Both the position numbers and the translations under genes were made by a program. 64,000 nt of DNA from Acidobacteria bacterium SCN 69-37. Its GTDB lineage: Bacteria; Acidobacteriota; Vicinamibacteria; Vicinamibacterales; SCN-69-37. Location: positions 1-64,000 of the forward strand of contig MEDJ01000025.1 of assembly GCA_001724025.1 (NCBI GenBank), written 5' to 3'. The notes beneath the pieces were generated by a model. The model was not told where the DNA came from. It searched no databases and saw only the letters and a list, made by a program, of their open reading frames with translations. This document shows, piece by piece, positions 1-64,000 of the stretch. The number at the start of each line of letters is the position of its first letter. Positions within the stretch are counted from its first letter, which is position 1.

Positions 1-228
1 CAGCCCGGCCAGGCCCCGGCCGTGGGCCCCGCGGCCGGCGGCCGTCAGGGCCAGGGCCCGGGCGGGCCAGCCGGCCGCGCCGGCGGGCCCGGCGGGGGCC
101 GTGGCGGCGGCATGATGGCCGCGGGCCACACCCCGGCGCACTACCTCAAGATTGCGGCCAGCGAGGACGGCTCGTTCACCGTCACCAACAGCCGCAACGG
201 CTTCTCGAAGACGTATTCCGCGCGCTGA
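1..228 (+). CDS. C-terminal fragment of a secreted hydrolase-like protein
   Basis: The reading frame is already open at base 1 and stops at 226-228, so the start lies outside the window. The visible part is a low-complexity Gly/Pro/Ala linker followed by a compact end containing SFTVTNSRNGFSKTY. From memory, a tail of this kind closes MBL-fold (ComEC/Rec2-like) metallohydrolases in Acidobacteriota. No catalytic motif lies inside the fragment, so that assignment is tentative. It converges on the PEP carboxykinase gene, with a large inverted repeat between them. Confidence 0.5.
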   Translation, partial: QPGQAPAVGPAAGGRQGQGPGGPAGRAGGPGGGRGGGMMAAGHTPAHYLKIAASEDGSFTVTNSRNGFSKTYSAR

Positions 229-255
229 GCGCGCGGGATACGCCTTCGAGAAAGT

Positions 256-355
256 GCGAAGTGAGAAGTCAGAAGTGAGAATCCGGTAAAGTCAGAAGTT
301 CGAAGTTCGAAATTCCAACTTTACCGAAATTCTCACTTCGAACTTCTCACTTCGC
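256..355. repeat. long imperfect inverted repeat, probable bidirectional terminator
   Basis: The left arm begins GCGAAGTGAGAAGT and runs to GGTAAAGT near 292. The right arm runs from ACTTTACC near 318 to ACTTCTCACTTCGC at 355. The arms are about 38 bp with a few mismatches, and are built from a GAAGTGAGAA repeat. It lies exactly between two convergent genes, which fits a shared terminator or mRNA 3-prime stabiliser. Confidence 0.6.
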
Positions 356-376
356 AGTTGATCGTCCCTGCCCGCG

Positions 377-2218
377 TCAGAGCCTGCAGATCAGCAATTC
401 CCGCTCGTAAATCATCTCCGGCGGCAGGTGGTCGTGGAGCTCGATGAACAGCTCCTCGTGCCCGATGACCTCGCGACGCCAGTGCGCCGGATCCACGGTC
501 TGCAGCGCGTCGAACGTCTCGCGCGCGAACGGCAGGCCCGTCCAGTCGAGATCCTCGTACCGCGGCATCCAGCCGATCGGCGTCTCGCGACCGAGCGCCT
601 GGCCGTGGACGCGCTCGACGATCCAGCGCAGCACGCGCAGGTTGTCGCTGAAGCCCGGCCAGAGAAACCGGCCGTCGGCATCCTTGCGGAACCAGTTCAC
701 GTGGAACACGCGCGGCGTTTCGCGCAGCGATCGCTGCATCTTGATCCAGTGCCGGAAGTAGTCCCCCATGTGATAGCCGCAGAACGGCAGCATCGCCATC
801 GGATCGCGCCGGACCTTCCCGACCTCGCCCGTCGCCGCGGCCGTCGTCTCCGATCCCATCGTTGCGCCGGCATACACGCCGGTCGTCCAGTTGAACGTCT
901 GATAGATCAACGGCATCGTCGTGGCGCGGCGGCCGCCGAAGATGATCGCGCTGATCGGGACGCCGTCCGGATGCTCCCAGTCCGGATCGATGATCGGACA
1001 CTGCGCGCTCGGGGCCGTGAAGCGTGAGTTGGGGTGCGCGGCCTTCGCGCCTGTCGCCTTCGCAATCTCCGGCGTCCAGCGATTGCCCTGCCAGTCGAGG
1101 CACTCGGCCGGCGGCTCGTCGGTCATGCCCTCCCACCAGACGCCACCCTCGGGCGTCAGCGCCACGTTCGTGAAGATCGCGTTCTTCCGGATCGTGGCCA
1201 TGGCGTTCGGGTTGGTCTGCTCCGACGTGCCGGGCGCCACGCCGAACACGCCGGCCTCCGGGTTGATCGCGCGCAGCCGGCCGTCGGCGTCCGGCTTCAG
1301 CCACGCGATGTCGTCGCCGACCATCGTGACTTTCCAGTCCGCCATGCCGTCGGGCGGAATCAGCATCGCCAGGTTGGTCTTGCCGCACGCACTCGGGAAC
1401 GCCGCCGCGACGTAGGTCTTCTCGCCCGCCGGGCTTTCGACGCCGAGGATCAGCATGTGCTCGGCCATCCAGCCCTCGTCGCGCGCCATGGCCGAGGCGA
1501 TGCGCAGGCCGAAGCACTTCTTGCCGAGCAGCGCGTTGCCGCCGTAACCGGATCCGTACGACCAGATCTCGCGCGTCTCCGGGAAATGGACGATGTATTT
1601 CTCGGGGTTGCACGGCCACGCCACATCGGCCTGGCCCGGCGCGAGCGGCGCGCCCACGCTGTGCATGCACGGCACCACGCGCTTGGTGTCGCGATCGATC
1701 TCCGCCAGCACGCGCGTGCCGATCCGCGCCATGATGCGGGTATTGACGACGACGTAGGGCGAGTCGGTGAGCTGGACGCCGATCTGCGACATCGGCGAAT
1801 CGATCGGGCCCATGCAGAACGCCAGCACGTACATCGTGCGGCCGGCCATCGCGCCGTTGAACTTCGCCTTCAGCGTGCGGCGCATCTCGTACGGGTTCAC
1901 CCAGTTGTTCGTCGGCCCCGCGCTGTCCTTCGAGAGCGAGCAGATGAAGGTGCGCTGTTCCACGCGCGCCACGTCGCTGGCGTCCGATCGCGCGTAGTAG
2001 CAGCCGGGCCACAGGTCCTCGTTCAGCTCGATCAGCGTGCCGGCCTCGACCATCTGCGCACAGAGGAACGCGCGCTCCTCCTCCGATCCGTCCACCCAGT
2101 GGACGGCGGCGGGCTTCGTGAGCTGGCGCATCTTGTCGACCCAGCGGAGCAGGTGGGGATTGCGAGCCAGGGGAACAGCAGGATCGCGTGAGAGCGTGAG
2201 AATCGTTCGATCGGTCAC
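377..2218 (-). CDS. pckG: phosphoenolpyruvate carboxykinase (GTP)
   Basis: This enzyme converts oxaloacetate and GTP to phosphoenolpyruvate, GDP and CO2, the first committed step of gluconeogenesis, in the cytosol. The protein is 613 aa, the usual size for the GTP class. The kinase-1a/P-loop with the reactive Cys reads [12 protein letters not shown]. The N-terminal substrate region ([11 protein letters not shown]) and the NWFRKD motif near the C-terminus are also present. I chose the GTG at 2218 because GGAGG sits seven bases upstream. An in-frame ATG at 2236 and an upstream start are possible, but they add residues unlike the family. It is divergent from the small ferredoxin gene, about 90 bp away, and ends at the inverted repeat. 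Confidence 0.96.
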
Positions 2219-2305
2219 GTGGCCTCCGGCCTCCATTATGGCCGTTCTGCCCGGGACAACCGACAGGGCGCATCGTCCGCACCAAACGGCCGTATCCTGT
2301 TGCGC

Positions 2306-2518
2306 ATGACGAAGCGCTACACGAACGACGAGGTCACCGTCGTGTGGAAGCCCGAGCTGTGTGCGCACTCCGGCATCTGCGCGCGCGGACTGCCGCGGGT
2401 CTTCAATCCATCGCGGCTACCGTGGATCGACCTCGCGCAGGCCGACACGGCCACGATCACGGCCCAGGTCGACCGCTGCCCGTCGGGCGCCCTCTCGTGG
2501 GTCCGTCGCGATGGCTGA
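2306..2518 (+). CDS. YjdI-type divergent [4Fe-4S] mono-cluster ferredoxin
   Basis: A 70-aa protein of the Fer4_19 (YjdI) family, small soluble electron carriers with one divergent iron-sulfur site. The family pattern is visible: C-x5-C in [17 protein letters not shown], then the PWI motif, then a late Cys in DRCPSGAL. The start ATG at 2306 gives a protein of normal length; a longer upstream frame overlaps the pckG 5-prime region and is not conserved. Its stop overlaps the next gene (ATG at 2511), which suggests co-transcription. The electron partner is not identifiable here. Confidence 0.85.
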
Positions 2519-3245
2519 TCCGGCGCCGCGCACGGCCTGCCCCGGATGCGGGGCGCCGATGACCGAGCACCTGCTCGGCGGCCACATGGGCACGACCGTC
2601 GCAATCGACGTCTGCCTGCCCTGCCAGGCGTTCTGGTTCGACGGCCGCGAGAGCCTGCAACTGACACCGGCGTCGACGCTGGCGCTCTTCCGCGTCATCG
2701 GCGACGAGGCGGCGCGTGGCCGACGCCCGCTGCCGGTCCGCACGTCGTGTCCGCGCTGCCAGCTCGCGCTCGTGCCTGTCGAGGACATGCAGCGGACGAC
2801 GCGCTTCCGCTATCGGCGCTGCCCGACGGCCCACGGGCGGTTCATCACGTTCTTCGATTTCCTGCGCGAGAAGAACTTCGTCAAGCCGCTGTCGGCGGCG
2901 CAGCTCGAGGACCTGCGCGTGCACGTGCAGATGGTGCACTGTTCGAACTGCGGGGCGCCGATCGACCTGGCGACGTCGAGCGTCTGCGCGCACTGCCGAT
3001 CGCCGCTGTCGATGATCGATCTGCAGCAGGCTGGCGCCGTCATCGAGCAGTTGCGCGACGCTGACAAGCGGAAGGCCACGATCGACCCGGCCCTCCCGCT
3101 CAGCCGCACGGCCGCGCGTCTCGAGGTCGAGCGCGCCTTTGCCCAGTTCGAGCGCGGCCCGTCGTGGTACGACGAGGTCTCGGCATCAGGTCCGGTCGGC
3201 GCCGGCCTGCAGGCGATCGGCCGCTGGCTGAAAAAACAACTCTGA
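2511..3245 (+). CDS. zinc-ribbon protein, TFIIB-like zf domains
   Basis: A 244-aa soluble protein with repeated CxxC pairs. The N-terminal CPGC...CLPC block followed by WFDGRE matches the zf-TFIIB family, which has two CxxC knuckles and a W-[FL]-D-x-x-E signature. A second block (CPRC) is near residue 83, and a C-terminal CSNC...CAHC ribbon is near residues 145-165. The rest is helical. The start overlaps the end of the YjdI-like gene by eight bases. The molecular function is unknown. The nearby genes on the other strand also encode a zinc ribbon and an SPFH protein, so the whole 2.3-5.5 kb segment may be one functional neighbourhood. Confidence 0.75.
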   Translation: MADPAPRTACPGCGAPMTEHLLGGHMGTTVAIDVCLPCQAFWFDGRESLQLTPASTLALFRVIGDEAARGRRPLPVRTSCPRCQLALVPVEDMQRTTRFRYRRCPTAHGRFITFFDFLREKNFVKPLSAAQLEDLRVHVQMVHCSNCGAPIDLATSSVCAHCRSPLSMIDLQQAGAVIEQLRDADKRKATIDPALPLSRTAARLEVERAFAQFERGPSWYDEVSASGPVGAGLQAIGRWLKKQL

Positions 3246-3272
3246 ACCGCCGCCCGCGGCCCGCCGCCTCCG

Positions 3273-4391
3273 TCAGTTATCCACCGACAGCAGCACCAGC
3301 AGCACGAGGATGCCGAGCAGCACCAGGAGACCGATCTTGATCCAGCTCCACGGCCGTTCGCCCGCGATCGTCCCGGTGACGCCGTTGACCACCACCTGGA
3401 ACGAGCGGCTCCGATAGACGTACGACAGCATCCAGATCGGGGCCAGGATGTGCTTGAACGTCTGGGCCGAGTATTCCGGCGACACGACGAGGTTCCGGTA
3501 GGTATCGCCGGGAATCTGCCGCGCGCACATCTCGCGCAGGGCCGCGTCCATCTGCTGGCGCGACCGTGACGCGGCCGCGACCAGATCGATCTGGTAACGC
3601 TCGACCATCCAGCCGGAAAGATACCCTGCGTCGTACGGCACCAGCTCGCCGGTCGGGAACGGCTCCACCGCACGCAGCAGGGCCCCGTGGACCCCGAGCG
3701 ACGCACCGACCAGGTCGTCGTCGAAGGCGTGCGAAAGCTGTCCGGCCGCCGGGCTCCAGCGGACGCGACGCTCCGTGCGGTTGTTGACGCGTACCTGGTA
3801 GTACGTGCCCGACTCGGCCGTCCAACGCGCGTGGACCTTCGCGTCGAAGGTCCAGTACGGCACGTACAGGCCCTTCACCGTGTCGGTCAGGGCCCTGCCG
3901 GCGAAGCCGTTCGGCGCCAGCCACTGCCGGCCGTACCACGATCGGATCAGCTCGCGCGCACGGACCTCGGAAATCTTCAGCGGCAGCAGCGATTCCGGCC
4001 GGAACGCATCCTTCACCTGATCGTACGGGACGAGCGCCGTCGATCCGCAGAACTCGCAGCTCTTCGAGATCTTCGCGGGATCGAAGACCGAAATCGCCCG
4101 GCAGCTCTGGCACTGCACCGACACCGTGGCTGTCTGCCAGCCGCGCGCCGAGTCGGGAATCGCACGCAACGCGGCCGCCAGGTCGTGTTCGACGATGACG
4201 GTCGCGTCGGTGCGCGTCTCGAGTTCAGCGGGCGACTCGGTGCCGCAGTACGGACAGATCAGCGCGTGCTTCGACGGGTTCCACTGCGCCTCGCCGCCGC
4301 ACGCCGGACAGCTGAACTTCGCACGCGCGGTGGCGACGGCCTCGGCCTCACCGCCCGCGGGTGCCTCTGGTCGAGGAGCCTCCGCCACCAC
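3273..4391 (-). CDS. membrane-anchored protein with N-terminal zinc ribbons
   Basis: A 372-aa protein. After a Pro/Ala-rich start it has a CPAC...CPYC ribbon (about residues 28-50) and a second CQSC...CEFC ribbon (about 93-115). A mixed globular middle follows, then one hydrophobic segment at the very C-terminus (IGLLVLLGILVLLVLLSV), so it is probably tail-anchored with the ribbons in the cytosol. It belongs to the TFIIB-type zinc-ribbon proteins found next to bacterial SPFH (YdjI-like) genes; here it starts 12 bp after the SPFH gene ends, on the same strand. GTG starts at 4391 and 4388 are both possible. No enzymatic motif is visible. Confidence 0.75.
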   Translation of the reverse strand: MVAEAPRPEAPAGGEAEAVATARAKFSCPACGGEAQWNPSKHALICPYCGTESPAELETRTDATVIVEHDLAAALRAIPDSARGWQTATVSVQCQSCRAISVFDPAKISKSCEFCGSTALVPYDQVKDAFRPESLLPLKISEVRARELIRSWYGRQWLAPNGFAGRALTDTVKGLYVPYWTFDAKVHARWTAESGTYYQVRVNNRTERRVRWSPAAGQLSHAFDDDLVGASLGVHGALLRAVEPFPTGELVPYDAGYLSGWMVERYQIDLVAAASRSRQQMDAALREMCARQIPGDTYRNLVVSPEYSAQTFKHILAPIWMLSYVYRSRSFQVVVNGVTGTIAGERPWSWIKIGLLVLLGILVLLVLLSVDN

Positions 4392-4403
4392 GCTCCCCGA
4401 CGA

Positions 4404-5477
4404 CTACTGGAGGAACTCGGTCAACGCGGCGCGCGTGATGCGCCATTGACTGCCGATCCGCTTGCCCTTCAGATCGCCGGCCTCGAGACTGGCCACCACG
4501 TCGGCCTCGGTCACGCCGAGCGCCTGCGCGGCATCGGCCGGTGTCAGGACCTCCGGCAGCGCTGGCGTGGCCGCCGGTGCGGCTGCCGGGGCCGCTGGCG
4601 CGGCGGGCGGCGTGCCCTGCGCCATCAGGCCACCAGTCTGCGCCATCATCTCCTTCGCGATCGCGAAGCCGACGGCCATCTCCGCGCCCATCCCGCCGAC
4701 GTTCGCCCCGCCCTCGGCCATGCCCTGCGCCATCTGGAACTTGACGTAGTCGTTCAGGTTGCCGACGGCCGCCATGCTCGACCGCTTGTCGATGGCCTGC
4801 TCCACCTCCGGCGGAACCGACACGTTCTCGATGACGAACGCGGTCATCTCGATGCCGTACTTGCCGTGCAGGATCGGGTTGATGACCGGCAGCAACGCCT
4901 CTCCGAGCTCGCTGTAGCGCGTGGCCACGTCCAGGACCGGGATCTTCGCCGCGGCAATCGCCTCGCTGAAGGTGCTCACCAGGCGCGATCGCATCACGTC
5001 GGCGAATTCGTCGAGCCGGAAGTGGTTGTCGGTGCCGGCCACTTCCTTCAGGAACTTCGCCGGTTCGACGATCTTGAAGTCGTACGTCCCGAAGGCACGC
5101 GTCCGGACGATGCCGAAGTCCTGATCGCGCATCATGATCGGATTCGACGTCCCCCACTTGTTGCCCGTGAAGGTGCGCGTGATGACGTAGTAGACGTCAG
5201 CCTTGAACGGCGACTCGAACCCGTACTTCCAGCCCTTGAGCCGCGACAGGACCGGGATGTTGTCGGTCGACAGCGTGTGCTTGCCCGGGCCGAACAGGTC
5301 GCCGTACTGCCCCAGATAGACGAACTGGACGACCTGCGACTCGCGCACGATCAGCTGCGCGTTCCGCTTGATCTCCTTGTCATCGTCCGGCCACCGATAC
5401 GAGAGCGTGTCTCGGGAATCGTCGGTCCACTCGATGATCTCGATGAACTGGCTGCGGATGAAATCGGACAACGCCAT
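4404..5477 (-). CDS. SPFH/YdjI-like protein with C-terminal excisionase-type HTH
   Basis: A 357-aa protein. Residues about 1-260 match the SPFH/band-7 'virion core protein' family (YdjI-like): FIEIIEW near the start, the FGPGKHTLST segment, and a helical stretch ending in VEQAIDKRSSMAAVG. A Gly/Ala/Pro linker follows (about 265-310). The last about 47 residues (LTPADAAQALGVTEADV...GSQWRITRAALTEFL) read as a MerR/excisionase-type helix-turn-helix. The ATG at 5477 has GAGG at a good distance, better than the GTG at 5483. It leads a two-gene unit with the zinc-ribbon protein downstream. The family is linked to membrane or protein assemblies; the fused HTH is unusual and its target is unknown. 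Confidence 0.8.
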   Translation of the reverse strand: MALSDFIRSQFIEIIEWTDDSRDTLSYRWPDDDKEIKRNAQLIVRESQVVQFVYLGQYGDLFGPGKHTLSTDNIPVLSRLKGWKYGFESPFKADVYYVITRTFTGNKWGTSNPIMMRDQDFGIVRTRAFGTYDFKIVEPAKFLKEVAGTDNHFRLDEFADVMRSRLVSTFSEAIAAAKIPVLDVATRYSELGEALLPVINPILHGKYGIEMTAFVIENVSVPPEVEQAIDKRSSMAAVGNLNDYVKFQMAQGMAEGGANVGGMGAEMAVGFAIAKEMMAQTGGLMAQGTPPAAPAAPAAAPAATPALPEVLTPADAAQALGVTEADVVASLEAGDLKGKRIGSQWRITRAALTEFLQ

Positions 5478-5517
5478 GGGCACCTCGAAGCAGACATTCT
5501 ACGGTAGTTGCTGTTAC

Positions 5518-5594
5518 GGAGCCCCGGGGCTTCAGTCCCGGGGACGGCCACGACATCGCCTCGCGGTTCCCTGGGGCTGAAGCCCCAGGGCTCC
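5518..5594. repeat. paired GCTTCAG/CTGAAGC palindromic repeat unit
   Basis: Two hairpins in tandem: GGAGCCCCGGGGCTTCAG then CAGTCCCGGGG, and CCCTGGGGCTGAAGCCCCAG followed by GGCTCC. The same design recurs at 58.4 kb (three full units) and in partial form at 48.1 and 60.2 kb. It sits between the SPFH gene and the end of galM, as expected of a REP-like intergenic repeat. Confidence 0.8.
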
Positions 5595-5647
5595 GACAAA
5601 CGCGCCGGCCACCCGCCACCGCTCTCGCCGGAATCCCGGGACGCCGA

Positions 5648-6688
5648 TCAGCCGAACCGGAATTCCGTGCGAGACCGGAACGTCCGCCCGGGCCGGAGGA
5701 TCGTGTCGGGAAAGGCCGGCTGGTTCGGCGAGTCGGGGAAATGCTGTGTTTCGAGACAGAAGCCGTGACGACGCTGATAAGGCACGCCGCCCTTGCCGAC
5801 CTGGCTGCCGTCGAGGAAATTGCCGGTGTAGAACTGGACGCCGGGCTCGGTCGTGTGCACCTCGAGCGTGCGGCCCGACACCGGCTCGACCACCCGCGCC
5901 GCAAACGCCAGGCCGTCGTCGGTGCGATCGAGCACGAAGTTGTGGTCGTAGCCGCCGGCAATCCTGATCTGTTCGTCGGCCGAGTCGATGCGCGCACCGA
6001 TGCGCACCGGACGCCGGAAGTCGAGGGCCGTGCCGTCGACGCTGCGGATCTCGCCGACAGGAATCAGCGTCGCGTCCACGGGCGTGACGTGCGTCGCCCC
6101 GAGCGTCAGCGTGTGATCCAGGATGCTGCCGGCGTCGTGCCCCGCCAGGTTGAAGTAGGAGTGCTGCGACAGGTTGATCGGCGTGGGAGCGTCGCTCGTG
6201 GCCGCGTATTCCACCGCCAGCGTGGCCGCGTCGTCCAGCGTATAGGTCACCGACACGTCGCACGTGCCCGGGTATCCCTCCTCGCCCGCGGGACTCCGCC
6301 GCTGGAAGCGGACCGCGCGTCCGGGACTCACCCACTCGCCCTGCCACACCACGCGGTCGAAGCCGTCGGGCCCGCCGTGCAGGTGGTGCGCGCCGCCGCG
6401 CGACCGCAGCTGATAGTCGTGCCCATCGAGCGTGAAACGGGCGTGCGCAATCCGGTTGGCGAACCGGCCGACCACGGCGCCCAGACAGCCGCGGTGCTCG
6501 ACGTACGCGTCGAGCGTGTCGAAGCCGAGCACCACGTCCACGAGCTGGCCGTCGGGTGCCGGCAGTTCGATCGACACGATCGCCGCACCGAAGTCGATGA
6601 GGCGGACACGGACGCCTGACGCATTCGTCAGCGTCCAGATCTGGACGGCCGTGCCGTCGGCCAGGACACCAAAGAGTTCACACGACAT
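5648..6688 (-). CDS. galM: aldose 1-epimerase (galactose mutarotase)
   Basis: This enzyme interconverts the alpha and beta anomers of aldoses such as galactose and glucose. The protein is 346 aa, the family's usual length. Conserved elements are GRFANRI near residue 75, the HHLHGGPDGF block with substrate-binding His, NLSQHSYFNLAG with the catalytic His near residue 175, and a C-terminal CLETQHFPDSPN with the catalytic Glu. There is no signal peptide, so it is cytosolic. It stands alone, divergent from the M28 peptidase gene 23 bp away. No strong ribosome binding site precedes the ATG at 6688. Confidence 0.94.
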   Translation of the reverse strand: MSCELFGVLADGTAVQIWTLTNASGVRVRLIDFGAAIVSIELPAPDGQLVDVVLGFDTLDAYVEHRGCLGAVVGRFANRIAHARFTLDGHDYQLRSRGGAHHLHGGPDGFDRVVWQGEWVSPGRAVRFQRRSPAGEEGYPGTCDVSVTYTLDDAATLAVEYAATSDAPTPINLSQHSYFNLAGHDAGSILDHTLTLGATHVTPVDATLIPVGEIRSVDGTALDFRRPVRIGARIDSADEQIRIAGGYDHNFVLDRTDDGLAFAARVVEPVSGRTLEVHTTEPGVQFYTGNFLDGSQVGKGGVPYQRRHGFCLETQHFPDSPNQPAFPDTILRPGRTFRSRTEFRFG

Positions 6689-6711
6689 CGAGAGGCATTG
6701 TAGTCTTGCCC

Positions 6712-8292
6712 ATGCCGCGCGTCCCTGCCTCCCGCATCGCCATCATCGCCACACTCGTCGCGATCGCCCTGCTCCCGCTCGCCGCGCAGACGCGCGAGGA
6801 ACCGGTGGATCTGGCGGCTATCCAGCGGCTCAAGGACGAAGGCTTCACCCGCTCGCGGGTCATGGACACCGTCTCGCGCCTGAGCGACCTCCACGGCCCG
6901 CGGCTGACCAACTCGCCGAACATGCACCGCGCCGCCGAGTTCGTGCGCGCACAGATGAAGGCGTTCGGTATCGACAACGTCCAGTTCGAAACCTGGGGCC
7001 ACTTCGGCCGCGGCTGGGAGAACGAGCGGACGACGATCCACGTCACGGCCCCGACGCGCTGGCCCGTGGTCGGCTTCTCGAAAGCCTGGGCGCCGGGCAC
7101 GAACGGCCCGGTATCCGGTCGCGTGGTCTACGCGCCGATCACCGCGGCGTCACAGTTCGACGAGTACAAGGGCACGCTCGGCGGCACGTGGGTACTGCTC
7201 TCGCCTGCACGGCAGGTGTCATCGCTCTTCACGCCGCCCGCACGCCGCTACACGGACGATGACCTGAAGGGACTGGCGACGCAGCCGATCCCGACCGTCG
7301 TGCCCCCGACGCCGCCCGGTCCGACGCAGCCGCCCGTGTCCGCCGAGGACTTCCGGCGCCAGCGGATGGCCTTTCTCGCCGCGGAGGGCGCGGCCGGCGT
7401 CATCGAGGTCTCACCCGGCACGCGCGGCGACAACCTCACCGTCCTCGTCTCCGGTCCCGCCGCCGGCGAGGGCACGCGCGAACCCGGCGATCCGCCCCTG
7501 CTGCCGCACCTGGTGTTTGCCGCCGAGCACTACCATCGCATCGTCCGGCTTCTCGCGATGCAGGAACCCGTGACGCTGGAGGTCGACGTACGCAATCGCT
7601 TCCACGACGAGACGCTCGACACCTACAACATCGTGGCGGAACTGCCCGGCACCGACAAGGCTGACGAGATCGTGCTGATCGGCGCGCACTTCGACAGCTG
7701 GCACGGCGGCACCGGCGCCACCGACAACGGCGCCAGCTCGGCCGTGATGATGGAAGTGCTGCGGATGCTGAAGGCAACCGGGCTGCCGCTGCGACGCACC
7801 GTGCGCATGGTGCTCTGGACCGGCGAAGAACAAGGACTGCTCGGCTCGCGCGCGTACGTGACCCGACACTTCGGCGGTCGCGCGAACACCGCGATCACGC
7901 CCGCACACGCGAAGGTGTCGGCCTACTTCAACCAGGACAACGGCGCCGGCGGTTATCGCGGTCTCTACCTGCAGGGCCACGAGGCGGTCCGCCCGATCTT
8001 CCAGGCCTGGATGGCGCCGTTCGCGGATCTCGGCATGACGACGCTCAGCATCCGCAATACGGGCAGCACCGATCACGTGGCCTTCGACGAAGCGGGCCTT
8101 CCCGGCTTCCAGTTCATCCAGGATCCGATGGACTACGGCACGTGGACGCACCACACGCAGCAGGATCTCTACGAGCGCGTCGATCCACAGGACGCGATGA
8201 AGAACGCGGTCATCCTCACGTCGTTCGTCTACCACGCGGCCAACCGCGACGAGATACTGCCGCGCAAGACCGCAGCGGCTGTCGCACCGTAG
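6712..8292 (+). CDS. secreted M28-family zinc metallopeptidase
   Basis: A 526-aa exported peptidase. The ATG at 6712 is followed by a clear signal peptide (IAIIATLVAIALLPLAA, cleavage after AQ). An inserted protease-associated region occupies the middle (about residues 130-280). The di-zinc M28 core follows: GAHFDSW (His ligand), GATDNGA (bridging Asp), WTGEEQG (catalytic and ligand Glu), NQDNGAG (Asp ligand) and STDHVAFDEAG (His ligand). All five metal ligands are present, so it should be active, probably as a periplasmic or extracellular aminopeptidase. It is a monocistronic gene divergent from galM. Confidence 0.92.
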   Translation: MPRVPASRIAIIATLVAIALLPLAAQTREEPVDLAAIQRLKDEGFTRSRVMDTVSRLSDLHGPRLTNSPNMHRAAEFVRAQMKAFGIDNVQFETWGHFGRGWENERTTIHVTAPTRWPVVGFSKAWAPGTNGPVSGRVVYAPITAASQFDEYKGTLGGTWVLLSPARQVSSLFTPPARRYTDDDLKGLATQPIPTVVPPTPPGPTQPPVSAEDFRRQRMAFLAAEGAAGVIEVSPGTRGDNLTVLVSGPAAGEGTREPGDPPLLPHLVFAAEHYHRIVRLLAMQEPVTLEVDVRNRFHDETLDTYNIVAELPGTDKADEIVLIGAHFDSWHGGTGATDNGASSAVMMEVLRMLKATGLPLRRTVRMVLWTGEEQGLLGSRAYVTRHFGGRANTAITPAHAKVSAYFNQDNGAGGYRGLYLQGHEAVRPIFQAWMAPFADLGMTTLSIRNTGSTDHVAFDEAGLPGFQFIQDPMDYGTWTHHTQQDLYERVDPQDAMKNAVILTSFVYHAANRDEILPRKTAAAVAP

Positions 8293-8326
8293 CGTCGTCG
8301 CCACCGCCGCGGCCCGGGCACGCTCG

Positions 8327-9016
8327 TCAGTGGGCCAGTTTCTCGAGGCCGGCGCGATCGAGGATGACCAGGCGGCGGCCCTCCGATCCGAGGATCCCGT
8401 CGCTCGTCCACTGCGACAGCGTCCGGCTCACCGTGTAGAGCGTCGTGCCCGTCAAGTCGGCCAGTTCCTGGCGCGTCAGCGACTGCATCAGGACGACGGC
8501 GCCCGCGTCGCCGGGACGCCCGCACTGGCGCATGAGGCGCAGCAGCGCGTGCGCCAGCCGCTGGCCGACGCGCGCCGTCGACAGTTCGTGGACCCGCGTC
8601 AGCGCATCGGTCATGTGCAGGGCCATCTCGCGCATGATGTTCGCGCGAACCTGCGGCGTCCGCTCGAACAGCGTCTTGAGCGCACTGGCCTGCCATCCCC
8701 ACACCCGCGTGGCCTGCGCCGCCAGCGCCGTCACCGGATACACCGCGTCGTCGAGTGCGACCACGCCGCCGAAGGGATCGCCGGGGCCGACGAAGCGGAC
8801 GATCACCTCGTGCCCGTCGGCCGTCCCCTGCACGACCTTCAGGAACCCGGAGGCCACGAGGAAGAACTCGGTGGCCGGTTCACCCTGCCGCGCGACCACG
8901 GCGCCCCGCGGATAGTCGTGGATGCGGGCAGACGCCGTCCATGCCTGTCGATCCTCGGCGGTCAGACCGTCGAACAGGCGCGAACGCAGAACCTCGGATG
9001 CCGGTACGGACGCCAT
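8327..9016 (-). CDS. Crp/Fnr-family transcriptional regulator (first copy)
   Basis: A 229-aa regulator with a cyclic-nucleotide-binding-like beta-roll (about residues 15-130, PRGAVVARQGEPATEFFLV), a long dimer helix, and a C-terminal winged helix (SLTRQELADLTGTTLYTVSR). It has no N-terminal Cys cluster, so it is not an oxygen-sensing FNR with [4Fe-4S]. It is probably a DNR/NnrR-type or redox/NO-responsive paralogue, and the neighbours favour NO. It lies 65 bp downstream of the 12-TM membrane protein gene on the same strand and is likely the last gene of the cupin operon. Its likely operator is one of the two palindromes described at 10.7, 16.9 and 25.8 kb. Confidence 0.92.
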   Translation of the reverse strand: MASVPASEVLRSRLFDGLTAEDRQAWTASARIHDYPRGAVVARQGEPATEFFLVASGFLKVVQGTADGHEVIVRFVGPGDPFGGVVALDDAVYPVTALAAQATRVWGWQASALKTLFERTPQVRANIMREMALHMTDALTRVHELSTARVGQRLAHALLRLMRQCGRPGDAGAVVLMQSLTRQELADLTGTTLYTVSRTLSQWTSDGILGSEGRRLVILDRAGLEKLAH

Positions 9017-9081
9017 GGACGTCCGTCATTGTAGGAGTAATGGGCGGTCCCGTGTGCTCAGGCTCCGATCCGGCCCGGCTC

Positions 9082-10347
9082 CTAGCGGGCCATCTGCATG
9101 AGATAGACGAGGTAGCGGGCGCCAACCACGACGCCGCCCAGCAGCACGATCGCCCCGAGACGAATCGACAGCGGGTGCCCTGCCGCCAGACCCAGGGCCA
9201 GCCACGGGACGCCAATCGTCCACAGCGCGAAGATCGGTTTGGCGAACCGGGCCGTGGGCAGTTGGTTGGCCGGCCGCGCCGGCGGCTGACCGCCAAGGGC
9301 CGCCATGGCCCGGTAATAAGCGTAGAGCGGCACCAATCGGCCCTGGATACCCACCACGATCTGGGCGATGAACCCCACGAGGCCTGCCACGCCGTACACC
9401 CACGCCACGCGGATCTGGGCGGGACCGGCCGACATCAGCGCAAGTGTCAGACCCAGCCCGGCCGCCACGATCAACCACAGCAGCGCCATGTGCGTCTGCC
9501 AGGTGGACCAGTCACGCGACGGCAGGGCCGGCGGCCTCGGCAGCCGCTGCCGCACGGCCGCCCGCATGTTGCTGACGAAACTCATCAGGCCCGCGACGAT
9601 CACGAGCGCCCCGACGGGCAGCCAGGCCGGAGCGACGATCCAGGCGGCCACCAGGCCGATCAGCCCCAGTTCGAGCAGCCAGGCGCTGACCGCCAGACCC
9701 GAGCCCGTCGGCATCTTCGCGGGCAGGAACATCGGCACGAGCCGATACGCCAGCCCCACCACCATCATCACCGGCCAGCCGATGGCCGCCAGGTGCGCGT
9801 GCGCGTACGCCGCCTCGACCGGCGGCCAGCCGAAGAGGCCGTAGGCCCTGTCGAAGCCGATCGCCATCCCCACGCCGGCGGCAAGCGTCATGTTCACGAA
9901 AGCCAGCAGGACGTGCAGGAGGACCGGCCACGGCGCCGTGGCGCGACGCATGCCGAGGATGGCACGTCCGCCCTGCCACACCACGGCGAACAGCACGAGG
10001 CACGCCGACCACGCCATCAGCCCGTACTGCCCGCTCCATGCCTGCGTCACCATGCCGGTGGTGCCGGCCGCAAAGGCGACGAACGCGATCCAGTCCATGG
10101 CGCGTACCGGCAGCGGCAGGCCCAGGGCGAGCGGAGCCACCACGTAGAACGCCCCGAGGATCGATCCCGAGATCCACGCAATCGTTACCAGATGCACGAC
10201 CGCGACCATGCGTGGGTGCAGAAAGTAGCCGCCCGGCAGCGACGGCTCGACCGCCAGCACCAGGCACGCCAGCGCCAGCCCCAGGTGCGCCCAGACGAAA
10301 TACGCCATCGGCAACGCCGACGACGGCGTGAGCGCCTGACGGTTCAT
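9082..10347 (-). CDS. 12-TM heme-copper-oxidase-subunit-I-like membrane protein
   Basis: A 421-aa polytopic protein with about twelve hydrophobic segments. Histidines sit in helices in an oxidase-like pattern: HPRMVAVVHLVTIAW near residue 45, AYAHAHLAAIGWPV near 190, and WQTHMALLW near 290. This resembles NnrS and cbb3-subunit-I-like proteins found in NO and denitrification clusters, but it lacks the full set of catalytic ligands. I infer a heme- or copper-binding membrane protein involved in the NO response or in oxidase maturation rather than an oxidase. The start codon overlaps the cupin gene's stop by four bases, so the two are translationally coupled. The exact family needs a profile search. 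Confidence 0.65.
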   Translation of the reverse strand: MNRQALTPSSALPMAYFVWAHLGLALACLVLAVEPSLPGGYFLHPRMVAVVHLVTIAWISGSILGAFYVVAPLALGLPLPVRAMDWIAFVAFAAGTTGMVTQAWSGQYGLMAWSACLVLFAVVWQGGRAILGMRRATAPWPVLLHVLLAFVNMTLAAGVGMAIGFDRAYGLFGWPPVEAAYAHAHLAAIGWPVMMVVGLAYRLVPMFLPAKMPTGSGLAVSAWLLELGLIGLVAAWIVAPAWLPVGALVIVAGLMSFVSNMRAAVRQRLPRPPALPSRDWSTWQTHMALLWLIVAAGLGLTLALMSAGPAQIRVAWVYGVAGLVGFIAQIVVGIQGRLVPLYAYYRAMAALGGQPPARPANQLPTARFAKPIFALWTIGVPWLALGLAAGHPLSIRLGAIVLLGGVVVGARYLVYLMQMAR

Positions 10348-10679
10348 GCGGACTGTTCGCGCAGCATCACGAGCAGCATCCGCGACGGGTCGATCGCGTC
10401 CACCGCGTGCGGAACGCCGGCCGGCATCCGCACGACGGTCCCGGCGCGGGCCTCCACGCGGTTTCCCCCGATCGTCAGCACAAACGTGCCCTCGAGCACG
10501 ATGACCAGCGCATCGAACGGCGCGGTGTGCTCGCTGAGCGCTTCACCCGCGTCGAAGGCGAACAGCGTGACGGTGCCGCTGCTGTTCTTGGCCAGCACAC
10601 GACTGGCGATACCGTGCTCGGCGGGCGTGATGAGATCCGCGAGGACCAGGGCAGAGGCGGGAGCAAGGAAATTAGGCAT
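10344..10679 (-). CDS. small cupin-domain protein
   Basis: A 111-aa single-domain cupin. The two cupin motifs are visible: a degenerate G(x)5HxH-type motif around EALSEHTAPFDALVIVLEG, and the second motif GTVVRMPAGVPHAVDA with its metal His. Such small cupins occur beside NO-detoxification and Crp/Fnr genes, but no specific substrate can be read from sequence. It is the first gene of the operon cupin, 12-TM protein, Crp/Fnr. It starts 44 bp from the TTGCGC palindrome at 10724-10737, placing the site where a regulator of this promoter would bind. Confidence 0.8.
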   Translation of the reverse strand: MPNFLAPASALVLADLITPAEHGIASRVLAKNSSGTVTLFAFDAGEALSEHTAPFDALVIVLEGTFVLTIGGNRVEARAGTVVRMPAGVPHAVDAIDPSRMLLVMLREQSA

Positions 10680-10723
10680 GAGGCACGCTCGTCTTACCGT
10701 GGGGCATCGATGCTCGTGGGTCG

Positions 10724-10737
10724 TTGCGCTGGCGCAA
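10724..10737. promoter_or_regulatory. palindromic operator TTGCGC-N2-GCGCAA
   Basis: TTGCGCTGGCGCAA is a perfect 14-bp palindrome between the divergent cupin operon and the methyltransferase-ctaA operon. The identical sequence, read on the other strand, occurs at 25854-25867 upstream of crp-nirK. The TTG...CAA ends and four-base core fit the FNR/DNR/HcpR class of half-sites. It is therefore a likely Crp/Fnr site controlling both divergent operons. Confidence 0.6.
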
Positions 10738-10773
10738 ACGGAATCGCCCCGATCCGGACCGATAATAGCGCGC

Positions 10774-11460
10774 ATGCGTGATCCGCTGGCAGGCTCGCCC
10801 TGGAGCATGGACACGACCGTGCAGGGGTTCGTCCGGTCGCAGCCGAACGAGACGCTGATGCGGTTTGCCGCCGGAGAGCGCGCGCGGGCCCCGCACGGAT
10901 GGATGCTCGACATCGGCTGCGGAGCGGGCCGCAACGCGGTGCCGCTCGCGCGCGAAGGCTGGCGTGTGCTCGGCACCGATCTCTCGTGGCCCATGCTCGA
11001 GGCCGCTGCCGCGCGCAGGCGCACACAGGATCAGGACGGCCGCCTGCACCTGGCCCTGACGCCGATGGGCGCGGTCCCGGCGCGCGATCGCCTGTTCGAC
11101 CTCATCATCGCGCACGGCATCTGGAATCTCGCGGCGTCGGTGGCCGAGTTCCGACAAGCCGTCGCCGAGGCCGCACGCGTGGCCGCCCCGGGCGCCGGCG
11201 TGTTCGTCCTCACGTTCTCGCGCCACACGCTGCCCGCCGATCTCACACCGGTCAATGGCGAGCCCTACGCCTACACCGAGTTCTCGGGACAGCCGCAGAC
11301 GTTTCTGACGCCGTCTCAACTCGTCGACGAAATGGCTCGGGCCGGCTTCGCCCTCGACCCGGCGATTCCGCTCGAGGAACACAACCGCCCGCCGCTGGGC
11401 ACGGTCCACGCGGCCCGCACCCCGGTCCTGCTGGAAGCCGCCTTCCGCCTGACCGCCTGA
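10774..11460 (+). CDS. SAM-dependent class I methyltransferase
   Basis: A 228-aa protein. The glycine-rich SAM-binding motif I reads MLDIGCGAGRNAVPLA (about residues 43-58), followed by the acidic end of beta-2 (VLGTDLS) and a later FDLIIAHGIWN motif. There is no membrane segment. The substrate is not evident. It leads a three-gene unit with ctaA (10 bp gap) and the CopD-like gene, so a role in heme or quinone modification is conceivable but unproven. The ATG at 10774 lies 37 bp from the shared TTGCGC palindrome. Confidence 0.85.
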   Translation: MRDPLAGSPWSMDTTVQGFVRSQPNETLMRFAAGERARAPHGWMLDIGCGAGRNAVPLAREGWRVLGTDLSWPMLEAAAARRRTQDQDGRLHLALTPMGAVPARDRLFDLIIAHGIWNLAASVAEFRQAVAEAARVAAPGAGVFVLTFSRHTLPADLTPVNGEPYAYTEFSGQPQTFLTPSQLVDEMARAGFALDPAIPLEEHNRPPLGTVHAARTPVLLEAAFRLTA

Positions 11461-11470
11461 GGCCCACCAC

Positions 11471-12508
11471 ATGGCTGCCACGCCCCCACCCGATCCCCGT
11501 GTGACACGCTGGCTGTACAGCGTCGCGATCATCACCTTCTGCCTCATCGTCTTCGGCGGTTTCGTGCGCCTGAACCGCGCGGGCCTGTCCATCGTCGAGT
11601 GGAATCCCGTCGTCGGCATCGCGCCGCCGATGACTGAAGCGGCCTGGACGACGGAGTTCGCGAAATACCAGGCGACGCCCGAATACCTCACCGTCAATCA
11701 CGCGATGACGCTGGGCGAGTACAAGACGATCTTCTACATCGAGTGGGCGCACCGCCTCATCGCGCGGCTCGCCGGTCTCGCCGTCGTCCTGCCGCTCGTC
11801 GTCTTTCTGTGGCGCGGGACGATCAGGTGGCGCGACTCGGCGCTGTTCCTCGGCATCGCGCTGCTCTTCGCCCTGCAGGGCTTCCTCGGCTGGTTCATGG
11901 TCCGCAGCGGCCTGCTCGAGACGCCGGCCGTCAGCCACTACCGCCTGACGATTCACCTGCTGATGGCCATGCTCCTGCTGGCGATCACACTGTGGGCGGC
12001 CATGAACCGCGACGCGCGGATCGGCCCGGCCATCCGCCGCATGGGCGACACGCCGGCCTCACGCGTCGCACTCGCGACGCTCGCCATCGTCACCGTGCAG
12101 ATTGCCTGGGGCGGCTTCGTGGCAGGCCTGAAGGCCGGACACGTGTCGTACTCGTGGCCCCTGATGGGCGGGGCGCTCGTTCCTGCCGGTCTGTTTGCCG
12201 GGGCCGATTCCTGGTGGGCCTCCATCTCCTCGCTCCCGGCTGCCGTGCACTGGCTGCACCGCTGGTTCGCCTTCGTCGTGTTCGCCGCCGTCGCGGGCCT
12301 GGTCCTCATCGCCCGGGGCCGCACGGTCTCACGCGCGGCACACCAGGCGATTCACGCGGCCGCCATGCTCGTCGGCGTACAGATTGCCCTCGGCGTCAGC
12401 GTGCTCCTGTGGCACGTGCCGGTGTCACTGGCCCTGTTACATCAGGCCGTGGGGCTCGGCATCTTCACCGCAATGCTCGTCGCCAACCACCGCCTGCTGC
12501 GAGCCTGA
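11471..12508 (+). CDS. ctaA: heme A synthase (COX15/CtaA)
   Basis: A 345-aa integral membrane protein that oxidises the C8 methyl of heme O to a formyl group, giving heme A for terminal oxidases. About eight transmembrane segments are visible in two four-helix halves. Conserved heme-ligand histidines appear in IEWAHRLIARLAG, in SHYRLTIHLLMA, in HWLHRWFAFV and in LLHQAVG, as in the family. The N-terminal GGFVRLNRAGLSIVEWNPV stretch is also typical. No ctaB (heme O synthase) is present in the window. Its place opposite the cupin operon, next to the heme-copper reductase, suggests that the reductase uses heme A-type cofactors. Confidence 0.95.
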   Translation: MAATPPPDPRVTRWLYSVAIITFCLIVFGGFVRLNRAGLSIVEWNPVVGIAPPMTEAAWTTEFAKYQATPEYLTVNHAMTLGEYKTIFYIEWAHRLIARLAGLAVVLPLVVFLWRGTIRWRDSALFLGIALLFALQGFLGWFMVRSGLLETPAVSHYRLTIHLLMAMLLLAITLWAAMNRDARIGPAIRRMGDTPASRVALATLAIVTVQIAWGGFVAGLKAGHVSYSWPLMGGALVPAGLFAGADSWWASISSLPAAVHWLHRWFAFVVFAAVAGLVLIARGRTVSRAAHQAIHAAAMLVGVQIALGVSVLLWHVPVSLALLHQAVGLGIFTAMLVANHRLLRA

Positions 12509-12529
12509 CGCGCCGCGAGGACCACGACC

Positions 12530-12973
12530 ATGTTCGGTGCGTTCCTGCTCCTTCACATCCTGGGCGCCACAGTCTGGACCGGCGGCCACCTCGTGCTGGC
12601 CATCACGATTCTTCCGCGCGTGCTGCGCGAGCGCGACCCGGCCGATCTGCTGCGCTTCGAATCCGCCTACGAACGCATCGGCATTCCGGCCCTGATCGTC
12701 CAGGTCCTGACGGGTCTCTGGCTCGCCTACCGCCAGGTTCCCGACGTCGGCGCCTGGTTCGCCTTCGAGCATCCCGTCGCCCGCCTCGTGAGCGTGAAAC
12801 TCCTGCTGCTGGCCATCACCGTCGGCTTTGCCATCGACGCGCGCCTGCGCGTCATTCCCCATCTGTCGGACAGGAACCTGCGCGATCTGGCGTGGCACGT
12901 GGTGCCCGTCACCATCGTGTCCGTGCTGTTCGTGGTGATCGGCGTCTCGTTCCGGACGGGCTGGTTCTATTGA
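12530..12973 (+). CDS. CopD-like four-TM membrane protein
   Basis: A 147-aa protein with four hydrophobic helices: LLLHILGATVWTGGHLVLA, a helix around LIVQVLTGLWLAY, VSVKLLLLAITVGFAI and VTIVSVLFVVIGVSF. The HILG...W.GGH start is typical of the CopD family of copper-transfer membrane proteins. It follows ctaA by 21 bp on the same strand and is probably co-transcribed. The gene set (SCO proteins, CuA subunit, copper NirK) makes copper delivery to periplasmic cuproenzymes the most reasonable role, but that is inference. Confidence 0.75.
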   Translation: MFGAFLLLHILGATVWTGGHLVLAITILPRVLRERDPADLLRFESAYERIGIPALIVQVLTGLWLAYRQVPDVGAWFAFEHPVARLVSVKLLLLAITVGFAIDARLRVIPHLSDRNLRDLAWHVVPVTIVSVLFVVIGVSFRTGWFY

Positions 12974-13033
12974 GGAGTGGCGCAACAGCGTCGTCCGCGT
13001 CGCGGCCAGTCACGATGGGAGTCGTGCGTCGGA

Positions 13034-13521
13034 TCCTGAAACCGTGGAGGTGTGGTTTCAAGCGATCGCACCTGTGAACCATGGAGGCACGGAGAGCAGG
13101 GAGATTTCATTTCAATCACCACTCCCTGTCCTCCCGATCTCCATGGTGTCCAAGCGATCACCCTGCCCGCGCAGCCGCCAGGCGCAGTCGAGCGGCTCGT
13201 GTCGATCCTGTCGTCGTCGAATCCAGTGAACCATGGAGGCACGGAGCGCAGGGAGATTTCATTTTCAATCACCACTCCCTGTCCTCCCTCCCTCCATGGT
13301 GTCCAAGCGATCACCCTGCCCGTGCAGCCGCCACGCGCAATCGAGCGGCTCGTGTCGATTCTGCCGTCGTCGAATCCTGAACACCGTGAAGGCGTGGAGA
13401 GCAGGCAGAGCGCGTCCCAATCACCACTCCCTGTCCTCCCGACCTCCATGGTGTTCAAGCGACCGCACCTGCCCGCGCAGCAGCCAGGCGCAGTCGAGCG
13501 GCTCGTGTCACACGACTGCCG
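13034..13521. repeat. 152-bp tandem repeat array, three units plus a remnant
   Basis: Units begin at 13074 (GTGAACCATGGAGGCACGG), 13226 and 13377, spaced 152 and 151 bp. A short remnant precedes them at 13034-13073. Each unit carries an inverted pair, CCATGGAGGCACGGAG near its start and CTCC...CCATGGTGT in the middle, followed by a conserved AGTCGAGCGGCTCGTGTCGA segment. The array fills the gap between the convergent CopD-like and SCO genes and ends exactly at the SCO stop codon. The reading frames through it are not protein-like. Confidence 0.85.
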
Positions 13522-14415
13522 CTACAGTGCCCTGACAGCGGCCACGATCGTGTCGGCTCCGCCCGGGAGCGCGTAGGTAATGCGCCCGTCGCGGTTGATG
13601 ACGTAGACCAGTGATGGGTGCGACAGGTCTCCCGTCCGTTCGTTGCGAATACGGGGGATCCTCCACGCATTCAGGACACGCTCGACCGCCATCGGCTCGC
13701 CCGAAAGCACGCGCGCGTCACCGGTCAGCCCCCATGCCTGCGCCATCGCCCCGAGCCGGCTCGGCGTATCACGCCAGGGGTCGAGCGTCACCACGAGGAC
13801 AGCAGGCGCTTCCGTCGTCAGTCTGGCGGCCGCCGCATTCACATCGGCCACGACCAGCGGACAGACAGTCTCGCAGTGCGCGAAGGCGAACGTCACGAGC
13901 ACGGGACGACCGCGGAACGCCTCGAGCGTGACCGTCTCCCCCTTCTGGTCGATCAACGACATGGCCGGCGGCGCGTCGTCGATGCGGGTCAGCGCGGCCG
14001 CGCCGTCCCGTGAGGCCCCGGCCGAAAACGTTTCGACGCCAGCTCCCGAGACGCGCACGACGACACCGCCGAGCCCCGCGATGAGCGCAGCAGCGACCGC
14101 GCCCGCGGCCACCTGGCCGGGGACGCGACTCATGAGGCGGGACAATCCGGCGCGAAGATCGGCCGGCCACACGGCCGCCAGCAGCGCAACCATGCCGATT
14201 GGCTGGCCGATCAGCAGGATCCACCCACCTGCGTGCGGCAGACCGTCGCGCGTCGCACCGAAACAGACCTCGCGCGTGCGCACGTACCACTCCGGCGCCG
14301 CGGCCTCCACGGGCCACAGCGCCAGGGCCCACCACGACGCTGTCACGAGTCCAATCAGGAACAACGCCGCGACGGCTGCCGAACCTCGCCTGGTCGTCGA
14401 GGGTGCTGAAGTCAT
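13522..14415 (-). CDS. SCO1/SenC-family copper chaperone with N-terminal membrane domain
   Basis: A 297-aa protein. The first about 130 residues form membrane helices (AALFLIGLVTASWWALALW, GGWILLIGQPIGMVALLAAV, AAGAVAAALIAGLGGVVV). The C-terminal half is the thioredoxin-fold SCO domain with the copper-binding CETVC (CxxxC) pair and the distal His in LSHPSLVYVI. SCO proteins insert copper into the CuA centre of subunit II. Its start overlaps the stop of the subunit I gene by four bases, so it is translationally coupled and probably dedicated to this enzyme. The extra N-terminal helices are more than the single anchor most SCO proteins have. Confidence 0.9.
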   Translation of the reverse strand: MTSAPSTTRRGSAAVAALFLIGLVTASWWALALWPVEAAAPEWYVRTREVCFGATRDGLPHAGGWILLIGQPIGMVALLAAVWPADLRAGLSRLMSRVPGQVAAGAVAAALIAGLGGVVVRVSGAGVETFSAGASRDGAAALTRIDDAPPAMSLIDQKGETVTLEAFRGRPVLVTFAFAHCETVCPLVVADVNAAAARLTTEAPAVLVVTLDPWRDTPSRLGAMAQAWGLTGDARVLSGEPMAVERVLNAWRIPRIRNERTGDLSHPSLVYVINRDGRITYALPGGADTIVAAVRAL

Positions 14416-16151
14416 CCAATCCTCCAGAGGAACGAGAGCACCTTCCAGTTCGCGTAGAAGTAGACGACGAACGCGGCCAGGAAGACGAACACCAGGATGA
14501 TGGTGCCCGGCGCCGGGCCCATGATGCCGCGCGACTTATCGTGCAGCTCGGCGTTGCGCGCATCGACGTCGGGCGCGTGCACGGGCGGGTGCGTCAGCCC
14601 CTGCGGCACGCCGACCATGGCCACGCCGCGCGTGATCGTCTCGAGCTTCTCACCGAAGAAGACCGACTTGACCGCAATCGCCACGAAGATCAGCGCGCCG
14701 GTCGCCGCCGTCACGCCGCCGAGCGCCACGACGGCCAGGATCACGTCCACGATCGGGTTGAACTGTACGTCGTACGGCGCCCCGCTGAAGCTGATGTCCC
14801 AGTGCCGACGCGGCACGCCGAAGCTGCCGGCGAACGTCATCGACAGCGTGAACACCAGCATGCCGCCGGCGAACAGGTACGGCTGGATCTTCGCCAGCTT
14901 CCAGAACGCGACCTTCCGCTGGAACACCAGGGGAATCAGGTAGTAGGTCGCGCCCATGAACGCCATCGCCGTGCCGCTGGCCACCGTGGAGTGGAAGTGC
15001 CCCGGCGACCGCAGCGTGTTGTGCACGATGATGTTGATCTGCTCGGTGCCGATCGTCACGCCGGTGATGCCGCCGACGAAACCGAAGACCACCACGGAAA
15101 AGACGAGCGAGCTGAAGCCCGGATCGCCCCACGGCGCGCGGCGCAGCCAGTCGAACATGCCCTGCGTGTATCCTCGCAGCCGCATGCCGAGTTCCATCCC
15201 GGCCGGCACCGTGAAGCCGTGGATCATCGACGCCAGCACGGCCATGTACATGAAGTAGCTGGTATTGACGATCTTCCACGCTGGTCCCATGCCCGGGTCC
15301 ACCAGCAGGTGGTGCGCCGAGGCCATCGAGATGAACAGGATGTAGAGGACGAACGCCGACCGGCTGATCTTCTCGTTCAGCACGACCGACCCGACCGTCA
15401 GCGCACCGAGCATGTACCAGATGGCCACCATCGCCGCGACGTTGATCTGCTGCGACGAGTGTCCCAGCGCCCACCAGATCATCCGGTAGACCTGCGGATC
15501 CACCTCCATCAGCCCGAGCGACCACAGGTAGGTCGGGATGTAGATGGCCGCGCCGTGGACCAGCGTGATGACCGCGATGATCGCGGCCGTCATCGCGCCG
15601 TAGACCACCAGCGGCACCGATCCCTCGTACCGCCGCTCGCGCTTCGCCACCACGAGGTTCGCAAAGAAGATCCCGACCGTGATCAGCGCGCCGACGGCAA
15701 ACAGGATGACACCGAGGTAGAAGTTCGGATCGGCCCGCAGCGGGACGTACGACGTGTAGAGCACGTCGGCCCGGCCGGACCACATCATCCACTCGACCAT
15801 CAGGGCGCCGACCAGCATGAGGCCGTACGCCGCCCATGTCGTCCGGACCGCGGTCTGCCGCGCATTGAGCAGCGCCGTGCTCGCGAACACCAGCACGGCC
15901 ATCTCGAAGAAGATGATGAAGAAGATCAGCATGCTCATGCCGTGGACGCCGAGCACGCGATAGAACCAGTCCGCCGGCAGCAGGTGCACGGCCTGCCAGC
16001 GCGTCAGCACGATCATGATGGCCGCGATCGCGCCGACGAGCAGGGCGACGACCGAACTCACGGCGTGGATCTTGACCAGCCGTTCTCCGGCCAGATCGAT
16101 ACGGCGGCCCGTTGCCGGGCAGGTCCTGAACACAGGATCCGCAGTCGTCAT
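14412..16151 (-). CDS. B-family heme-copper subunit I lacking the active-site Tyr; probable NO reductase
   Basis: A 579-aa membrane protein with about 13-14 helices. The metal ligands are all present: low-spin heme His70 (GVHGM) and His387, high-spin heme His385 (SPGHFHS), and CuB ligands His231 (GHSSQQ), His280 and His281 (SAHHLLVD). Oxygen reductases have His-x-x-x-Tyr at the first CuB ligand, giving the crosslinked Tyr. Here that position is Gln235. This loss, together with nirK, NirV-like and Crp/Fnr genes nearby, points to one of the B-family-derived NO reductases (I recall the eNOR/sNOR classes) rather than a ba3 oxygen reductase. It is the third gene of the operon small subunit, CuA subunit II, subunit I, SCO, with four-base overlaps on both sides. 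Confidence 0.8.
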   Translation of the reverse strand: MTTADPVFRTCPATGRRIDLAGERLVKIHAVSSVVALLVGAIAAIMIVLTRWQAVHLLPADWFYRVLGVHGMSMLIFFIIFFEMAVLVFASTALLNARQTAVRTTWAAYGLMLVGALMVEWMMWSGRADVLYTSYVPLRADPNFYLGVILFAVGALITVGIFFANLVVAKRERRYEGSVPLVVYGAMTAAIIAVITLVHGAAIYIPTYLWSLGLMEVDPQVYRMIWWALGHSSQQINVAAMVAIWYMLGALTVGSVVLNEKISRSAFVLYILFISMASAHHLLVDPGMGPAWKIVNTSYFMYMAVLASMIHGFTVPAGMELGMRLRGYTQGMFDWLRRAPWGDPGFSSLVFSVVVFGFVGGITGVTIGTEQINIIVHNTLRSPGHFHSTVASGTAMAFMGATYYLIPLVFQRKVAFWKLAKIQPYLFAGGMLVFTLSMTFAGSFGVPRRHWDISFSGAPYDVQFNPIVDVILAVVALGGVTAATGALIFVAIAVKSVFFGEKLETITRGVAMVGVPQGLTHPPVHAPDVDARNAELHDKSRGIMGPAPGTIILVFVFLAAFVVYFYANWKVLSFLWRIG

Positions 16152-16726
16152 TGCGCACCTCCGGCCGGTGTCGTCACCGGTCCGTCCTCGACGATGACGC
16201 GGCCGACCATGACGTGGTGGCCGATCCCGCAGAACTCGTTGCAGATGATCCGGAAGTCACCCGACGCATTCGGCGTGACCCGGAGCCCGTAGTCGTAGCC
16301 CGGCACGACCTGGAAGTTGATGTTGATGGGATACAGCGAGAACCCGTGGTTCACGTCGAGCGACGACAGGTGCAGCGTGTATTCGACGTTCTTCTGCAGC
16401 TTCAGGATCGGCATCCACTGGAACGAGAACGCCGCCAGATAGATGTCCGATCCGGGCGGCGGCGCCACGATCGGCATGCCGCGGTCATCGTCCACCTGAT
16501 ACTGCGTGATGAACTCCTGGACGCGCTCCATGAAGGCCGTCGGTTCGACCCGGCTGCGGATCCCCGACGGGTTCTGGCCGCCCTTCCAGTGCCAGATCGG
16601 CATCATCGCGAAGAGAATCAGGCACCAGACGAAGGCAATCGACACCCAGACCTTTTCCGCCTTGTGTGCCGGCTTCCACCACGCCGCCGGCGGGCACTCG
16701 AGTCCCGTATGTGTTTCGGTCGCCAT
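16148..16726 (-). CDS. CuA-containing subunit II of the heme-copper reductase
   Basis: A 192-aa protein with one N-terminal transmembrane helix (VWVSIAFVWCLILFAMMPIW) and a periplasmic cupredoxin domain. All CuA ligands are present: His127 (VNHGFS), Cys162, Glu164 and Cys166 (CNEFCG), His170 and Met173 (HHVM). It should accept electrons from a soluble cytochrome c or cupredoxin and pass them to subunit I. It starts just after the 56-aa subunit and overlaps subunit I by four bases. The length and single helix fit B-type (ba3-like) subunit II. In an NO reductase setting, a CuA subunit distinguishes this enzyme from cNOR and most qNORs. Confidence 0.93.
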   Translation of the reverse strand: MATETHTGLECPPAAWWKPAHKAEKVWVSIAFVWCLILFAMMPIWHWKGGQNPSGIRSRVEPTAFMERVQEFITQYQVDDDRGMPIVAPPPGSDIYLAAFSFQWMPILKLQKNVEYTLHLSSLDVNHGFSLYPININFQVVPGYDYGLRVTPNASGDFRIICNEFCGIGHHVMVGRVIVEDGPVTTPAGGAQ

Positions 16727-16735
16727 GAAGTCGCC

Positions 16736-16906
16736 TCAGGGGAGCGGGGCCGGCGGCAGCGTCTGGATCTCCCAGAGCCCCCAGCCGGTATAGAGCAGCA
16801 GCATGATCACCAGGCCGGCGCCCAGCAGCAGGAACATGTTGTCGAACAGGCGCTGACCGAGCGGAATCGGATCGTCGGGCGAGGAAGCGTCATCGGGGTT
16901 GGCCAT
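16736..16906 (-). CDS. 56-aa single-TM accessory subunit of the reductase
   Basis: A short gene with ATG at 16906 and TGA at 16738-16736. The acidic, Pro-rich N-terminus (MANPDDASSPDDPIPLGQRL) is followed by one hydrophobic helix (MFLLLGAGLVIMLLLYTGW) and a short Pro-rich tail. It lies 9 bp upstream of subunit II, in the position where ba3-type oxidases carry a small one-helix subunit (IIa). It is the first gene of the operon and starts 35 bp from the TATGA palindrome at 16941-16956. No sequence family could be recognised; the assignment rests on size, topology and position. Confidence 0.75.
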   Translation of the reverse strand: MANPDDASSPDDPIPLGQRLFDNMFLLLGAGLVIMLLLYTGWGLWEIQTLPPAPLP

Positions 16907-16940
16907 GCGGCCGACGTTACGCCCCTCGCGCGCGATTCCG

Positions 16941-16956
16941 TATGACGTGCGTCATA
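16941..16956. promoter_or_regulatory. palindromic operator TATGA-N6-TCATA (site 1)
   Basis: TATGACGTGCGTCATA has perfect 7-bp arms around a 2-bp centre, written TATGA-N6-TCATA to match the second site at 25785-25800. The spacing equals the CRP consensus TGTGA-N6-TCACA with one changed base per half-site. It lies 35 bp from each of two divergent starts: the reductase operon (16906) and the porin operon (16991). It is a likely Crp/Fnr-family site. Confidence 0.65.
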
Positions 16957-16990
16957 TGGCCGCCTCGGCCCCCTGCCTAGACTGGCCCTT

Positions 16991-18340
16991 GTGCCGCCCG
17001 CGGTTGCCCCCCTCCACGTCGATCGTGCGTTCCGGTTCGCCCCAGCCGCGATCCTGGTCTGCGCGCTCGTCGTTACCCATGTCGGCACCGCGGCGGCACA
17101 ACCAGTCACGCCCGCGGATCCGCGCGGCAGCCGGCCGCCGACGCTGTCGGTCGGCGTGGAATTCCGCGAGCGGATGGAGGCCACGGCCAACGCCGGGACG
17201 TCTCCCGGTCGCGACGACGTGTTCTGGCTCTCGCGGCTGCGGGTGAGCGTGACGGGACGCCCGACGTCGTGGGCAACGATGACGGCCCAGTTGCAGGACG
17301 CCCGCGTGGCGCACAAGGACATCGGTCCCACCGGGACGCCGTTCTCCGCCCCGCTCGACGTCCGGATCGCGCAGGTGGCACTCGGACGCTCGACCTCGCA
17401 GGTCAGCGGCACGTTCGGCCGCCAGGAACTCGCGTTCGGCGAGCAGCGGCTCGTCGGCCCGGTCGGCTGGGCAAACGCCGCGCGCACGTTCGACGCCGCC
17501 CGCGTCACGCTCCGTCAGTCGGGCCTCCGGGTGGACGGCTTCCTCGCGTCTGTCGTGCGCGTGCGCCGCACCGACTGGGACCGCGGCGGGTTCGGCAATC
17601 AGTTCCACGGCGTCTACGCCTCGACGACGCGCGTGATTCCGGCGGCGACGGTCGAACCATATTTCCTGTGGCGCGCCGATCGCGACCAGCGGACGGACGC
17701 GGGCACGTTCACGCCGCGGCATCTCGGGACCACGGGCGTGCGTGTCGCGGGCACCCTCCACGGCACGTTCGAGTACGGCATCGAGTCCGTCGTCCAGCGG
17801 GGCTCGCGCGGCCACGAAGTCGAGCGCGCGTACGCCCAGCATCTGCGGCTGCGGCTGCCGGCCCTGACCAGGGGCGTGCGGATCGTGACCGAATACAACT
17901 ACGCCTCGGGCGATCGGACGCCGGGCGACGGGCGTCACGGTACGTTCGATCCGCTGTATCCGACCCCGCACGACAAATACGGGCTGGCCGACCAGGTGGG
18001 CTGGCGCAACGTGCACCACGCGCGCGCCGCCGTCGAAATCACGCGGTATGCGCAGCTTCCGATCGCGGCGGCCTATCACTCGTGGTGGCTGGCCAGCCGG
18101 ACCGACGCGCTCTACACGGCCGGCGGGGCCGTGGCCGCGCAAATCCCCGACGGGGCACCGGGACGGCACGTCGGCCAGGAACTCGACCTGCAGGCGTCGC
18201 ACCCGTTCACGTCGCACGTGCAGGTGGCTGGCGGATACGCCTGCCTGTTCCCGGGCACGTTCCTCCGGGCCGCCACGCCGGGCGCGCGCATGCACGCCGC
18301 CTTTCTCATGCTCACGATCGCCGCGACGACCGGGCGCTGA
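16991..18340 (+). CDS. outer-membrane porin, alginate-export (AlgE-like) family
   Basis: A 449-aa protein with a signal peptide (AAILVCALVVTHVGTAAAQ) and an antiparallel beta-barrel body rich in aromatic strand ends. The early segment FRERMEATANAG...FWLSRLRVSVTGRP...AQLQDAR is the hallmark of the alginate_exp family, also found in many non-alginate outer-membrane proteins. The start is GTG at 16991. It begins a + strand unit with the cytochrome b fusion (24 bp gap) and lies opposite the NO reductase operon with a shared operator. It may admit nitrite or nitrate or another substrate; this is not determined by sequence. Confidence 0.8.
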   Translation: MPPAVAPLHVDRAFRFAPAAILVCALVVTHVGTAAAQPVTPADPRGSRPPTLSVGVEFRERMEATANAGTSPGRDDVFWLSRLRVSVTGRPTSWATMTAQLQDARVAHKDIGPTGTPFSAPLDVRIAQVALGRSTSQVSGTFGRQELAFGEQRLVGPVGWANAARTFDAARVTLRQSGLRVDGFLASVVRVRRTDWDRGGFGNQFHGVYASTTRVIPAATVEPYFLWRADRDQRTDAGTFTPRHLGTTGVRVAGTLHGTFEYGIESVVQRGSRGHEVERAYAQHLRLRLPALTRGVRIVTEYNYASGDRTPGDGRHGTFDPLYPTPHDKYGLADQVGWRNVHHARAAVEITRYAQLPIAAAYHSWWLASRTDALYTAGGAVAAQIPDGAPGRHVGQELDLQASHPFTSHVQVAGGYACLFPGTFLRAATPGARMHAAFLMLTIAATTGR

Positions 18341-18364
18341 CGCGGTCGCCGCGATCTTCACGTC

Positions 18365-19966
18365 ATGTTCCGTCGACTCGAACAGACTTCGCTCGCCCTG
18401 CTCACCCGCGCCGACGCCCTCTGCACCCGTCTGTATGGCTGGCGCTTCAACCCGCTCTACCAGAGCGGCACCATCGTCGTCGCGCTGTATCTGACGCTCG
18501 TGGCCACGGGCACCTGGCTGCTGCTGTTCTACCGCGTCGGTGCGCCGTGGGAGTCGGTCGATCGCATCACGGCCGATCCCTGGCTCGGCAACTGGGTGCG
18601 CGGCCTCCATCGCTACGCCACGGACGCCGCCGTCGTCTTCACGGCCATCCATGCGATGCGGATGTTCGCGCAGGGCCGCAGCTGGGGCGCGCGAAGCCTG
18701 GCGTGGATCAGCGGCGTCCTGCTCGTCGTGCTGATGCTGCTCGCAGCGTGGAGCGGTTACGTCATGGTGTGGGACGTGCTGGGCGAACGCCTGGCCCGCG
18801 AAGGCGCCCGCATGGCCGACGCCCTGCCGATCCTGTCGGAGCCGGTCAGCCGCGCATTCAACGGCGAACGGCCGGTGCCGAGCGTCTTCTTCTTCATCAC
18901 GCTCTTCGCGCACATCGGCATCCCGCTTGGAATGGGCGCGATGTTCTGGATTCACGTCAAACGGCTGCAGCGGCCGGCCATGCTACCCCCGCGCCCGCTG
19001 CTGTGGGGCGTGGTCGGTCTGCTCACGGCCGTGGCGCTCGTGCGTCCGGTCATCATGGCGCCGAAGGCGAATCCCTTCGCCCAGACCGCACACATCCCGT
19101 TCGATCTGTTCGTCGCGTTCTGGGTCCCGCTCACCGACGCGTGGTCGGGCGGTGCCGTCCTGCTGATGCTGATCGGGACGTTCGCGGCCCTGCTGATCTG
19201 GCCGGTGCTGACAACGCGCCGTGGCGCGGAGGCGGCCGCCCTGCCGCCCTCGTTCGTTGACGAGGACCTCTGCACCGGCTGCACGCAGTGCACGATCGAC
19301 TGCCCGTACGGGGCCATCGAGATGGTGCCGCGGAAGGACGATCGCCCGACGCTCGTGGCGCTCGTCGATCCGTCGCTCTGCGTCAGTTGCGGGATCTGCG
19401 CGGGCTCCTGCCCCCCGATGGGCGTCGGACCGGCAGGCCGGACCGGGCGCGATCAACTGGTCGGCGTCCAGGCATTCCTGAAGCAGACCCCACGCCCGGC
19501 CACCGGCGTCGTCGTCATCGGCTGCGATCACGGCGCCGGACGATTCGCGCACGCCATCGAAGCCTCGGGTGCGGCGTTCCAGGGCGTTTCCTGCGCCGGC
19601 AACCTGCACACGTCCGCCATCGAGCGGCTGTTGCGAGGCGGCGCCGACGGCGTCCTCATCATGGCGTGCCATCCCCGCGACTGCTGGAATCGCGAGGGGC
19701 CACGCTGGCTGTCCGAACGCATCTATCACGATCGCGAAGCTGAGCTGCAACCCCGGGTCCCGCGCACCCGCGTGCGCGTGACGCACGTGTCCGCCACGGA
19801 ACAGCCGGACGCGCTCGCGACGCTGGAGAGATTCGCGGCCGACGTGTCGCACCTGCCAGACGACCGCACCGTCTACGCCCGCGGCAACTGGTCACAGGAC
19901 GACACCGGTCTGGCCGAAGAGGCCGTCGAGTGCGTGCCGCCAGAGCCCGAGGAGGTGCGAAAGTGA
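18365..19966 (+). CDS. fusion: diheme cytochrome b, two [4Fe-4S] ferredoxin and MvhD/FlpD-like domains
   Basis: A 533-aa fusion. Residues about 1-285 form a cytochrome b/b6-like membrane part with two bis-His heme sites, His82/His96 and His183/His197, each pair 14 apart as in bc-type cytochrome b. Two ferredoxin motifs follow: CTGCTQCTIDCP (Cys303, 306, 309, 313) and CVSCGICAGSCP (Cys339, 342, 345, 349). Residues about 380-450 resemble the methyl-viologen-reducing hydrogenase delta subunit (MvhD/FlpD): IGCDHGAG, VSCAGNLHTSAIERLL, GADGVLIMACHPRDC. No Rieske or cytochrome c1 gene accompanies it. I infer a quinone-interacting module that exchanges electrons with a cytosolic iron-sulfur partner. 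Its stop overlaps the next gene. Confidence 0.82.
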   Translation: MFRRLEQTSLALLTRADALCTRLYGWRFNPLYQSGTIVVALYLTLVATGTWLLLFYRVGAPWESVDRITADPWLGNWVRGLHRYATDAAVVFTAIHAMRMFAQGRSWGARSLAWISGVLLVVLMLLAAWSGYVMVWDVLGERLAREGARMADALPILSEPVSRAFNGERPVPSVFFFITLFAHIGIPLGMGAMFWIHVKRLQRPAMLPPRPLLWGVVGLLTAVALVRPVIMAPKANPFAQTAHIPFDLFVAFWVPLTDAWSGGAVLLMLIGTFAALLIWPVLTTRRGAEAAALPPSFVDEDLCTGCTQCTIDCPYGAIEMVPRKDDRPTLVALVDPSLCVSCGICAGSCPPMGVGPAGRTGRDQLVGVQAFLKQTPRPATGVVVIGCDHGAGRFAHAIEASGAAFQGVSCAGNLHTSAIERLLRGGADGVLIMACHPRDCWNREGPRWLSERIYHDREAELQPRVPRTRVRVTHVSATEQPDALATLERFAADVSHLPDDRTVYARGNWSQDDTGLAEEAVECVPPEPEEVRK

Positions 19967-20526
19967 CGCTCCCGCTCAATCGATTCCCTGGCCTTGTGGT
20001 GGCCGCGGTCGGTGCCTGTGGCCTGGCGTGGCTGTCGCAGATACCGATCGCATCAGATCGGGCGTCCGATGCGGTGCTGCGCCTGACATGGCGCGCGCGG
20101 CCGGAGCGGATCGAACACTGCGTGACGCAGAGTCCCGAGGCCCTCGCCGCCCTGCCCCCGCACATGCGCCAGACGACGATCTGCGAAGGCATCAACGCGT
20201 CGTATCGCCTGGTGGTCCAGCACAACGGCGTCGTGGTGGCCGATCAGGTCGTCGCCCCCGGCGGCCTGCGTCGCGACCGTCCGCTGTACGTGTTCCGCGA
20301 GATTACGCTGCCGCCCGCCGACGACGCCGCGATCGTCGTCACGTTCACGCGCGTCGAGGCCGGGTCCGGCGATGCGGAGCCTGGACAGAGTGACAGGGAC
20401 ACGATGCGCGAATCCGTGCCGGCGTCACTCACGTGGGAACGGCACCTCCGGTTTGCCCCCGGCCAGGTCCGGATCGTCAGCTACGACCCCGAGCGGCGCG
20501 CGCTGTTCGAGGTCGTTCCCGGATGA
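19963..20526 (+). CDS. exported or membrane-anchored protein of unknown function
   Basis: A 187-aa protein starting with GTG at 19963 inside the stop of the cytochrome b fusion (GTGA overlap), with GAGG a few bases upstream, so it is tightly coupled. One N-terminal hydrophobic segment (LVVAAVGACGLAWLSQIPI) serves as signal or anchor. The rest is predicted soluble, with Cys residues at TWRARPERIEHCV and TTICEG that could pair. I do not recognise a family. Position suggests an accessory subunit of the cytochrome b/ferredoxin module facing the periplasm. Its last about 100 bp overlap the convergent GxxExxY gene. Confidence 0.7.
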   Translation: MTLPLNRFPGLVVAAVGACGLAWLSQIPIASDRASDAVLRLTWRARPERIEHCVTQSPEALAALPPHMRQTTICEGINASYRLVVQHNGVVVADQVVAPGGLRRDRPLYVFREITLPPADDAAIVVTFTRVEAGSGDAEPGQSDRDTMRESVPASLTWERHLRFAPGQVRIVSYDPERRALFEVVPG

Positions 20527-20940
20527 TGCGGCTGATCCGGAGCCGGGGTCAGGCGGCGGTCCGTTCAGAAAGCTCCTGATCCCCAGCGTCAGCCGCGGTA
20601 CGTTGAAGTTGATCAACAGCCCTCGGTGCAGTTCGAGCAGGCGGAGGTAGGAGATGACCTGCGCATGGTGCAGCGGCAGCATGCGTTCGACGGCCTTGAG
20701 CTCGACGAGCAACTCGTCGTTGATCAGGAAATCTGCGCGAAACCCGACCTGAAGATGGACATCCTTGTACGCGACGCCGATCGATACCTGCCGGCGGAAC
20801 GGGATCCTGCGTTGGTGCAGCTCCCACGCGAGACACTCTTCATATACGGATTCGAGCAGGCCCGGACCAAGGCCTCGATGAACATCGATGGCGGCACGGA
20901 TGACGTCGCCGGTGAGCGGATGCGGGACGAATGGCGTCAT
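20425..20940 (-). CDS. GxxExxY protein (PD-(D/E)xK-type nuclease-like fold)
   Basis: A 171-aa protein of the GxxExxY family. The naming motif is clear: GPGLLESVYEECLAWEL. The PD-(D/E)xK-like core is in RADFLINDELLVELKAVE, with Asp and E-x-K positions. The usual family end (GIRSFLN) occurs near residue 130, and the remaining about 40 residues run antisense through the 3-prime end of the + strand neighbour, so the natural C-terminus has probably been extended by loss of a stop. I chose ATG at 20940. The function of the family is not established; these genes are common and scattered in accessory regions. Confidence 0.8.
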   Translation of the reverse strand: MTPFVPHPLTGDVIRAAIDVHRGLGPGLLESVYEECLAWELHQRRIPFRRQVSIGVAYKDVHLQVGFRADFLINDELLVELKAVERMLPLHHAQVISYLRLLELHRGLLINFNVPRLTLGIRSFLNGPPPDPGSGSAASSGNDLEQRAPLGVVADDPDLAGGKPEVPFPRE

Positions 20941-21139
20941 GCTGACCGGCCGATGCAAGCGGCGATCCGGACCGGGCCACACCGTGGAGAACATCGATCG
21001 GCAGGATTTCCTGCACGTTGGCTTCAAGATCTGACTCCGCCCGCCTGGAGCGCCTTTCCGCGCGGTGCCGAACTACCCGCCGCCGACGCCGTTCACGCGG
21101 TGACGGGGAACCATGGAGCCTCGGTCGTGGGTGCGCACG

Positions 21140-21823
21140 ATCACCGTGGAGGAAATTGAGGACATGGAGGACGGCAAAGGTTCCGCTCGGCTTCAGGGTC
21201 CGCAACGACCCAAAGGCCCCATGTACCCCCTGCTCTCCATGGTTCAGAGCCCGCGCCCCGGCGTGCCGCGTTCGGAATCAACCATGGAGGACATGAAGAA
21301 CATGGAGGCCGGTAAAGGCTCCGCGCGGATTCGGGACTCGCAACACCCCAAAGGCCCCATGTGCCCCCTGCTCTCCATGGTTCAGAGCCCGCGCCCCGGC
21401 GTGCCGCGTTCGGAATCAACCATGGAGGACATGAAGAACATGGAGGCCGGTAAAGGCTCCGCGCGGATTCGGGACTCGCAACACCCCAAAGGCCCCATGT
21501 ACCCCCTGCTCTCCATGGTTCAGAGCCCGCGCCCCCGGCGTGTCGCGTTCGGAATCAACCATGGAGAACACGAAGGACATGGAGACCGGTAAGAGGCTCA
21601 GCACGGCTTCAGGGCCCGCAACGACCCAAAGGCCCCATGTACCCCCTGCTCTCCATGGTTCAAAGCCCGCGCCCCCGGCGTGTCGCGTTCGGAATCAACC
21701 ATGGAGGACATGAAGAACATGGAGGCCGGTAAGAGGCTCAGCACGGATTCAGGACTCGCAACACCCCAAAGGCCCCATGTGCCCCCTGTTCTCCACGGTT
21801 CAAAGCCCGCGCCCGCGCCACGG
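21140..21823. repeat. 138-140-bp tandem repeat array, five units
   Basis: Units start at 21143 (diverged), 21281, 21419, 21558 and 21698, spaced 138, 138, 139 and 140 bp. Each begins AACCATGGAGGACATGAAG and contains CCCCTGCTCTCCATGGTT, so AACCATGGAG and CTCCATGGTT face each other inside every unit. The 139- and 140-bp spacings break any reading frame, so the ORF across it is spurious. The array ends at the stop codon of the SCO gene at 21824, just as the 13-kb array ends at the other SCO gene. Confidence 0.88.
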
Positions 21824-22477
21824 TCAGTCGCGGGCGCGGCGCACGGCGGCCACGAGAGCTCCACCGTCCGGCCCCACGCCTACCTGCCGATGACGGACGA
21901 CGCCCTCCCCATCGATGACGAAGATCATCGCGGAGTGCGCGATCTCCCCGTTTTCCTCCAACTGGTATCGCACCCCCAGCACGGCCGCCAGCGTCCGCAC
22001 GTCGTCCTCTGACGCCGCCAGCAGCCGCCAGCGCGCGGTGTCGAGCTGCTGCGTCCGCGCAAACGCCCGCATCGCCTCCGGCGTATCGCGGCCGGGGTCG
22101 AGCGAGAACAGCGTGTAGCGCACGTGACCGTCCACGCCCGCAAGTTGCCGCTCGATCGCCTTCATCTGCTCGGTCACCATGATGCAGACCGAGTCACACG
22201 AGGTGTAGACCATTGCCGCCAGCATGACCGTCCCGCGCAGGTCGGCCAACCGCAATTGCCGGCCCTCCTGATCGACCAGCGCCAGGTCGAGATCGAAGAT
22301 CGAGCCCTGGTCGATCGCTCCCGCTGCCGCGGGCAGTTCATGTGCGCCGGTGGCTCGCGCGTCAGCCGGCAGGGGCGACTCCGCCTGGCGGCCGCACGCG
22401 CCCCCAGACGCGATCGCCACAGTCAGCAGGCCGCCGACGAACCAGCGCGCCGATCCCGGGAACATGTTGCCGGTCAT
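21824..22477 (-). CDS. SCO1/SenC-family copper chaperone (second copy)
   Basis: A 217-aa protein with one N-terminal hydrophobic segment (WFVGGLLTVAIASGGACG), possibly a lipoprotein signal, though the box before Cys is atypical. The SCO thioredoxin-like domain has CDSVC (CxxxC) near residue 95 and the distal His in IAHSAMIFVI. It is probably periplasmic and delivers copper or reduces cuproenzyme thiols. The ATG at 22477 overlaps the stop of the FGE-family gene, making it the last gene of the crp-nirK operon. It differs from the first SCO protein in lacking the extra membrane helices, so the two may serve NirK and CuA respectively (inference). Confidence 0.9.
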   Translation of the reverse strand: MTGNMFPGSARWFVGGLLTVAIASGGACGRQAESPLPADARATGAHELPAAAGAIDQGSIFDLDLALVDQEGRQLRLADLRGTVMLAAMVYTSCDSVCIMVTEQMKAIERQLAGVDGHVRYTLFSLDPGRDTPEAMRAFARTQQLDTARWRLLAASEDDVRTLAAVLGVRYQLEENGEIAHSAMIFVIDGEGVVRHRQVGVGPDGGALVAAVRRARD

Positions 22478-23325
22478 CGCGTCCCTCCCCCGTTCTTCAC
22501 GCCGCGGAACCCCAGGCTCCCGATGCTGTATCGCGCCTCGAGGCTGCTGCGGAACGCGTAGCGCATGAACGCCGGGTAGTTCTCGAAGTCTGAAGCCCCC
22601 ATGGCGCCGCTGCCGCAATACAGCGTCCGATCCAAGGCCGAGTCGCCGCGCGACTCGCCCGTGACCAGCGCCGAGTTGAAGTCGAGGGTCCACTCCCACA
22701 CCAGGCCGTGCACGTCGCGCACGCCGTAGACCGTGCCGGCCCCCGACCCGACAGCCGGCAGGGGGACGGGCGCCGATCGCGCGTACCAGGCACGCAGACG
22801 CCCCAGGAACGTCGCGTCGCGCGAGGCATCGCGATCCGTCTCGCTCGCGGCCGCCACGTATTCCCATTGATCGACGGTCGGCAGATCTTTGCCCCGGGCC
22901 CGCAGGTAGGCGCGTGCGGCAAACCAGGAGACGTTGACGACGGGGCTCCCGGGCGGAGCGAGCGGCCCCAGTTCGAGATCGCCCTTCCAGTGTGCCAGGT
23001 AGTTGTCGTCGACGAACAGCCGCTTCGCCTGCGAGCGGCGCCACTCGGGATGCTGGTGGACGAATGCCAGGAACTGCGCGTTCGTGACCGGGTATTCGTC
23101 CATGTCGAACGCCGCCACCCGACGCCGCGCGCTCTCGCGTGCGGCGTCGGCGGCCGCGTCATCGGCAGCCGTCGGCTGCCGATAGAGCGGCGCGTAGCTG
23201 CCGGCCGGGACGCGAATCATCCCGGGCTCGCCCTCGCGGGCCAAGCCGGGGCGCGGGCCCGGGAGCAGGAACAGCAGGCCGGCCATCGCGGCGGCGATGG
23301 CCGGCAGGCGAACGGGATAGTGCAT
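22474..23325 (-). CDS. exported FGE/SUMF1-family protein, NirV-like
   Basis: A 283-aa protein with a signal peptide (IAAAMAGLLFLLPGPRPGLA) and a formylglycine-generating-enzyme-like (FGE-sulfatase) domain: RVPAGSY, MDEYPVTNAQFLAFV, NVSWFAARAYLRARGK, LPTVDQWEYVA, GLVWEWTLDF and the closing GSLGFRGVK. In denitrifiers, nirK is often followed by nirV, a member of this family with no known catalytic role. Position directly downstream of nirK and export to the periplasm fit a NirV-type partner. A 42-bp perfect palindrome separates it from nirK. Its stop overlaps the SCO start. Confidence 0.85.
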   Translation of the reverse strand: MHYPVRLPAIAAAMAGLLFLLPGPRPGLAREGEPGMIRVPAGSYAPLYRQPTAADDAAADAARESARRRVAAFDMDEYPVTNAQFLAFVHQHPEWRRSQAKRLFVDDNYLAHWKGDLELGPLAPPGSPVVNVSWFAARAYLRARGKDLPTVDQWEYVAAASETDRDASRDATFLGRLRAWYARSAPVPLPAVGSGAGTVYGVRDVHGLVWEWTLDFNSALVTGESRGDSALDRTLYCGSGAMGASDFENYPAFMRYAFRSSLEARYSIGSLGFRGVKNGGGTR

Positions 23326-23352
23326 GCGGGCCCCCTGAACCTCACGCCGCGT

Positions 23353-23394
23353 CCGCTGCCGGGAGACGACGCGCGCGTCGTCTCCCGGCAGCGG
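23353..23394. promoter_or_regulatory. 42-bp perfect palindrome between nirK and the NirV-like gene
   Basis: Left arm CCGCTGCCGGGAGACGACGC and its exact complement on the right meet at the centre near 23373/23374, giving a 21-bp stem without a mismatch. It lies 28 bp upstream of the NirV-like start and 43 bp after the nirK stop. There is no T-run, so it is more likely an mRNA-stabilising or attenuating hairpin, or a protein-binding site, than a simple intrinsic terminator. Confidence 0.75.
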
Positions 23395-23436
23395 CGGCAG
23401 ATACCACGCGGCGGCGATCCCCGCCGCCGCGATGGG

Positions 23437-24909
23437 TCAGTGCGCCGCGATGGCGGCCGTCGGCGGCGGTCCGCCGCGGCGGATCGCCGCGACCTCTTCC
23501 GGCGTCACGTCATGTCCGGCGTTCTGCCACTGACTGTAGACGTATGTCAGCGCATTCGCGACGTCATCGTCCGACATGCCCAGCGCAGGCATGACGCTGT
23601 TGAACTGCTGCCCGTTCACTGTCACGGGCCCGGTCAGGCCGAACAGGACGGCCGCGATGGCGCGTGGTTTGTCCGCGTTCAGGAAGTCCGAACTGGCCAG
23701 CGGCGGGAACGCAGCCGCCACACCCTGCCCTTCACCCTGGTGACAGGCCGAGCAGGTCGACGCATACACGCGCTGCCCACGTGCGATCCGCTCGGCCCGG
23801 TTCGCCGCCGGAGCCTGCACGGGGGCCGCATCCGTCATCGACTGGATCGCACTCCCTTCGGGCAGGTAGACCTCGTCGGCCTGCTTGCCGGAGTAGACCA
23901 CGGCGTTCTCCGGTCCGTCGACGTTGATCGTGCCGAGCGCCCCCTTGTTGAACGCCCGGAAAATCGAGTGGTCCACCAGGATCAGCGAGCCGGGCACCTC
24001 GACCTTGAATTCCACGACGGTGGCCCCGCCGGCGGGCACCAGGGTCGTCTGCACGTTGCGATTGACGACGCCCGTGCCGCCCTCGTGCAGGACGCGGTCG
24101 AAGATCTCCCCGATTACGTGGAACGAGGACACCAGGCTCGGCCCGCCATTGCCCATGAAGATCCGGACCGTCTCGCCAACCGACGCTTTCAGTCCGTTGT
24201 CGCCGCCGATCGCGCCGACCGATCCGTTGAACACCACATAGTCGGGCTTCTCCTCGATGGCCTTCTCCATGCTGAACGGCTGCAGCCCCGGCTCGCCGTA
24301 TCGGCCGGCCGTGTAGAACTCGCCCTGCATCACGTAGTACTCGCGATCGACGGGCGGCAGGCCGCCGGCCGGCTCCACCAGGATCAGGCCGTACATCCCG
24401 TTGGCGATGTGCATGCCGACAGGCGCGGTCGCGCAGTGGTAGACGTACAGCCCGGGGTTCAGCGCCTTGAACGAGAACCTCGACGAGTGGCCGGGCGCCG
24501 TCAGCGACGCCGCCGCACCGCCGCCCGGACCGTTCACGGCGTGCAGGTCGATGTTGTGCGGCATGCGGCTCGACGGGTGGTTGTTGAGGTTGAACACCAC
24601 CTCGTCGCCCTCACGCACACGGATGAACTTGCCGGGAACCGATCCCCCGAACGTCCAGAACGTATAGTCGACCCCGTCGGCGAGCCGCTTCACCACCTCG
24701 AGGACCTCGAGGTTCACCACGACCTTCGTCGGGTATTTCCGCGTGATGGCCGGCGGGACGTTCGGCGCGTCGGTCAGGACGGCCACCTCCTCGCCACGCA
24801 CGGTCTGGCTCACGCCCGACGAATCCGCACGCCCACACCCCGCGGCGACCACGGCTGCCAGCATCGCGGCGATCCCGCCCGTTATCCATGAATTCCTCGT
24901 CGCCGTCAT
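23437..24909 (-). CDS. nirK: copper nitrite reductase with C-terminal cytochrome c domain
   Basis: A 490-aa periplasmic enzyme that reduces nitrite to NO. It has a lipoprotein-type signal (AAVVAAGC). Two cupredoxin domains follow. Type 1 copper ligands are His118, Cys159, His167 and Met172. Type 2 ligands are His123, His158 and His314. The catalytic Asp121 and His264 ([10 protein letters not shown]) are present. A linker of about 35 residues leads to a class I cytochrome c domain with CSACH (386-390) and a likely axial Met in VMPALGM. The fused heme domain allows direct electron delivery. It follows the Crp/Fnr gene by 22 bp and precedes the NirV-like gene. Confidence 0.96.
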
Positions 24910-24931
24910 GACTTCCTCCTCACAGGCCGTG

Positions 24932-25621
24932 TCACTGCGCGGCCCGTTCCTCGAGCATCCGCCGGTTCGCCAGCAGGAACCCCTCGCGCTCGGTGACCAG
25001 GATCTCGTCCTTGCCCCACCGGCTCATGATGCGGATGCAGGTTTCAATGGTCGTGCCCGTCATGTCGGCCAGTTCCTGGCGCGACAGCGGGAACGGGACG
25101 AACGTGCCGTCCGGCCTCGCCTGTCCGAACTGATCGCCCAGTTTGAGGAACAGGCGCGCGAACCGCGCGTCGACCGCCGATCCGGTCAGTTCCGTCAGGC
25201 GATCGGTCAGCTCGATCAGCCGCAGCGTCAGGCCCGACAGGACGCCGCGCATCAGCAGGGGCGATTGCTCGAGCAGGCTGAAGAACTCCTGGCGGGGCAG
25301 CAGCAGGCAGGTGGTCGGCTCGATGGCCTGGGCCGACGCCGGGTAGGGGCGTCCCTCGTAGACGGCCACGGCGCCGAGCAGATCACCGACGCCGAAGATC
25401 TGGAGAATCAGATCCTTGCCGTTGGCCAGGCGCTTGTAGATCTTCACGCGGCCTTCGACAACGGTCACGAACGCGTGCGACTCGTCGCCCTCCTGGAAGA
25501 TCTCGTCGCCTCGGTCGTAGGTGTGCAGGCGCCCGGCCTCCGCCACACGCGCGCGGTCATCCGGCCGCACGCGACGGAACAGGGGCAGCCTGGCCAGCAG
25601 GTCCGGGTTGGGCTTTGACAT
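24932..25621 (-). CDS. Crp/Fnr-family transcriptional regulator (second copy)
   Basis: A 229-aa regulator: N-terminal effector beta-roll ([40 protein letters not shown]), dimer helix, and C-terminal winged helix ([20 protein letters not shown]). It has no FNR-type Cys cluster. I chose the ATG at 25621, which gives a family-length protein, over an upstream start that adds 37 unlike residues. It is the first gene of the operon crp, nirK, NirV-like, SCO. Two palindromes lie upstream (25783-25802 and 25854-25867), and each recurs before another operon of the island. It is therefore probably autoregulated and a regulator of the nitrite/NO genes. Confidence 0.92.
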
Positions 25622-25782
25622 GCGGCAGGCATCATACGGGAGATCGAGGCCGAGAACCTCCCCCTCCCCGCCGTGGCCGCGGGTGGGACCATCCCATGTC
25701 CCTGTCTGCCCCTCTCCCGCGCCCGTCCGCATCGCCGCCGCCCCCGTGTCGCTCTCAGTTATAGAACGGGCCCTTGACGCGA

Positions 25783-25802
25783 CATATGAGCCGCGTCATA
25801 TG
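25783..25802. promoter_or_regulatory. palindromic operator TATGA-N6-TCATA (site 2)
   Basis: CATATGA, six bases GCCGCG, then TCATATG: perfect 7-bp arms. The core TATGA-N6-TCATA is at 25785-25800 and matches site 1 at 16941-16956. It is about 160 bp upstream of the Crp/Fnr start at 25621, in a gene-free stretch of about 370 bp. This would imply a long 5-prime leader or a transcription start well upstream of the gene. Confidence 0.6.
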
Positions 25803-25853
25803 CGCGCCGCGACGAGCGCGATAGCCTGCATCGAGGCTCACCCCCACGACGCG

Positions 25854-25867
25854 TTGCGCCAGCGCAA
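25854..25867. promoter_or_regulatory. palindromic operator TTGCGC-N2-GCGCAA (site 2)
   Basis: TTGCGCCAGCGCAA is a perfect palindrome and is the exact reverse complement of the site at 10724-10737. It lies 54 bp upstream of the TATGA-type site, relative to the crp-nirK operon. The order suggests two different Crp/Fnr proteins acting on the same promoter region. Otherwise the 25622-25990 gap shows nothing I can identify. Confidence 0.55.
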
Positions 25868-25990
25868 GGCCCCTCCGGGACCGCGAGGCGTACCGTCGAA
25901 TGACCTCGTGTGCCACTCTGTGGCCACATCGAGTCGGCGCCGTGCCAGCCGGCCCGCCCACGAGCCCGGCAGAGGGCGACGGAGGCCCTC

Positions 25991-26707
25991 CTAGCAGGGA
26001 CCGGACGCGGCGGGGGCGGTGTGCAGAAAGGTGAGGACGGCGTCGAGCAGCGGCTCGATCGCCGCGTAGTGCTCCGGCGGGGTCGCGAGCAGCGCCCCGG
26101 CCGACTGGACGTGCGGCGCGGACACAAGGTCTGCGGCCGCGTGTTCGACGAGCCCTTCGAGGAGCGACGGCGTGGTCTCGACGTGGAACTGCAGCCCGAT
26201 GACCGCCCGCCCGAGTTGGAACGCCTGATGACGACAGACAGCACTCGTTGCGAGATGGATGGCGCCCGGCGGCAGATCGAACGTCTCGCCATGCCAGTGG
26301 AACACGTGCGCCCGCGGTGGGAACGCGAGCGCCTCGACGTCGCCCGGCAGCGGTACGGCCTCGATCGGGAACCACCCGATTTCCGGTTCGCTGTGTCGAT
26401 ACACCCGGACGCCAGCCGCCGCCGCGATGATCTGCGCGCCCAGGCACACACCGAGCAGGCGCGTCCCGCGTGCGAGGCACTGGCCGACGAACGCCCGCTC
26501 GGCCGCGAGCCACGGGTGGACGGCCGTGTCGTGCACGCTCATCGGGCCGCCCATGATCACGACGAAATCGACGGCCCCCGGATCCGGCAGCGCATCGCCG
26601 AGATCCAAGCGCACCGTCTGCACGTGGTACCCGGCATCATCGAGCCACGGCCGGATACGGCCGGGCCCCTCGAAGCGGACGTGCTGGACGATGACGGCGT
26701 CGGGCAT
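25991..26707 (-). CDS. class I glutamine amidotransferase (GMP synthase-like)
   Basis: A 238-aa single-domain glutamine amidotransferase. The nucleophile elbow GVCLGAQ (Cys near residue 89) and the catalytic His in GLQFHVE, followed by a Glu, form the triad. VVIMGGPMSVHD is the oxyanion strand region. Stand-alone proteins of this type (YfeJ/GuaA-N-like) have no synthetase domain, so the acceptor is unknown. The ATG at 26707 gives the family N-terminus. It is divergent from the P450 gene 47 bp away. Confidence 0.88.
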   Translation of the reverse strand: MPDAVIVQHVRFEGPGRIRPWLDDAGYHVQTVRLDLGDALPDPGAVDFVVIMGGPMSVHDTAVHPWLAAERAFVGQCLARGTRLLGVCLGAQIIAAAAGVRVYRHSEPEIGWFPIEAVPLPGDVEALAFPPRAHVFHWHGETFDLPPGAIHLATSAVCRHQAFQLGRAVIGLQFHVETTPSLLEGLVEHAAADLVSAPHVQSAGALLATPPEHYAAIEPLLDAVLTFLHTAPAASGPC

Positions 26708-26754
26708 GGGGGCTCTCCGGGTGGCCGGCATCATATCGCGCGGCGGAGGGTACG

Positions 26755-27906
26755 ATGAAGCCCACCGACTGGGATCCTCACGGCCCCGACGTCCGGGCCG
26801 ATCAGCGGACGGCCTATGACGACATGCGCGCACGGTGCCCCGTCGCGTACGATGCGTCCGGTGGCTGGACCCTCTTCCGGCACGAGGACGTCGTGCGCGT
26901 CCTGCACGATCACGAAACGTTCAGCAACGTCGTGTCGCGCCACCCCTCGGTCCCCAACGGCATGGACCCGCCCGTGCACGGGCCCTTTCGTCGCCTGGTC
27001 GACACCTACTTCACCGACGCGCTGGTGGCCGCCTTCGAACCGACGTGCCGCGACCTGGCGGCCCGGCTGGTCGACGCCGCGGTCCAGCAGCGCGACGTCG
27101 ACGTCATGACCGCGATCGCCCTGCCCTTCGCGGCCAGCGCGCAGTGCGCCTATCTCGGCTGGCCGCCGGACCTGGCCGCGCCGCTCGTCGAGTGGACGCG
27201 GCGCAATCACGCGGCCACGCTGGCAGGCGACCGCGACGCCCACGCCACCATTGCCCGCGAACTCGAGGCGTTCGTCGCCGGCGTCATCGACAGGCGGCGC
27301 GCCGAGCGGCGACGGCCGCCCGTCGACCTGACCGATCGGCTGATCCGCGAAACGGTCGACGGCCGGCGCCTCACGTTGGTCGAGATGACCAGCCTGCTGC
27401 GCAACTGGACGATGGGCGAGGTCGGCACGATCGCGGCCTCGGTGGGCATCGTTGCCGTCGCGATCGCGACCGATCAGGGTCTGCAGCACCAGTTGCGCTG
27501 GCACCTGCAGCTGCTGCCGGCATCCATCGACGAGCTGCTCCGCCTGCACGGTCCCCTCCTCGGCAACAGGCGCGTCACCACGCGCCCCGTCGTCATCGGC
27601 GATCGGGAGATCGACGCAGGCAGCCGGGTGACGATCAACTGGGTGGCGGCCAACCGCGATCCCGAGACGTTCACGCAGGCCGGAGCGTTCCGCCTCGATC
27701 GCGACCCGGCCGACAACCTGCTGTACGGCGCCGGCATCCACGTCTGCCCGGGCGCGGCGCTCGCCCGCCTCGAACTGCGCGTCCTCGTGGAGGAGTTGCT
27801 TGCCGCGACGTGCCTCATCGAAACGATCGACGACCGCCCGTTCCGACTGGCGCTCCCGCCCGCCAGCGGCTACGCGGAGGTGCCGCTCCACCTCGTCCAC
27901 GCGTGA
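26755..27906 (+). CDS. cytochrome P450
   Basis: A 383-aa soluble bacterial P450. The heme-binding loop YGAGIHVCPGAALARLE carries the thiolate Cys (near residue 334), and the ExxR motif is SIDELLRLHG. The I helix region (NWTMGEVGTIAASVG) does not show the usual acid-Thr oxygen-activation pair clearly, which may mean an atypical substrate or reaction. The protein is somewhat short, consistent with a soluble class I enzyme needing a separate ferredoxin and reductase; none lies next to it. The substrate cannot be deduced. Confidence 0.93.
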   Translation: MKPTDWDPHGPDVRADQRTAYDDMRARCPVAYDASGGWTLFRHEDVVRVLHDHETFSNVVSRHPSVPNGMDPPVHGPFRRLVDTYFTDALVAAFEPTCRDLAARLVDAAVQQRDVDVMTAIALPFAASAQCAYLGWPPDLAAPLVEWTRRNHAATLAGDRDAHATIARELEAFVAGVIDRRRAERRRPPVDLTDRLIRETVDGRRLTLVEMTSLLRNWTMGEVGTIAASVGIVAVAIATDQGLQHQLRWHLQLLPASIDELLRLHGPLLGNRRVTTRPVVIGDREIDAGSRVTINWVAANRDPETFTQAGAFRLDRDPADNLLYGAGIHVCPGAALARLELRVLVEELLAATCLIETIDDRPFRLALPPASGYAEVPLHLVHA

Positions 27907-27998
27907 CGCGCGCGCCCCGGTGCGGCACGACGGACGGCGCGGCGGTGCGGCGGTGCGCGCCCATCGGAAGAGGTCTGCCGTGGTCTAATGTCTGATCC

Positions 27999-28622
27999 GT
28001 GAAGATCCTCTCGGCAGACCTCGTCACCAGTGCCTCGGTCGAGGGTCCGCGCGGCGGGCTGCTGCGCGACGACCTCCCGCAGTTCGCGTTTGCCGGCCGG
28101 TCCAACGTCGGCAAATCGAGCCTGCTCAATGCGCTGATGCGACAGAAGCTGGCCCGGACCAGCGCCGCGGCCGGCAAGACGCGCCAGGCGAACATCTATC
28201 GGGTCTCGGTGGAAGATGCGCCGGGACGGCCCGGCCGCTGGAGCACCTATCTCGTCGATCTGCCCGGCTACGGCTACGCGCGCGGCGGCGACGACTCCGT
28301 GCAGGAATTGCGGCGGGTCGTCGAGGCGTATTTCGCGGCCGCCGACGGCCGCGGCGTCATCTTCCTGCTGGTCGACGCCCGCCATCCGCGGCTGCCGCAG
28401 GACGTGCAGGCGCACCACTGGATCGCCGAGGCGGCCAGGCCGCCCATCGTGATTGCCACGAAGGTCGACAAGCTCTCGCGCGGCGAACGTGTCCGTCACC
28501 TGCGCGAGATGGAACGCATCTACCACCGCCCGCCGCTGGCCGTCTCGACGCTGGCCGGGGAAGGCATCGACAACCTGTGGCGCGTCATCGCGGCGATGGC
28601 GCAGGATCCGGGGGCGCCATGA
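27999..28622 (+). CDS. engB: ribosome-biogenesis GTPase EngB/YsxC (YihA)
   Basis: A 207-aa TRAFAC-class GTPase that assists assembly of the large ribosomal subunit. All G motifs are visible: G1 GRSNVGKSSLLN, a G2 Thr in GKTRQANIYRV, G3 DLPGYGYA, G4 TKVDKL and a G5-like STLAGEGI. The start is GTG at 27999. It is followed without a gap by the DUF1579 gene (ATGA overlap) and then a YciI gene, also overlapping, so the three are co-transcribed. Confidence 0.95.
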   Translation: MKILSADLVTSASVEGPRGGLLRDDLPQFAFAGRSNVGKSSLLNALMRQKLARTSAAAGKTRQANIYRVSVEDAPGRPGRWSTYLVDLPGYGYARGGDDSVQELRRVVEAYFAAADGRGVIFLLVDARHPRLPQDVQAHHWIAEAARPPIVIATKVDKLSRGERVRHLREMERIYHRPPLAVSTLAGEGIDNLWRVIAAMAQDPGAP

Positions 28623-29092
28623 ATCCCACCACCGAGCACCAGTGGCTCACTCGCCTCGTGGGCGACTGGACCTTCTCCCTGCCCGCACCGAAGATCGACG
28701 ATGCGCGCGTGACGACGATTGAGGGGACCGAGACGTATCGTGCCCTCGGTCCGCTGTGGGTGATCGGCGACGCGGTGGCGCCGCTGGCCGATGGCGGCCT
28801 GTCGGAGTCGCGAATGGCGCTTGGCTGGGATCCACAGCGGCGCCGGTTCGTCGGCACGCGGATCCTGTCGACCACGCCGTCGCTCTGGGTCTACGACGGC
28901 GAAGGCGATCCGGACGGCCGTCGCCTCCGCCTCTACACCGAGGGGCCGGCCACCGAGGGGGCGACGCACAGCGAGCCGCTGCTGGACGTCATCGCGTTCG
29001 TCGATGCCAACTCGCGCACGCTGACCCGCCACACGAAGGCGGCCGACGGTTCGTGGACGGCGGTCCTGACCGTGGAGTATCGCCGGCGATGA
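28619..29092 (+). CDS. DUF1579-family protein
   Basis: A 157-aa soluble protein. The start HQWLTRLVGDWTF and the repeated beta-strands around ALGWDPQRRRFVGTRILS match the DUF1579 family, an eight-stranded lipocalin-like fold. The start ATG at 28619 lies inside the engB stop and the end overlaps the YciI gene, so translation is coupled. No catalytic residues are known for the family. The function is unknown. Confidence 0.85.
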   Translation: MNPTTEHQWLTRLVGDWTFSLPAPKIDDARVTTIEGTETYRALGPLWVIGDAVAPLADGGLSESRMALGWDPQRRRFVGTRILSTTPSLWVYDGEGDPDGRRLRLYTEGPATEGATHSEPLLDVIAFVDANSRTLTRHTKAADGSWTAVLTVEYRRR

Positions 29093-29394
29093 AGCACTAT
29101 CTACTCTTCTACGACTACACGGCCGACTACCTCGAGCGACGTACCGCCCTGCGTCCGGCGCATCTCGTGCACGCGCGCGCCGCCGTGGCGCGCGGGGAAC
29201 TGGACGTGGCGGGGGCCTGCACCGATCCGGGTGCGCCCATCGGCGTGCTGGTCTTCAAGGCGTCCGACCGATCGGTGGTCGAGGACTTCGCACGCGCCGA
29301 TCCCTACGTGCGCGAAGGACTCGCCGTGCGCTGGCACGTCAGGGAGTGGACCACGGTGATGGGGCCACATGCCCTGACGCCGATCCCGGAGTGA
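29089..29394 (+). CDS. YciI-family protein
   Basis: A 101-aa protein of the YciI ferredoxin-like-fold family: HYLLFYDYTADYLERR at the start, RPAHLVHARAAVARGEL with the family's conserved His, and FARADPYVREGL at the end. Members are small dimeric proteins, some with weak hydrolase activity, mostly uncharacterised. It is the third gene of the engB unit and starts in the stop of the DUF1579 gene. Confidence 0.9.
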   Translation: MKHYLLFYDYTADYLERRTALRPAHLVHARAAVARGELDVAGACTDPGAPIGVLVFKASDRSVVEDFARADPYVREGLAVRWHVREWTTVMGPHALTPIPE

Positions 29395-29403
29395 TCGCGC
29401 GGA

Positions 29404-30354
29404 TTACCGGCGCCTGAGCCTGCTCAGGCCGTTCGTGCGGCGAATCGTGTTCACCAGGTTGCCGCGGCGGCCGTGGCGCAGCGCGAACAGCGGGGCGTAG
29501 GGGTGATAGCCCAGCCGCTCGGCGACCGAGGCGAGCGGGCGTCCCACGAGCGACAGCAACGCGCGACCGAGGCGGTACGCCCGGGCCTCACGTTCGCCCT
29601 CGACGGCCGCGCTGGCCAGCGCCTGTTCGCGCAGTCCGCGCGGATCCTCGCGCATGCGTTGCACGAAGTACGCGTGCTCCTCACCCGGCGGGGTCACGTA
29701 ACTGCCCTTCCTTGCGCCGCCGGGAATGGCGAGCACCGATGGATGCGGCAGGCGCGTGAGGCGTGCGCCGCTCTTCCAGGCGCGGAAGATCCAGTCCTGC
29801 GACGGCGTCACGAACGCCTCGTGCGCGTGGCGCCACGGGCCCACGCGATCCGCCAGGTCGCGCCGCATCAGCCACGCGGAGGCGAACACGAACACGCGCG
29901 GATCGTAGACGTCCGTCAGCGTCACCCCGTACAGCCGCATGCGCCAGCGTCCGCGGGCCAGATCCTCGGGCGGCACGGGGATGGCCGTCAGGATCGAACT
30001 CCAGACCAGGTCCGACGTCGTCGCCTCGAGATGACCGATGGCTGCCTGCAGGTGATCGGGAAAATACAGATCGTCGTGATTGAGGAATGCAAGGTACTGC
30101 CCGCGTGCGCGTCGCACCCCCTCGTTGTTCGGCCCCGACTGCTCTCCCACGTTCTGCGGCAGGTTCACGAACGAGATGCGCGGGTCGTCGAAGCCGGCGA
30201 CCACGGCCGCGGTGTCGTCCGTGCAGCAGTCACCGACGACGATCAGTTCCCAGTGATCGAGGGTCGACCCGCGGACGCTCTCGATCGCGTGCGCGAGGAT
30301 GGCACTGCGGTTGTAGGTGGCCAGGACGATGGACACCAGCGGCGTCGACAGCAT
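29404..30354 (-). CDS. family 2 glycosyltransferase
   Basis: A 316-aa cytosolic glycosyltransferase. The GT-A fold signature VSIVLATYNRSAILAHAIES begins the protein, followed by the nucleotide-binding Asp in VVGDCCTDDT and the metal-binding motif LAFLNHDDLYFPDH (DxD-like HDD). I chose the ATG at 30354, because residues upstream are low-complexity and antisense to the next gene's leader. It is convergent with YciI, 9 bp away, and divergent from the FAD oxidoreductase, with 58 bp between. The target, probably an envelope polysaccharide, is not indicated. Confidence 0.9.
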   Translation of the reverse strand: MLSTPLVSIVLATYNRSAILAHAIESVRGSTLDHWELIVVGDCCTDDTAAVVAGFDDPRISFVNLPQNVGEQSGPNNEGVRRARGQYLAFLNHDDLYFPDHLQAAIGHLEATTSDLVWSSILTAIPVPPEDLARGRWRMRLYGVTLTDVYDPRVFVFASAWLMRRDLADRVGPWRHAHEAFVTPSQDWIFRAWKSGARLTRLPHPSVLAIPGGARKGSYVTPPGEEHAYFVQRMREDPRGLREQALASAAVEGEREARAYRLGRALLSLVGRPLASVAERLGYHPYAPLFALRHGRRGNLVNTIRRTNGLSRLRRR

Positions 30355-30412
30355 GACGAAGGGTGGAGTCAGTATACGATCGCGCGCACATGAGTCGGGA
30401 GCGATCGCCGCG

Positions 30413-31612
30413 ATGGTGACACACGCAGCCGTCCTTGGGGCCGGCATCATGGGGACGTCGACGGCCCTGCTGCTCGCACGCCGCGGCATCCGCGTGGTGG
30501 TGTTCGACGTCGCCGGGCACCTGATCGATCGCGCCAGCCGGTGGAACGAGGGCAAGATCCACCTCGGCTATCTCTACGCCGGCGATGCGTCGCTCGACAC
30601 GGCACGTCGCGTCCTGCCTGGCGGCCTTGCGTTCAGGCCGATCGTCGAGTCGCTCATCGCCGCGCCACTCGGGGCCGCCGTCACGGATCACGACGACACG
30701 TTCCTCGTGCACCGCGATTCGGTCGCCAGCCTCGATGGCACCGCCGGCTATTTCGACGCCGTCACACGGCTCGTGAGCGACCACCCCGATCGCACGCACT
30801 ACCTCGCGCCGCTCACGGCCCCGGCCGTCCACAGGCTCACGGACGACGAGCTCGAACGCCTGGCCAATCCCGACGTCATTGTCGGCGGCTTCCGTGTGCC
30901 GGAACGATCGGTCTCGACCACGTGGGTCGCAGACAGGCTTGCGGAGGCCGTGCGCGCCGAGCCGCGCATCGAGTGCCGGCTGCTGACATGCGTCACCGGG
31001 GTGACACGCCACGCCAGCGGTCGCCTGCGTGTCGAGACCACCGACGCGAGCGATGGCCCGTACGATGCGGTCGTCAATGCCCTGTGGGAAGGGCGGCTCG
31101 CGATCGACGCCTCGATGGGCCTGCCGTCGCCGGCTGCGTGGTCGCATCGCTACCGCGTGTCGGTGTTCGCGCGCACCAGACGCCCGCTCGACGTGCCGAG
31201 CACCGTCATCAGCACGGGACCGTTCGGCGACGTCAAGAACTACAACGGGCGCGACTTCTATCTCTCGTGGTATCCCACGGGGCTGCTCACCGAGTCCGCG
31301 GCGATGGTGCCCGCAATGCCGCCGATCCTCGACGCCGAGGCGCGTGAACGGATCGCGGCCACGGTCATCGCGCAACTGGCGGCACGGCTGCCGCGTGTCT
31401 ACGAGATCGGCGATCAGCTCGAGTCCTGCCGCGTCGAGGGCGGCTGGGTCTACGCCGCCGGCACCGGCTCGCTGGCCGATCCCGCCTCGACGATTCATCG
31501 GCGCGACCGCATCGGCACCTCGCGCGACGGCCGGTATCTCTCGGTCGACACGGGGAAATACTCGATTGCGCCGTGGCTCGCGCAGCGGATCGCGGAGGAT
31601 TTGACCGCGTAA
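30413..31612 (+). CDS. FAD-dependent oxidoreductase (DAO family)
   Basis: A 399-aa flavoprotein. The dinucleotide-binding fingerprint AAVLGAGIMGTSTALLLARR opens the protein and the DAO-type C-terminus (VDTGKYSIAPWLAQRIA) closes it. NEGKIHLGYLY near residue 45 is a distinctive conserved patch. It is divergent from the glycosyltransferase, and the two may belong to one polysaccharide or natural-product function. No membrane segment or signal peptide. The substrate is unknown. Confidence 0.85.
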   Translation: MVTHAAVLGAGIMGTSTALLLARRGIRVVVFDVAGHLIDRASRWNEGKIHLGYLYAGDASLDTARRVLPGGLAFRPIVESLIAAPLGAAVTDHDDTFLVHRDSVASLDGTAGYFDAVTRLVSDHPDRTHYLAPLTAPAVHRLTDDELERLANPDVIVGGFRVPERSVSTTWVADRLAEAVRAEPRIECRLLTCVTGVTRHASGRLRVETTDASDGPYDAVVNALWEGRLAIDASMGLPSPAAWSHRYRVSVFARTRRPLDVPSTVISTGPFGDVKNYNGRDFYLSWYPTGLLTESAAMVPAMPPILDAEARERIAATVIAQLAARLPRVYEIGDQLESCRVEGGWVYAAGTGSLADPASTIHRRDRIGTSRDGRYLSVDTGKYSIAPWLAQRIAEDLTA

Positions 31613-31664
31613 CGGGCGCGCGATCGCAGCTATACTGACGACGAATCCTCGAGAGGTAAACCAG

Positions 31665-32678
31665 ATGAACGCAGATCGACGGTCTTTCTTGCGCGTGGCA
31701 GGTGGTTCGGTGGTCGTAGGTGCCGGGAGTGTGTGGGGCGCATCATCGCTCGCGGCTGCGCAGGCGCCGCCGGCGCCCGTATCGTTCCCCGGGGTCCCCA
31801 ACCCGATCGAGGGTGAGGTCGAGGTCATCGCCAAAGGCTTCATCTGGACGGAAGGTCCGGCGTGGGTCGGTGGCGAAAACGGCCGCCTGCTCTTCTCCGA
31901 CGTGCCGGGCAACGCGATCTATGGCTGGGACGGCAAGCAGACCACGGCGTTCCTGGCGCCGTCCGGCTACCAGAACTTCCCGATTCCGGACACCATCCGC
32001 GAGGCCGGATCCAACGGTCTGGCCGAGGGCCGCGGCGGCCTGCTGCTGGCCGACAGCGGCACGCGCGCCATCGTCCGCGTCGACATGACGACGCGGCAGC
32101 GGACGATCATCGTGGACAAGTACCAGGGCAAGCGCCTCAACAGCCCGAACGACCTGGTGCTGGCGCGCAACGGCGACATCTACTTCTCCGATCCGCCCTA
32201 TGGCCTGGCCGGCGTCCAGAAATCGCCGCAGCGCGAACTCTCGTACACCGGCGTGTTCCGCGTCACGCCGGACAACCAGGTGCACCTGATCGCCGACGAC
32301 CTCTTCCCGAACGGCGTCGCGCTCTCGCCGGACAATCGCGTCCTCTATACGACGGACAACGCCGGCTGGATGGCGTTCGATCTCGACGCGTCGGGCATGC
32401 CGGCGGGACGACGCGTGTTCGTGGCATCTGACAGCGTGGGCGGTGCGCGCGGCGACGGCATGAAGGTCGACTCGGCCGGCAACCTCTGGACGAGCGGCCG
32501 CGGCGGCATCTACGTCTTCTCGCCGAAGGGGGAGCACATCGGCTTTGCCCCGATTCCCGGTCGCGTGTCGAACTGCGCGTTCGGCCCCGGCCGTGCGCTC
32601 TACGTCACCAACGACACCCAGGTCGTCCGGGTCCGGATTCGCGCCGACTTCCCGGGCGGTCAGGCGATCCAGTACTGA
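31665..32678 (+). CDS. SMP-30/gluconolactonase-family protein with Tat signal
   Basis: A 337-aa exported protein. A Tat signal (NADRRSFLRVAGGS) is followed by an AxA-type cleavage site at LAAAQA. The body is a six-bladed propeller of the SMP-30/gluconolactonase type: EGPAW near residue 65 with the metal Glu, LNSPNDLVLARNGDIYFSD with Asn/Asp ligands, PNGVALSPD, and GDGMKVDSAGNLW with a further Asp. The metal site is intact, so lactone hydrolysis in the periplasm is plausible. A good ribosome site (GAGAGG) precedes the ATG, and TATACT at about 31631 may be a -10 box. Confidence 0.9.
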   Translation: MNADRRSFLRVAGGSVVVGAGSVWGASSLAAAQAPPAPVSFPGVPNPIEGEVEVIAKGFIWTEGPAWVGGENGRLLFSDVPGNAIYGWDGKQTTAFLAPSGYQNFPIPDTIREAGSNGLAEGRGGLLLADSGTRAIVRVDMTTRQRTIIVDKYQGKRLNSPNDLVLARNGDIYFSDPPYGLAGVQKSPQRELSYTGVFRVTPDNQVHLIADDLFPNGVALSPDNRVLYTTDNAGWMAFDLDASGMPAGRRVFVASDSVGGARGDGMKVDSAGNLWTSGRGGIYVFSPKGEHIGFAPIPGRVSNCAFGPGRALYVTNDTQVVRVRIRADFPGGQAIQY

Positions 32679-32752
32679 GCGACGGTCTCGCCACGAGGGG
32701 CGGACCACCCGCGGCCGCTCCTCGTGGCTCGTTCCTCGTCGCGTCCCGCGTC

Positions 32753-32909
32753 GCAGTTTCTGCAACCTCTCCCCCGCCAAGTACGCACATCCTGCAACCG
32801 CCCCTTGAATTTGCTGGCGTTTTCGAGGACAAAAACGGGCACGGTCCGTGCTCTCTGATCCGCACTTGCGTCGTCTCGAGTGACGACGATAGGGTCAGGA
32901 GGCGCGGTC
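32753..32909 (+). promoter_or_regulatory. structured 5-prime leader of heptad-repeat gene 1
   Basis: This segment is conserved with 34964-35119, upstream of the paralogue. It holds GCAGTTTCTGC, a hairpin GCACG-GTC-CGTGC (32839-32851), and a hairpin CGTCGTC/GACGACG (32869-32888). Then comes the ribosome site TAGGGTCAGGAGG just before the GTG start. The stems are identical in the two copies while the loops differ, which fits a selected RNA structure or a protein-binding site. No known riboswitch is recognised. Confidence 0.5.
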
Positions 32910-33539
32910 GTGGTGACTATCGAACAGCGTGTCGGGAAGGTCGAGGTTCTCGTGGACGCACATCGACAACTGCTCTCGGAAATTCGGGACAACCTGCAGG
33001 AGTTCCGGCAGGAGACGAACGCAACGTTCGTCCAGGCCGACGCACGCTTCGTGCAGGTCCAGGGACAGTTGAGGGCGACTGACACGAAGATGGATGCCGG
33101 CTTCGTCAGGCTCGACCAGAAGATGGACGCCGGCTTCGCGCGACTCGACGGCAGGAACGACGGGCTGGACGCGAAGATGGATGCCGGTTTCGCCAAGATC
33201 GATTCGCAGATGGGTGCCGGCTTCGCCAGGCTCGATGGCAGGATCGATGGACTGGACGCGAAGACGGACGCCGGTTTCGCCAGGATCGATTCGAAGATGG
33301 ATGCTGGCTTCGCGAGGATCGATGGCAGGATCGATGGACTGGACGCGAAGACGGACGCCGGCTTCGTCAGGATCGATCAGAAGATGGACGCCGGCTTCGT
33401 GAGGATCGACGGAAGGATCGATGGGCTGGACCGCAAGCTCGACGCACAACGGCACGAGACCGGTCTCCAGTTCCGCTGGCTCGTCGGCGTCATCGTTGCG
33501 GGGATGGCGACACTCGCCGCCGCCATTCTCGCGCAGTGA
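32910..33539 (+). CDS. heptad-repeat coiled-coil protein with C-terminal TM anchor (copy 1)
   Basis: A 209-aa protein starting with GTG at 32910, chosen because the leader and start align with the paralogue. After a helical N-terminus (TIEQRVGKVEVLVDAHRQLL) come tandem repeats of the form MDAGFARIDGR-IDGLDAK-TDAGFARIDSK, about 29 residues or 87 bp per super-unit, which should form a long coiled coil. The C-terminus QFRWLVGVIVAGMATLAAAILAQ is a single membrane segment, so the protein is tail-anchored. The paralogue at 35120 shares both ends but has different repeats. The function is unknown; it resembles DUF1640/CCDC90-like coiled-coil membrane proteins only in architecture. Confidence 0.75.
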   Translation: MVTIEQRVGKVEVLVDAHRQLLSEIRDNLQEFRQETNATFVQADARFVQVQGQLRATDTKMDAGFVRLDQKMDAGFARLDGRNDGLDAKMDAGFAKIDSQMGAGFARLDGRIDGLDAKTDAGFARIDSKMDAGFARIDGRIDGLDAKTDAGFVRIDQKMDAGFVRIDGRIDGLDRKLDAQRHETGLQFRWLVGVIVAGMATLAAAILAQ

Positions 33540-33577
33540 GGCAAGCTCCCCCATTCGCGTGCACGAAACCTTCCGCC

Positions 33578-33768
33578 GGGCGGGGATGTGCGCGATCCGG
33601 CGACGTGTGAGCCACGCGGCGGCGATAGTCCGAAGAGCGCGGCGGACGCGGGGTGGATGTGGCGTGGGGCTGGGGGTCCCCACGCGTTCGAACGCCTGGA
33701 CTGCGCCGCGGCCGTCGCGTTCTTCCCGCGTGGTCGAGCCGTTGCCGGAGCGCGTGCGTCCACGCCCG
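33578..33768. repeat. 190-bp inverted-repeat (MITE-like) element, copy 1
   Basis: This is the most diverged of three copies. The 5-prime end GGGCGGGGATGTGCGCGATC faces a 3-prime end whose complement reads GGGCGTGGACGCACGCGCTC. The inner landmark GTGGATGTGGCGTGGGGCTG, a GGTCCCCACGCG core and GTTCTTCCCGCGTGG are shared with the copies at 41.2 and 42.2 kb. The arms differ from those copies but still pair with each other. It starts 38 bp after the heptad-repeat gene. Confidence 0.75.
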
Positions 33769-33825
33769 GCGATCACCTCGGCGCCACCAGTTGCGGCCGT
33801 CGCCCCCATCGAGTGGCCGTATTCC

Positions 33826-34689
33826 TCATCTCCGCACCAGCACGAGTTCGCCCATCGAATACTCGACGACCACGTCCGCCCCGTGATTCCCGGCGATCGC
33901 TGCAAGTTCGACGTCCAGCGTCGCCAGTTCCCTTCTGTCGAGTGACGCGGCCAGCGGATCGTGACGCCACGTCATCAGGTTAAGCCGGTGCAGCTCCGCC
34001 ATCCGATCGCCCGGCAGGACGAAGCGTCGTTCGCCCGAGTACCGCACGTCGTACAGCCCTGGATCGGGTAACGCGGCGAGGCCTCGTCCCATGTCCAGTC
34101 GTTGCCCATGACGCTGCTGCAGGTCAGCGACCAGTTCGTAGTAGCGCGCGAGCGCCGGGTGACTGCCGGCCATCGCGGCAGTCTCCTGAAGGAGGCCCAC
34201 CGCGCCAGGTGCCAGATAACCTGCCCATGTCGACAGCGCATCACCGGGTTCCGGCAGATGCGTCAACAGGAATCGCGAATAGAGAACATCGGCCGGCGGC
34301 AGGTCCGCCGCGACCTCGCGGTGCGGCCGCCTGATGTCGCCCAGACGAAAGGCGACGTTTGGCAGAGGCGACCGCTGCGCGTCGTTGATGAATGGCCGCG
34401 AATGATCGATGCCCGTGACGCGCGCGGCCGGCACGATCGCGGCCAGCTGGCGCGTCGTGTGACCGGGACCACAGGCCATGTCCAGCAGGTGCGCAACCGG
34501 ACGGGGCACGTGTGCGGACACGAACGCCTCGAGCGACGGCCGGAAGAGATCCGCCAGGCGTTGCAACCGTCTCGCAGCCATCCGGTTGTCGCCGAACGTA
34601 TAATGACCGCGCGTCGTCGTCTTGTCGTGATCGGGTAGGGGCACGGTGTCGCATCGGTCGGCCCGGACCTCGCAATCCCACGCGAACAT
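33826..34689 (-). CDS. SAM-dependent methyltransferase
   Basis: A 287-aa class I methyltransferase. Motif I is LLDMACGPGHTTRQLAA (about residues 68-84), followed by VTGIDHSRPF (acidic end of beta-2) and GDIRRPHRE, then PADVLYSRFLLTHLPEPG. The C-terminal half is an additional helical and beta domain. It is probably a small-molecule methyltransferase; the substrate is unknown. The ATG at 34689 is preferred to a TTG one codon upstream. It lies alone between the two heptad-repeat genes, on the opposite strand. Confidence 0.86.
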   Translation of the reverse strand: MFAWDCEVRADRCDTVPLPDHDKTTTRGHYTFGDNRMAARRLQRLADLFRPSLEAFVSAHVPRPVAHLLDMACGPGHTTRQLAAIVPAARVTGIDHSRPFINDAQRSPLPNVAFRLGDIRRPHREVAADLPPADVLYSRFLLTHLPEPGDALSTWAGYLAPGAVGLLQETAAMAGSHPALARYYELVADLQQRHGQRLDMGRGLAALPDPGLYDVRYSGERRFVLPGDRMAELHRLNLMTWRHDPLAASLDRRELATLDVELAAIAGNHGADVVVEYSMGELVLVRR

Positions 34690-34963
34690 CAACGGATCGA
34701 GAGGCGCCTGCCGGCCGCCTCTCCTTCGTCTAGGGATACCTGGAACGTAGATTCAATGACTGGTGGCGTCCGGTGCTAGAAACAGCACCACCACCATCGG
34801 CGCAGCATCTGACCGCCGGGACGACTCCCGAAGCGCGATGGACCGGTGTGCACCATGCCGGACATGGTGCGCCCGCAATCGCGCCGTTGTCAACACGACG
34901 GGCCTGGCGAATCGCGGAACGTCACGCACATGTCCACGCGATCGGCTCGGCAGAAGAGCGATC

Positions 34964-35119
34964 GCAGTTTCTGCGATCACGCCGGACGCTCGGTACGCAC
35001 TTTCTGCGACCGACATCAGAATTGCTGGGCTTTTTAAGGCCGAAAACGGGCACGCTCCGTGCTCTCTCTCCAGCACTTGCGTCGTCAGGTGGACGACGGT
35101 AGGGTCAGGAGGGACGGGC
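34964..35119 (+). promoter_or_regulatory. structured 5-prime leader of heptad-repeat gene 2
   Basis: Counterpart of the leader at 32753. It has GCAGTTTCTGC near 34971, hairpin GCACG-CTC-CGTGC (35050-35062), hairpin CGTCGTC-AGGTG-GACGACG (35080-35098), then TAGGGTCAGGAGG before the GTG at 35120. Loop sequences differ from copy 1 while both stems are unchanged. Confidence 0.5.
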
Positions 35120-35614
35120 GTGGAGACGATTGAACAGCGTGTAAAGAAGCTCGAGGTGGCCGTGGACGTACAACAGCAACTGCTCTCGGACATCCGGAAC
35201 GATCTGCGGGGGTTCCGCGAGGACGCCGGTGCGCGCTTCGTCCGAATCGACGCTCACTTCGTGCGGATCGAGGACCGCTTCACCCAGATCGATGCCCGCT
35301 TCGAGCAGGTCGACGCCCGTTTCGAGCGGATCGACGCTCGCTTCGCGCGAATCGACGCCCGTTTCGAGCAAGTCGACGCCCGCTTCGCGCAGGTCGATGC
35401 TCGCTTCGTGCAGGTCGACGCCCGCTTCGTGCAGCTCGAGCAGAAGATGGACGGCGGTTTTGCGAGGCTCGATCAGCGGATCGACGGACTGGACCGGAAA
35501 GTCGATACCGGCTTCGCAAGCATTCGACACGACATGAGCGTCCAGTTCCAGTGGATCCTCGGCATCACGTTGACCGGCATGATCACGGTGGTGGTCGCGA
35601 TTCTCGCGCAGTGA
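35120..35614 (+). CDS. heptad-repeat coiled-coil protein with C-terminal TM anchor (copy 2)
   Basis: A 164-aa paralogue of the protein at 32910. The shared N-terminus is TIEQRVKKLEVAVDVQQQLL. The centre is an almost perfect seven-residue repeat, IDARFEQ-VDARFER-IDARFAR, at least ten times, giving a continuous coiled coil. The C-terminal anchor is QFQWILGITLTGMITVVVAILAQ. Copy 1 has an 11+7-residue pattern instead, so the ends are conserved while the repeat core has been rebuilt. The GTG start follows AGGAGG. The function is unknown. The encoded surface is likely oligomeric and membrane-bound. Confidence 0.75.
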   Translation: METIEQRVKKLEVAVDVQQQLLSDIRNDLRGFREDAGARFVRIDAHFVRIEDRFTQIDARFEQVDARFERIDARFARIDARFEQVDARFAQVDARFVQVDARFVQLEQKMDGGFARLDQRIDGLDRKVDTGFASIRHDMSVQFQWILGITLTGMITVVVAILAQ

Positions 35615-35661
35615 GCGTCGCGTCCTGGACGTGGCACCATACCGCGCCCGGGACGAAAGGT

Positions 35662-36309
35662 TCAGAACCGCCGCCCGATCCCGACCGAGAGGCGCGTCAC
35701 CGTGGTGGCCTGCCCTGACGTCTGGATCCGGAGGACGCGCACGCTGGCGTCGACCGTCCACGCATCGCGGTCCAGCAGCACACCAAGACCGCCGCCAAAC
35801 GCCGGCCGTACGGCACTCCCCGTCACATCCTCGCCGAGCGTGACGCCGTACTGCTCGAGCTTCTCGGTGACGTCCGTACCGCCCAGTTCGAAGGTCGGCT
35901 GCAGCGTCACGCGGGCGATACCCGCCTGCACGGCCACGTACGGCCGAAGCGCCGAGGACTCGGCCAGCAGGAAACGCGCGCCAACCGTGAACGACGTCGC
36001 CGGCGCGTCGATCGTCCCGGTCGCCGCCTGCCCCTGCCTGGCGGCCAGGTGCGCCGCAACCGCTTCGACCGTCTCGACCCGTCGTCGCGTGACGACGTCG
36101 CCGAACCAGGCGGCCTCGCCGAACACATGGACGCGCGCCGAGCGAGCGGAGGCCAGTTCGATACCACCCACCGGGCCCGCGTGCTCGACAGCCGACACGC
36201 CGCCAAACACGCCGAGCGACAGCCCCTCGTGCGACTGGGCACTGGCCGTGCCCGTTGTCACCATCACCAGGGCCAGCACGGACACGACACACCAGACACG
36301 GGACATCAT
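35662..36309 (-). CDS. outer-membrane beta-barrel protein
   Basis: About 215 aa: a signal peptide (VVSVLALVMVTTGTASAQ), then alternating beta-strands with Gly-rich turns (GVFGGVSAVEHAGPVGG, FTVGARFLLAES) and a terminal strand ending in Phe (RLSVGIGRRF), typical of small outer-membrane barrels. I chose the ATG at 36309, which gives a normal signal peptide with GAGGAG upstream. An ATG at 36345 overlapping the previous gene's stop is also possible. It is co-directional with the lipoprotein gene just upstream. No specific function. Confidence 0.78.
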   Translation of the reverse strand: MMSRVWCVVSVLALVMVTTGTASAQSHEGLSLGVFGGVSAVEHAGPVGGIELASARSARVHVFGEAAWFGDVVTRRRVETVEAVAAHLAARQGQAATGTIDAPATSFTVGARFLLAESSALRPYVAVQAGIARVTLQPTFELGGTDVTEKLEQYGVTLGEDVTGSAVRPAFGGGLGVLLDRDAWTVDASVRVLRIQTSGQATTVTRLSVGIGRRF

Positions 36310-36344
36310 CGGCACGCGACTCCTCGAAAACGAAGGGGACGTCA

Positions 36345-37544
36345 TCACCGGACTCCTGCCGGCGTGTTGATCCCGCCGACCTTCCAGGGCACGACCACGA
36401 CGTTGGAACGCTCGTCGAGCGTCCGACCGGACGGCCACGTCCGCGCCGGCGTGCTCATCATGTAGCCGACGAACTCTCCCCGCTTCGGCACCCAGTCGCT
36501 CATCGGCCCACCCCACGAACCGTCGGGCCCGATCGACTCGGACATCTGGCCGTCCTTGCAGATCTGGTTCGGACGGACCCACTCACCGGCACCGCCGTAC
36601 CACTTGCCGCCGATGTACGCGAAGTACCACTGCGTCCCCTCCGTCGCAACGTCCTCCTGGCCGAGGAACGGCGCCGGCGGCCAGATGCCGCGCTTCGTGT
36701 GATTGATGCACATGTAGCCCTCGAGCCCGTCCTGATCCACTTCGATGATGCGCGCCGTCTCCGGCCACGCCGACGGATTGACGAAACGCTGATAGTCGAC
36801 CGTGCGCAGGTCGATGGTCACCGTGGTGCGCGCCTGCCGCACCGTGGAGAACGGCCCGGTCACGCTGTTGGCGGTATCGATCGCCTGCGCGCGCCAGTAG
36901 ACGGTGGTGTCTTCGGGCAGACTCTGCGACAAGGTGATCGACGTCTCGCCGGCGCCCTCGGGCACGGTTGCCGACATCAGGGTGGTCGTGAACGCCTGCG
37001 AGGCCGAGAACTCGAAGCGATAGGTGATCGCCGCCGCCGCATCGCTGCGATCGACGTTCCTGACGGTGAAGGTGCCGAGCGGCGCGACGTAGTCGCTCGC
37101 GGCAGGGCTCACGAGCGCGGGCGCACTCAGCGTGACCGCCGCGCCGATCGTGAACTTCGCCGGCTGCGTGAATACGCCGACCGTATCGGCGCTCTTCGTG
37201 CGGACGCGCCAGTAGTAGTCGCGCCCGGGCGCCAGCGGGTCGAGCACGACGGACGTGCGTCCGGCCCCCTGCGGAACGTCCTTCGACGCCACGACCGACG
37301 CGAACGCGGCGTCCGATGCGACCTCGAAGCTGTACGTGACATCGTCACCGGCACCGGTGACGAAGGCGTTTTCGATGCTGAGCGTCACCGGCTGGCTGGC
37401 GTTCGGAATCGAGGTGCCGTTGGCCGGCAATGCCGGCGTCGGCGTCGTGACCGTGGCGGCTCCACTCGGCGTGACGGGAGACTTCGAACAGGAGATGAGG
37501 ACCGCGGCCGTGATCAGGGTAGCGACAAGACACGTCGTGCGCAT
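36345..37544 (-). CDS. lipoprotein with two fibronectin-III-like domains
   Basis: A 399-aa protein with a lipobox (TAAVLISC). Two fibronectin type III-like repeats follow, about residues 30-135 and 138-245, each ending in an RAQ/RVRT-type strand (YYWRVRTKSADTVGVF, VYWRAQAIDTANSV). A C-terminal domain of about 150 residues is rich in Trp and contains MCINHTKRGIWPPAPF. Such proteins are common on the surface of Acidobacteriota; binding of a carbohydrate or protein is plausible but not shown. It is followed directly by the beta-barrel gene. Confidence 0.8.
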   Translation of the reverse strand: MRTTCLVATLITAAVLISCSKSPVTPSGAATVTTPTPALPANGTSIPNASQPVTLSIENAFVTGAGDDVTYSFEVASDAAFASVVASKDVPQGAGRTSVVLDPLAPGRDYYWRVRTKSADTVGVFTQPAKFTIGAAVTLSAPALVSPAASDYVAPLGTFTVRNVDRSDAAAAITYRFEFSASQAFTTTLMSATVPEGAGETSITLSQSLPEDTTVYWRAQAIDTANSVTGPFSTVRQARTTVTIDLRTVDYQRFVNPSAWPETARIIEVDQDGLEGYMCINHTKRGIWPPAPFLGQEDVATEGTQWYFAYIGGKWYGGAGEWVRPNQICKDGQMSESIGPDGSWGGPMSDWVPKRGEFVGYMMSTPARTWPSGRTLDERSNVVVVPWKVGGINTPAGVR

Positions 37545-37668
37545 CCGGACATCCTATATCGGTGAGGGTCTTCTTGTGCTGATATTCGATCCACGGACAT
37601 TTATCGCGTAGAAAATATGTCGCCTGGTGGCCGCACGACCGCGCGGTATCGCGTACAATGCCGGCATC

Positions 37669-38166
37669 GTGCCAGCCCCTACCGCTTCGAAGCGTGCCCG
37701 CGGCCGGCCGACAAAGTTCGGCCGGCCATCGAAAGCCGTCACCGTCACGCTGCCGGAAGACGTGCTCGATCATCTGCGGGGTCTCGACGCCGATCTCGGC
37801 CGGGCCATCGTCCGCGTCACCGAGAAGCAGCGTCCGGCGAGACCCTCGACGCCCAGGGCCGCCGAGGTCTCGCGCTACGGCAGGAATGCCGTGATCGTGG
37901 TCACGCCGCTGCGGGCCCTGAAGCGCCTGCCGGGGATCGAACTCGTTCCCATCGGCGACGGTCGCGCCCTGATCAGCCTGGCGCCGGGCCGGTCGATTCC
38001 CGAGTTCGAGCTCGAAGTCCGCGATGCTGCGGCCGAACCCGGGCTTCCCGCGGCCGAACGCGACGCCCTCACCGACATCGCGTCCATCCTCAAGGGCACC
38101 CGCGCCAGGGGCGGCGCCCGTGCACGCGAACGGACGATCATCGTGCTCGAATCATCGCGCCGGTAA
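37669..38166 (+). CDS. DNA-binding-like protein, AT-hook plus ribbon-helix-helix segment
   Basis: About 165 aa. The N-terminus KRARGRPTKFGRPSK contains two GRP AT-hook cores. KAVTVTLPEDVLDHLRGLDA next to it reads as a ribbon-helix-helix (MetJ/Arc-type) segment. The C-terminal 100 residues form a separate small domain (NAVIVVTPLRALKRLPGIEL). I chose the GTG at 37669: a TACAAT box ends nine bases upstream of it, so the message may be nearly leaderless. The target genes are unknown. No family name is assigned. Confidence 0.6.
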   Translation: MPAPTASKRARGRPTKFGRPSKAVTVTLPEDVLDHLRGLDADLGRAIVRVTEKQRPARPSTPRAAEVSRYGRNAVIVVTPLRALKRLPGIELVPIGDGRALISLAPGRSIPEFELEVRDAAAEPGLPAAERDALTDIASILKGTRARGGARARERTIIVLESSRR

Positions 38167-38295
38167 GGACACGCACTCGCTCGGAGCGATTCAGTCGGAC
38201 TCGGTCGAAAAGGACGAGTCCCACGCGCGCGTTGGGATCACATCCGCCCTATGCGGGAGCGGACGTCGACGACTCGTCATAGAATCCGGTGGGCC

Positions 38296-39564
38296 ATGGC
38301 CATCCGCACGCGATGTCGTCCTGACGCGCTATCCCTGCTGGTGCTGCTCGGTACCGCACCGGCCGCGCACGCGCAGGTCGATCCACAGGTCGCGCAGCGC
38401 TATTTCGACGAGGCGACGACGATCTGCGAGCGCGACGCGGGCCGGCTATGGGGCGTCTCGCTCTGCGGTCCCATGATCATCGGCGATCCGTCGACGGGCA
38501 CGCGCGCGACCAGCCAGCCCGAACCGGCCGAGCCGCCGCCCCGCTTTCCCGGTTTCGCCGACGGTCCGGTCGCCTGGGCCGGCCTGCGCTGGTTCTACTT
38601 CCCCTTGCCGCTCCTCGCGCATGCGGACGACGACGTCCGCCAGCAGACGATGGTCCACGGACTGTTCCATCGCATCCAGCCCGAACTGGCGTTCTCGCAG
38701 GGCAACGAGGACGGGTTCAACGAACACCTCGACACGATCGAGGGGCGCATCTCCATCCAGCTCGAATGGCGGGCGCTTCGTCGCGCGATCGACTCGACAG
38801 GGGCAGACAGGGCCGAGGCGATCGCCGATGCCCTGGCCTTCAGGCGTGAACGCCGCCGCCTGTTTCCCGGTGCCGCGGACAACGAGCGTCGCGACGAAAT
38901 TCGCGAAGGTCTTGCGTCCTACACGGGCATCGCCGCCTGGGCCGACTCGCCAGCCGATGCCCGGCGGGCAGCCGCGGCCGGACTGAGCGGGGGCGACTGG
39001 TCGTTCGTCGGGAACTTCGAGGCGGCCTCGGGCCCGGCCTATGGCGTCCTGCTCGACGACCTCATGCCGGCATGGCGTCAGCAGTTGCGTGGCACATCGG
39101 ATCTCGGCGACTTGCTCGCCGCAGCCACGAATGGCCAGCCGACGACCGGCATGGCCGCTGCCACGGCGCGCTATGACGGCGCGACGCTGCGAGCGACGGA
39201 GGAGGCGCGCGACCGGGCACAGCAGGCGCGCCGCGCGGAGTTGCGCCAGCGCTTCGTCGACGGCCCGGTGTTGACGATGCCTGCTGCCGGCAGCGGCACC
39301 AGCGACACCACCGGCAGCGTGGGCATCCCGGGGGTGGGAACGGTGCTGTTCCGTACGTTCACGCTGTCCGCGCCGTGGGGCCGCCTCACCGCGCACGATG
39401 GTGTGCTGCGCGCGGCCGACGGGACGACGCTGTCTGTTCCCGTGACCGAGCCGCTGGCGGGAACGACGCTGAAAGGCCGTGACTGGAGCGCCACGCTGAA
39501 CCCCGGATGGATCGTGCGGCCGGCCCCACGCCCCGGATCTTTCGTCATCGCACGTGACAATTGA
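38296..39564 (+). CDS. secreted protein of unknown function
   Basis: A 422-aa protein with a signal peptide (LSLLVLLGTAPAAHAQ). The centre contains MVHGLFHRIQPEL followed about 30 residues later by NEHLDTIEGRISIQLEWRAL, an arrangement of His and Glu like that of metal-dependent hydrolases, though not a recognised zincin motif. The C-terminal 90 residues form a beta-rich domain. Two Cys near residue 40 may form a disulfide in the periplasm. I do not recognise the family. It is probably monocistronic. Confidence 0.65.
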   Translation: MAIRTRCRPDALSLLVLLGTAPAAHAQVDPQVAQRYFDEATTICERDAGRLWGVSLCGPMIIGDPSTGTRATSQPEPAEPPPRFPGFADGPVAWAGLRWFYFPLPLLAHADDDVRQQTMVHGLFHRIQPELAFSQGNEDGFNEHLDTIEGRISIQLEWRALRRAIDSTGADRAEAIADALAFRRERRRLFPGAADNERRDEIREGLASYTGIAAWADSPADARRAAAAGLSGGDWSFVGNFEAASGPAYGVLLDDLMPAWRQQLRGTSDLGDLLAAATNGQPTTGMAAATARYDGATLRATEEARDRAQQARRAELRQRFVDGPVLTMPAAGSGTSDTTGSVGIPGVGTVLFRTFTLSAPWGRLTAHDGVLRAADGTTLSVPVTEPLAGTTLKGRDWSATLNPGWIVRPAPRPGSFVIARDN

Positions 39565-39670
39565 CCAACGCGGCCGGAGCCTTCTTTTCCCGAGTGGCCG
39601 AACCACGCCTCCCAGCCTTCCCGCCTCCTCCCAGCCTGCCGCCTCCCCGCCTCCCCGCACCACCACAAGT

Positions 39671-39685
39671 TCTTTATGATATAAA
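39671..39685. promoter_or_regulatory. AT-rich palindrome upstream of the beta-lactamase-like gene
   Basis: CTTTAT-GAT-ATAAAG is a perfect palindrome in otherwise GC-rich DNA, 66 bp upstream of the GTG at 39751. It may be an operator or part of the promoter. No other copy was noticed in the window. Confidence 0.4.
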
Positions 39686-39750
39686 GTCACGAGGGTGTCG
39701 GCGCCCTCTCGCGGCCGGCAATCCCCCTCGACTTCCAGGAGTCCTCACAC

Positions 39751-40776
39751 GTGACAGCTTCCGCACCCAACAGCGTGAAGGCGATTATGCTCCTCGTCCT
39801 CGGTCTGGTCATTGCCGCGATGGGCGTGTACGTCGCCAGCGCGGGCGATGCGCCCGGCGCAGCAGTCCTGGGATTCGTGCTGATGCTGGTGGCCATCGGG
39901 CTTGGCGTGCGGGCCATCCGCAACCGGCTGTCGACGCGAGTCTGGCGCGCGGCGATCGCGATTGGGGTGATCGTCGCCGGTCTCGCCGCGTTTCTCACCC
40001 ACGGGGTCAGTATCACCGCGCCGCTCTTCGCCCAGGCGCCCGACGTGCCGTCGTCCAGCGAGGCGACATCCTCACCGGAATGGGCGACCGCCATCGAGCG
40101 CGCGCAAGCGGCAGCGCGGGCGGCGGTCATTGCGCAGAATCTCCCCGGCCTCTCGGTGGCCGTCGGCACAGGCGTGGACGTCATCTGGGCCGAAGGCTTT
40201 GGCTGGCGGGATGTCGTCACCAGGACGCCCGTGACGCCTGCGACGCGTTTCAACATCGGCACCGCGGCACAGGTGATCACTCCTGCCGGCGCGACGTCCC
40301 TCGGACTGCGCCAGACTGGGACAGATCCGGCGACCGCATGGAGTCCGGAACACGTCGGCGAGCCCGAGGAAGATTTCCCCGGTTTCACCGCCATCCATGA
40401 CCTCATCCTCAGGCCGATCGGCATCAGCGCCCCGCGGCAGCCGTTGCCGCACGACCGCGCGACGTTCTACGTGCCGGCCACGTTCTGGCACGACGTCACC
40501 ACCGATCCCCGTCGCGGGCGACGCCTCATGTACATGCGCGACCTCGCCTGCTGCGCCGACGGCCTGGCCTTCGCCTCCACCCCCTCCGACGTCGTCCGCT
40601 TCGCGCTTGCGACGCATGCCGGCAGCGTCGACGGCGACCTCGCCGGCGGCCGCGTCATGTCACTCCTCACGCGCCCCGACAGCGGAGTCGTCGTCGCCGT
40701 GATGTCGAACATCGCGTTCGCCCACACGACCGAACTCGCCCGGCAGATCGCCGACGATTTCGCTACGCCCAGGTAG
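39751..40776 (+). CDS. degenerate serine beta-lactamase-family protein
   Basis: A 341-aa protein. Three N-terminal hydrophobic helices (IMLLVLGLVIAAMGVYVA, GAAVLGFVLMLVAIGLG, AIAIGVIVAGLAAFL) precede a class C beta-lactamase/DD-peptidase-like domain (NLPGLSVAVGTGVDVIWAEG, TPATRFNIGTAAQVITPAGA). At the place where FRIGSVSK-type SxxK should be, the sequence is IGTAAQVIT, so both the nucleophile Ser and the Lys are missing. The domain also lacks the usual YxN segment and is shorter than the about 350-residue catalytic domain. It looks like a pseudo-enzyme or a decaying gene. GTG start with a CAGGAG site. Confidence 0.7.
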   Translation: MTASAPNSVKAIMLLVLGLVIAAMGVYVASAGDAPGAAVLGFVLMLVAIGLGVRAIRNRLSTRVWRAAIAIGVIVAGLAAFLTHGVSITAPLFAQAPDVPSSSEATSSPEWATAIERAQAAARAAVIAQNLPGLSVAVGTGVDVIWAEGFGWRDVVTRTPVTPATRFNIGTAAQVITPAGATSLGLRQTGTDPATAWSPEHVGEPEEDFPGFTAIHDLILRPIGISAPRQPLPHDRATFYVPATFWHDVTTDPRRGRRLMYMRDLACCADGLAFASTPSDVVRFALATHAGSVDGDLAGGRVMSLLTRPDSGVVVAVMSNIAFAHTTELARQIADDFATPR

Positions 40777-40925
40777 CCGAGTTCGACGGGCTCCTGGTGG
40801 GCTCGTCACGGCAGGCCTCGGCCATTTTCCGGCATCGCACGACACACAACGACGACACAGCACCGCGCGCGGGCCACGGCGTGCAGGCATGATGCTTGCG
40901 GTCGCTCGTCTGCGGAGGTGAACCG

Positions 40926-41105
40926 ATGCCGGACGAACACAAGCGAAAAGAACCGCATTCGCCGGAGCCGCGCAGGAAGGCGCCAGGACAGAAGAGCCCG
41001 GAGATCAAGGCGCCGGCCAACGAGCCCGAGGCCATCGAACCGCCAGACAAGGACCGCGACTACGAACCACCGGATCCCGACGATCCGCAACGCTCAGGGA
41101 CGTAG
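40926..41105 (+). CDS. small disordered charged protein
   Basis: A 59-aa protein preceded by a strong ribosome site (GGAGGTGA) and ATG at 40926. It is composed almost wholly of Lys, Glu, Asp and Pro (PDEHKRKEPHSPEPRRK, then PPDKDRDYEPPDPDDP), so it should be unstructured. No family is recognised. The good ribosome site is the main reason for the call. Confidence 0.5.
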   Translation: MPDEHKRKEPHSPEPRRKAPGQKSPEIKAPANEPEAIEPPDKDRDYEPPDPDDPQRSGT

Positions 41106-41240
41106 GTTGCACGACGGGCTTGCTCATAGCCACACGGCGCCGCGACCGTTCTACCCGCGTAGGATCGACGCACGTGCCGGATCGAGACGCCTCGTCGGAA
41201 GGCCGTCGGCATGCTTCGCAGATCGCGCGCCCCTCCGCAA

Positions 41241-41429
41241 GGGAGCGGATATACGCGGGCTGGCGACGTGTGAGCCACGCGGCAGCGTCAGTTTGAAGAA
41301 CACCGCGGAGGCGGTGTGGATGTGGCGTGGGGATGGGGGTCCCCACGCGTTTGGCCCCGTGGACCTGTCCGCCGCAGCCGTGTTCTTCCCGTGTGGCGAA
41401 CCGTCGCCAGACCGCGCATGTCCGCTCCC
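41241..41429. repeat. 190-bp inverted-repeat (MITE-like) element, copy 2
   Basis: It starts GGGAGCGGATATACGCGGGC and ends CGCGCATGTCCGCTCCC. The two ends pair over about 28 bp with few mismatches, and further inside GAAGAACAC pairs with GTGTTCTTC. The core has GGGGATGGGGGTCCCC. No target-site duplication is visible. It encodes nothing. Confidence 0.85.
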
Positions 41430-41596
41430 GCTCTAGGCTGATACGCGCCTCCGCTCAGTCGCTTCGGCGGGCAAGCTGGGGTCGGCTCCTATGCTTCATC
41501 GTTTCCCTGGACTTGAAGGTCCGGGTCTCCATTGCGACACACGCGCGGCTCGATCAAACAGATTGGGCACTCGGTACAATGCACACCGGGGGTGTG

Positions 41597-42118
41597 ATGT
41601 CGATTCGCATGGACGGAATCTCGTTGCCGCGACGGATTGCCGGCGTCGGCATCTTGGCGCTTTCGTTGTTCATCGTCGCCTGCGGACAACCGAGCTCGAC
41701 GCCTGCACCACCAGCACACGACCCCACGCAGGATGAGGCGCAAATCAGGGCCGCCGCAGCCCGGATTTGGGCAGGCGTCGCCGGCAATGACGCCGCAGCA
41801 GCGCTCGCCGAATATTCTGAGGACGCCATGCTGCTCGGGACGGGCATGGCCACGGTACGAGGCAAGGCGGCGATCACCGAGCAGCTCACCGGCCTCTTCA
41901 ACGCAGTCTCTTTTCGTGAAGTGGTCGGAACGGTGTCGGACATCATGGTGAGCGGAGACCTGGGCGTCGAGACTGGAACGTATTCATGGACCATCGTGCC
42001 TGCCTCGGGCGCTGCCTCCCCCGATGTCGGGAAATACGTGCACGTCTGGAAGAGGCAGGGGAATGGCGCCTGGCAGGTGGTCAGGTACGTGGTCAACTCC
42101 GACAAGCCGGCGCCGTAG
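41597..42118 (+). CDS. lipoprotein with SnoaL/DUF4440-like domain
   Basis: A 173-aa protein with a lipobox (LSLFIVAC) and a Pro-rich linker, followed by a cone-shaped alpha+beta domain of the NTF2-like SnoaL/DUF4440 type: DEAQIRAAAARIWAGVAGND, ALAEYSEDAMLLGTG, VRGKAAI, and the ending KYVHVWKRQGNGAWQVVRYV. These domains serve as isomerases, hydrolases or ligand binders; the active residues are not conserved enough to say. The ATG at 41597 is preferred to one at 41579; TACAAT just upstream may be a -10 box. It lies between two copies of the inverted-repeat element. Confidence 0.78.
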   Translation: MSIRMDGISLPRRIAGVGILALSLFIVACGQPSSTPAPPAHDPTQDEAQIRAAAARIWAGVAGNDAAAALAEYSEDAMLLGTGMATVRGKAAITEQLTGLFNAVSFREVVGTVSDIMVSGDLGVETGTYSWTIVPASGAASPDVGKYVHVWKRQGNGAWQVVRYVVNSDKPAP

Positions 42119-42191
42119 AACGCTTGCGCCTGCTCGCCGCGTGCAACCGGGTATCGTTCGCGCCGCATGTCGTGTCTCTCCGTCTCGATGA

Positions 42192-42381
42192 GGGAGCGGA
42201 CATACGCGGGCTGGCGACGTGTGAGCCACACGGCAGCGTCAGGCACGAAGAACGCGGCAGAGGCGGTGTGGATGTGGCGTGGGGATGGGGGTCCCCGCGG
42301 GTTTGGCCCCGTGGACCGGTCCGCCGCAGCCGTGTTCTTCCCGCGTGGCGAGCCGTTGCCAGACCGCACATGTCCGCTCCC
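42192..42381. repeat. 190-bp inverted-repeat (MITE-like) element, copy 3
   Basis: It starts GGGAGCGGACATACGCGGGC and ends ATGTCCGCTCCC; the outer 12 bp are a perfect inverted repeat. Inside it matches copy 2 closely (GTGGATGTGGCGTGGGGATG, GGTCCCC, GTTCTTCCC). It begins 73 bp after the end of the lipoprotein gene. Confidence 0.87.
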
Positions 42382-42811
42382 GCGTCTTCCGCGTGGCGTC
42401 GCGAGGACTCTGAAAGCGTATCGACTCCCTGCTCCCCACGTTCGGCAATACCACTGACACTCGTGTCTGCCAGGCAGCAAATCCGTCACGCGCATGCAGT
42501 CCGTCGGTCAGTCGGCCCCGGGTGTCCGGCCCCCGGACGGCGCCCCTCGTCTGGCACGTCAGTTGCCCCGACTGACGCGCATGGCGCTGGGCGCGTCGAC
42601 GATCGACATCGCCGCCGTGGCGGTGCACACGCAACCTCGTCCGACATCTCCGGGCGTCTACATGACCGGGTTCGAGTTCCAGCCAGCACGCCCCGACGCC
42701 GAGGTACCGGACGCCTCGATCCGAACGCTGCTCACGACGGTCGCACCAGCCGGATTCAGGGTCTGATCGTCCCCTGGTTTTCCTGCGGCGCCGTGGCACA
42801 TGCCCGGGCGG
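42382..42811. other. gene-poor stretch
   Basis: A gap of about 430 bp. One + strand frame (42494-42766, 90 codons) is open but has no convincing ribosome site, no recognisable domain and an Arg/Pro-rich composition. It may be a remnant, but I see no support for calling it a gene. No structured repeat or promoter motif stands out. Confidence 0.5.
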
Positions 42812-42997
42812 CTATTTCTGCTCTTCCAGCGCGTAGACAGCCGCGACGAGGACCTCGGCCTCTGCTGACGACACCTTCATCCGGTAGGCGACATACTCGG
42901 CTGGGGAGAGACTTGCTCGCTCCATGCCCGCCTCGTCTTCCATCCAGCGCTGCGCCGCCAGCACCTGGCTCTGGGTCGGTGCCATCTTCTCTGCCAT
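42812..42997 (-). CDS. small helical protein of unknown function
   Basis: A 61-aa, highly helical, acidic protein (MEDEAGMERASLSPAEYVAY, then AEAEVLVAAVYALEEQK). GAGGAG lies nine bases upstream of the ATG at 42997. No family is recognised and no partner gene is adjacent. About 220 bp of sequence without features separate it from the HicB-like gene. Confidence 0.5.
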   Translation of the reverse strand: MAEKMAPTQSQVLAAQRWMEDEAGMERASLSPAEYVAYRMKVSSAEAEVLVAAVYALEEQK

Positions 42998-43220
42998 CTG
43001 CGCGTTCTCCTCTCGGTTCGCTCAACCTTCACGGACCGGCGAAGACCAGATTGGCCATCGCTCGTGCACATGCAAGCCTACTATTTGCTGAGGCCACGTG
43101 CAGAAGGCCTGCCCCGAGCTCCGCCTCCGGGTGCTCCACGACCGTTCATATCCACTCGTCGCGAATCTGCTTCGGGTCCGGACGATTCCGGATGAAGCGG
43201 TGGCGCAACGGCCTTGACGC

Positions 43221-43388
43221 CTACTCCACTCCGAAAATCCAACCTTCAGCGGCGGCGACGGCGCGGGCCGTGTGCTCCGACGGCCCGCGCAACGCGAGAC
43301 TGAGGCCGGCGGCGATGCAGCCGGGCAGGTCGGGCACCCAGGTACGGTAGCCGTCGGCGCGGCGCTCGAGGATGACGATGCACTTCAT
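43221..43388 (-). CDS. short HicB-like protein, probably truncated antitoxin
   Basis: A 55-aa reading frame from ATG at 43388 to TAG at 43223-43221. The beginning IVILERRADGYRTWVPDLPGC is the HicB antitoxin start, a partial RNase H-like fold ending in the PDLPGC motif. After GCIAAG the expected EAI..H helix and C-terminal DNA-binding domain are missing and the frame ends early, so it is likely a truncated or decayed HicB. The start overlaps the stop of the VRR-NUC-like gene by four bases, placing it at the end of that operon. No HicA toxin is present. Confidence 0.6.
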   Translation of the reverse strand: MKCIVILERRADGYRTWVPDLPGCIAAGLSLALRGPSEHTARAVAAAEGWIFGVE

Positions 43389-43984
43389 GAGCCGATGGCC
43401 TCACGCGGCGACAGTGTCACGACCTCGACAGACACCAACCGCCCGTCGGCGGCCCGCAGGTGCCTCTCGATCAGCTGGAGTCCCTCGAGCTGATGCGAAG
43501 CCAGGCTGTCTCCGGGCAACTTGACCTCGATGAACCGATGCCGACGACGGGTCACGAGCCACAGGTCAGGACCAACCGGCAGGGACCCGGCGGTCTTCTC
43601 CGCGGCGGCGCGAACCTCTTGCTGGAAAGTGTCGAGATTCCGGAAGTGCCGCTGGAGCGCGGCACGAAATGCCTCCTGGTAGTCGTCGGCAAGCGGACCG
43701 GGAGCGCTCCATTTCGGCGACGTCAGCCACTTGAACGATCCGTACCAGGACTCGCCAGTCCCCTCATTCGCAAGGACATAGGCTTCACCGAAGAACCGCC
43801 GGCCTGGCCTGGTGTCGGCCTTCGCCGTCAGCAAACGTCTCACCAGCGGCTGACAGCCTCGCAGCAGTGAGCGATCTTTTCTCTTCCATCGTTCGAGATC
43901 AGCCGACGAATACGTCAGGGTCGTCTGCGTCACCGCCGACGGCACTACATCCGCTGCGAGGCGTCTGGTCCTTGACGTGGTCAT
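43385..43984 (-). CDS. VRR-NUC-like nuclease-domain protein
   Basis: A 199-aa protein. The last third contains DLWLVTRRRHRFIEVKLPGD followed by LASHQLEGLQLIERHL, which matches the core of VRR-NUC-type PD-(D/E)xK nucleases: an Asp before the strand, E-x-K, then a Gln on the following helix. The N-terminal part (about residues 25-130) is a conserved-looking helical region rich in aromatic residues. It overlaps its upstream neighbour by four bases and the HicB-like frame by four bases, so it was part of a coupled three-gene unit. A restriction or defence role is likely but not certain. Confidence 0.65.
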   Translation of the reverse strand: MTTSRTRRLAADVVPSAVTQTTLTYSSADLERWKRKDRSLLRGCQPLVRRLLTAKADTRPGRRFFGEAYVLANEGTGESWYGSFKWLTSPKWSAPGPLADDYQEAFRAALQRHFRNLDTFQQEVRAAAEKTAGSLPVGPDLWLVTRRRHRFIEVKLPGDSLASHQLEGLQLIERHLRAADGRLVSVEVVTLSPREAIGS

Positions 43985-44631
43985 GACTGGTACTCGCGCA
44001 CGCTCTGGTGAACCAACTCGCGAATCAGCGCCTCCTTGTCACGCAGGTCCGCTGGTGCGATCCGGAAGACGAACGATCCAGATGCCCGCTGAGTGGCGCC
44101 AAGGCCGGCCTCATCAAGGCGTCTCAGCCATTCTTCATTCCTTGACAGGTTCAGGCGAATGGCGAGGAATTGCTTCTTTGGATACATGCCAGCCGCCCTG
44201 AAGAATCGACCCGGCAGGCTCAGACTGACGATCGTCTGTCCATAGCGCAGCGCCAGCGGCGGATGAGCGATCTCGTTCGCGATGTCGACGATGCGGTCGC
44301 AGAGCTGCATGATGTCCGGGCCTACCCGACTCTCCCACGTCGTCCGGTCCTCCCCCTGCCCCTCGTCGCTCTCCTCGTCCAGCCGATCGTCGGCTTCGGC
44401 ACCGTGCGTTCCGAGCACTGCCGATACCGCGGGATCGGCAGCGATGGTCAACGTCGCCTCAATCGCGTCGTCGTCACCGTCAACGTCTTCGCCCTCATCA
44501 GGCTGCCCGCCGGAGTAAGCCGACTTTCCCGTGGCACGTTCGATCAGCGCCAGAAGGCGGGCCTGCCTGTCGGCCATGAACGCCTCGAAGTCGTCGGCGC
44601 GCAGCAGGCTCGGAGCGGATGCGAAGCCCAT
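43981..44631 (-). pseudogene. 5-prime-truncated gene, DUF5655-like C-terminal part
   Basis: The frame encodes 216 aa, but the first few codons from 44631 to about 44616 are antisense to IS orfA, so the real 5-prime part was lost at the IS junction. The preserved protein begins around ADDFEAFMADRQARLLALIE, passes through an acidic low-complexity linker, and ends with a conserved domain (PKKQFLAIRLNLSRNEEWLR, LDEAGLG). From memory this resembles the DUF5655-type end of DUF262/GmrSD-like restriction proteins. The gene is followed without a gap by the VRR-NUC-like gene. Because its start is gone it is probably not functional. Confidence 0.55.
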
Positions 44632-44827
44632 CGGCGAGGTGGCGAAGAAGCACGGCGTGAGCGACCAGACGATCTATGCCTGGCGCAAGCGCTTTGGGAC
44701 GCTGGAGGCCGCGGATGTGAAGCGGCTGCGTCAGCTCGAGCAGGAGAACGGCCGGTTGAAGAAGTTGCTGGCCGAGCGCGACCTGGACATCGAGCTGCTG
44801 AAAGAGGTGTCCCGAAAAAAATGGTGA
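44616..44827 (+). pseudogene. IS3-family orfA remnant
   Basis: Only the end of orfA is left. It has the helix-turn-helix VAKKHGVSDQTIYAWRKRFG and the leucine zipper LEAADVKRLRQLEQENGRLK, which normally follow about 20 more N-terminal residues. The frame ends at TGA 44825-44827. A run of seven A (44815-44821) just before the end is the usual slip site for making the OrfAB fusion transposase. Confidence 0.85.
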
Positions 44828-45684
44828 GCGCACGGGGGCGCCGCGAGCAGGTCGCGTTTCTCGAAGCGCGGGGCCAATCTCGTCGGCGGGCGTGTGCGCT
44901 GTTGTCGGTGGCGCGGTCGAGCGTGGGCTACACGTCGCGCCTCGTGGCCCGGGACGCGGCGGCGCTGGCCGACATGCGCCTGCTCGCGGGGCAGTACCCG
45001 CGGTTCGGTTACCGCCGCATCCGGATCTACCTCGAGCGCTGCGGCCACGTGATGAGCGTGGAGCGCGCGCATCGGCTCTGGCGGGCCGCGGGCCTGCAAG
45101 TGCCGCGGCGGCGCCCGCGCAAGCGGATCGCGACGGGCCGTCCGCGCCCGGTGCCGGCCACGGGACCGAATCACGTGTGGGCGTATGACTTCGTGTTCGA
45201 TGCCTGCGCGAACGGGCAGCCCCTGAAGTGCCTCACTGTGATCGACGAGTTCACTCGCGAAAGCCTGGCCATCGATGTCGCCGGCAGCATTCGATCGGCG
45301 CGCGTGATCGAGGTGCTCTCGCGGCTCGTCAGCACGCATGGCGCGCCGAGGCATCTGCGGTCGGACAACGGCCCCGAGTTCGTATCGCGGGCGATTCTCC
45401 GGTGGCTGCACGCGGCGAACATCGACACGGCGCTGAGCGACCCCGGCAAGCCGTGGCAGAATGGCGCCGACGAATCGTTCAACGGCAAGTTCCGCGACGA
45501 GTGCTTGAGCCTGGAGTGGTTCCGCAATCGTACGGAGGCCAGCGTGGTGATTGAACGGTGGCGGCGGCACTACAACGAAGACCGACCACACTCGAGCCTG
45601 CAGTACCTGACGCCGGTAGCTTACAAGGCGCAGATCACGAGCGAGCAGTTAACAGGAGCCCCGGCGAGCGCCATTTTCCAGTAA
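44821..45684 (+). CDS. IS3-family transposase OrfB
   Basis: A 287-aa DDE transposase. The first catalytic Asp is in WAYDFVFDACANGQPLKCLT, the second in LRSDNGPEFVS and the Glu in NGKFRDECLSLEWF; DDE is intact. The HTH-like start (SRRRACALLSVARSSVGY) and the NEDRPHSSLQYLTP end are typical of the IS407 subgroup. ATG at 44821 overlaps orfA, and synthesis normally needs a -1 frameshift at the A7 run. The protein itself looks functional, although the element has lost one end. Confidence 0.93.
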   Translation: MVSARGRREQVAFLEARGQSRRRACALLSVARSSVGYTSRLVARDAAALADMRLLAGQYPRFGYRRIRIYLERCGHVMSVERAHRLWRAAGLQVPRRRPRKRIATGRPRPVPATGPNHVWAYDFVFDACANGQPLKCLTVIDEFTRESLAIDVAGSIRSARVIEVLSRLVSTHGAPRHLRSDNGPEFVSRAILRWLHAANIDTALSDPGKPWQNGADESFNGKFRDECLSLEWFRNRTEASVVIERWRRHYNEDRPHSSLQYLTPVAYKAQITSEQLTGAPASAIFQ

Positions 45685-45865
45685 TCGCTGGTCCGAAGAA
45701 CCCCAGCAGGTCAACAGGGGATGCCCGCTCAGGTGGCCTCACGAGGCGACGACGGATCGCGCGATGGACGAGTCCCGATCCATTGATTTCGTCGTGCGTC
45801 CGGGCACAGAATGCGTGCAGCCGAGGACAGGACGGGCGAGATCGCCGCGTACGCAAGAGGCTCGC

Positions 45866-46213
45866 ATGACGCAGGACGAGATCGATCGGCGGGAGTGGGA
45901 GAACCCACGTAACTGGTCGGGATGGCTGGGCCTGTACAGCAGCGAAGACGACAGTCGCTTCTGGGTACCGAAGCGTCCCGGCCGATTCAGTCGGGGCGTG
46001 ACTCCGAACATGGCAAAGCCCAGCTCCCGGATCTTCTTCTGGGGCATGACGATTGTTCCCATCGCCCTGCTGCTGACCTCCATCATCGTCGTCTACGCTC
46101 GCACGGTGCCGCGAGCCCACATCCCCGCACTCGGGGAAGGCTGGGAGGCGACAGGCAGGAAGGAGACTGGAAGGCCACGGGGCCCGGAGACTCGAAGGCT
46201 GCTCGATAGCTGA
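45866..46213 (+). CDS. DUF5808-family protein
   Basis: A 115-aa protein. The beginning WENPRNWSGWLGLYSSEDDS and FWVPKRPGRFSRGVTPNMAK match DUF5808, a short domain with W...Y...D.R..VPKR...G.T.N pattern. One hydrophobic segment follows (IFFWGMTIVPIALLLTSIIV). The last 30 residues are charged and low-complexity and may come from read-through into non-coding DNA. It lies 150 bp beyond the IS right end. The function is unknown. Confidence 0.75.
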   Translation: MTQDEIDRREWENPRNWSGWLGLYSSEDDSRFWVPKRPGRFSRGVTPNMAKPSSRIFFWGMTIVPIALLLTSIIVVYARTVPRAHIPALGEGWEATGRKETGRPRGPETRRLLDS

Positions 46214-46399
46214 AATCTAGGCCGCTCCGGCCAGTTCAACAAGCACCGGCACCGCGGCCTTGGGCTGTTCAGCCGTAGCCCTCGTGGGACTGCCGAACGC
46301 AAGATGTGGGCCACGGCCCCGTCGCGTGCATCGACGCGTCGTGATCCGGCGCCGCCTGCGCGAGCAGCCCCGGCGACGCCGCGGTCAGGACGATCCCCC

Positions 46400-46636
46400 T
46401 CACCGCACCCTCCGGCGCGTGATCACCACCTCGCGGTCGCCGACGGCCGTCTCGCCGCCCATCGCCGCCACGAATCGATACCCCTGATCGCCGGCCTGAC
46501 GCATCTCGTCCTGCATCGTCGAGGTCCGCGTCGTGGCGAGCACGCGATAAGAACTGTTCTGCGCGGCCACGGGTGCGGCGATGCCGCAGGCGGCCACCGC
46601 CACCGCCAGCACCAGCACGTATCGGACATTCGACAT
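46400..46636 (-). CDS. small exported protein
   Basis: A 78-aa protein: signal peptide (YVLVLAVAVAACGIAAPVAA) and a mature part of about 50 residues (RTSTMQDEMRQAGDQGYRFV, then AVGDREVVITRRRVR) of a size and pattern seen in DUF4177-like small proteins. It follows the beta-barrel gene on the same strand with a 36-bp gap, so it is likely co-transcribed. The function is unknown. Confidence 0.65.
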   Translation of the reverse strand: MSNVRYVLVLAVAVAACGIAAPVAAQNSSYRVLATTRTSTMQDEMRQAGDQGYRFVAAMGGETAVGDREVVITRRRVR

Positions 46637-46672
46637 GAGGCACTACTTGTGGCTGGAAAACGTGACGATGGC

Positions 46673-47203
46673 TCAGTGGAACGAGACGCCGATGCCGATC
46701 TGCCCGACGTTCGCGTCGACGTTCTCGTTGCGCATCGCGAAGCCGTTGTAGAACGGCGTGAGACTGATGTTGCGGCCCACCCGCAGGTCCCAGCCGACAC
46801 CAATCACCACGCCCACGCCCAGCTCGTTCTCGTCGGCATAGGACACGCTGCCCGCGCCGAGGCCGCCCGTGATGAAGAATCCGGACGTGCGCACGGGGTA
46901 GACGCGCACGCGGAAGTCGAACGTCCCGGCCGTGAGCCGCTCCCCGAGCGTTTCCTTGACCCACCCCGTGGTCCCGACGCCGAGCAGCAGGTGGTCGTTG
47001 ACCGTCCCGCCCAGCGACAGATTGCCGCTGAGGCCACCCTCGCGCCCGTCGCAATTGTCACACCCGAGCGATCCATACCCCATGCCGAAGTTGACCCAGA
47101 ACCCATGGCGCTCGGGCACCGCCGCCGGTCCCTGCGCCAGCGCCGGCACCGCACTCATCACCATCATCAGGCCCGCAGCCACACACATCGTTCTCATTCG
47201 CAT
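46673..47203 (-). CDS. outer-membrane beta-barrel protein
   Basis: A 176-aa protein: signal peptide (MCVAAGLMMVMSAVPALAQ), then eight or so amphipathic beta strands (HGFWVNFGMGYGSLGCDNCD, GGLSGNLSLGGTV, FFITGGLGAGSVSY, VVIGVGWDLRVGR) and a closing strand ending in Phe-His (IGIGVSFH). The ATG at 47203 has GGAG eight bases upstream. The pair of Cys in CDNC near the N-terminus is unusual for a barrel and could be a disulfide or metal site. A CTATA-CTGA-TATAG palindrome lies upstream at about 47232. Confidence 0.78.
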   Translation of the reverse strand: MRMRTMCVAAGLMMVMSAVPALAQGPAAVPERHGFWVNFGMGYGSLGCDNCDGREGGLSGNLSLGGTVNDHLLLGVGTTGWVKETLGERLTAGTFDFRVRVYPVRTSGFFITGGLGAGSVSYADENELGVGVVIGVGWDLRVGRNISLTPFYNGFAMRNENVDANVGQIGIGVSFH

Positions 47204-47288
47204 CGCACACACTCCAGGGGAAGCCGAACAACTATACTGATATAGGTCGAGCCGCCGTGGCTCCTTAGCCGCGACGTCGACGCCCGGC

Positions 47289-47960
47289 TCAGTCCCTCAC
47301 CTCGGTGAAGCTCCACTCGACGCCCGACGAGTTGGTGATCGCGACCACGCCGCCGCTGACCTGGTGCACCCCTTCGTAGCGCTCTTGTCCCCAGGACCGC
47401 CCCAGCAGCTCGTTGACCACCAGCCGCCCGCCCACGCGCACGATGAAGTTCGACGAGTTCGATCGATAGGTGCCGACGATGCGCACGCGCGAGATCGCGG
47501 CCGGCATGTCGAAGACGGTATTGCCGGCGCCGTCGCGCTGCCAGACCGGCCCGGTCCGCACACCCCGCCCGGAAAAGGCGATCTGATTGCTGCCGGCCGT
47601 GTGGTCCGCATTGATCCGCACGCTGCCACTCACGGCCCCTGTCGTCGTCGGACTGAACCAGACGACCACCTCTCGAGTGCCCCCGGCGGGAATGACGCCG
47701 GTGAGCCAGTTCGCCGTGAGCGGGCTGCCGCCCGTCATACTGAGACTGGTCACGGTCATCGCGCTGTTGCCGTTGTTGGCAATCCGCATCGTCCGTTCAG
47801 CCGATGCGCCCACCTCGACGTCGCCGAACGCGAGATCCCCGGACACCTGGATCACCCGCGTCGGCGCGGCGGGCTCGCTGGGCGCCGTGGGACTGCTCCC
47901 CTTGCCACACGCCAGCGACACCAGCATCAGTCCGCACACCAGCCATCGTCGCCCTCGCAT
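47289..47960 (-). CDS. lipoprotein with choice-of-anchor/ASH-type beta-sandwich domain
   Basis: A 223-aa protein with a lipobox (GLMLVSLAC) followed by a Ser/Pro linker. The domain VSGDLAFGDVEVGASAERTM and IANNGNSAMTVTSLSMTGG is the ASPM-SPD2-Hydin/choice-of-anchor D beta-sandwich. The C-terminal 80 residues (NTVFDMPAAISRVRIVG) look like a second beta domain. The ATG at 47960 with GGAGGTGAC is clearly better than upstream starts. It is probably an outer-membrane lipoprotein of unknown binding role. Confidence 0.8.
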   Translation of the reverse strand: MRGRRWLVCGLMLVSLACGKGSSPTAPSEPAAPTRVIQVSGDLAFGDVEVGASAERTMRIANNGNSAMTVTSLSMTGGSPLTANWLTGVIPAGGTREVVVWFSPTTTGAVSGSVRINADHTAGSNQIAFSGRGVRTGPVWQRDGAGNTVFDMPAAISRVRIVGTYRSNSSNFIVRVGGRLVVNELLGRSWGQERYEGVHQVSGGVVAITNSSGVEWSFTEVRD

Positions 47961-48051
47961 CGTCACCTCCACCGGTCACGGCACTCCATCACGCGCCAGA
48001 CCAGTGGAAATGCTAGTGATCGAAGATTGCCGGGGGATTGCCGGGGGACTA

Positions 48052-48142
48052 AGAGTGCGTTCGAAAAGTCGGCCCGCGCATCCGGGAGCCTCGCAGGGGC
48101 TGAAGCCCCTACGCTCCATTGAGGACGTTGGAAACGCACTCT
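48052..48142. repeat. 91-bp element with 10-bp terminal inverted repeats
   Basis: AGAGTGCGTT at 48052-48061 and AACGCACTCT at 48133-48142 are exact inverted repeats. Between them sits GGGGCTGAAGCCCC, the same palindrome as in the repeats at 5.5, 58.4 and 60.2 kb. It lies between two genes on the minus strand and encodes nothing. Confidence 0.7.
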
Positions 48143-48165
48143 GACAATGCGGGGGCGGCCGGGCG

Positions 48166-49020
48166 CTACGCGCCTGTCGCGTGCACCGGCTCGTCGCGAT
48201 CGAGCCGGTAACCGATGTTGCGCAGAGCCACGAGCCGGCCGCGCAGCGACGGCAGCTTGCGGCGCAGGCGCGAGACGTGGACGTCGACCGTGCGGTCGTC
48301 GCCCGTATACCGATAGCCCCACACGTCCTGGAGCATCCGCGCGCGCGTGACGATGCGTCCCGGGCGCTCGAGGAGATAGGCCAGCGCCTTGAGCTCGAGC
48401 GGCGTCAGCGACACGGCCACGCCCGACTCCGTGACGACGAACCGCGCGAGATCGACGACGAGGTCGCCGAGACGCAGGATGCCCGCACTCGATGTTTCGA
48501 GTGCCGAGACGCTGTGCTGTCCGTCCGCGACGCCATCGCCCGTGTCCGTTCGACGATCCGCAACCACCCGGTGCAGCAGATCGTGGACCTCGACGAGCAG
48601 CGCGGCCAGCCGCTGCTGCGTGGGCTGGTCGCCGGTCGCGACCCCGCCTGCGGGAAGCCGCGTTGGCGCCCCCGTCGCCAGACGCGCCACGCCCTCGATT
48701 GCCACGAGCCTCCGGCGCCGCACGAGTGCCACGGTGTGCAATTCGACGGGCAGCGAGACGCCGTCGCGCACCAGGTGCACCGTGGTGACGAGTTCGCGTC
48801 GCGAGCGCAGCAGGTGCCGGAGCAGGCGCCGGTCCGCCCCGGCGACGACGGCGAAGCAGAGCTGACGGTCGGCGTAGAACGCCTCCGGTGGATGCCCGGT
48901 GAGACTCGCGACGGAGGGACTGACGTAGGCGAGCCGCCGCTCCGGCTCGAGAGCGTAACGGAAATAGACGTCGGGTGCCGTATCGAGCAAGGCGCAGAAC
49001 CACTCGGTCGGAGCGTGCAT
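48166..49020 (-). CDS. one-component regulator: PAS domain plus OmpR-type winged helix
   Basis: A 284-aa protein starting with ATG at 49020. Residues about 5-120 form a PAS fold (YFRYALEPERRLAYVSPSVA, TGHPPEAFYA). A helical linker follows, then a C-terminal OmpR/PhoB-type DNA-binding domain (LTPLELKALAYLLERPGRIV, VDVHVSRLRRKL, IGYRLD). There is no receiver domain, so it senses directly through PAS rather than by phosphorylation. The ligand and targets are unknown. It is divergent from the antitoxin gene 152 bp away. Confidence 0.82.
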   Translation of the reverse strand: MHAPTEWFCALLDTAPDVYFRYALEPERRLAYVSPSVASLTGHPPEAFYADRQLCFAVVAGADRRLLRHLLRSRRELVTTVHLVRDGVSLPVELHTVALVRRRRLVAIEGVARLATGAPTRLPAGGVATGDQPTQQRLAALLVEVHDLLHRVVADRRTDTGDGVADGQHSVSALETSSAGILRLGDLVVDLARFVVTESGVAVSLTPLELKALAYLLERPGRIVTRARMLQDVWGYRYTGDDRTVDVHVSRLRRKLPSLRGRLVALRNIGYRLDRDEPVHATGA

Positions 49021-49172
49021 GCGCTCATGTTCGGGGCGAGGTGTGACAGGGGCGGACAGGGCATGCGCGGCGAGACGCGTCCGCCCCTCTTCATCCCGGA
49101 AGGCACCCGCCTTCGACGTCGGAAGTTGTCGAAGACGCCTGCATGTGCGATATTCAAACTTGGTAAACCACC

Positions 49173-49820
49173 ATGCCGACAGCGAGGGACGCGAGGGTTG
49201 CCGGTCCCGGGCCCACCGAGGACGTGGCCGCTGACACACTGAACGATGCGTTGCTCGTCCGCGCCCAACGCGCCTTGCTGCAGGCGGCCGGAGAGGCTGA
49301 TGAGCGCGTGGCGGCCGACGCGGTGTCTGCCCCGTCGGACGCACTGGTCCTGCTTCGGCTACTGGAACAGCCGGAGGTGCTCGACGCCCTGCGCGCGGCC
49401 GACTCGCTCGCGCCGGCCAGAGTTCGCGGCATCGGCGCCCGGCTGCAACTCATCGAACTTGCAGGTGGACTGCTTTCAGTGGCAGAAGTGGCCGCCGTGC
49501 TGGATTTGACGAGACAGGCGATCGAGAAGCGCCGACGAGCCGGGAGGCTCCTGGCCGTATCGCTGGGACGTCGGGGGTACCGCTACCCGGCGTTTCAGTT
49601 CGTCGATGGTCAGACGCTCCCGGGCCTCGAGCGTGTCCTCGCGGTGCTCGGATCGCGCGACGCCTGGACTCAGATGCACTTCTTCGTGAATCGTCGACCC
49701 GATCTGGGCGACCGATCGCCGGCCGAGGTGTTGCTGCCAACGCTCGACGTCCGAGACGATGACCCCGCCGACGCGGTCATCGAAGCCGCGGAGGCGGCTC
49801 TCGACCAGGGAGCGGCGTAG
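49173..49820 (+). CDS. Xre/MbcA/ParS-type antitoxin of a RES toxin
   Basis: A 215-aa protein. A helix-turn-helix lies at LLSVAEVAAVLDLTRQAIEK, followed by RRRAGRLLAVSLGRRGYRYP. The C-terminal toxin-binding region (FVNRRPDLGDRSPAEVLL) resembles DUF2384 (MbcA/ParS). The stop is immediately followed by the RES gene's GTG, the usual antitoxin-toxin order of the Xre-RES systems. RES toxins consume NAD+, and the antitoxin blocks them and represses the operon. This antitoxin appears intact although its toxin partner is broken. Confidence 0.78.
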   Translation: MPTARDARVAGPGPTEDVAADTLNDALLVRAQRALLQAAGEADERVAADAVSAPSDALVLLRLLEQPEVLDALRAADSLAPARVRGIGARLQLIELAGGLLSVAEVAAVLDLTRQAIEKRRRAGRLLAVSLGRRGYRYPAFQFVDGQTLPGLERVLAVLGSRDAWTQMHFFVNRRPDLGDRSPAEVLLPTLDVRDDDPADAVIEAAEAALDQGAA

Positions 49821-50422
49821 GTGGACCTTCCCGGTATCCATCCCGAGCCCCCCGCGGATCTGCGCCGGCGGACGCCGCTGCTACGTACGTCAGCCGGTCC
49901 GTAGATCCGATTTCATGACGCGCGTCGTGATCCTCTGTATTTCAGCCAGAACCGGACATCGCGGTTCAGCGATCCCACCGACGAGTTCGGCGTGCTCTAC
50001 GCCGCCGACGAGTTCGCCGGAGCGTTCATCGAGACGTTCGGCCGCAACCTCGGCCTGCGCAGCGTTACCGTCTCGTCCCTGACGGCGACCAGTGTTGCCG
50101 TGCTGCGGGCCGATCCAAACCTACACTCATCGATCTGGCGTCGAGCGGCGGCGCGGCTAGACTGAGCGCCGATACGAGGTTGATGTCAGGCGCACTCGTC
50201 GTTGCGCAGCGCTGGTCGCGGGCGCTCTGGGAGCATCCCGTCCAGGCCGACGGTCTGTACTACCGGCTTCGCCACGATCCGGAACAGTGTGCGTGCGCGC
50301 TGTTCGATCGGGCGGCACACGCGATCACTGCAGATCGGCAAGGCGCCGTGTCCGCGCCTCGTCACCGGGAGGACCTGACCGCAGCCCTCGACCGCTACGG
50401 CTTCGGCTTGATTCCCGAATAG
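49821..50422 (+). pseudogene. RES-domain toxin, broken by an in-frame stop and a frameshift
   Basis: The frame starts at GTG 49821 (LPGIHPEPPADLRRRTPLLR), meets TAG at 49902-49904, then continues in the same frame with IRFHDARRDPLYFSQNRTSR and DEFGVLYAADEFAGAFIETF, the RES core. TAG stands where relatives have Trp in PWYR, so a TGG-to-TAG change is likely. Near 50112-50125 the coding frame shifts: TLIDLASSGGAARLSADTRL and the ending LTAALDRYGFGLI lie in another frame and finish at 50422. Two independent lesions make it non-functional unless both are sequencing errors. Confidence 0.85.
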
Positions 50423-50540
50423 CCGGTATCGGCACGTCGGGCCCTGTCTTCTGCGCGCCATCGCTGTCATGACAATGTCTGGCGGACCGTGGTAGCTTGA
50501 AAGCCTGAGAGCTGGGAAGGCCGGGGGTTGGGAGGCGGAG

Positions 50541-50825
50541 ATGACAACGGCTACACGGAGCGAGAAACTGGATCTCCGGCTGACGCCGGACGCGAAACGG
50601 ACGCTCCAGACGGCGGCGGCCGCGTCGAACCGGTCGGTCAGCGACTTCGTGCTCGAAAGCGCGCTGGACCGCGCGGCCGAAACACTTCCGGATCGGACCC
50701 GCTTCCTGCTCGGTCCCGATCAGTGGGCCGAGTTCCAGGCTCTGCTCGACGCCGACCCGCGCTCGAACCCCCGCCTGGCTGAGCTCCTTCGTCGACCGGG
50801 CTTCTTCGATCCGCCAACGAAATGA
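50541..50825 (+). CDS. DUF1778-family antitoxin (TacA-like)
   Basis: A 94-aa ribbon-helix-helix protein: KLDLRLTPDAKRTLQTAAAA then SVSDFVLESALDRAAE, and a C-terminal arm (DPRSNPRLAELLRRPGFF) that normally covers the toxin's active site. It represses its own operon together with the toxin. The stop overlaps the toxin's ATG by four bases, the usual arrangement for DUF1778-GNAT pairs. Confidence 0.92.
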   Translation: MTTATRSEKLDLRLTPDAKRTLQTAAAASNRSVSDFVLESALDRAAETLPDRTRFLLGPDQWAEFQALLDADPRSNPRLAELLRRPGFFDPPTK

Positions 50826-51325
50826 GCGAGCGGCGGATCGAGAAGCTGACCCGCACCCACGCGGTTGACGGCTTCGACTGCGGCAAGGACCCGCTGAATC
50901 GCTTTCTGCAACGATACGCGCTGCAGAACCAGCAGGCCGGCGCATCGCAGACGTACGTCGGGCTCGTCGCGAACGATATCGTCGGCTACTACACGCTCGC
51001 CTTCGGCTCGGCGGAACATGCCGCGGCCCCCGCGCGCATCGGCAAGGGCCTCGCCAGGCACCCCATTCCGCTCATGGTGCTGGCGCGCCTGGCAGTTTCG
51101 ACCGACTGGCAGGGCCATGGTGTCGGTGCCGCACTGCTCAAGGACGCGGTCCTCCGCACCTTGCAGGCTGCTGAGATCGCCGGACTTCGCGCCCTCGCCG
51201 TACACGCGAAGGACGATCGGGCGCGAACGTTCTACGAACGCTACGGATTCGTCCCCGCCCCGACCGACCCGTATCACCTGCTCGTATTGCTCAAGGACAT
51301 CAAGAACGATCTGGGGCTGGAGTAG
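50822..51325 (+). CDS. GNAT-family toxin (TacT-like acetyltransferase)
   Basis: A 167-aa acetyltransferase that, in this class, acetylates the amino acid on charged tRNA and stops translation. Acetyl-CoA binding is seen in DWQGHGVGAALLKDAVL (Q/RxxGxG/A), the catalytic-type Tyr in FYERYGFVPAP, and the DUF1778 partner interface in DGFDCGKDPLNRFL. The reading frame is complete, so this toxin-antitoxin pair is probably active. It is the second TA system within 2 kb. Confidence 0.92.
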   Translation: MSERRIEKLTRTHAVDGFDCGKDPLNRFLQRYALQNQQAGASQTYVGLVANDIVGYYTLAFGSAEHAAAPARIGKGLARHPIPLMVLARLAVSTDWQGHGVGAALLKDAVLRTLQAAEIAGLRALAVHAKDDRARTFYERYGFVPAPTDPYHLLVLLKDIKNDLGLE

Positions 51326-51365
51326 GTCCGGGAAGGCTGGGAGGCTGAGAAGGGCCGCACCGCCC

Positions 51366-53126
51366 TCACCACGATCCTCCGCCGCCGCCTCCACCGCCGC
51401 CACCCGACGATCCCCCGCCGCCCGATCCGCTCGACGACCGCGGCGAGGACGCCATGTGCTGCCCGGTCGACGACATCGCACTCGACAGGCTCCGCTCGAA
51501 CGACGAGGTCGAGAAGGCGTGCGCGCCGGTGTGCGTGGACGAGTACCACACGGGCCCCTGGCTCGTGTAGATGCCGTCGAACTGTTTCGCCCACGCGTCG
51601 GCCACGCCAAGCGCCATGGCGTACGGCAGCAACGCCTCGAACGTGCCGCGCGGGTCGCGCACGGCCCGCTCGAGCCGGTCGCCCTCGACGCGGCGCACGT
51701 ACTCCTGGAACCCGATCGCCCAGCGGCGCGCGTCGACGCCCTTCTTCGTCCGCCGCGGCATCGCGCGCGCGAACGCCAGGAACACGATCAACGACAACGC
51801 ACCGGCCACGATCGGCACGAGCGGAAACGCGGGCGGCGGCACGTCGCGATACCCCATCCAGGCCAGCCCCACCAGCCCGGTGGCCACGCCCGCCACATAC
51901 CCGAGCCCCATCCACCGACCACGAACCGCGCTCGGCGAGGCGTCCACCAATCCCTTCTCCACCAGCCGCGCGTCGAACTCGCGACGCAGCCCGGGCAGGT
52001 GCTGGTAGAAGCGGTTCTTGAGATCCGACGCGGTCACCTCGTTGCCGCGGGCGAACAACGCCCGCAGCAACGCCTGCTCGTGCGGCTGGAGCACGCCCTG
52101 CCCGCCCGCGTCCGATTCGCGTACGAAGATGGTCTCGTCCTGCGACAGGAGCCCGAGCAGGCGGGTGCGCTCCTCGGTCCGGATGGTGAGATAGCGCCGG
52201 ACCGCGAGATCGACGACCGTCGCCGTCATGTCCACCAGGTCGACACGCTCGTCGACGAGCGTCCCGATCACGCCGGGCGAGAGCCCCGGCGGCGGCTCGT
52301 AGGCCACCGTGACGGGGGCGTCACCCTCCGGATCGCGGCCGCGGCGCCGGTAGCGCTCCCACAGCACAACCAGCCAGCCGAAGGGCGCGAGTACGATCCA
52401 GTTGTCGGCCGCCAGCCGGCCGGCGCGCGTCCACACGGACGGAAACGTGACCAGGCCCTGCGGAAACCCGACGGCCACGGTCAGTCCCTCGAGCGGTCCG
52501 AGCGATCGTCCCGTCTCGAAACGGATCACGCCCGGCGACGGGTACGCGATGGCGACGTCGTCGTCGCGGCTCCCGAACGCGCCCGTGTACCCAGCCGCGC
52601 GGACGACGTCAGCCGGCACCTCGGCCGGCAGCCGCACCGTGACGGTCGACCGCTCGATCGGCGCGTTCCATTCATGACCGGTTGCGTTCCAGTAGATCTC
52701 GTCGTGCTCGGCAAACGCCCCGAGTGCGTCGCGCACGCGATAGCGGATCACGTAGACGACCGCACCGGCCACCGTGCGGTCCGGATCGCCGATCCGGATC
52801 TTGACGTACCGCCCCTCGTGCGACACGTCCGTCGTCTGACGTCGGCCCTCGTCATCGGTGACACCGGCCAGACGCAGGCCGAGCGAGTACGCAAAGCCGC
52901 GCGGATCGCTGTAGCGGACCGGAATCGTGCGATAGATGCCGTGACGCGGCTCGCTGAAGACGACCTCGATGCGCTCGTCGACCACGAGGTCCGAGTTGGC
53001 CTCGACCGTCAGCACGGTGTCGAAGGCCCGGATGATGTAGCCCCCGCGGTCCTGCGCGCGGGCCGAGGGCGCGGCGGCCAGCCACGCGACCACGACGATG
53101 AGCAGCGCGCACGCACGGCTCGGCAT
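51366..53126 (-). CDS. DUF2207-family membrane protein with Gly-rich tail
   Basis: A 586-aa protein. Signal peptide (LLIVVVAWLAAAPSARAQ), then an N-terminal extracytoplasmic domain of about 200 residues (VEVVF-type strands and HGIYRTIPVRY, the DUF2207 hallmark), a transmembrane helix (WIVLAPFGWLVVLWERY), a cytoplasmic part, two more helices (VAGVATGLVGLAWMGY and LVPIVAGALSLIVFLAFA), and a Ser/Gly-rich end of poly-Gly character. It follows LemA closely (stop of LemA at 53153), a pairing seen in many genomes. The function is unknown. The start at 53126 is preferred; a GTG at 53153 is possible. Confidence 0.88.
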   Translation of the reverse strand: MPSRACALLIVVVAWLAAAPSARAQDRGGYIIRAFDTVLTVEANSDLVVDERIEVVFSEPRHGIYRTIPVRYSDPRGFAYSLGLRLAGVTDDEGRRQTTDVSHEGRYVKIRIGDPDRTVAGAVVYVIRYRVRDALGAFAEHDEIYWNATGHEWNAPIERSTVTVRLPAEVPADVVRAAGYTGAFGSRDDDVAIAYPSPGVIRFETGRSLGPLEGLTVAVGFPQGLVTFPSVWTRAGRLAADNWIVLAPFGWLVVLWERYRRRGRDPEGDAPVTVAYEPPPGLSPGVIGTLVDERVDLVDMTATVVDLAVRRYLTIRTEERTRLLGLLSQDETIFVRESDAGGQGVLQPHEQALLRALFARGNEVTASDLKNRFYQHLPGLRREFDARLVEKGLVDASPSAVRGRWMGLGYVAGVATGLVGLAWMGYRDVPPPAFPLVPIVAGALSLIVFLAFARAMPRRTKKGVDARRWAIGFQEYVRRVEGDRLERAVRDPRGTFEALLPYAMALGVADAWAKQFDGIYTSQGPVWYSSTHTGAHAFSTSSFERSLSSAMSSTGQHMASSPRSSSGSGGGGSSGGGGGGGGGGSW

Positions 53127-53152
53127 GAGCGTCCCGCTCCTGTGTCCTGACA

Positions 53153-53716
53153 CTAGAACCGCACTTGCGGCACCTGCGCCTCGGCCGGATCGGTCAGTTC
53201 GAAAAAGTCACGTTCGGCGAACCCGAATGGCCGGGCGATGAAGACGCTCGGCACCGACTGGATCTTCGTGTTGTAGTCGCGCACGACCGCGTTGTAGTAG
53301 CGACGCGCGTTCTGGATGTCGGTCTCGAGCGACTCGAGTGCGCGCTGCAGGTCCTGGAAATTCTGGTTCGCCTTGAGATCTGGATACGCTTCGGCCAGCG
53401 CGAACAGCGATCGCAGCGTGGTTGACAGCGCGTTCTCCGCCGGCCCGGCCTCGCGCGGGCCGCCGCTACCCGTCGTGCCGGCCGCGCGGTTGCGCGCGTC
53501 AATCACCTGCTCGAGCGTCTGCCGCTCGTGGGTGGCGTACCCCTTGACGGTCTCCACCAGGTTGCCGACGAGATCGTGCCGACGCTTGAGCTGCACGGCA
53601 ATGTCCGCCCACGCGCCAGCGGCCCGGTTCCGGAGCCCGACGAGCGCGTTGTAGATGCCGACACCCCCCATCACGACGACAACGAGAACGAGCAGGACGA
53701 TCAGCAGCGCAGACAT
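53153..53716 (-). CDS. lemA: LemA-family protein
   Basis: A 187-aa protein. One N-terminal membrane helix (IVLLVLVVVVMGGVGIYNAL) is followed by a long four-helix-bundle domain: LVGLRNRAAGAWADIAVQLK, RRHDLVGNLVETVKGYATHE, AYPDLKANQNFQDLQ and RRYYNAVVRDYNTKI, all LemA signatures. The role of the family is poorly known (membrane or stress related). It overlaps nothing and precedes DUF2207 on the same strand, after the hydrolase gene (31 bp gap). Confidence 0.94.
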   Translation of the reverse strand: MSALLIVLLVLVVVVMGGVGIYNALVGLRNRAAGAWADIAVQLKRRHDLVGNLVETVKGYATHERQTLEQVIDARNRAAGTTGSGGPREAGPAENALSTTLRSLFALAEAYPDLKANQNFQDLQRALESLETDIQNARRYYNAVVRDYNTKIQSVPSVFIARPFGFAERDFFELTDPAEAQVPQVRF

Positions 53717-53747
53717 GGCCAGGTGCTCCTTGGATGGGTAGAGGGTA

Positions 53748-54287
53748 TTACATCCGGCGGCGCACGAACGCGGGAACTTCGGGCAGCGTGGCATCGACGA
53801 AGTGGCCGCGGTCGGTGAACTCGAAGTAACTGCACCGCAGTCGCGCGGCCACGAATCGCGCCTCGGCCACGGGAATGTGCGGGTCGTCGGTCGAGTGCAG
53901 CACCGCCATCCACGACTGGTTCGCGCGAATCGTGTCCCACCGCCAGGGCGTCGCGAAATAGCCGCTCGCGGCCTCGAAGCCATCACCGAGATCCGTGTGA
54001 CACACGCCGACGAGCACCGATCCGAGCAGCCGATGCGTCTCCGCGTAGCGCATCGCGGCCAGCGCGCCCGAGGAGTGGCCAATCAGCACCGTCTGCGCGT
54101 CAGCGCCGAGTTCCTCGAGAAACGGCAGCCAGAACGACGCCCGCGCCTTCACGTTGTCGGGAAACGTCCGATTGATGACCGTCAGCCCGTCACCAGCCAG
54201 CTCACGCTCGACCCACGGCAGCCAGTAGTCGCCGGCCGTGCACCCGCCGTTGCCATGAATCAGGATGACCTTGCGTCGCTCGCGCAT
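53748..54287 (-). CDS. small alpha/beta hydrolase (RBBP9/YdeN family)
   Basis: A 179-aa serine hydrolase. The strand KVILIHGNGGCTAGDYWLPW is the oxyanion region, the nucleophile elbow is IGHSSGALAA, the catalytic Asp is in STDDPHIPVAEA, and the His in DRGHFVDATLPE. All triad members are present and the size fits RBBP9/YdeN proteins, esterase- or peptidase-like enzymes of unclear substrate. ATG at 54287. Confidence 0.88.
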   Translation of the reverse strand: MRERRKVILIHGNGGCTAGDYWLPWVERELAGDGLTVINRTFPDNVKARASFWLPFLEELGADAQTVLIGHSSGALAAMRYAETHRLLGSVLVGVCHTDLGDGFEAASGYFATPWRWDTIRANQSWMAVLHSTDDPHIPVAEARFVAARLRCSYFEFTDRGHFVDATLPEVPAFVRRRM

Positions 54288-54363
54288 GTGCGACGAATGG
54301 TAGCGCGGGGAGGCTGGGAGGCGGCAGGCTGGGAGGAGGCGGGAAGGCGGGAAGGCTGCGAGG

Positions 54364-55178
54364 CTACTCGGGCTCTGCGTAATCAAGCTCCAGCTCGATG
54401 CGTTCCGCGGGGCGATCGACGGGAACGACGAACGGCTGCTCGAGCAGGTCGACGGAGCCGGCCCTCAAGGACCGCACCGAGAAGCCCGGCTCGAGTCCCT
54501 CGACCGTCAGGCGATACGCACCTGGCACGAGTGTGCTCCAGTACGCTTCCCGCGCGTGAGGACAACGTCGACGCCGAGAGGCCTGGCGCCCGGCTCGATG
54601 CGGAGCGGCATGCGTCGCAGATCCACGTCCCCGGCCATCATCGACTTGACGAACGTGCCGGCCGGCGGCACCACGAGCAGCCAGTATTCGCCGGGCGGCA
54701 CCGTGAATCCCTCTCGACTCTCGAGCGGCGCGGATGCGGCGAGACGCAGCGCGATGTGCACGAGCGCACCGCCCCCGGGTGGCATCGCACTCCCGTCATC
54801 CATCCGCCCCGCGGCAATGACACGCCCCTGGCCACTCACCACGAGCTCGATGCCGGTCACGTCCGCCGCGCCGACGGTCACCATCTGCCGGCGGCTGCTG
54901 AAGTTCGCATACAGCTCGTACAGCCCCGCGACGAGGTGCTCGATGACGAAGGTCCGATCGGGCCGGACAGGCACGCGCCCGGCCGTTGGCACGGGCGGAC
55001 CATCCATGCGTCTGTAAAGTACCGCGTCGGGCTGGGGCGTTGCGCCGGGATAGGCGTCGACGACCCGGCCGGCGATCGCGGCGCCGGCAGATGGCGTCTG
55101 CGCCGCCACGACGGACGGCACGACGACCAGCCACACGAGTGACGCCACGATGAGTCGACGCTGTCCTGTCGTGATCAT
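54364..55178 (-). pseudogene. carboxypeptidase regulatory-like domain protein with a frameshift
   Basis: The main frame starts at ATG 55178, overlapping the upstream gene's stop. It has a signal peptide (IVASLVWLVVVPSVVAAQ) and a beta-sandwich regulatory domain (GAAIAGRVVDAYPGATPQPD, FVIEHLVAGLYELY). At about 54555 it leaves frame: the continuation REAYWSTLVPGAYRLTVEGL and RAGSVDLLEQPFVV is coded in another frame ending with TAG at 54366-54364. Joined, the protein is about 270 aa. Either a real frameshift or a base error. It follows the DUF3857 gene in one operon. Confidence 0.75.
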
Positions 55179-58100
55179 TCCGGAAGTCCCACCGCGGCCT
55201 CGTTCGTGCTCCGCACCTGCAGGACACACGCGCCCTGCGCACACCTCACGGTTCCGCGACGCAGCATCTGCGTCGCCCGTTCGTCCGGCGGCGTCCAGGG
55301 CACGGCGATCGCGCGCAGCGCCTCGCGAACCGCCGAGTCAGATCCGACGGTGGGCCCGAAAAGTCGCACGTCGCGCACACGTCCGTCGCGATCGACCAGC
55401 AGGAGCGCGTCGATGGGAGTCGTGACGTCGAGATCGCCAGCCAGATCGATGGTCCACGCGCGGGTGAGCACGTCGCGCGCGGTCGTCATGGCCTCCACGC
55501 GCCACGCGAGTTCCGGCCTGTTGGCGTACCGCGCTGCGGCGGCCCCATCCCGCGCATCGGCGTAGTCGGCATACCGCGCGGATGCCTCCCTGTTCCCCGA
55601 CTGCGCATGCACGGCGAGCAGGTGCCGCGCGATGACCGGATCCTGGGAGACCTGCCAGGCGGCCTCGAGATAGCGCAGGGCCGTTGCCAGATCGCCCCGC
55701 TTGTGATGCGCCCGGCCAAGCGTGTCCCACTGCCTCGGCAGCGACGCCACCGTGCGCAGCCCGGATGCGTCGACGGTCTCGACCGTCAAATCCGCCACCT
55801 GCGCGCTCGTCGTGCGGATCGCGCGTTCGGCCAGCCGCACGGCATCATCGAGCGCAAGGCCGCGCTCGGTCAGTTCCCAGGCCACGAGATTGAGGTGTCC
55901 CGCTCCGTCGTCGAGTTCAGCCGAGCGGAGGAAGGCCGCGACGGCCGCGGCCCGATCCCGCGCGGCAAACTGCGCACGCGCGAGCGCGAGGTGATAGCGC
56001 GCGCTGTCGCGCTGTCGATCCGCCAGGGGCGCAAGGAGCGGCACGGCCTCGGCGCCGCGCTGGATCGCCACGAGCGTTTCTGCGAGATAGAGCGCGATCT
56101 CGCCATCGGCCGGGAACCGATCGGCGCCCGACCGCAGCACCGCTGCCGCCTGCTCGCGCCGACCGGCCGCCAGCAATCGCGATGCGTAGTACTTGAGCAG
56201 CGAGGGGCCAGTCGCCCGTGGCGCGCGACGCTGCAGCGTGTCGAGGGCGCGCGCGCTGGCGCCACTCGACATCTGCATCCACGCGAGCATCTGCCACGCG
56301 GCGTCGCTCTCGGGCTCGTCGTCGAGCACGCGCTGCACGGTGGCCATCGCCTGCTGGTAGTCGCCCTGTCGCGCCGTGGCCGCGGCCTCCCCCAGGCCCC
56401 TGGTCGTCGACGGACTCGCGCGCTCGTACCAGTCGATCGTCAGCGCATCGCTCCAGGCCCAGGGGTTCAGGCGACGAACGCGCACCGACGCCGACGTCCC
56501 GCGCACGTCGGCGATGAACGTCCGATAGTCGGCCAGCTGATCGACGGGAATCTCGCCGAGCGTGGACGACAGTTCCCGTTCGGCCTCGAACGCACGCCCG
56601 TTCATCGACCAGCGGAACCGGTAGCGCCCGAACGGTCGCGCCAGGTCCACGTCCGCGTCTGCGCCGTCGAGGATCTCGATGCGCTCGGGAAGCTCGAGGC
56701 GGGTCACCATCACCGTCGAGCCGATTCCGCCCGTGTCGATCGGATCGTCCGCGTCATCGGGGGGGATCTCCGGGATCTCCATGGGCAGCGGCGGCAACAG
56801 CGTGCCCCGCGACCAGTCGACGAAGCCGTCCACCGTGTAGCGATACGCGAGACGGAACGGCGTCGCCGTCTCGTCCGGCGGCGTGACCACGAGATCGGCA
56901 ATCGTCGCGCCCTGCCTCTTGCCGAGAGGCAGGGCGCGGACAAGGGACTCCCATTGCTGACGCCCGGCCGATCTGAATGCGAACCGCAGGAACACCTCGA
57001 TGTCGCCTGTCACTTCCTCCGTCACGGTCGCCTGCAACCGCCCGTCCTCGTCGATGCGCCCGGTGGTTTCGGTACGCCACACGCTGGCCACGCGCGCATC
57101 GGCCGGGGTCGTCGTCAGGGTCGGCGTTCCTGACGCCGGCAGCGTGAGGCCCGCGACGTCACGCTCGCCCGCCACGAGGAAATCGAACGGCGCCACCGCA
57201 ATCGTCGCGTCGAGCCACACGGGCGCCCCCAGCCCCTGCGCGATCAACGTGATGACGTGTGAGAACTGGCCGAACGAAGGCAGATCGCGGTCGACGTCCC
57301 CATCCGGATCGATCAGCACGGGCGTGGCCTCGATGCCCACGGCCCGCAGCAGGGCCTCGAGCAGCACGTGCTTGTCCTTGCAGTCCCCGAAGCCGTTCGA
57401 CAGCACGGTCTCCGCCGGATTGGGCTGGATGCGGCCCACGCCGATCGCTACGGCAACATATCTGATACTCGTCGAGACGTACCGATACAGCGCGCGTGCC
57501 TTCGCGTCGTTCGATGGCAGGTCGGCCGTCAGTTCGAGCGCCTTCGCGCGAATCGCCGGCGTGACGTCGGCCCGATCGCGCCAGAGGTCGCGCACCACGC
57601 GCCCGACCTCGCTCCAGTCGGTGAACGACGAGATCCGCACGAGATTGTCGCGGTCGTCGTCCAGCGATGTTGCCTCGACGGTCACGTCCCACCGATACGT
57701 CGTCCGTCCGGCAGCGGTCGCGATCTCGGGGATGTACGATCCGCTCTTCACCGTGGGATGCACGTCCGACGGCCACGACACCTCGATGAGGCGGCGTCCC
57801 TCGAACGCCTCGCCTGCCATCACCTCGGTCATTTCGAAATAGCCGGGCACCAGACTCGCCTCGGTCACGGCCCACGCATACTCGAGCGTGTCGCCCGGCT
57901 GGAGGGCCTGGACGTTGATGTGCCTGAAGTACACGTCGGAATAGATGGGCGCGGACTGCGTGACCGGCGATGGCTGATCGAAGAACGCGGTGGTCGGGGT
58001 CTCGACCTCACGGCCGTCGGGCTTGCGGACGCGAACGTGGTCGACCGTCAACGTTCCGGCCCCCTGACGGAACGGGATCGTCACCGTGCCTGCCTGCTCG

Positions 58101-58300
58101 ACACCCGCGGCCGTGTGCACGCGAAGCCTCACGGTGTATGCCGCCTCGCGCCGACCATCGGCCTGAAAGGCGACCCGCGACGTCATCAGATCGACATCGA
58201 CATCGCGCGCGGCCGACGACGCGGCCGGCGCCTGCGCGAGCGCAGGCACGACGGACCACAGCAGTGCCAGGAGACACAACGCGGGAGGACGCAGCGACAC
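55175..58300 (-). CDS. large exported DUF3857/transglutaminase-like protein with TPR repeats
   Basis: About 1041 aa. Signal peptide (ALCLLALLWSVVPALAQ). An N-terminal DUF3857 domain (about 35-210) is followed by a transglutaminase-like core with Cys in NGFGDCKDKHVLLEALLRAV, His in FGQFSHVITLI and Asp in WLDATIA, a complete triad. A further beta domain follows. From about residue 650 there are TPR repeats (YQQAMATVQRVLDDEPESDA, RARAQFAARDR-like). The end (VTTPIDALLLVDRDGRVRDV) resembles TonB-C. The enzyme may crosslink or hydrolyse amides at the cell envelope. GTG at 58300 is favoured by the spacing to AAGGAG; GTG 58306 is also possible. Confidence 0.85.
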   Translation of the reverse strand: MSLRPPALCLLALLWSVVPALAQAPAASSAARDVDVDLMTSRVAFQADGRREAAYTVRLRVHTAAGVEQAGTVTIPFRQGAGTLTVDHVRVRKPDGREVETPTTAFFDQPSPVTQSAPIYSDVYFRHINVQALQPGDTLEYAWAVTEASLVPGYFEMTEVMAGEAFEGRRLIEVSWPSDVHPTVKSGSYIPEIATAAGRTTYRWDVTVEATSLDDDRDNLVRISSFTDWSEVGRVVRDLWRDRADVTPAIRAKALELTADLPSNDAKARALYRYVSTSIRYVAVAIGVGRIQPNPAETVLSNGFGDCKDKHVLLEALLRAVGIEATPVLIDPDGDVDRDLPSFGQFSHVITLIAQGLGAPVWLDATIAVAPFDFLVAGERDVAGLTLPASGTPTLTTTPADARVASVWRTETTGRIDEDGRLQATVTEEVTGDIEVFLRFAFRSAGRQQWESLVRALPLGKRQGATIADLVVTPPDETATPFRLAYRYTVDGFVDWSRGTLLPPLPMEIPEIPPDDADDPIDTGGIGSTVMVTRLELPERIEILDGADADVDLARPFGRYRFRWSMNGRAFEAERELSSTLGEIPVDQLADYRTFIADVRGTSASVRVRRLNPWAWSDALTIDWYERASPSTTRGLGEAAATARQGDYQQAMATVQRVLDDEPESDAAWQMLAWMQMSSGASARALDTLQRRAPRATGPSLLKYYASRLLAAGRREQAAAVLRSGADRFPADGEIALYLAETLVAIQRGAEAVPLLAPLADRQRDSARYHLALARAQFAARDRAAAVAAFLRSAELDDGAGHLNLVAWELTERGLALDDAVRLAERAIRTTSAQVADLTVETVDASGLRTVASLPRQWDTLGRAHHKRGDLATALRYLEAAWQVSQDPVIARHLLAVHAQSGNREASARYADYADARDGAAAARYANRPELAWRVEAMTTARDVLTRAWTIDLAGDLDVTTPIDALLLVDRDGRVRDVRLFGPTVGSDSAVREALRAIAVPWTPPDERATQMLRRGTVRCAQGACVLQVRSTNEAAVGLPE

Positions 58301-58420
58301 GGGCACCTACTCCTTGAGTGGCGTCAGCGTATACCCGGACGACGACGGGGAGCAATTGACGCGCGGCGGCGGGCAGCGGGCGGAGGGCGATGGCCGCGGG
58401 CAGCACGGCGGCAGGCGGCA

Positions 58421-58714
58421 CGGAGCCCCGAGGCTTCAGCCTCGGGGAGACAACGGAGCACGATCGCTTGACCCCCTGGGGCTGAAGCCCCAGGGCTCCG
58501 ACGATCGGCGGCACGGCGGCAGGCAGCCCGGAGCCCCGAGGCTTCAGCCTCGGGGAGACAACGGAACACGATCGCTTGCCCCCTGGGGCTGAAGCCCCAG
58601 GGCTCCGAGGATCGGCGACGCAGCGGCGGGCAGCCGGAGCCCCGAGGCTTCAGCCTCGGGGGGACAACGGGAACCCGGTCCCCAATCCCTGGGGCTGAAG
58701 CCCCTGGGCTCCGA
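58421..58714. repeat. three tandem units of the paired GCTGAAGCC palindrome repeat
   Basis: Units start at 58421, 58529 and 58635 (spacing 108 and 106 bp). Each unit has hairpin one (GGAGCCCCGAGGCTTCAG then CCTCGGGG), a 20-25-bp linker, hairpin two (CCCTGGGGCTGAAGCCCC then AGGGCTCC), and a GACGATCGGCGGC-type spacer. It lies between the DUF3857 and SpoIIE genes, which diverge, so it is probably in their shared upstream region. Confidence 0.85.
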
Positions 58715-58777
58715 CGATCGGCGGCGCGGCGGCGGGCGGCACGGCAGCTCGCGGCGGCCTCCTGATACGCTTGCCGC

Positions 58778-59914
58778 ATGCCACGCTCGTCGAAGCGACA
58801 GCCTGTCTGGGCGCAGATGTCGACGCCGGCTCTGACGCGCGTGCTTATCGCCGTGACGCTGACGTTCTCGACGATGGGCTTCCTGTCCGACATCACGGCC
58901 ATGGACGAACAGCCGTTCTCGCACGCGGTGTACAGCGCCCTGATTTCCGGCGTCACCGCCGCCACCGTGCTGCTGTCGCTCGCGCGCGGCTATCGCTGGC
59001 TGGTGACCACCGTGGCCGTGCAGATCGCTGGCGCCTGGTTCCTGCGCGGCCCGGCGCTGGCCCCACCGTTCGCGTTTCTCACCGGCCTGTCGCAGGACGC
59101 GCGCCTGCACGCCGACAGCCTGGCCGCGCTCATCACGGTCCTCTCGGGCTATACCGCGTTCATCGTCTTCATCGAACGCGACGCGAAGCAGCAGATCGCG
59201 ATGCGCACCGAACTGGGACTGGCCACCGAGATGCACCGGACGCTGGTGCCGCGCATCGACACCACGATTGGCGCCTACACGTTCCACGGTGTGTCCACAC
59301 CGAGCGGTCAGGTGGGCGGCGACCTCGTCGACCTGATCGCGCTGCGCGATGACGGCTGGCTGGCGTACGTGGCGGACGTGTCCGGCCACGGCGTGTCATC
59401 AGGCCTGGTGATGGGCATGGTGAAGAGCGCCGTGCGCATGGCCGTCGACGAACAGATCTCACTCCAGATGCTCGCCGCACGCCTGAACGCGCTGCTCTGC
59501 TCGCAGGTGAAGGCCGGCACGTTCGTCACGATGGGCGCGCTGCGCGGCCATGGCGACGGCCGCGTGGACGTGCTCATCGCCGGCCACCCGCCGCTGCTGC
59601 ACACACGCGCCGACAGCCGCGACATCGCGACCGTGTCCACCGACAACATCCCGCTCGGCGTGATGCCCGACTGGACGTTTGCCACCTCGACGATCGCGCC
59701 CGGCCCCGCCGACACGCTGGTGATCATCACCGACGGGCTCTTCGAGGTGTTCGACCGGAAAGATCGCGACCTCGGCCTCGATGCGGTGACGACAGTGATC
59801 GCCGACGCGCACCTCGAGACGCCGGACGTCATCGCCACGCGCGTCTTCGACCGCGCACGCGCGTTCGGCGCCCAGCAGGACGATCAGTCCCTGCTCGTCG
59901 TGCGACGCGCCTGA
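58778..59914 (+). CDS. membrane-bound SpoIIE/RsbU-type serine phosphatase
   Basis: A 378-aa PP2C-family phosphatase. Several N-terminal hydrophobic helices (TRVLIAVTLTFSTMGFLS, YSALISGVTAATVLLSLA, VTTVAVQIAGAWFL, ALITVLSGYTAFIVFIE) precede the SpoIIE domain: GGDLVDLIAL (metal Asp), VADVSGHGVSSGLVMGM (metal Asp, HG), ITDGLFEVFD (Asp) and QDDQSLLVV (final Asp). All manganese or magnesium ligands are present. Such enzymes dephosphorylate anti-sigma-factor antagonists; no partner gene lies in the window. Confidence 0.93.
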   Translation: MPRSSKRQPVWAQMSTPALTRVLIAVTLTFSTMGFLSDITAMDEQPFSHAVYSALISGVTAATVLLSLARGYRWLVTTVAVQIAGAWFLRGPALAPPFAFLTGLSQDARLHADSLAALITVLSGYTAFIVFIERDAKQQIAMRTELGLATEMHRTLVPRIDTTIGAYTFHGVSTPSGQVGGDLVDLIALRDDGWLAYVADVSGHGVSSGLVMGMVKSAVRMAVDEQISLQMLAARLNALLCSQVKAGTFVTMGALRGHGDGRVDVLIAGHPPLLHTRADSRDIATVSTDNIPLGVMPDWTFATSTIAPGPADTLVIITDGLFEVFDRKDRDLGLDAVTTVIADAHLETPDVIATRVFDRARAFGAQQDDQSLLVVRRA

Positions 59915-59977
59915 TCCGCCACGACACACGGCGCGCGCGCCGCGCGTCGTACGCGCGTCACCTTCCCGCGACTCGAA

Positions 59978-60187
59978 CTACCTGCCGTCGCACGCCGCAC
60001 CCTCCCGCAGACCGGCCTTGCGCAATACGGCCATCATTGGACACCAGTTCGTGAACGCGGACTGGAACAGGTTCAGGCCGACGAAGGCGGTGGCCCACAA
60101 CCATGCCGGGTGCACGAACATGCCCAGGGCAACGGTCACCAGCACGAACAGGCCGGCAATGAGACGAAGGGTGCGATCGATGGTCAT
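59978..60187 (-). CDS. DUF2892/YgaP-type small membrane protein
   Basis: A 69-aa protein with two hydrophobic helices (LRLIAGLFVLVTVALGMFV and WATAFVGLNLFQSAFTNW) and a Cys in NWCPMMAVLRKAG, the DUF2892 pattern (inner membrane protein of the YgaP/rhodanese transmembrane type). It is downstream of the RND gene on the same strand, separated by about 160 bp of palindromic repeat DNA. It may respond to sulfide or other reactive species, but this is family-level inference. Confidence 0.85.
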   Translation of the reverse strand: MTIDRTLRLIAGLFVLVTVALGMFVHPAWLWATAFVGLNLFQSAFTNWCPMMAVLRKAGLREGAACDGR

Positions 60188-60207
60188 CTGCGGACTCCTT
60201 TATGTGT

Positions 60208-60335
60208 TCCCCGAGGCTGAAGCCTCGGGGCTCCGACGGACGGTTTCCAAAGGCCGAAGCCTCTGGGCTCCGACGGACGGTTCCCAAAGGCTGAAGCCTC
60301 GGGGCACCGGCGGACGGTTCCCAAGCTCCGACGGA
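60208..60335. repeat. partial GCTGAAGCC-type palindromic repeats
   Basis: Units CCCCGAGGCTGAAGCCTCGG, AAAGGCCGAAGCCTCTGG and AAAGGCTGAAGCCTCGGG lie at 60208, 60258 and 60287, separated by CTCCGACGGACGGTTCCC. These are the same family as at 58.4 kb, but with degraded arms. It fills the gap between the DUF2892 and RND genes. Confidence 0.7.
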
Positions 60336-60348
60336 CGGTTCCCTGGCC

Positions 60349-63300
60349 TCAGACACGTTCCCGATGTGCCTGGCGGTGCATCACGTAATAAAGAACGGGG
60401 ACGGTCATGCGCGACAGCAGCAGCGAGGCCACCTCGCCCGCCATCAGCGAAATCGCGAGCCCCTGGAAGATCGGATCGAACAGGATCACGCCGGCGCCCA
60501 CGATGACCGCGGCCGCCGTCAACGCCATCGGGCGGAACCGCACGGCGCCCGCGTCGACGACCGCGTCCTCGAGACACTGGCCCTCGCGCAGGCGGAGCTC
60601 GATGAAATCCACGAGGATGATCGAGTTTCGCACCACGATCCCGGCACCGGCAATGAAACCGATCATCGACGTGGCCGTGAAGAAGGCGCCCATGGCCGCG
60701 TGCGCGGGCAGGATGCCGACGAGCGAAAACGGAATGGCCACCATGATCGCAACCGGCGTGATGAACGACTGGAACCAGCCGACCACCAGGATGTAGATGA
60801 GCACCAGCACGAGCGCGAACGCGATGCCGAGATCGCGGAAGACCTCGATCGTGATGTGCCACTCGCCGTCCCACTTCATCGCGTACTTCGACGTGTCCGT
60901 CGGCTGCACGGCGTTGAAGATCTCGAACGCGTAGCCTTCGGGCAACACGATCGCCGCGAGCCGCTCGTTGATGCCGGCAATCGCATACACCGGGCTCTCG
61001 ACCACGCCGGCCACGTCGGCGGTCACGTAGGTCACGGGCTGGAGATTCTTGTGATAAATGCTCCGCTCGACGACGTCCCGGCGCGCGCGCGTCATGTCGC
61101 CCAAGGCCACGCCCGACGGCCCGACGCGCAGGCTCGTCACCCCGGCCAGATCGCCCAGCGCCGGACGCGGCAGTTGCAGCACGACGGGCACAGCCTCGCG
61201 CGCGGCCGGATCGTGCAGCAGCCCAGCCGTATCGCCTTCGACGGCCATCCGTACTACGGACAATACGGACGCGACAGGGACCCCGGCCGCGGCAGCGCGC
61301 TCCGCGTCCACGTCGAGCACGACGCGCGGCTGCGGATCCTCGACATACCAGTCGACGTCGACCACCCCGTCGGTCTCCGCCATCGCCTGCCTGACAGCCC
61401 CGGCAATCGCGAGGCGGCGATCGATGTCCGGACCGTACACCTCGGCCACGAGCGTCTGGAGCACGGGCGGCCCTGGCGGAACTTCCGCGACCTGAATCGT
61501 GGCACCGAGCGAGGCGGCCAGCGGCTGCAGCCGTTCGCGCACGTGCCTGGCAATGTCGTGGCTCTGCTCGCGTCGCTCCCCCTTGCCAACGAGGTTCACC
61601 TGGAGATCGGCCAGGTGTGGGCCAGTCCGCAGGAAGTAGTGCCGGACGAGCCCATTGAAGTTGTAGGGCGCCGACGTGCCCGCGTAGGTCTGCACGTCAC
61701 GCACGGCCGGCTCGGCCAGCGTCTCGCGCGCGAGCACATCGGCTACGCGCGCGGTGGTCTCGAGCGGCGTCCCTTCGGGCATGTCGACGAGCACCTGGAA
61801 TTCGCTCTTGTTGTCGAACGGCAGCATCTTTACCTGCACGAGCCGCAGCGGGACGAACGCCACGGCCGCTACCAGCAGCACGAGGACGCCGCCGAGGAAC
61901 GCGACACGCGCGCGCCGCTCTTCGAGCAGCCGCCGCATGATGCGTCGATAGAGACGCGTGAACGAGCCCTCGTGCTCGACGTGTCCCGCCCCCACCGTCG
62001 TCAGCAACCGCACGGCCGCCCACGGCGTGACGATGAAGGCGACGATCAGCGAGAACAGCATCGCGGCCGACGCCCCCACGGGGATGGGCCGCATGTAGGG
62101 CCCCATGAGGCCGCCGACGAACGCCATCGGCAGGATCGCGGCGATCACGGCCAGCGTGGCCAGGATCGTGGGATTGCCCACCTCGTCGACCGCACGGACG
62201 GCCAGCGCGACGATGCGGCTCTGCCCGCCCCCGTGCATCCGGACGTGACGCACCACGTTCTCGACCACCACGATCGCGTCGTCGACCAGGATGCCGATCG
62301 AGAAGATGAGCGCGAACAGCGTGATGCGGTTGAGCGTGTAGCCGTAGAGGTAGAACGTGAACAGCGTCAGCGCCAGCGTCACCGGGATCGCGATCAGCAC
62401 CACGACCGCCTCGCGACGGCCAAGCGCGCGCCAGATCAGGATCGAGACGGAGACGATCGCCACCAGCATGTGGAACAGGAGCTCGTTCGACTTCTCGGCG
62501 GCCGTCTCGCCGTAGTTGCGCGTGATCTCGACGTCGACGTCCGCGGGCACGACGACGCCGCGGAGGACGTCGAGCCTGGCCTCGATCGCGTGCGCGAGCG
62601 AGATGGCGTTGACGCCCTGCCGCTTGGCAATGGCCAGCGTGACGGCCGGCCGCGCCCGTTCGCGGTCGTGCGCCACCACGACGCTCTCGATCGACGCAGC
62701 GCCGTCGGTCACCGTCGCGATGTCGCCGAGCAGGATCGGGCGTCCCTGGTGTGACGCCACGACCAGCGTGCGCAGGTCGTCGGCGGAGGTGACCAGGCGT
62801 CCGACACGGAGGGCCTGCCCGACGCCGTCGGTGACGAGCCCCGCGACGTCGACCTGCACGTTGGCCGCGGCCACCGCTTCGCGCACGACGAGCGGATCCA
62901 GTCCATACGTGCCGAGCCTGACCGGATCGAGATCGACCTGGACACGACGGCCGCGGCCGCCGATGAGCGTGACCTCGGAGACGTTCGGGACGTCTTTCAG
63001 CGCGTCGCCGAGTTGTCCGGCCACGAGCCGCAGGTCGTGGTCGTCGTAGCGATCGCCGCTGATCGTCACCGCCATCACCGGCACGTCGTCAATCGACCGC
63101 GCGCGGACCGTTGGCAGTTGCGCGCCGGGCGGCAGTTCGGCTGCGTGCGACGCGAGCTTGTGATTGAGCCGGACGAGTGCGGCCGTCTCATCCTCTCCCA
63201 CGAGGAAGCGGACGATGATGAGCGCGTGGCCGGGACTGGACGTCGAGTACAGATATTCGACGCCGGGGATTTCCCAGAGCAGCTTCTCGATCGGCCGGGT

Positions 63301-63510
63301 GAGCCGCTGCTCGACTTCGGCAGCCGACGCCCCGGGCATCGCCGCCACGACGTCGACCATCGGGACGACGATCTGGGGCTCTTCCTCGCGCGGCAGGATC
63401 GCAATGGCGAGTCCGCCGAGTGCGACGGACGCCACGATGAACAGCGGCGTGAGGCGCGAGTTGACGAACGCGGCCGCGAGCCGGCCGGCAACACCGACAC
63501 GGTGACTCAT
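60349..63510 (-). CDS. RND-family efflux transporter (AcrB/CusA-like)
   Basis: A 1053-aa proton-driven inner-membrane pump. The usual RND architecture is present: TM1 ([20 protein letters not shown]), a first periplasmic loop (about 40-340), TM2-6 with [20 protein letters not shown] and its conserved acidic residues on TM4, a second loop, then TM7-12 with [20 protein letters not shown]. It is a multidrug or metal efflux class; the substrate cannot be told, although no CusA-type Met triad was searched for. It follows the adaptor gene with a four-base overlap. Confidence 0.93.
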
Positions 63511-64000
63511 GACCGATCTCCCCGTACGATCGGCGCCTCGCCTGTCGCCTCCTGCGCGGAGACGTGCACGTCGCCGCCATCGCGCAGCGTGGCCGCGGGC
63601 GACACGACGATCTGTTCACCCTCGGCAAGCCCGGCCACGATCTCGATGCCTGTCGCGTCAGCCGCGGCCACGCGCACGAGCCGCATGCGCGCCGTCGTTC
63701 CCTCGACCACGAAGACGCTCGTCAACTGCCCGCGACGCACGACGGCCGAGGGCGGCACGACGATCGCCTCACGCGCGGGTCCGGGCAGCCGGACCCGCGC
63801 GAACATGCCGGAGCGCAGGCCGTCGGCCGTCTCGAGCGTGACGGTGACCGTGACCGCGCGCGTATCGACGCCCGCGGCGCGGCCCACCTCGGTGATGCGT
63901 CCCTGCCGCTCGTCGATGCCGCCCGCGGCATCGACGAGCACGGTGACCGTGTCGCCGGGCCGCGCCCAGTGCGCGCGCGACTCGTCGAGCCGTACGTCGA
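63507..64000 (-). CDS. RND periplasmic adaptor (HlyD/MFP family), N-terminus outside window
   Basis: The frame is open to base 64000 and stops at 63507-63509. The visible 164 residues cover the C-terminal beta-barrel and membrane-proximal parts of a membrane fusion protein: [56 protein letters not shown], then the strand [17 protein letters not shown] and [11 protein letters not shown]. It bridges the RND pump and an outer-membrane channel, and it overlaps the pump gene by four bases. The lipoyl and coiled-coil parts are beyond the window. Confidence 0.92.

Follow-up and report, generated by a model that had tools for sequence, protein, structure and literature searches.

The operon that lies in the 64,000-nucleotide stretch of DNA analyzed here (the window) encodes a heme-copper enzyme with the metal ligands of an oxygen reductase but with Gln at the position of the cross-linked Tyr, and raises the question of whether this enzyme reduces oxygen or nitric oxide, and from which partner it would obtain its electrons. 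The sequence analysis indicates, with a probability estimated at roughly 0.9, that the operon encodes eNOR, a nitric oxide reductase related to the B family of heme-copper enzymes. The enzyme of the window would thus be a new member of a family already described, the Gln-type heme-copper NO reductases being reportedly the subject of work by Hemp and Gennis in 2008 and by Murali et al. in 2024.

Gene organization and conserved residues

The genes of the operon (Table 1) are all located on the minus strand in the order 56-aa subunit, subunit II, subunit I and SCO, with 4-base overlaps between the genes of subunits II and I and between those of subunit I and SCO, as in a translationally coupled operon. 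A dedicated SCO with extra helices and a 56-aa subunit had been claimed as operon members in an earlier note on this DNA, and both were recovered, with homologues in 80/86 and 82/86 eNOR loci (E<=1e-5 for the 56-aa ORF), respectively, although the SCO gene is found outside the interval 14412-16906 given there. The SCO protein displays three predicted N-terminal helices, a SCO1/SenC domain at residues 153-278 and a CETVC motif; a SCO/SenC neighbor is also a trait of sNOR. Residues T40, W42, G43, E46, L55 and P56 of the 56-aa ORF are almost invariant. The nirK gene, also invoked in that note, is real, with a score over the family cut-off, and is located about 7 kb from the operon; its product is predicted to be a copper nitrite reductase and the source of NO. 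The FGE-sulfatase-domain protein is taken by us to be NirV-like from its position, and the Crp/Fnr-family regulator has a possible role in NO or low-oxygen control.

Table 1. Position and main properties of the genes of the window considered in this work.
Feature	Position	Strand	Properties
Predicted eNOR subunit I	14412-16151	-	579 aa; PF00115 203.3 bits; Gln235 replaces cross-linked Tyr
Predicted eNOR subunit II	16148-16726	-	192 aa; complete CuA; matches ba3 subunit II, 4.6e-19
56-aa one-helix subunit	16736-16906	-	Adjoins subunit II; one predicted helix
SCO1/SenC-like copper chaperone	13522-14415	-	297 aa; PF02630 88.9 bits; last operon gene
Cytochrome b - two [4Fe-4S] - FlpD fusion	18365-19966	+	533 aa; divergent from the operon; candidate partner of eNOR
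Membrane-anchored protein with predicted periplasmic domain	19930-20526	+	Likely start GTG 19963
Heme A synthase CtaA, nearby	11471-12508	+	NF045570 219.5 bits, below 550 cut-off
NirK with C-terminal cytochrome c	23437-24909	-	TIGR02376 344.6 bits, cut-off 296.3; PF00034
FGE-sulfatase-domain protein	22474-23325	-	PF03781 100.9 bits
Second SCO-like protein, nirK cluster	21824-22477	-	PF02630 72.9 bits
Crp/Fnr-family regulator	8327-9016	-	PF00027, PF13545

Subunit I carries the motif G230-H231-S-S-Q-Q235, and the residues on which the NO reductase reading was originally founded, namely His231-Ser-Ser-Gln-Gln235, all six heme and CuB histidines and the full CuA site, were seen in the alignments. 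The heme ligands are H70, H385 and H387 and the CuB ligands H231, H280 and H281, and the CuA ligands of subunit II (H127, C162, E164, C166, H170 and M173) are kept in 83-85 of the 85 aligned rows. As in other eNORs, the CuA-bearing subunit II is encoded directly upstream of subunit I. The helix VI cross-linked Tyr of B-family oxygen reductases is absent from subunit I, in which Q235 takes its place. Gln was found at this site in 80/80 relatives on genome contigs, which had been retrieved by similarity to the query subunit I, and in 4/4 plasmid relatives, with Thermomicrobium roseum, Thermus and Defluviimonas among the organisms carrying it. In the reference alignment this column contains Gln in 32/32 Gln rows and Tyr in 18/18 Tyr rows, and the alignments indicate that the Gln is not due to chance. 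A Tyr supplied from another helix had been named as the case that would speak against NO reduction; at the only known alternative, the helix VII site of cbb3-type enzymes (column 274), the Gln rows have Ile (31/32) or Leu (1/32), whereas Tyr is present in the cbb3 subunit of the same genome (L003). Y270 and Y299 are invariant in the Gln rows (32/32 each), and one or the other is a possible non-canonical active-site Tyr.

Subunit I shares 26-28% identity with ba3-type chains over about 463-484 aligned residues, and with the B-family ba3 enzymes it has in common the six metal ligands, the CuA subunit, and the Tyr, Ser, Thr and entrance Glu of the K-path, differing from them in the Gln and in its separate clade. 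E24 of subunit II (84/84 rows) corresponds in the alignment to the Glu at the K-path entrance of ba3, and in subunit I Y246, S308 and H311 are each present in 32/32 rows and T314 in 28/32, with Ser in the other four. Subunit I further differs from ba3 in having His311 and Val242 in place of Thr312 and Tyr244, respectively. A conserved K-path-like channel is predicted from the presence of these residues. In the structure model of subunit I the blocks covering residues 221-240 and 281-290 have pLDDT values of 52-68, and because of these low values around the site the active site is without a reliable model. The structure comparison gave Z values of up to 39.0 for A-family chains and of about 36-38 for ba3-type chains, which are ranked together, so that the family cannot be told from the fold alone.

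Placement among heme-copper enzymes

A phylogenetic tree of subunit I was constructed with 51 rows picked from about 100 (L126 and L096 were left out). The 32 Gln rows group in a single clade (support 100/100) that is sister to the 15 Tyr-type B-family rows (98/97), in a panel without the named purified eNOR, whose source is Rhodothermus, and without cNOR, qNOR, gNOR and bNOR. The phylogenetic check proposed in the earlier note thus yielded a separate Gln clade outside the Tyr-type rows of this panel, and the rooting of the tree does not establish descent from oxidases. Within the proposal of an NO reductase akin to ba3-type oxidases, belonging to eNOR or sNOR, the eNOR part was borne out and the sNOR part was abandoned, sNOR being of the Asn type. 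The assignment to eNOR is made because of the Gln signature and the clade structure, that is, from one diagnostic residue and the topology of the tree. In the available part of PMC8756737, eNOR is marked by Gln, as opposed to Asn, Glu or Asp, at the position of the Tyr, and an eNOR-NirK operon has been reported from Ardenticatena in the available text of PMC4653789. The enzyme shares with eNOR the Gln at the Tyr site, the CuA subunit II directly upstream, a predicted single proton channel and the reported link with NirK; in the accessible parts of the eNOR literature examined, the 56-aa subunit, the SCO and the cytochrome b-FlpD partner are undescribed.

Other assignments were rejected. sNOR is likewise related to the B family and has CuA, but the site residue of sNOR and bNOR is Asn according to the available Table A4 of PMC8756737. 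cNOR and qNOR have Glu at the site and lack CuA, unlike the Gln and complete CuA found here, and oxygen reductases were ruled out by the Gln residue and the separate clade. In particular, it is highly improbable that the enzyme is an oxygen reductase of the B family that still reduces O2 after loss or functional replacement of its active-site Tyr. Such an enzyme would agree with the retention of the six ligands, of CuA and of most of the K-path, with ba3 oxidases as the nearest solved structures by sequence and with the two invariant Tyr residues, but Gln is fixed throughout the clade, the cbb3-site Tyr is replaced by Ile or Leu, the gene is close to nirK, and two A-family oxidases and one of the cbb3 type are encoded in the genome.

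Proposed reaction and genomic context

Electrons would enter from a periplasmic carrier at the CuA of subunit II and pass to the low-spin heme (H70/H387) and then to the site formed by the heme of H385 and the CuB of H231/H280/H281, where the reaction 2 NO + 2 H+ + 2 e- -> N2O + H2O would take place, with Gln235 standing in for the Tyr that oxygen reductases require for O-O cleavage. The protons are probably cytoplasmic and would be taken up through the K-path-like channel from E24 of subunit II and then T314, Y246, S308 and H311, so that turnover may conserve energy. NO would be supplied by the NirK of the same region, N2O could be taken over by NosZ, of which a homologue with 448.8 bits (below the 625 cut-off) is encoded in another part of the genome, and copper is probably inserted by the SCO protein.

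A role of eNOR mainly in the removal of toxic NO, for instance under micro-oxic conditions, and not in energy-conserving denitrification is possible but somewhat unlikely. In the available text of PMC11388526, eNOR is stated to be a biochemically characterised NO reductase and to reduce NO under micro-oxic conditions. A Rrf2-type regulator is encoded near eNOR in 38/82 loci (one member was checked with Pfam), Rrf2 and DUF542 genes come after the eNOR gene in Thermus, and no NarG over the cut-off was found in the genome of the window, all of which would fit detoxification. This role is opposed by the nearby nirK and the NosZ homologue, which make up a nitrite-to-N2 chain, and by the retained K-path residues. 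Apart from the A-family and cbb3 enzymes, this genome has a single other subunit I that scores above the PF00115 cut-off; it is of the Asn type, and its locus represents a second NOR-like enzyme with the residue of sNOR.

The distribution of eNOR is patchy in both Gemmatimonadota (60/249 genomes, taken at >=60% identity with the residue unread) and Acidobacteriota (7/297 genomes, in which the Gln was read residue by residue). Both are phyla with reported nor-less genomes that have nir and nosZ; such genomes make up 13% of the Gemmatimonadota with denitrification genes in a survey whose reference set included eNOR, according to the available text of PMC12569097. In general libraries the matches of eNOR genes are to cytochrome c oxidase, so NO reducers are overlooked.

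A cytochrome b-FlpD fusion associated with eNOR

The fusion protein encoded divergently from the operon has four conserved heme-ligand histidines (H82 and H96, 72/72 rows each; H183, 71/71; H197, 69/69), a bc-type trait, and twelve conserved Fe-S cysteines. Two bis-His heme sites are shared with the cytochrome b of bc and b6f complexes and with ExtP/ExtQ-type b cytochromes, but the protein differs from bc-type and ExtP cytochromes in its fusion to two [4Fe-4S] and a FlpD domain, and its score with the NCBIfam ExtP model (79.4) is far under the cut-off of 290. In the comparison with PDB structures, whose rows cover mainly residues 14-294 and scarcely the FlpD part, the best bc-complex cytochrome b gave Z 24.8 (rmsd 2.6, 259 aligned). 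PEWY, the Qo-site motif of bc-type cytochrome b, is absent from the protein, which reads PFDLF, with Asp247 in 61/69 rows. The adjacent membrane-anchored protein has conserved C64, H78, M79, R80 and C85 and no Pfam or NCBIfam match, and is fused to cytochrome b-FlpD in 9 loci. In some relatives CtaA adjoins the cytochrome b/periplasmic-domain pair.

Cytochrome b-FlpD was found in 7/7 eNOR genomes of Acidobacteriota and 58/60 of Gemmatimonadota, in comparison with 2/290 and 3/189 of the other genomes, respectively (Fisher values for the co-occurrence 2e-50 and 1e-12, with shared ancestry ignored). Among the Gemmatimonadota with cytochrome b-FlpD and no eNOR, G505 and G469 have the gene at the ends of contigs of 5,270 and 6,036 bases, and G437, with the gene on a contig of 240 kb, is a genuine exception; in Acidobacteriota the two cases are weak (G130, with 27% identity and one stop; G207, with 31%). 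Conversely, eNOR occurs without the module in G447 and G503. G530, with an eNOR-like gene of 44% identity, motif GHGTQQ and no module, was scored as non-eNOR, and counting it as eNOR changes the Gemmatimonadota values to 58/61 and 3/188. Cytochrome b-FlpD was also absent from 4/11 searched genomes behind eNOR loci.

There is about an even chance that eNOR does not work alone in a large lineage (from Gemmatimonadota, Acidobacteriota, Bdellovibrionota, Myxococcota and other groups) but has a dedicated, undescribed membrane module, made up of a six-helix b cytochrome with cytoplasmic [4Fe-4S] and FlpD [2Fe-2S] domains and a periplasmic Cys/His/Met domain. Through this module NO reduction would be fed from low-potential cytoplasmic electrons and/or from the quinone pool, or the enzyme would obtain its cofactors. 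That the pair serves in maturation, heme A or copper being examples, and not in electron input is rather unlikely: its four heme-ligand histidines and twelve Fe-S cysteines fit electron transfer, and 73/86 eNOR loci have no ctaA match in the retrieved flank, many flanks being short. Maturation would agree with ctaA in the retrieved flank of 13/86 loci, with the order cytochrome b-FlpD, periplasmic domain, ctaA in G437 and G469, with the SCO gene adjoining cytochrome b-FlpD in the same-strand arrangement, and with the conserved Cys, His and Met of the periplasmic domain. A passenger gene that merely shares transfers with eNOR is improbable, in view of the two distinct arrangements (opposite-strand in 48 and same-strand in 23 loci), the similar tree distances of both proteins (Mantel r 0.80, with 0/2000 permutations as high) and the near absence of cytochrome b-FlpD from eNOR-free genomes, even though eNOR is patchy, the co-occurrence counts disregard common descent, and both searched eNOR plasmids, of Thermus and Thermomicrobium, are devoid of cytochrome b-FlpD.

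If the cytochrome b-FlpD module is the partner of eNOR, the electron supply or the assembly of this enzyme differs from that assumed. The association may be new, and the fusion, a conserved membrane protein that would transfer electrons, is apparently undescribed; no description of the link was found in the literature searched, Murali et al. 2024 being outside the search. The nearest match, in the available part of PMC8756737, is a table entry for an ORF (RME88945.1) that combines domains of C1 cytochrome, cytochrome b6 and FlpD.

Active site and affiliation of the window enzyme

The heme ligands (H70, H385 and H387) and the CuB ligands (H231, H280 and H281) are all kept in subunit I and position 235 is Gln, which bears out the description in an earlier note of a Gln replacing the cross-linked Tyr with the six histidines retained. 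These roles were assigned through alignment with ba3. The same note described a complete CuA site in subunit II and an operon including a SCO gene and a 56-aa subunit, and both points were confirmed, with CuA ligands conserved in 83-85 of 85 rows and both genes present in the operon (see table).

Genes of the eNOR operon and neighboring features in the window
Feature	Position	Strand	Observations
421-aa multi-helix protein	9082-10347	-	PF00115 trace match, E 0.0016, below cut-off
SCO protein	13522-14415	-	PF02630, 88.9 bits; 4-base overlap with subunit I
eNOR subunit I	14412-16151	-	PF00115, 203.3 bits
eNOR subunit II	16148-16726	-	4-base overlap with subunit I
One-helix ORF, 56 aa	16736-16906	-	In operon with subunit II, subunit I and SCO
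b-type cytochrome, two [4Fe-4S] motifs and FlpD domain fusion, 533 aa	18365-19966	+	Divergent from eNOR operon
Periplasmic-domain protein, one predicted helix	19930-20526	+	Next gene after fusion
NirK with C-terminal cytochrome c	23437-24909	-	TIGR02376, 344.6 bits, above cut-off

Among loci gathered by similarity to the query, Gln235 was found in 80/80 from genome contigs and in 4/4 from plasmids of Defluviimonas, Thermomicrobium roseum and Thermus, and a reference alignment of 53 rows contained Gln in 32 and Tyr in 18. Nineteen positions, including E83, Q234, N237, Y299 and H311, are invariant in the Gln rows, and the residues concerned occur in none of the Tyr rows. The K-path residues Y246, S308 and H311 are present in 32/32 Gln rows each and T314 in 28/32 (Ser in the remaining 4), and the entrance Glu of subunit II (E24) in 84/84 rows. 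In the column of the cross-linked Tyr of cbb3 oxidases, the Gln rows have Ile (31/32) or Leu (1/32) and the cbb3 of the same genome has Tyr, so that this column does not supply the Tyr from another helix. In the Thermus plasmid eNOR-like subunit I (L089 and L090), HFK replaces HFH, the usual low-spin heme His being Lys, and this could reflect either an altered heme ligand or a non-functional copy.

A subunit I tree (LG+C20 PMSF) was built with 51 rows hand-picked from about 100, one fragment and one odd row being excluded. The 32 Gln rows formed one side of a branch (support 100/100), apart from their sister group of 15 Tyr-type B-family rows (98/97), and the deep root is unsure because the far outgroup branches are very long. 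The window sequence and its Acidobacteriota relative were nested among Gemmatimonadota sequences (98/91 and 100/99), which suggests that the gene has crossed between phyla, subject to the usual reservation about bins. The top relative by eNOR is the Acidobacteriota MAG ZC4RG22 (87% identity). All scores against NCBIfam oxidase models were far under the cut-off, and the closest solved structures by sequence were ba3-type oxidases. Fold comparison was of little help because the predicted model (mean pLDDT 79.8, lower near the active site) scored much alike (Z 36-39) against A-family and ba3 chains.

According to PMC8756737, Gln is the mark that tells eNOR apart from oxygen reductases (Tyr), cNOR/qNOR (Glu), sNOR and CuANOR (Asn) and gNOR (Asp), and eNOR is predicted to have one proton channel. 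Other sources list eNOR among four biochemically characterized NOR families, crediting Murali et al. 2024 (PMC11388526), place eNOR and NirK of Ardenticatena in one operon (PMC4653789) and employ eNOR in gene surveys (PMC8114936, PMC13274419). Given this mark and these reports, the window enzyme belongs to an already known kind. Together with the separate clade, the mark supports its proposed reading, with eNOR as a candidate, as a heme-copper NO reductase of eNOR type, a predicted activity.

The proposed cytochrome b-FlpD partner module

The eNOR enzyme itself being of known kind, the part worth following is the proposed partner module. The four heme His of the fusion are invariant among homologues (H82 and H96, 72/72; H183, 71/71; H197, 69/69), the FlpD Cys 387, 410, 435 and 440 are kept in 64-66 of 65-66, and the eight [4Fe-4S] Cys are also almost invariant. 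Residues 1-294 of the confidently predicted model (pLDDT 90.3) share the fold of bc-complex cytochrome b (Z 24.8, rmsd 2.6, 259 aligned), and the six membrane helices would leave the Fe-S domains facing the cytoplasm. The periplasmic-domain protein matched no Pfam or NCBIfam family; C64, H78, M79, R80 and C85 are conserved in its predicted periplasmic domain, and in 9 loci it forms one protein with the cytochrome.

Counting homologues at E<=1e-5 anywhere in the gathered locus, the fusion was found in 74, the periplasmic-domain protein in 61, SCO in 80, the 56-aa peptide in 82, NirK in 11 and CtaA in 13 of the 86 eNOR loci, many of which are cut by contig ends. The fusion lies on the opposite strand to eNOR in 48 cases and on the same strand in 23. 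Among Acidobacteriota genomes the fusion occurs in 7/7 with a Gln-type eNOR, versus a weak match in 2/290 others; among Gemmatimonadota, in 58/60 with eNOR (at least 60% identity) versus 3/189 others, counts uncorrected for phylogeny. Both genes share a contig, at most 12 kb apart, in 56 of those 58 genomes. Two of the three Gemmatimonadota carriers without eNOR are at contig ends and the third, G437, is real; there (L147, 4858-8170) cytochrome b-FlpD, periplasmic-domain protein and ctaA are consecutive, and eNOR was not detected in the genome. Tree distances of fusion and eNOR correlate (Mantel r 0.80, 0/2000 permutations, 66 rows), shared ancestry being uncorrected. The module seems limited to part of the eNOR family, since the searched Thermus and Thermomicrobium eNOR plasmids are without it.

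Most likely, the module is an electron-transfer link that connects the eNOR chain with cytoplasmic carriers or with quinone. Alternatively, it could be a cofactor assembly system, and ctaA does adjoin the pair in some genomes. A literature search, with the main eNOR paper outside it, returned no paper tying FlpD-cytochrome b to NO reductase.

Denitrification genes and further neighbors

In the genome carrying the window (4.43 Mb, the window being its contig 25), genes for a second SCO and for a protein with an FGE domain lie next to nirK, a full-length NosZ homologue on contig 11 scored 448.8 bits, below the cut-off of 625, and no NarG was found above cut-off. Apart from eNOR, subunit I is encoded by two A-family genes, a fused cbb3 gene and a gene whose Tyr site carries Asn. 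This last gene belongs to a second NOR-like enzyme (L109, G000:C1:47000-61000, 5483-8777), with HLLVN in subunit I, a subunit II in which cytochrome c is fused with a COX2 domain, and a SCO alongside; by its Asn it resembles sNOR. A SenC neighbor is linked to sNOR. The 421-aa protein adjoins a Crp/Fnr regulator and is putatively NnrS-like by position and appearance. Between genes, at 13000-13500 and 21100-21800, ORFs contain the same brief phrases over and over, a pattern that an intergenic repeat would give.

Of 82 eNOR loci (L007-L088), 38 have a gene for an Rrf2-family regulator nearby (one member confirmed by Pfam), and the Thermus eNOR is adjoined by an Rrf2-family regulator and a DUF542 gene, a neighborhood compatible with NO sensing. 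In the Defluviimonas and Thermomicrobium clusters (L087 and L088) a heme o synthase gene immediately follows subunit I, hinting that the enzyme may use heme o or a.

Follow-up and report, generated by a model that had tools for sequence, protein, structure and literature searches.

The electron donor of the nitric oxide reductase eNOR is generally taken to be cytochrome c, and genome annotations often mistake the enzyme itself for a cytochrome c oxidase. Heme-copper oxygen reductases carry a cross-linked tyrosine in their active site. Glutamine instead of this tyrosine is the criterion for eNOR, which is described there with two subunits, a cytochrome b module being no part of the definition in the texts consulted (PMC8756737). 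The same paper tabulates a protein, RME88945.1, with the domains PRK03735, DMSOR_beta-like and FlpD, the same domain set as that described here (cytochrome b6, FeS, FlpD), but solely because it carries a homologue of the domain studied in that paper, with no eNOR link or function drawn (PMC8756737). In the literature searched, FlpD and nitric oxide reductase occurred together only in that paper, where they are not linked, and no published account of a cytochrome b-eNOR link was found in a search that excluded the main eNOR paper (PNAS 2024).

Among related assemblies, two complexes of Kuenenia that serve nitrogen metabolism (Kuste4569-4574 and Kustd1480-1485) have a bc-type membrane core joined to an FeS/NAD(P) arm on the cytoplasmic side, and possess a Rieske protein, multiheme cytochrome c and b6 plus subunit IV (PMC12954380). 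In heterodisulfide reductase (Hdr) complexes, MvhD carries a [2Fe-2S] cluster and is the electron connector from dehydrogenases to HdrA (PMC12350162).

The window analyzed here, a stretch of 64,000 nucleotides from an acidobacterial genome, encodes a protein of 533 aa that combines elements of these systems:

18365-19966 (+): fusion of cytochrome b (TM helices A-F), two [4Fe-4S] clusters and FlpD/MvhD, 533 aa (Pfam, AF2 model, conservation in 92 sequences)
18404-19219 (+): membrane module, residues 14-285, bc-type TM helices A-F with H82/H96/H183/H197 (VIA Z 20-24.6, invariant His)
19103-19105 (+): codon of D247, at the Glu position of the Qo motif PEWY (conservation, profile alignment)
19250-19423 (+): bacterial-type 2x[4Fe-4S] ferredoxin domain, residues 296-353 (Fer4 matches, eight conserved Cys)
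19508-19855 (+): FlpD/MvhD domain spanning residues 382-497; Cys conserved at positions 387, 410, 435 and 440 (PF02662)
19963-20526 (+): TM-anchored periplasmic beta-domain protein (fusions in homologues, model of a fused homologue)

The protein resembles bc1 cytochrome b in TM helices A-F, the four heme histidines and an ef loop at the PEWY position, but has an Asp for the PEWY Glu, a C-terminal FeS/FlpD arm and no Rieske or cytochrome c1 partner. It shares the bc-type core and cytoplasmic arm with the Kuenenia complexes, whereas here there is one FlpD polypeptide and the partner is eNOR. The order Fer4-Fer4-FlpD is common to HdrA2/MvhD (FlpD) of heterodisulfide reductase complexes and this protein, which differs from HdrA in lacking the FAD/TrxR domain and in being tied to a membrane cytochrome b. 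As established here at the level of sequence, the cytochrome b module is conserved and co-inherited with eNOR in a wide range of bacterial phyla. This association suggests that electrons take a route, not described before, which connects the inside of the cell with the reduction of NO to N2O.

Domain Organization and Conserved Ligands

The preliminary description of this gene had proposed a diheme cytochrome b fused to two [4Fe-4S] clusters and an MvhD-like domain, and this is borne out by Pfam matches above cut-off and by conserved ligands. The ORF matches Cytochrome_B (51.2 bits, residues 30-199), Cytochrom_B_N_2 and Fer4/Fer4_6/Fer4_7 (residues 298-350), and the MvhD assignment, for which a domain search had been named as the check, is upheld by FlpD PF02662 at 52.4 bits (residues 408-497) against a gathering cut-off of 22.3. 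In NCBIfam, residues 296-497, in the order Fer4-Fer4-FlpD, correspond to the C-terminal part of HdrA2 (NF040770). The protein is both the sole FlpD match and the sole PF00033 cytochrome b in the source genome. No bc1 complex is evident in this genome, which is listed as 100% complete and has one PF00033 cytochrome b only.

Histidines H82/H96 and H183/H197, the two pairs of heme ligands that helices B and D contribute in a bc-type cytochrome b, are invariant among the 92 aligned sequences, and a trans-membrane path is therefore conserved. Of the 92 sequences, 89-91 retain the respective cysteines of the Fer4 motifs (eight in all), 88-90 retain C387, C410 and C435 of the FlpD domain, and 78 retain C440. 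Solved MvhD chains are matched by the family profile of the protein (E 1e-12), and an alignment via a homologue places Cys 410, 435 and 440 on MvhD cysteines. The N-terminal motif of MvhD is CxxC. In the 533-aa protein it is reduced to a single Cys, and C387 would lie near the position of this motif. The FlpD domain probably holds one further FeS site, beyond the two [4Fe-4S] clusters.

Conservation of this kind bears on whether the protein carries electrons at all. It adjoins SCO, a known metal chaperone family, as might be expected of an assembly factor, an NO sensor or a redox-inert scaffold for eNOR, but the strong conservation of all heme and FeS ligands makes such a role most unlikely, and a sensor would have no need of two hemes across the membrane.

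Membrane Fold and the Qo-Like Loop

The AlphaFold (AF2) model of the 533-aa protein (pLDDT 92.7, pTM 0.89) aligns over residues 14-285 with helices A to F of bc1 cytochrome b (VIA, Z 20-24.6), with an rmsd of mostly 2.5-3.9 Å over ~255 residues, corresponding to bovine residues 24-310. The model therefore predicts a membrane part larger than a b6-like half, running from helix A through F and including the Qo-site ef loop, with helices G and H of bc1 absent. Within this loop, D247 is an Asp in 91 of 92 sequences, replacing the Glu of the Qo motif, and in a profile alignment it falls on the D of PDWY in a full-length cytochrome b. Its surroundings in homologues are mostly DW[F/W][Y/F] or D[L/V]FY. 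The complete motif, PEWY or PDWY, was not found, the acidic residue alone being kept, and in the source protein (DLFV, continuing as DLFVAF) the motif W is lost.

The retained loop raises the main rival to the reading developed below, namely that the protein is a bifurcating quinol oxidase. Quinol would be oxidized in Qo-like fashion on the p-side, with one electron passing at high potential to CuA of eNOR and the other through the hemes b, FeS and FlpD to NAD(P)+ or ferredoxin as cytosolic acceptor, such that eNOR replaces Rieske/c1 and the FeS-FlpD arm replaces the Qi site. The conserved Asp and the presence of helices A-F agree with this, as do a NuoF-like partner in some loci and a related cytochrome b-Fer4 and FlpD pair that lies by Rieske, cytochrome b and oxidase genes (locus L013), and a precedent has been proposed in the Rieske/b complexes of Kuenenia with NAD(P) oxidoreductase subunits (PMC12954380). 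The unit has no Rieske protein, however, and thus no mobile taker of the first electron; CuA would need to come within tunneling distance of the pocket; the motif W is missing from the source protein; and the BenC-type reductase found at some loci is normally an NADH oxidizer. Bifurcation is accordingly considered unlikely.

The Periplasmic Companion

The gene at 19963-20526 begins with a GTG that lies within the stop of the cytochrome b gene (4-bp overlap), and the two are translationally coupled. Its product had previously been suggested to be a subunit of the cytochrome b protein, which is very probably correct because in many lineages the two are one polypeptide, with the periplasmic domain attached at the C-terminal end of cytochrome b behind an additional TM helix. 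In a model of such a fused homologue (pLDDT 83.6), the alignment puts this additional helix, the anchor of the periplasmic domain, in the bc1 helix G region. The fused architecture would agree with a topology that places FeS/FlpD on the cytosolic side and the beta domain on the periplasmic side. Pfam and NCBIfam are silent on the periplasmic domain, and a fold search with the fused model returned a list filled by cytochrome b matches rather than matches to the beta domain.

The eNOR Operon and Its Surroundings

The following features surround the cytochrome b gene:

11471-12508 (+): CtaA heme A synthase (PF02628, 299 bits)
13522-14415 (-): SCO/SenC copper chaperone of the eNOR operon (PF02630, 88.9 bits)
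14412-16151 (-): eNOR subunit I, heme-copper, motif GHSSQQINV (COX1, 203 bits)
16148-16726 (-): eNOR subunit II, cupredoxin, CuA ligands H127, C162, E164, C166, H170, M173 (COX2/CoxB profiles)
16736-16906 (-): ORF of 56 aa with a single TM, with which the eNOR operon probably begins (ORF list)
16941-16956 (no strand): TATGAC-GTGC-GTCATA, a perfect inverted repeat in the gap that divides the operon of eNOR from that of the porin and cytochrome b
16991-18340 (+): alginate-export-like porin, transcribed in the same direction as cytochrome b (PF13372, 205 bits)
22474-23325 (-): FGE/sulfatase-modifying-factor-like protein in a NirV-like position (PF03781, 100.9 bits)
23437-24909 (-): NirK copper nitrite reductase with a C-terminal cytochrome c domain (TIGR02376, 344.6 bits; PF00034)
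24932-25732 (-): Crp/Fnr-family regulator (PF00027 and PF13545)

Judged by its sequence, the neighboring heme-copper operon (13522-16726, -) is that of an eNOR. Glutamine occupies the tyrosine position in GHSSQQINV, as it does in all 70 sequences aligned there, and a cupredoxin subunit II adjoins subunit I, with the CuA ligand set complete in 69 of 69 subunits II. The neighbor had been described beforehand as NO-reductase-like, and the glutamine and intact CuA sharpen this to eNOR. Assignment as a cNOR, a qNOR or an O2 reductase is ruled out by Gln at the Tyr position.

A second SCO gene lies within the stretch 21824-25732, together with the NirK-cytochrome c, FGE-like and Crp/Fnr genes, and the setting is therefore one of denitrification. 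The porin between the two operons was not found in the close relatives L009 and L010 and is not a conserved part of the unit. Annotations for Defluviimonas, Thermomicrobium and Thermus also show small ORFs where the window has its 56-aa ORF, before the gene of eNOR subunit II. Minisatellite-like tandem arrays lie near the SCO genes, at 13074-13509 (153 bp x 2.9) and 21143-21814 (138 bp x 4.8). Further out, a multi-TM protein of 421 aa (9082-10347, -) beside a Crp/Fnr gene has no Pfam match when searched whole, and a weak COX1-like stretch (E 8e-4) appeared in the genome search.

Distribution and Linkage to eNOR

A scan of species-representative genomes gave 587 stretches encoding relatives, of which the best 80 were examined. 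These come from Gemmatimonadota, Acidobacteriota, Myxococcota, 'Deltaproteobacteria', Bdellovibrionales, Eisenbacteria, Verrucomicrobiota, Nitrospirae, Nitrospinae, Calditrichota, Spirochaetia and Alpha-, Beta- and Gammaproteobacteria. Flanks of 6 kb or more to the left and right of the gene are available at 34 of the best 80, most others being cut by contig ends, and eNOR I and II are present at all 34, with SCO at 33 and the periplasmic protein or its fusion at 32. Recurrence beside heme-copper NOR operons was the point on which the preliminary description had staked its reading of the neighborhood, and the architecture does recur there in many genomes. No close homologues were found on viral contigs.

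An eNOR-centered survey covered one phylum, Acidobacteriota, and a plasmid collection. Among 199 Acidobacteriota genomes, five have eNOR, and the one-ORF cytochrome b occurs in those same five; among 396, ten have a Gln-type eNOR, with the module adjacent in nine. Eight weaker Acidobacteriota matches (~33% identity) have Tyr at the site and are other heme-copper enzymes. On a Defluviimonas plasmid the order is subunit II, subunit I, heme O synthase, SCO, cytochrome b, small protein and hemerythrin. Chance co-location is rejected by the 34 of 34 loci together with the co-occurrence in Acidobacteriota.

Pairwise identities of cytochrome b correlate with those of eNOR I at r = 0.88 over 74 loci, compared with r = 0.90 over 66 loci for eNOR I against II. 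Gln-type eNORs on Thermus and Thermomicrobium plasmids, and one of the ten from the 396 Acidobacteriota genomes, have a subunit II gene and no module nearby, and eNOR as such therefore needs no module. In the eNOR I tree all module-bearing sequences group together and the three without the module fall outside, a grouping favored by the sampling, as most sequences were gathered via cytochrome b.

The previous finding that the protein has no Rieske or cytochrome c1 partner also holds, in that no Rieske protein or cytochrome c1/f is among the conserved neighbors of the surveyed loci, and the single Rieske-domain ORF of the source genome is ~133 kb away on the contig. The anammox-type combination of a Rieske protein with multiheme cytochrome c was likewise not found among these conserved neighbors. 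Nor is a c-type cytochrome a constant operon partner, CXXCH proteins occurring near 17 of 85 loci and often being NirK. A different setting is seen in another acidobacterial genome (G097), with a split cytochrome b-Fer4 and FlpD pair; its cluster (L013:4861-13102) contains an oxidase, c-type cytochromes, a Rieske protein, a full-length PDWY-like cytochrome b, the cytochrome b-Fer4 protein and a separate FlpD.

These patterns and the intact ligand sets make it very likely that the cytochrome b protein is a dedicated partner of eNOR, and nearly as likely that it is a redox-active one. The patterns also bear on a looser arrangement, in which the protein is a stand-alone NAD(P)H- or ferredoxin:quinone oxidoreductase that is co-expressed with eNOR and feeds the quinone pool. 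The same domain evidence and the quinone-site-like loop would suit such an enzyme, as would the existence of eNOR without the module, but its divergence keeps step with eNOR I to much the same degree as that of subunit II, and the presence of eNOR at every full-flank locus is tighter than expected of an enzyme acting at the level of the pool, such that this alternative appears quite unlikely.

If most eNORs of this large clade carry a cytosol-facing diheme/FeS module, then the bioenergetics and physiological donor of these enzymes need rethinking. The module would also make eNOR operons, and with them the producers of N2O, simple to recognize in genome sequences.

NAD(P)H-Linked Neighbors and a Possible Electron Route

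BenC-type modules serve in NADH oxidation, and NarI/NarH represent the quinol-oxidizing type of membrane anchor with diheme b and Fer4. At three loci (L066, L074 and L082) a NuoF-like gene lies between two cytochrome b gene copies, overlapping or close to them, and scores 458-467 bits to TIGR01959, under its cut-off of 558.65. At two more, a second diheme cytochrome b fused to Fer2-FAD-NAD directly follows the eNOR unit (L072:12078-13991 and L080, ~12200-14130), its Fer2-FAD-NAD part being closest to BenC-type NADH reductases, and may be a membrane NADH oxidoreductase. Such NuoF-like or NADH-reductase partners occur at 5 of ~85 loci and are absent from the source window. They suggest that the partner on the cytosolic side is NAD(P)H and are, although few in number, the main evidence for direction, with a flow from NAD(P)H to eNOR having roughly an even chance of being right.

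The best reading, which we put just short of even, is that the protein and its periplasmic companion make up a redox module dedicated to eNOR, by which NAD(P)H or ferredoxin in the cytosol is connected with the periplasmic side. Low-potential cytosolic electrons, supplied either by ferredoxin or by NAD(P)H via a dehydrogenase (NuoF-like or another), would enter at the [2Fe-2S]-type site of FlpD and pass via the two [4Fe-4S] clusters to the heme b on the cytosolic side and then to that on the periplasmic side. There the Qo-like pocket (D247) and the periplasmic domain would pass them on to the CuA of eNOR, directly or through bound or pool quinone, for the reaction 2 NO -> N2O. The analysis itself gives the architecture, the conserved ligands, the linkage to eNOR in gene order and evolution, the domain fusions and a predicted fold; the topology of the FeS side, a physical complex, the direction of the electrons, their donor and their exit route are what we infer.

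Favoring this dedicated module are the linkage at 34 of 34 loci and in nine of ten Acidobacteriota, the Defluviimonas plasmid, the parallel divergence, the conserved ligands, the periplasmic fusions, the NAD(P)H-linked genes, a palindrome shared by eNOR/cytochrome b and nirK upstream regions in several genomes, and the connector role of MvhD in Hdr complexes. Against it, the NAD(P)H-linked partners are few, some eNORs occur with no module nearby, NuoF and FlpD can run both forward and in reverse, the Qo-like loop that is kept suggests quinone chemistry, and transfer from NADH to a p-side quinone would waste energy. The opposite flow, in the manner of NarI, would take p-side quinol via heme b and FeS/FlpD to a reductive reaction in the cytosol, leaving eNOR as merely an operon-mate. 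The diheme b and Fer4 module does resemble quinol-oxidizing anchors, yet a cytosolic reductase is not among the conserved neighbors, and we regard this as very unlikely.

Whether driven by NADH or bifurcating quinol, a Rieske-free supercomplex in which a bc1-derived cytochrome b and an HdrA2-like cytosolic FeS arm are wired directly to eNOR is a tentative proposal, somewhat less than evenly probable. If true, the reduction of NO and the NAD(P)(H) or ferredoxin of the cytosol would be coupled in many bacterial phyla: NAD(P)H could pay directly for NO reduction, or NO could oxidize quinol and so drive the reduction of NAD(P)+ or ferredoxin.

A Shared Palindrome and Regulators

The inverted repeat at 16941-16956 follows the pattern TATGAS-N4-STCATA, which the window also contains at 25785-25800. 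Across 1.5 Mb of related loci, TAYGAS-N4-STCRTA occurs nine times, against 0.6 expected from base composition, and at least six of the nine stand immediately before genes for eNOR/cytochrome b or nirK (in L009, L010, L056 and L060); a seventh is ~270 bp before eNOR II in L056. The palindrome is, on this distribution, probably the site of a denitrification regulator, and may be that of the Crp/Fnr regulator. Canonical FNR boxes in the window are near chance level. At 12 loci a regulator of the Rrf2 family lies between eNOR and cytochrome b (e.g., L053:4216-4635 and L019:9449-9934), and profiles of these regulators favor IscR over NsrR.
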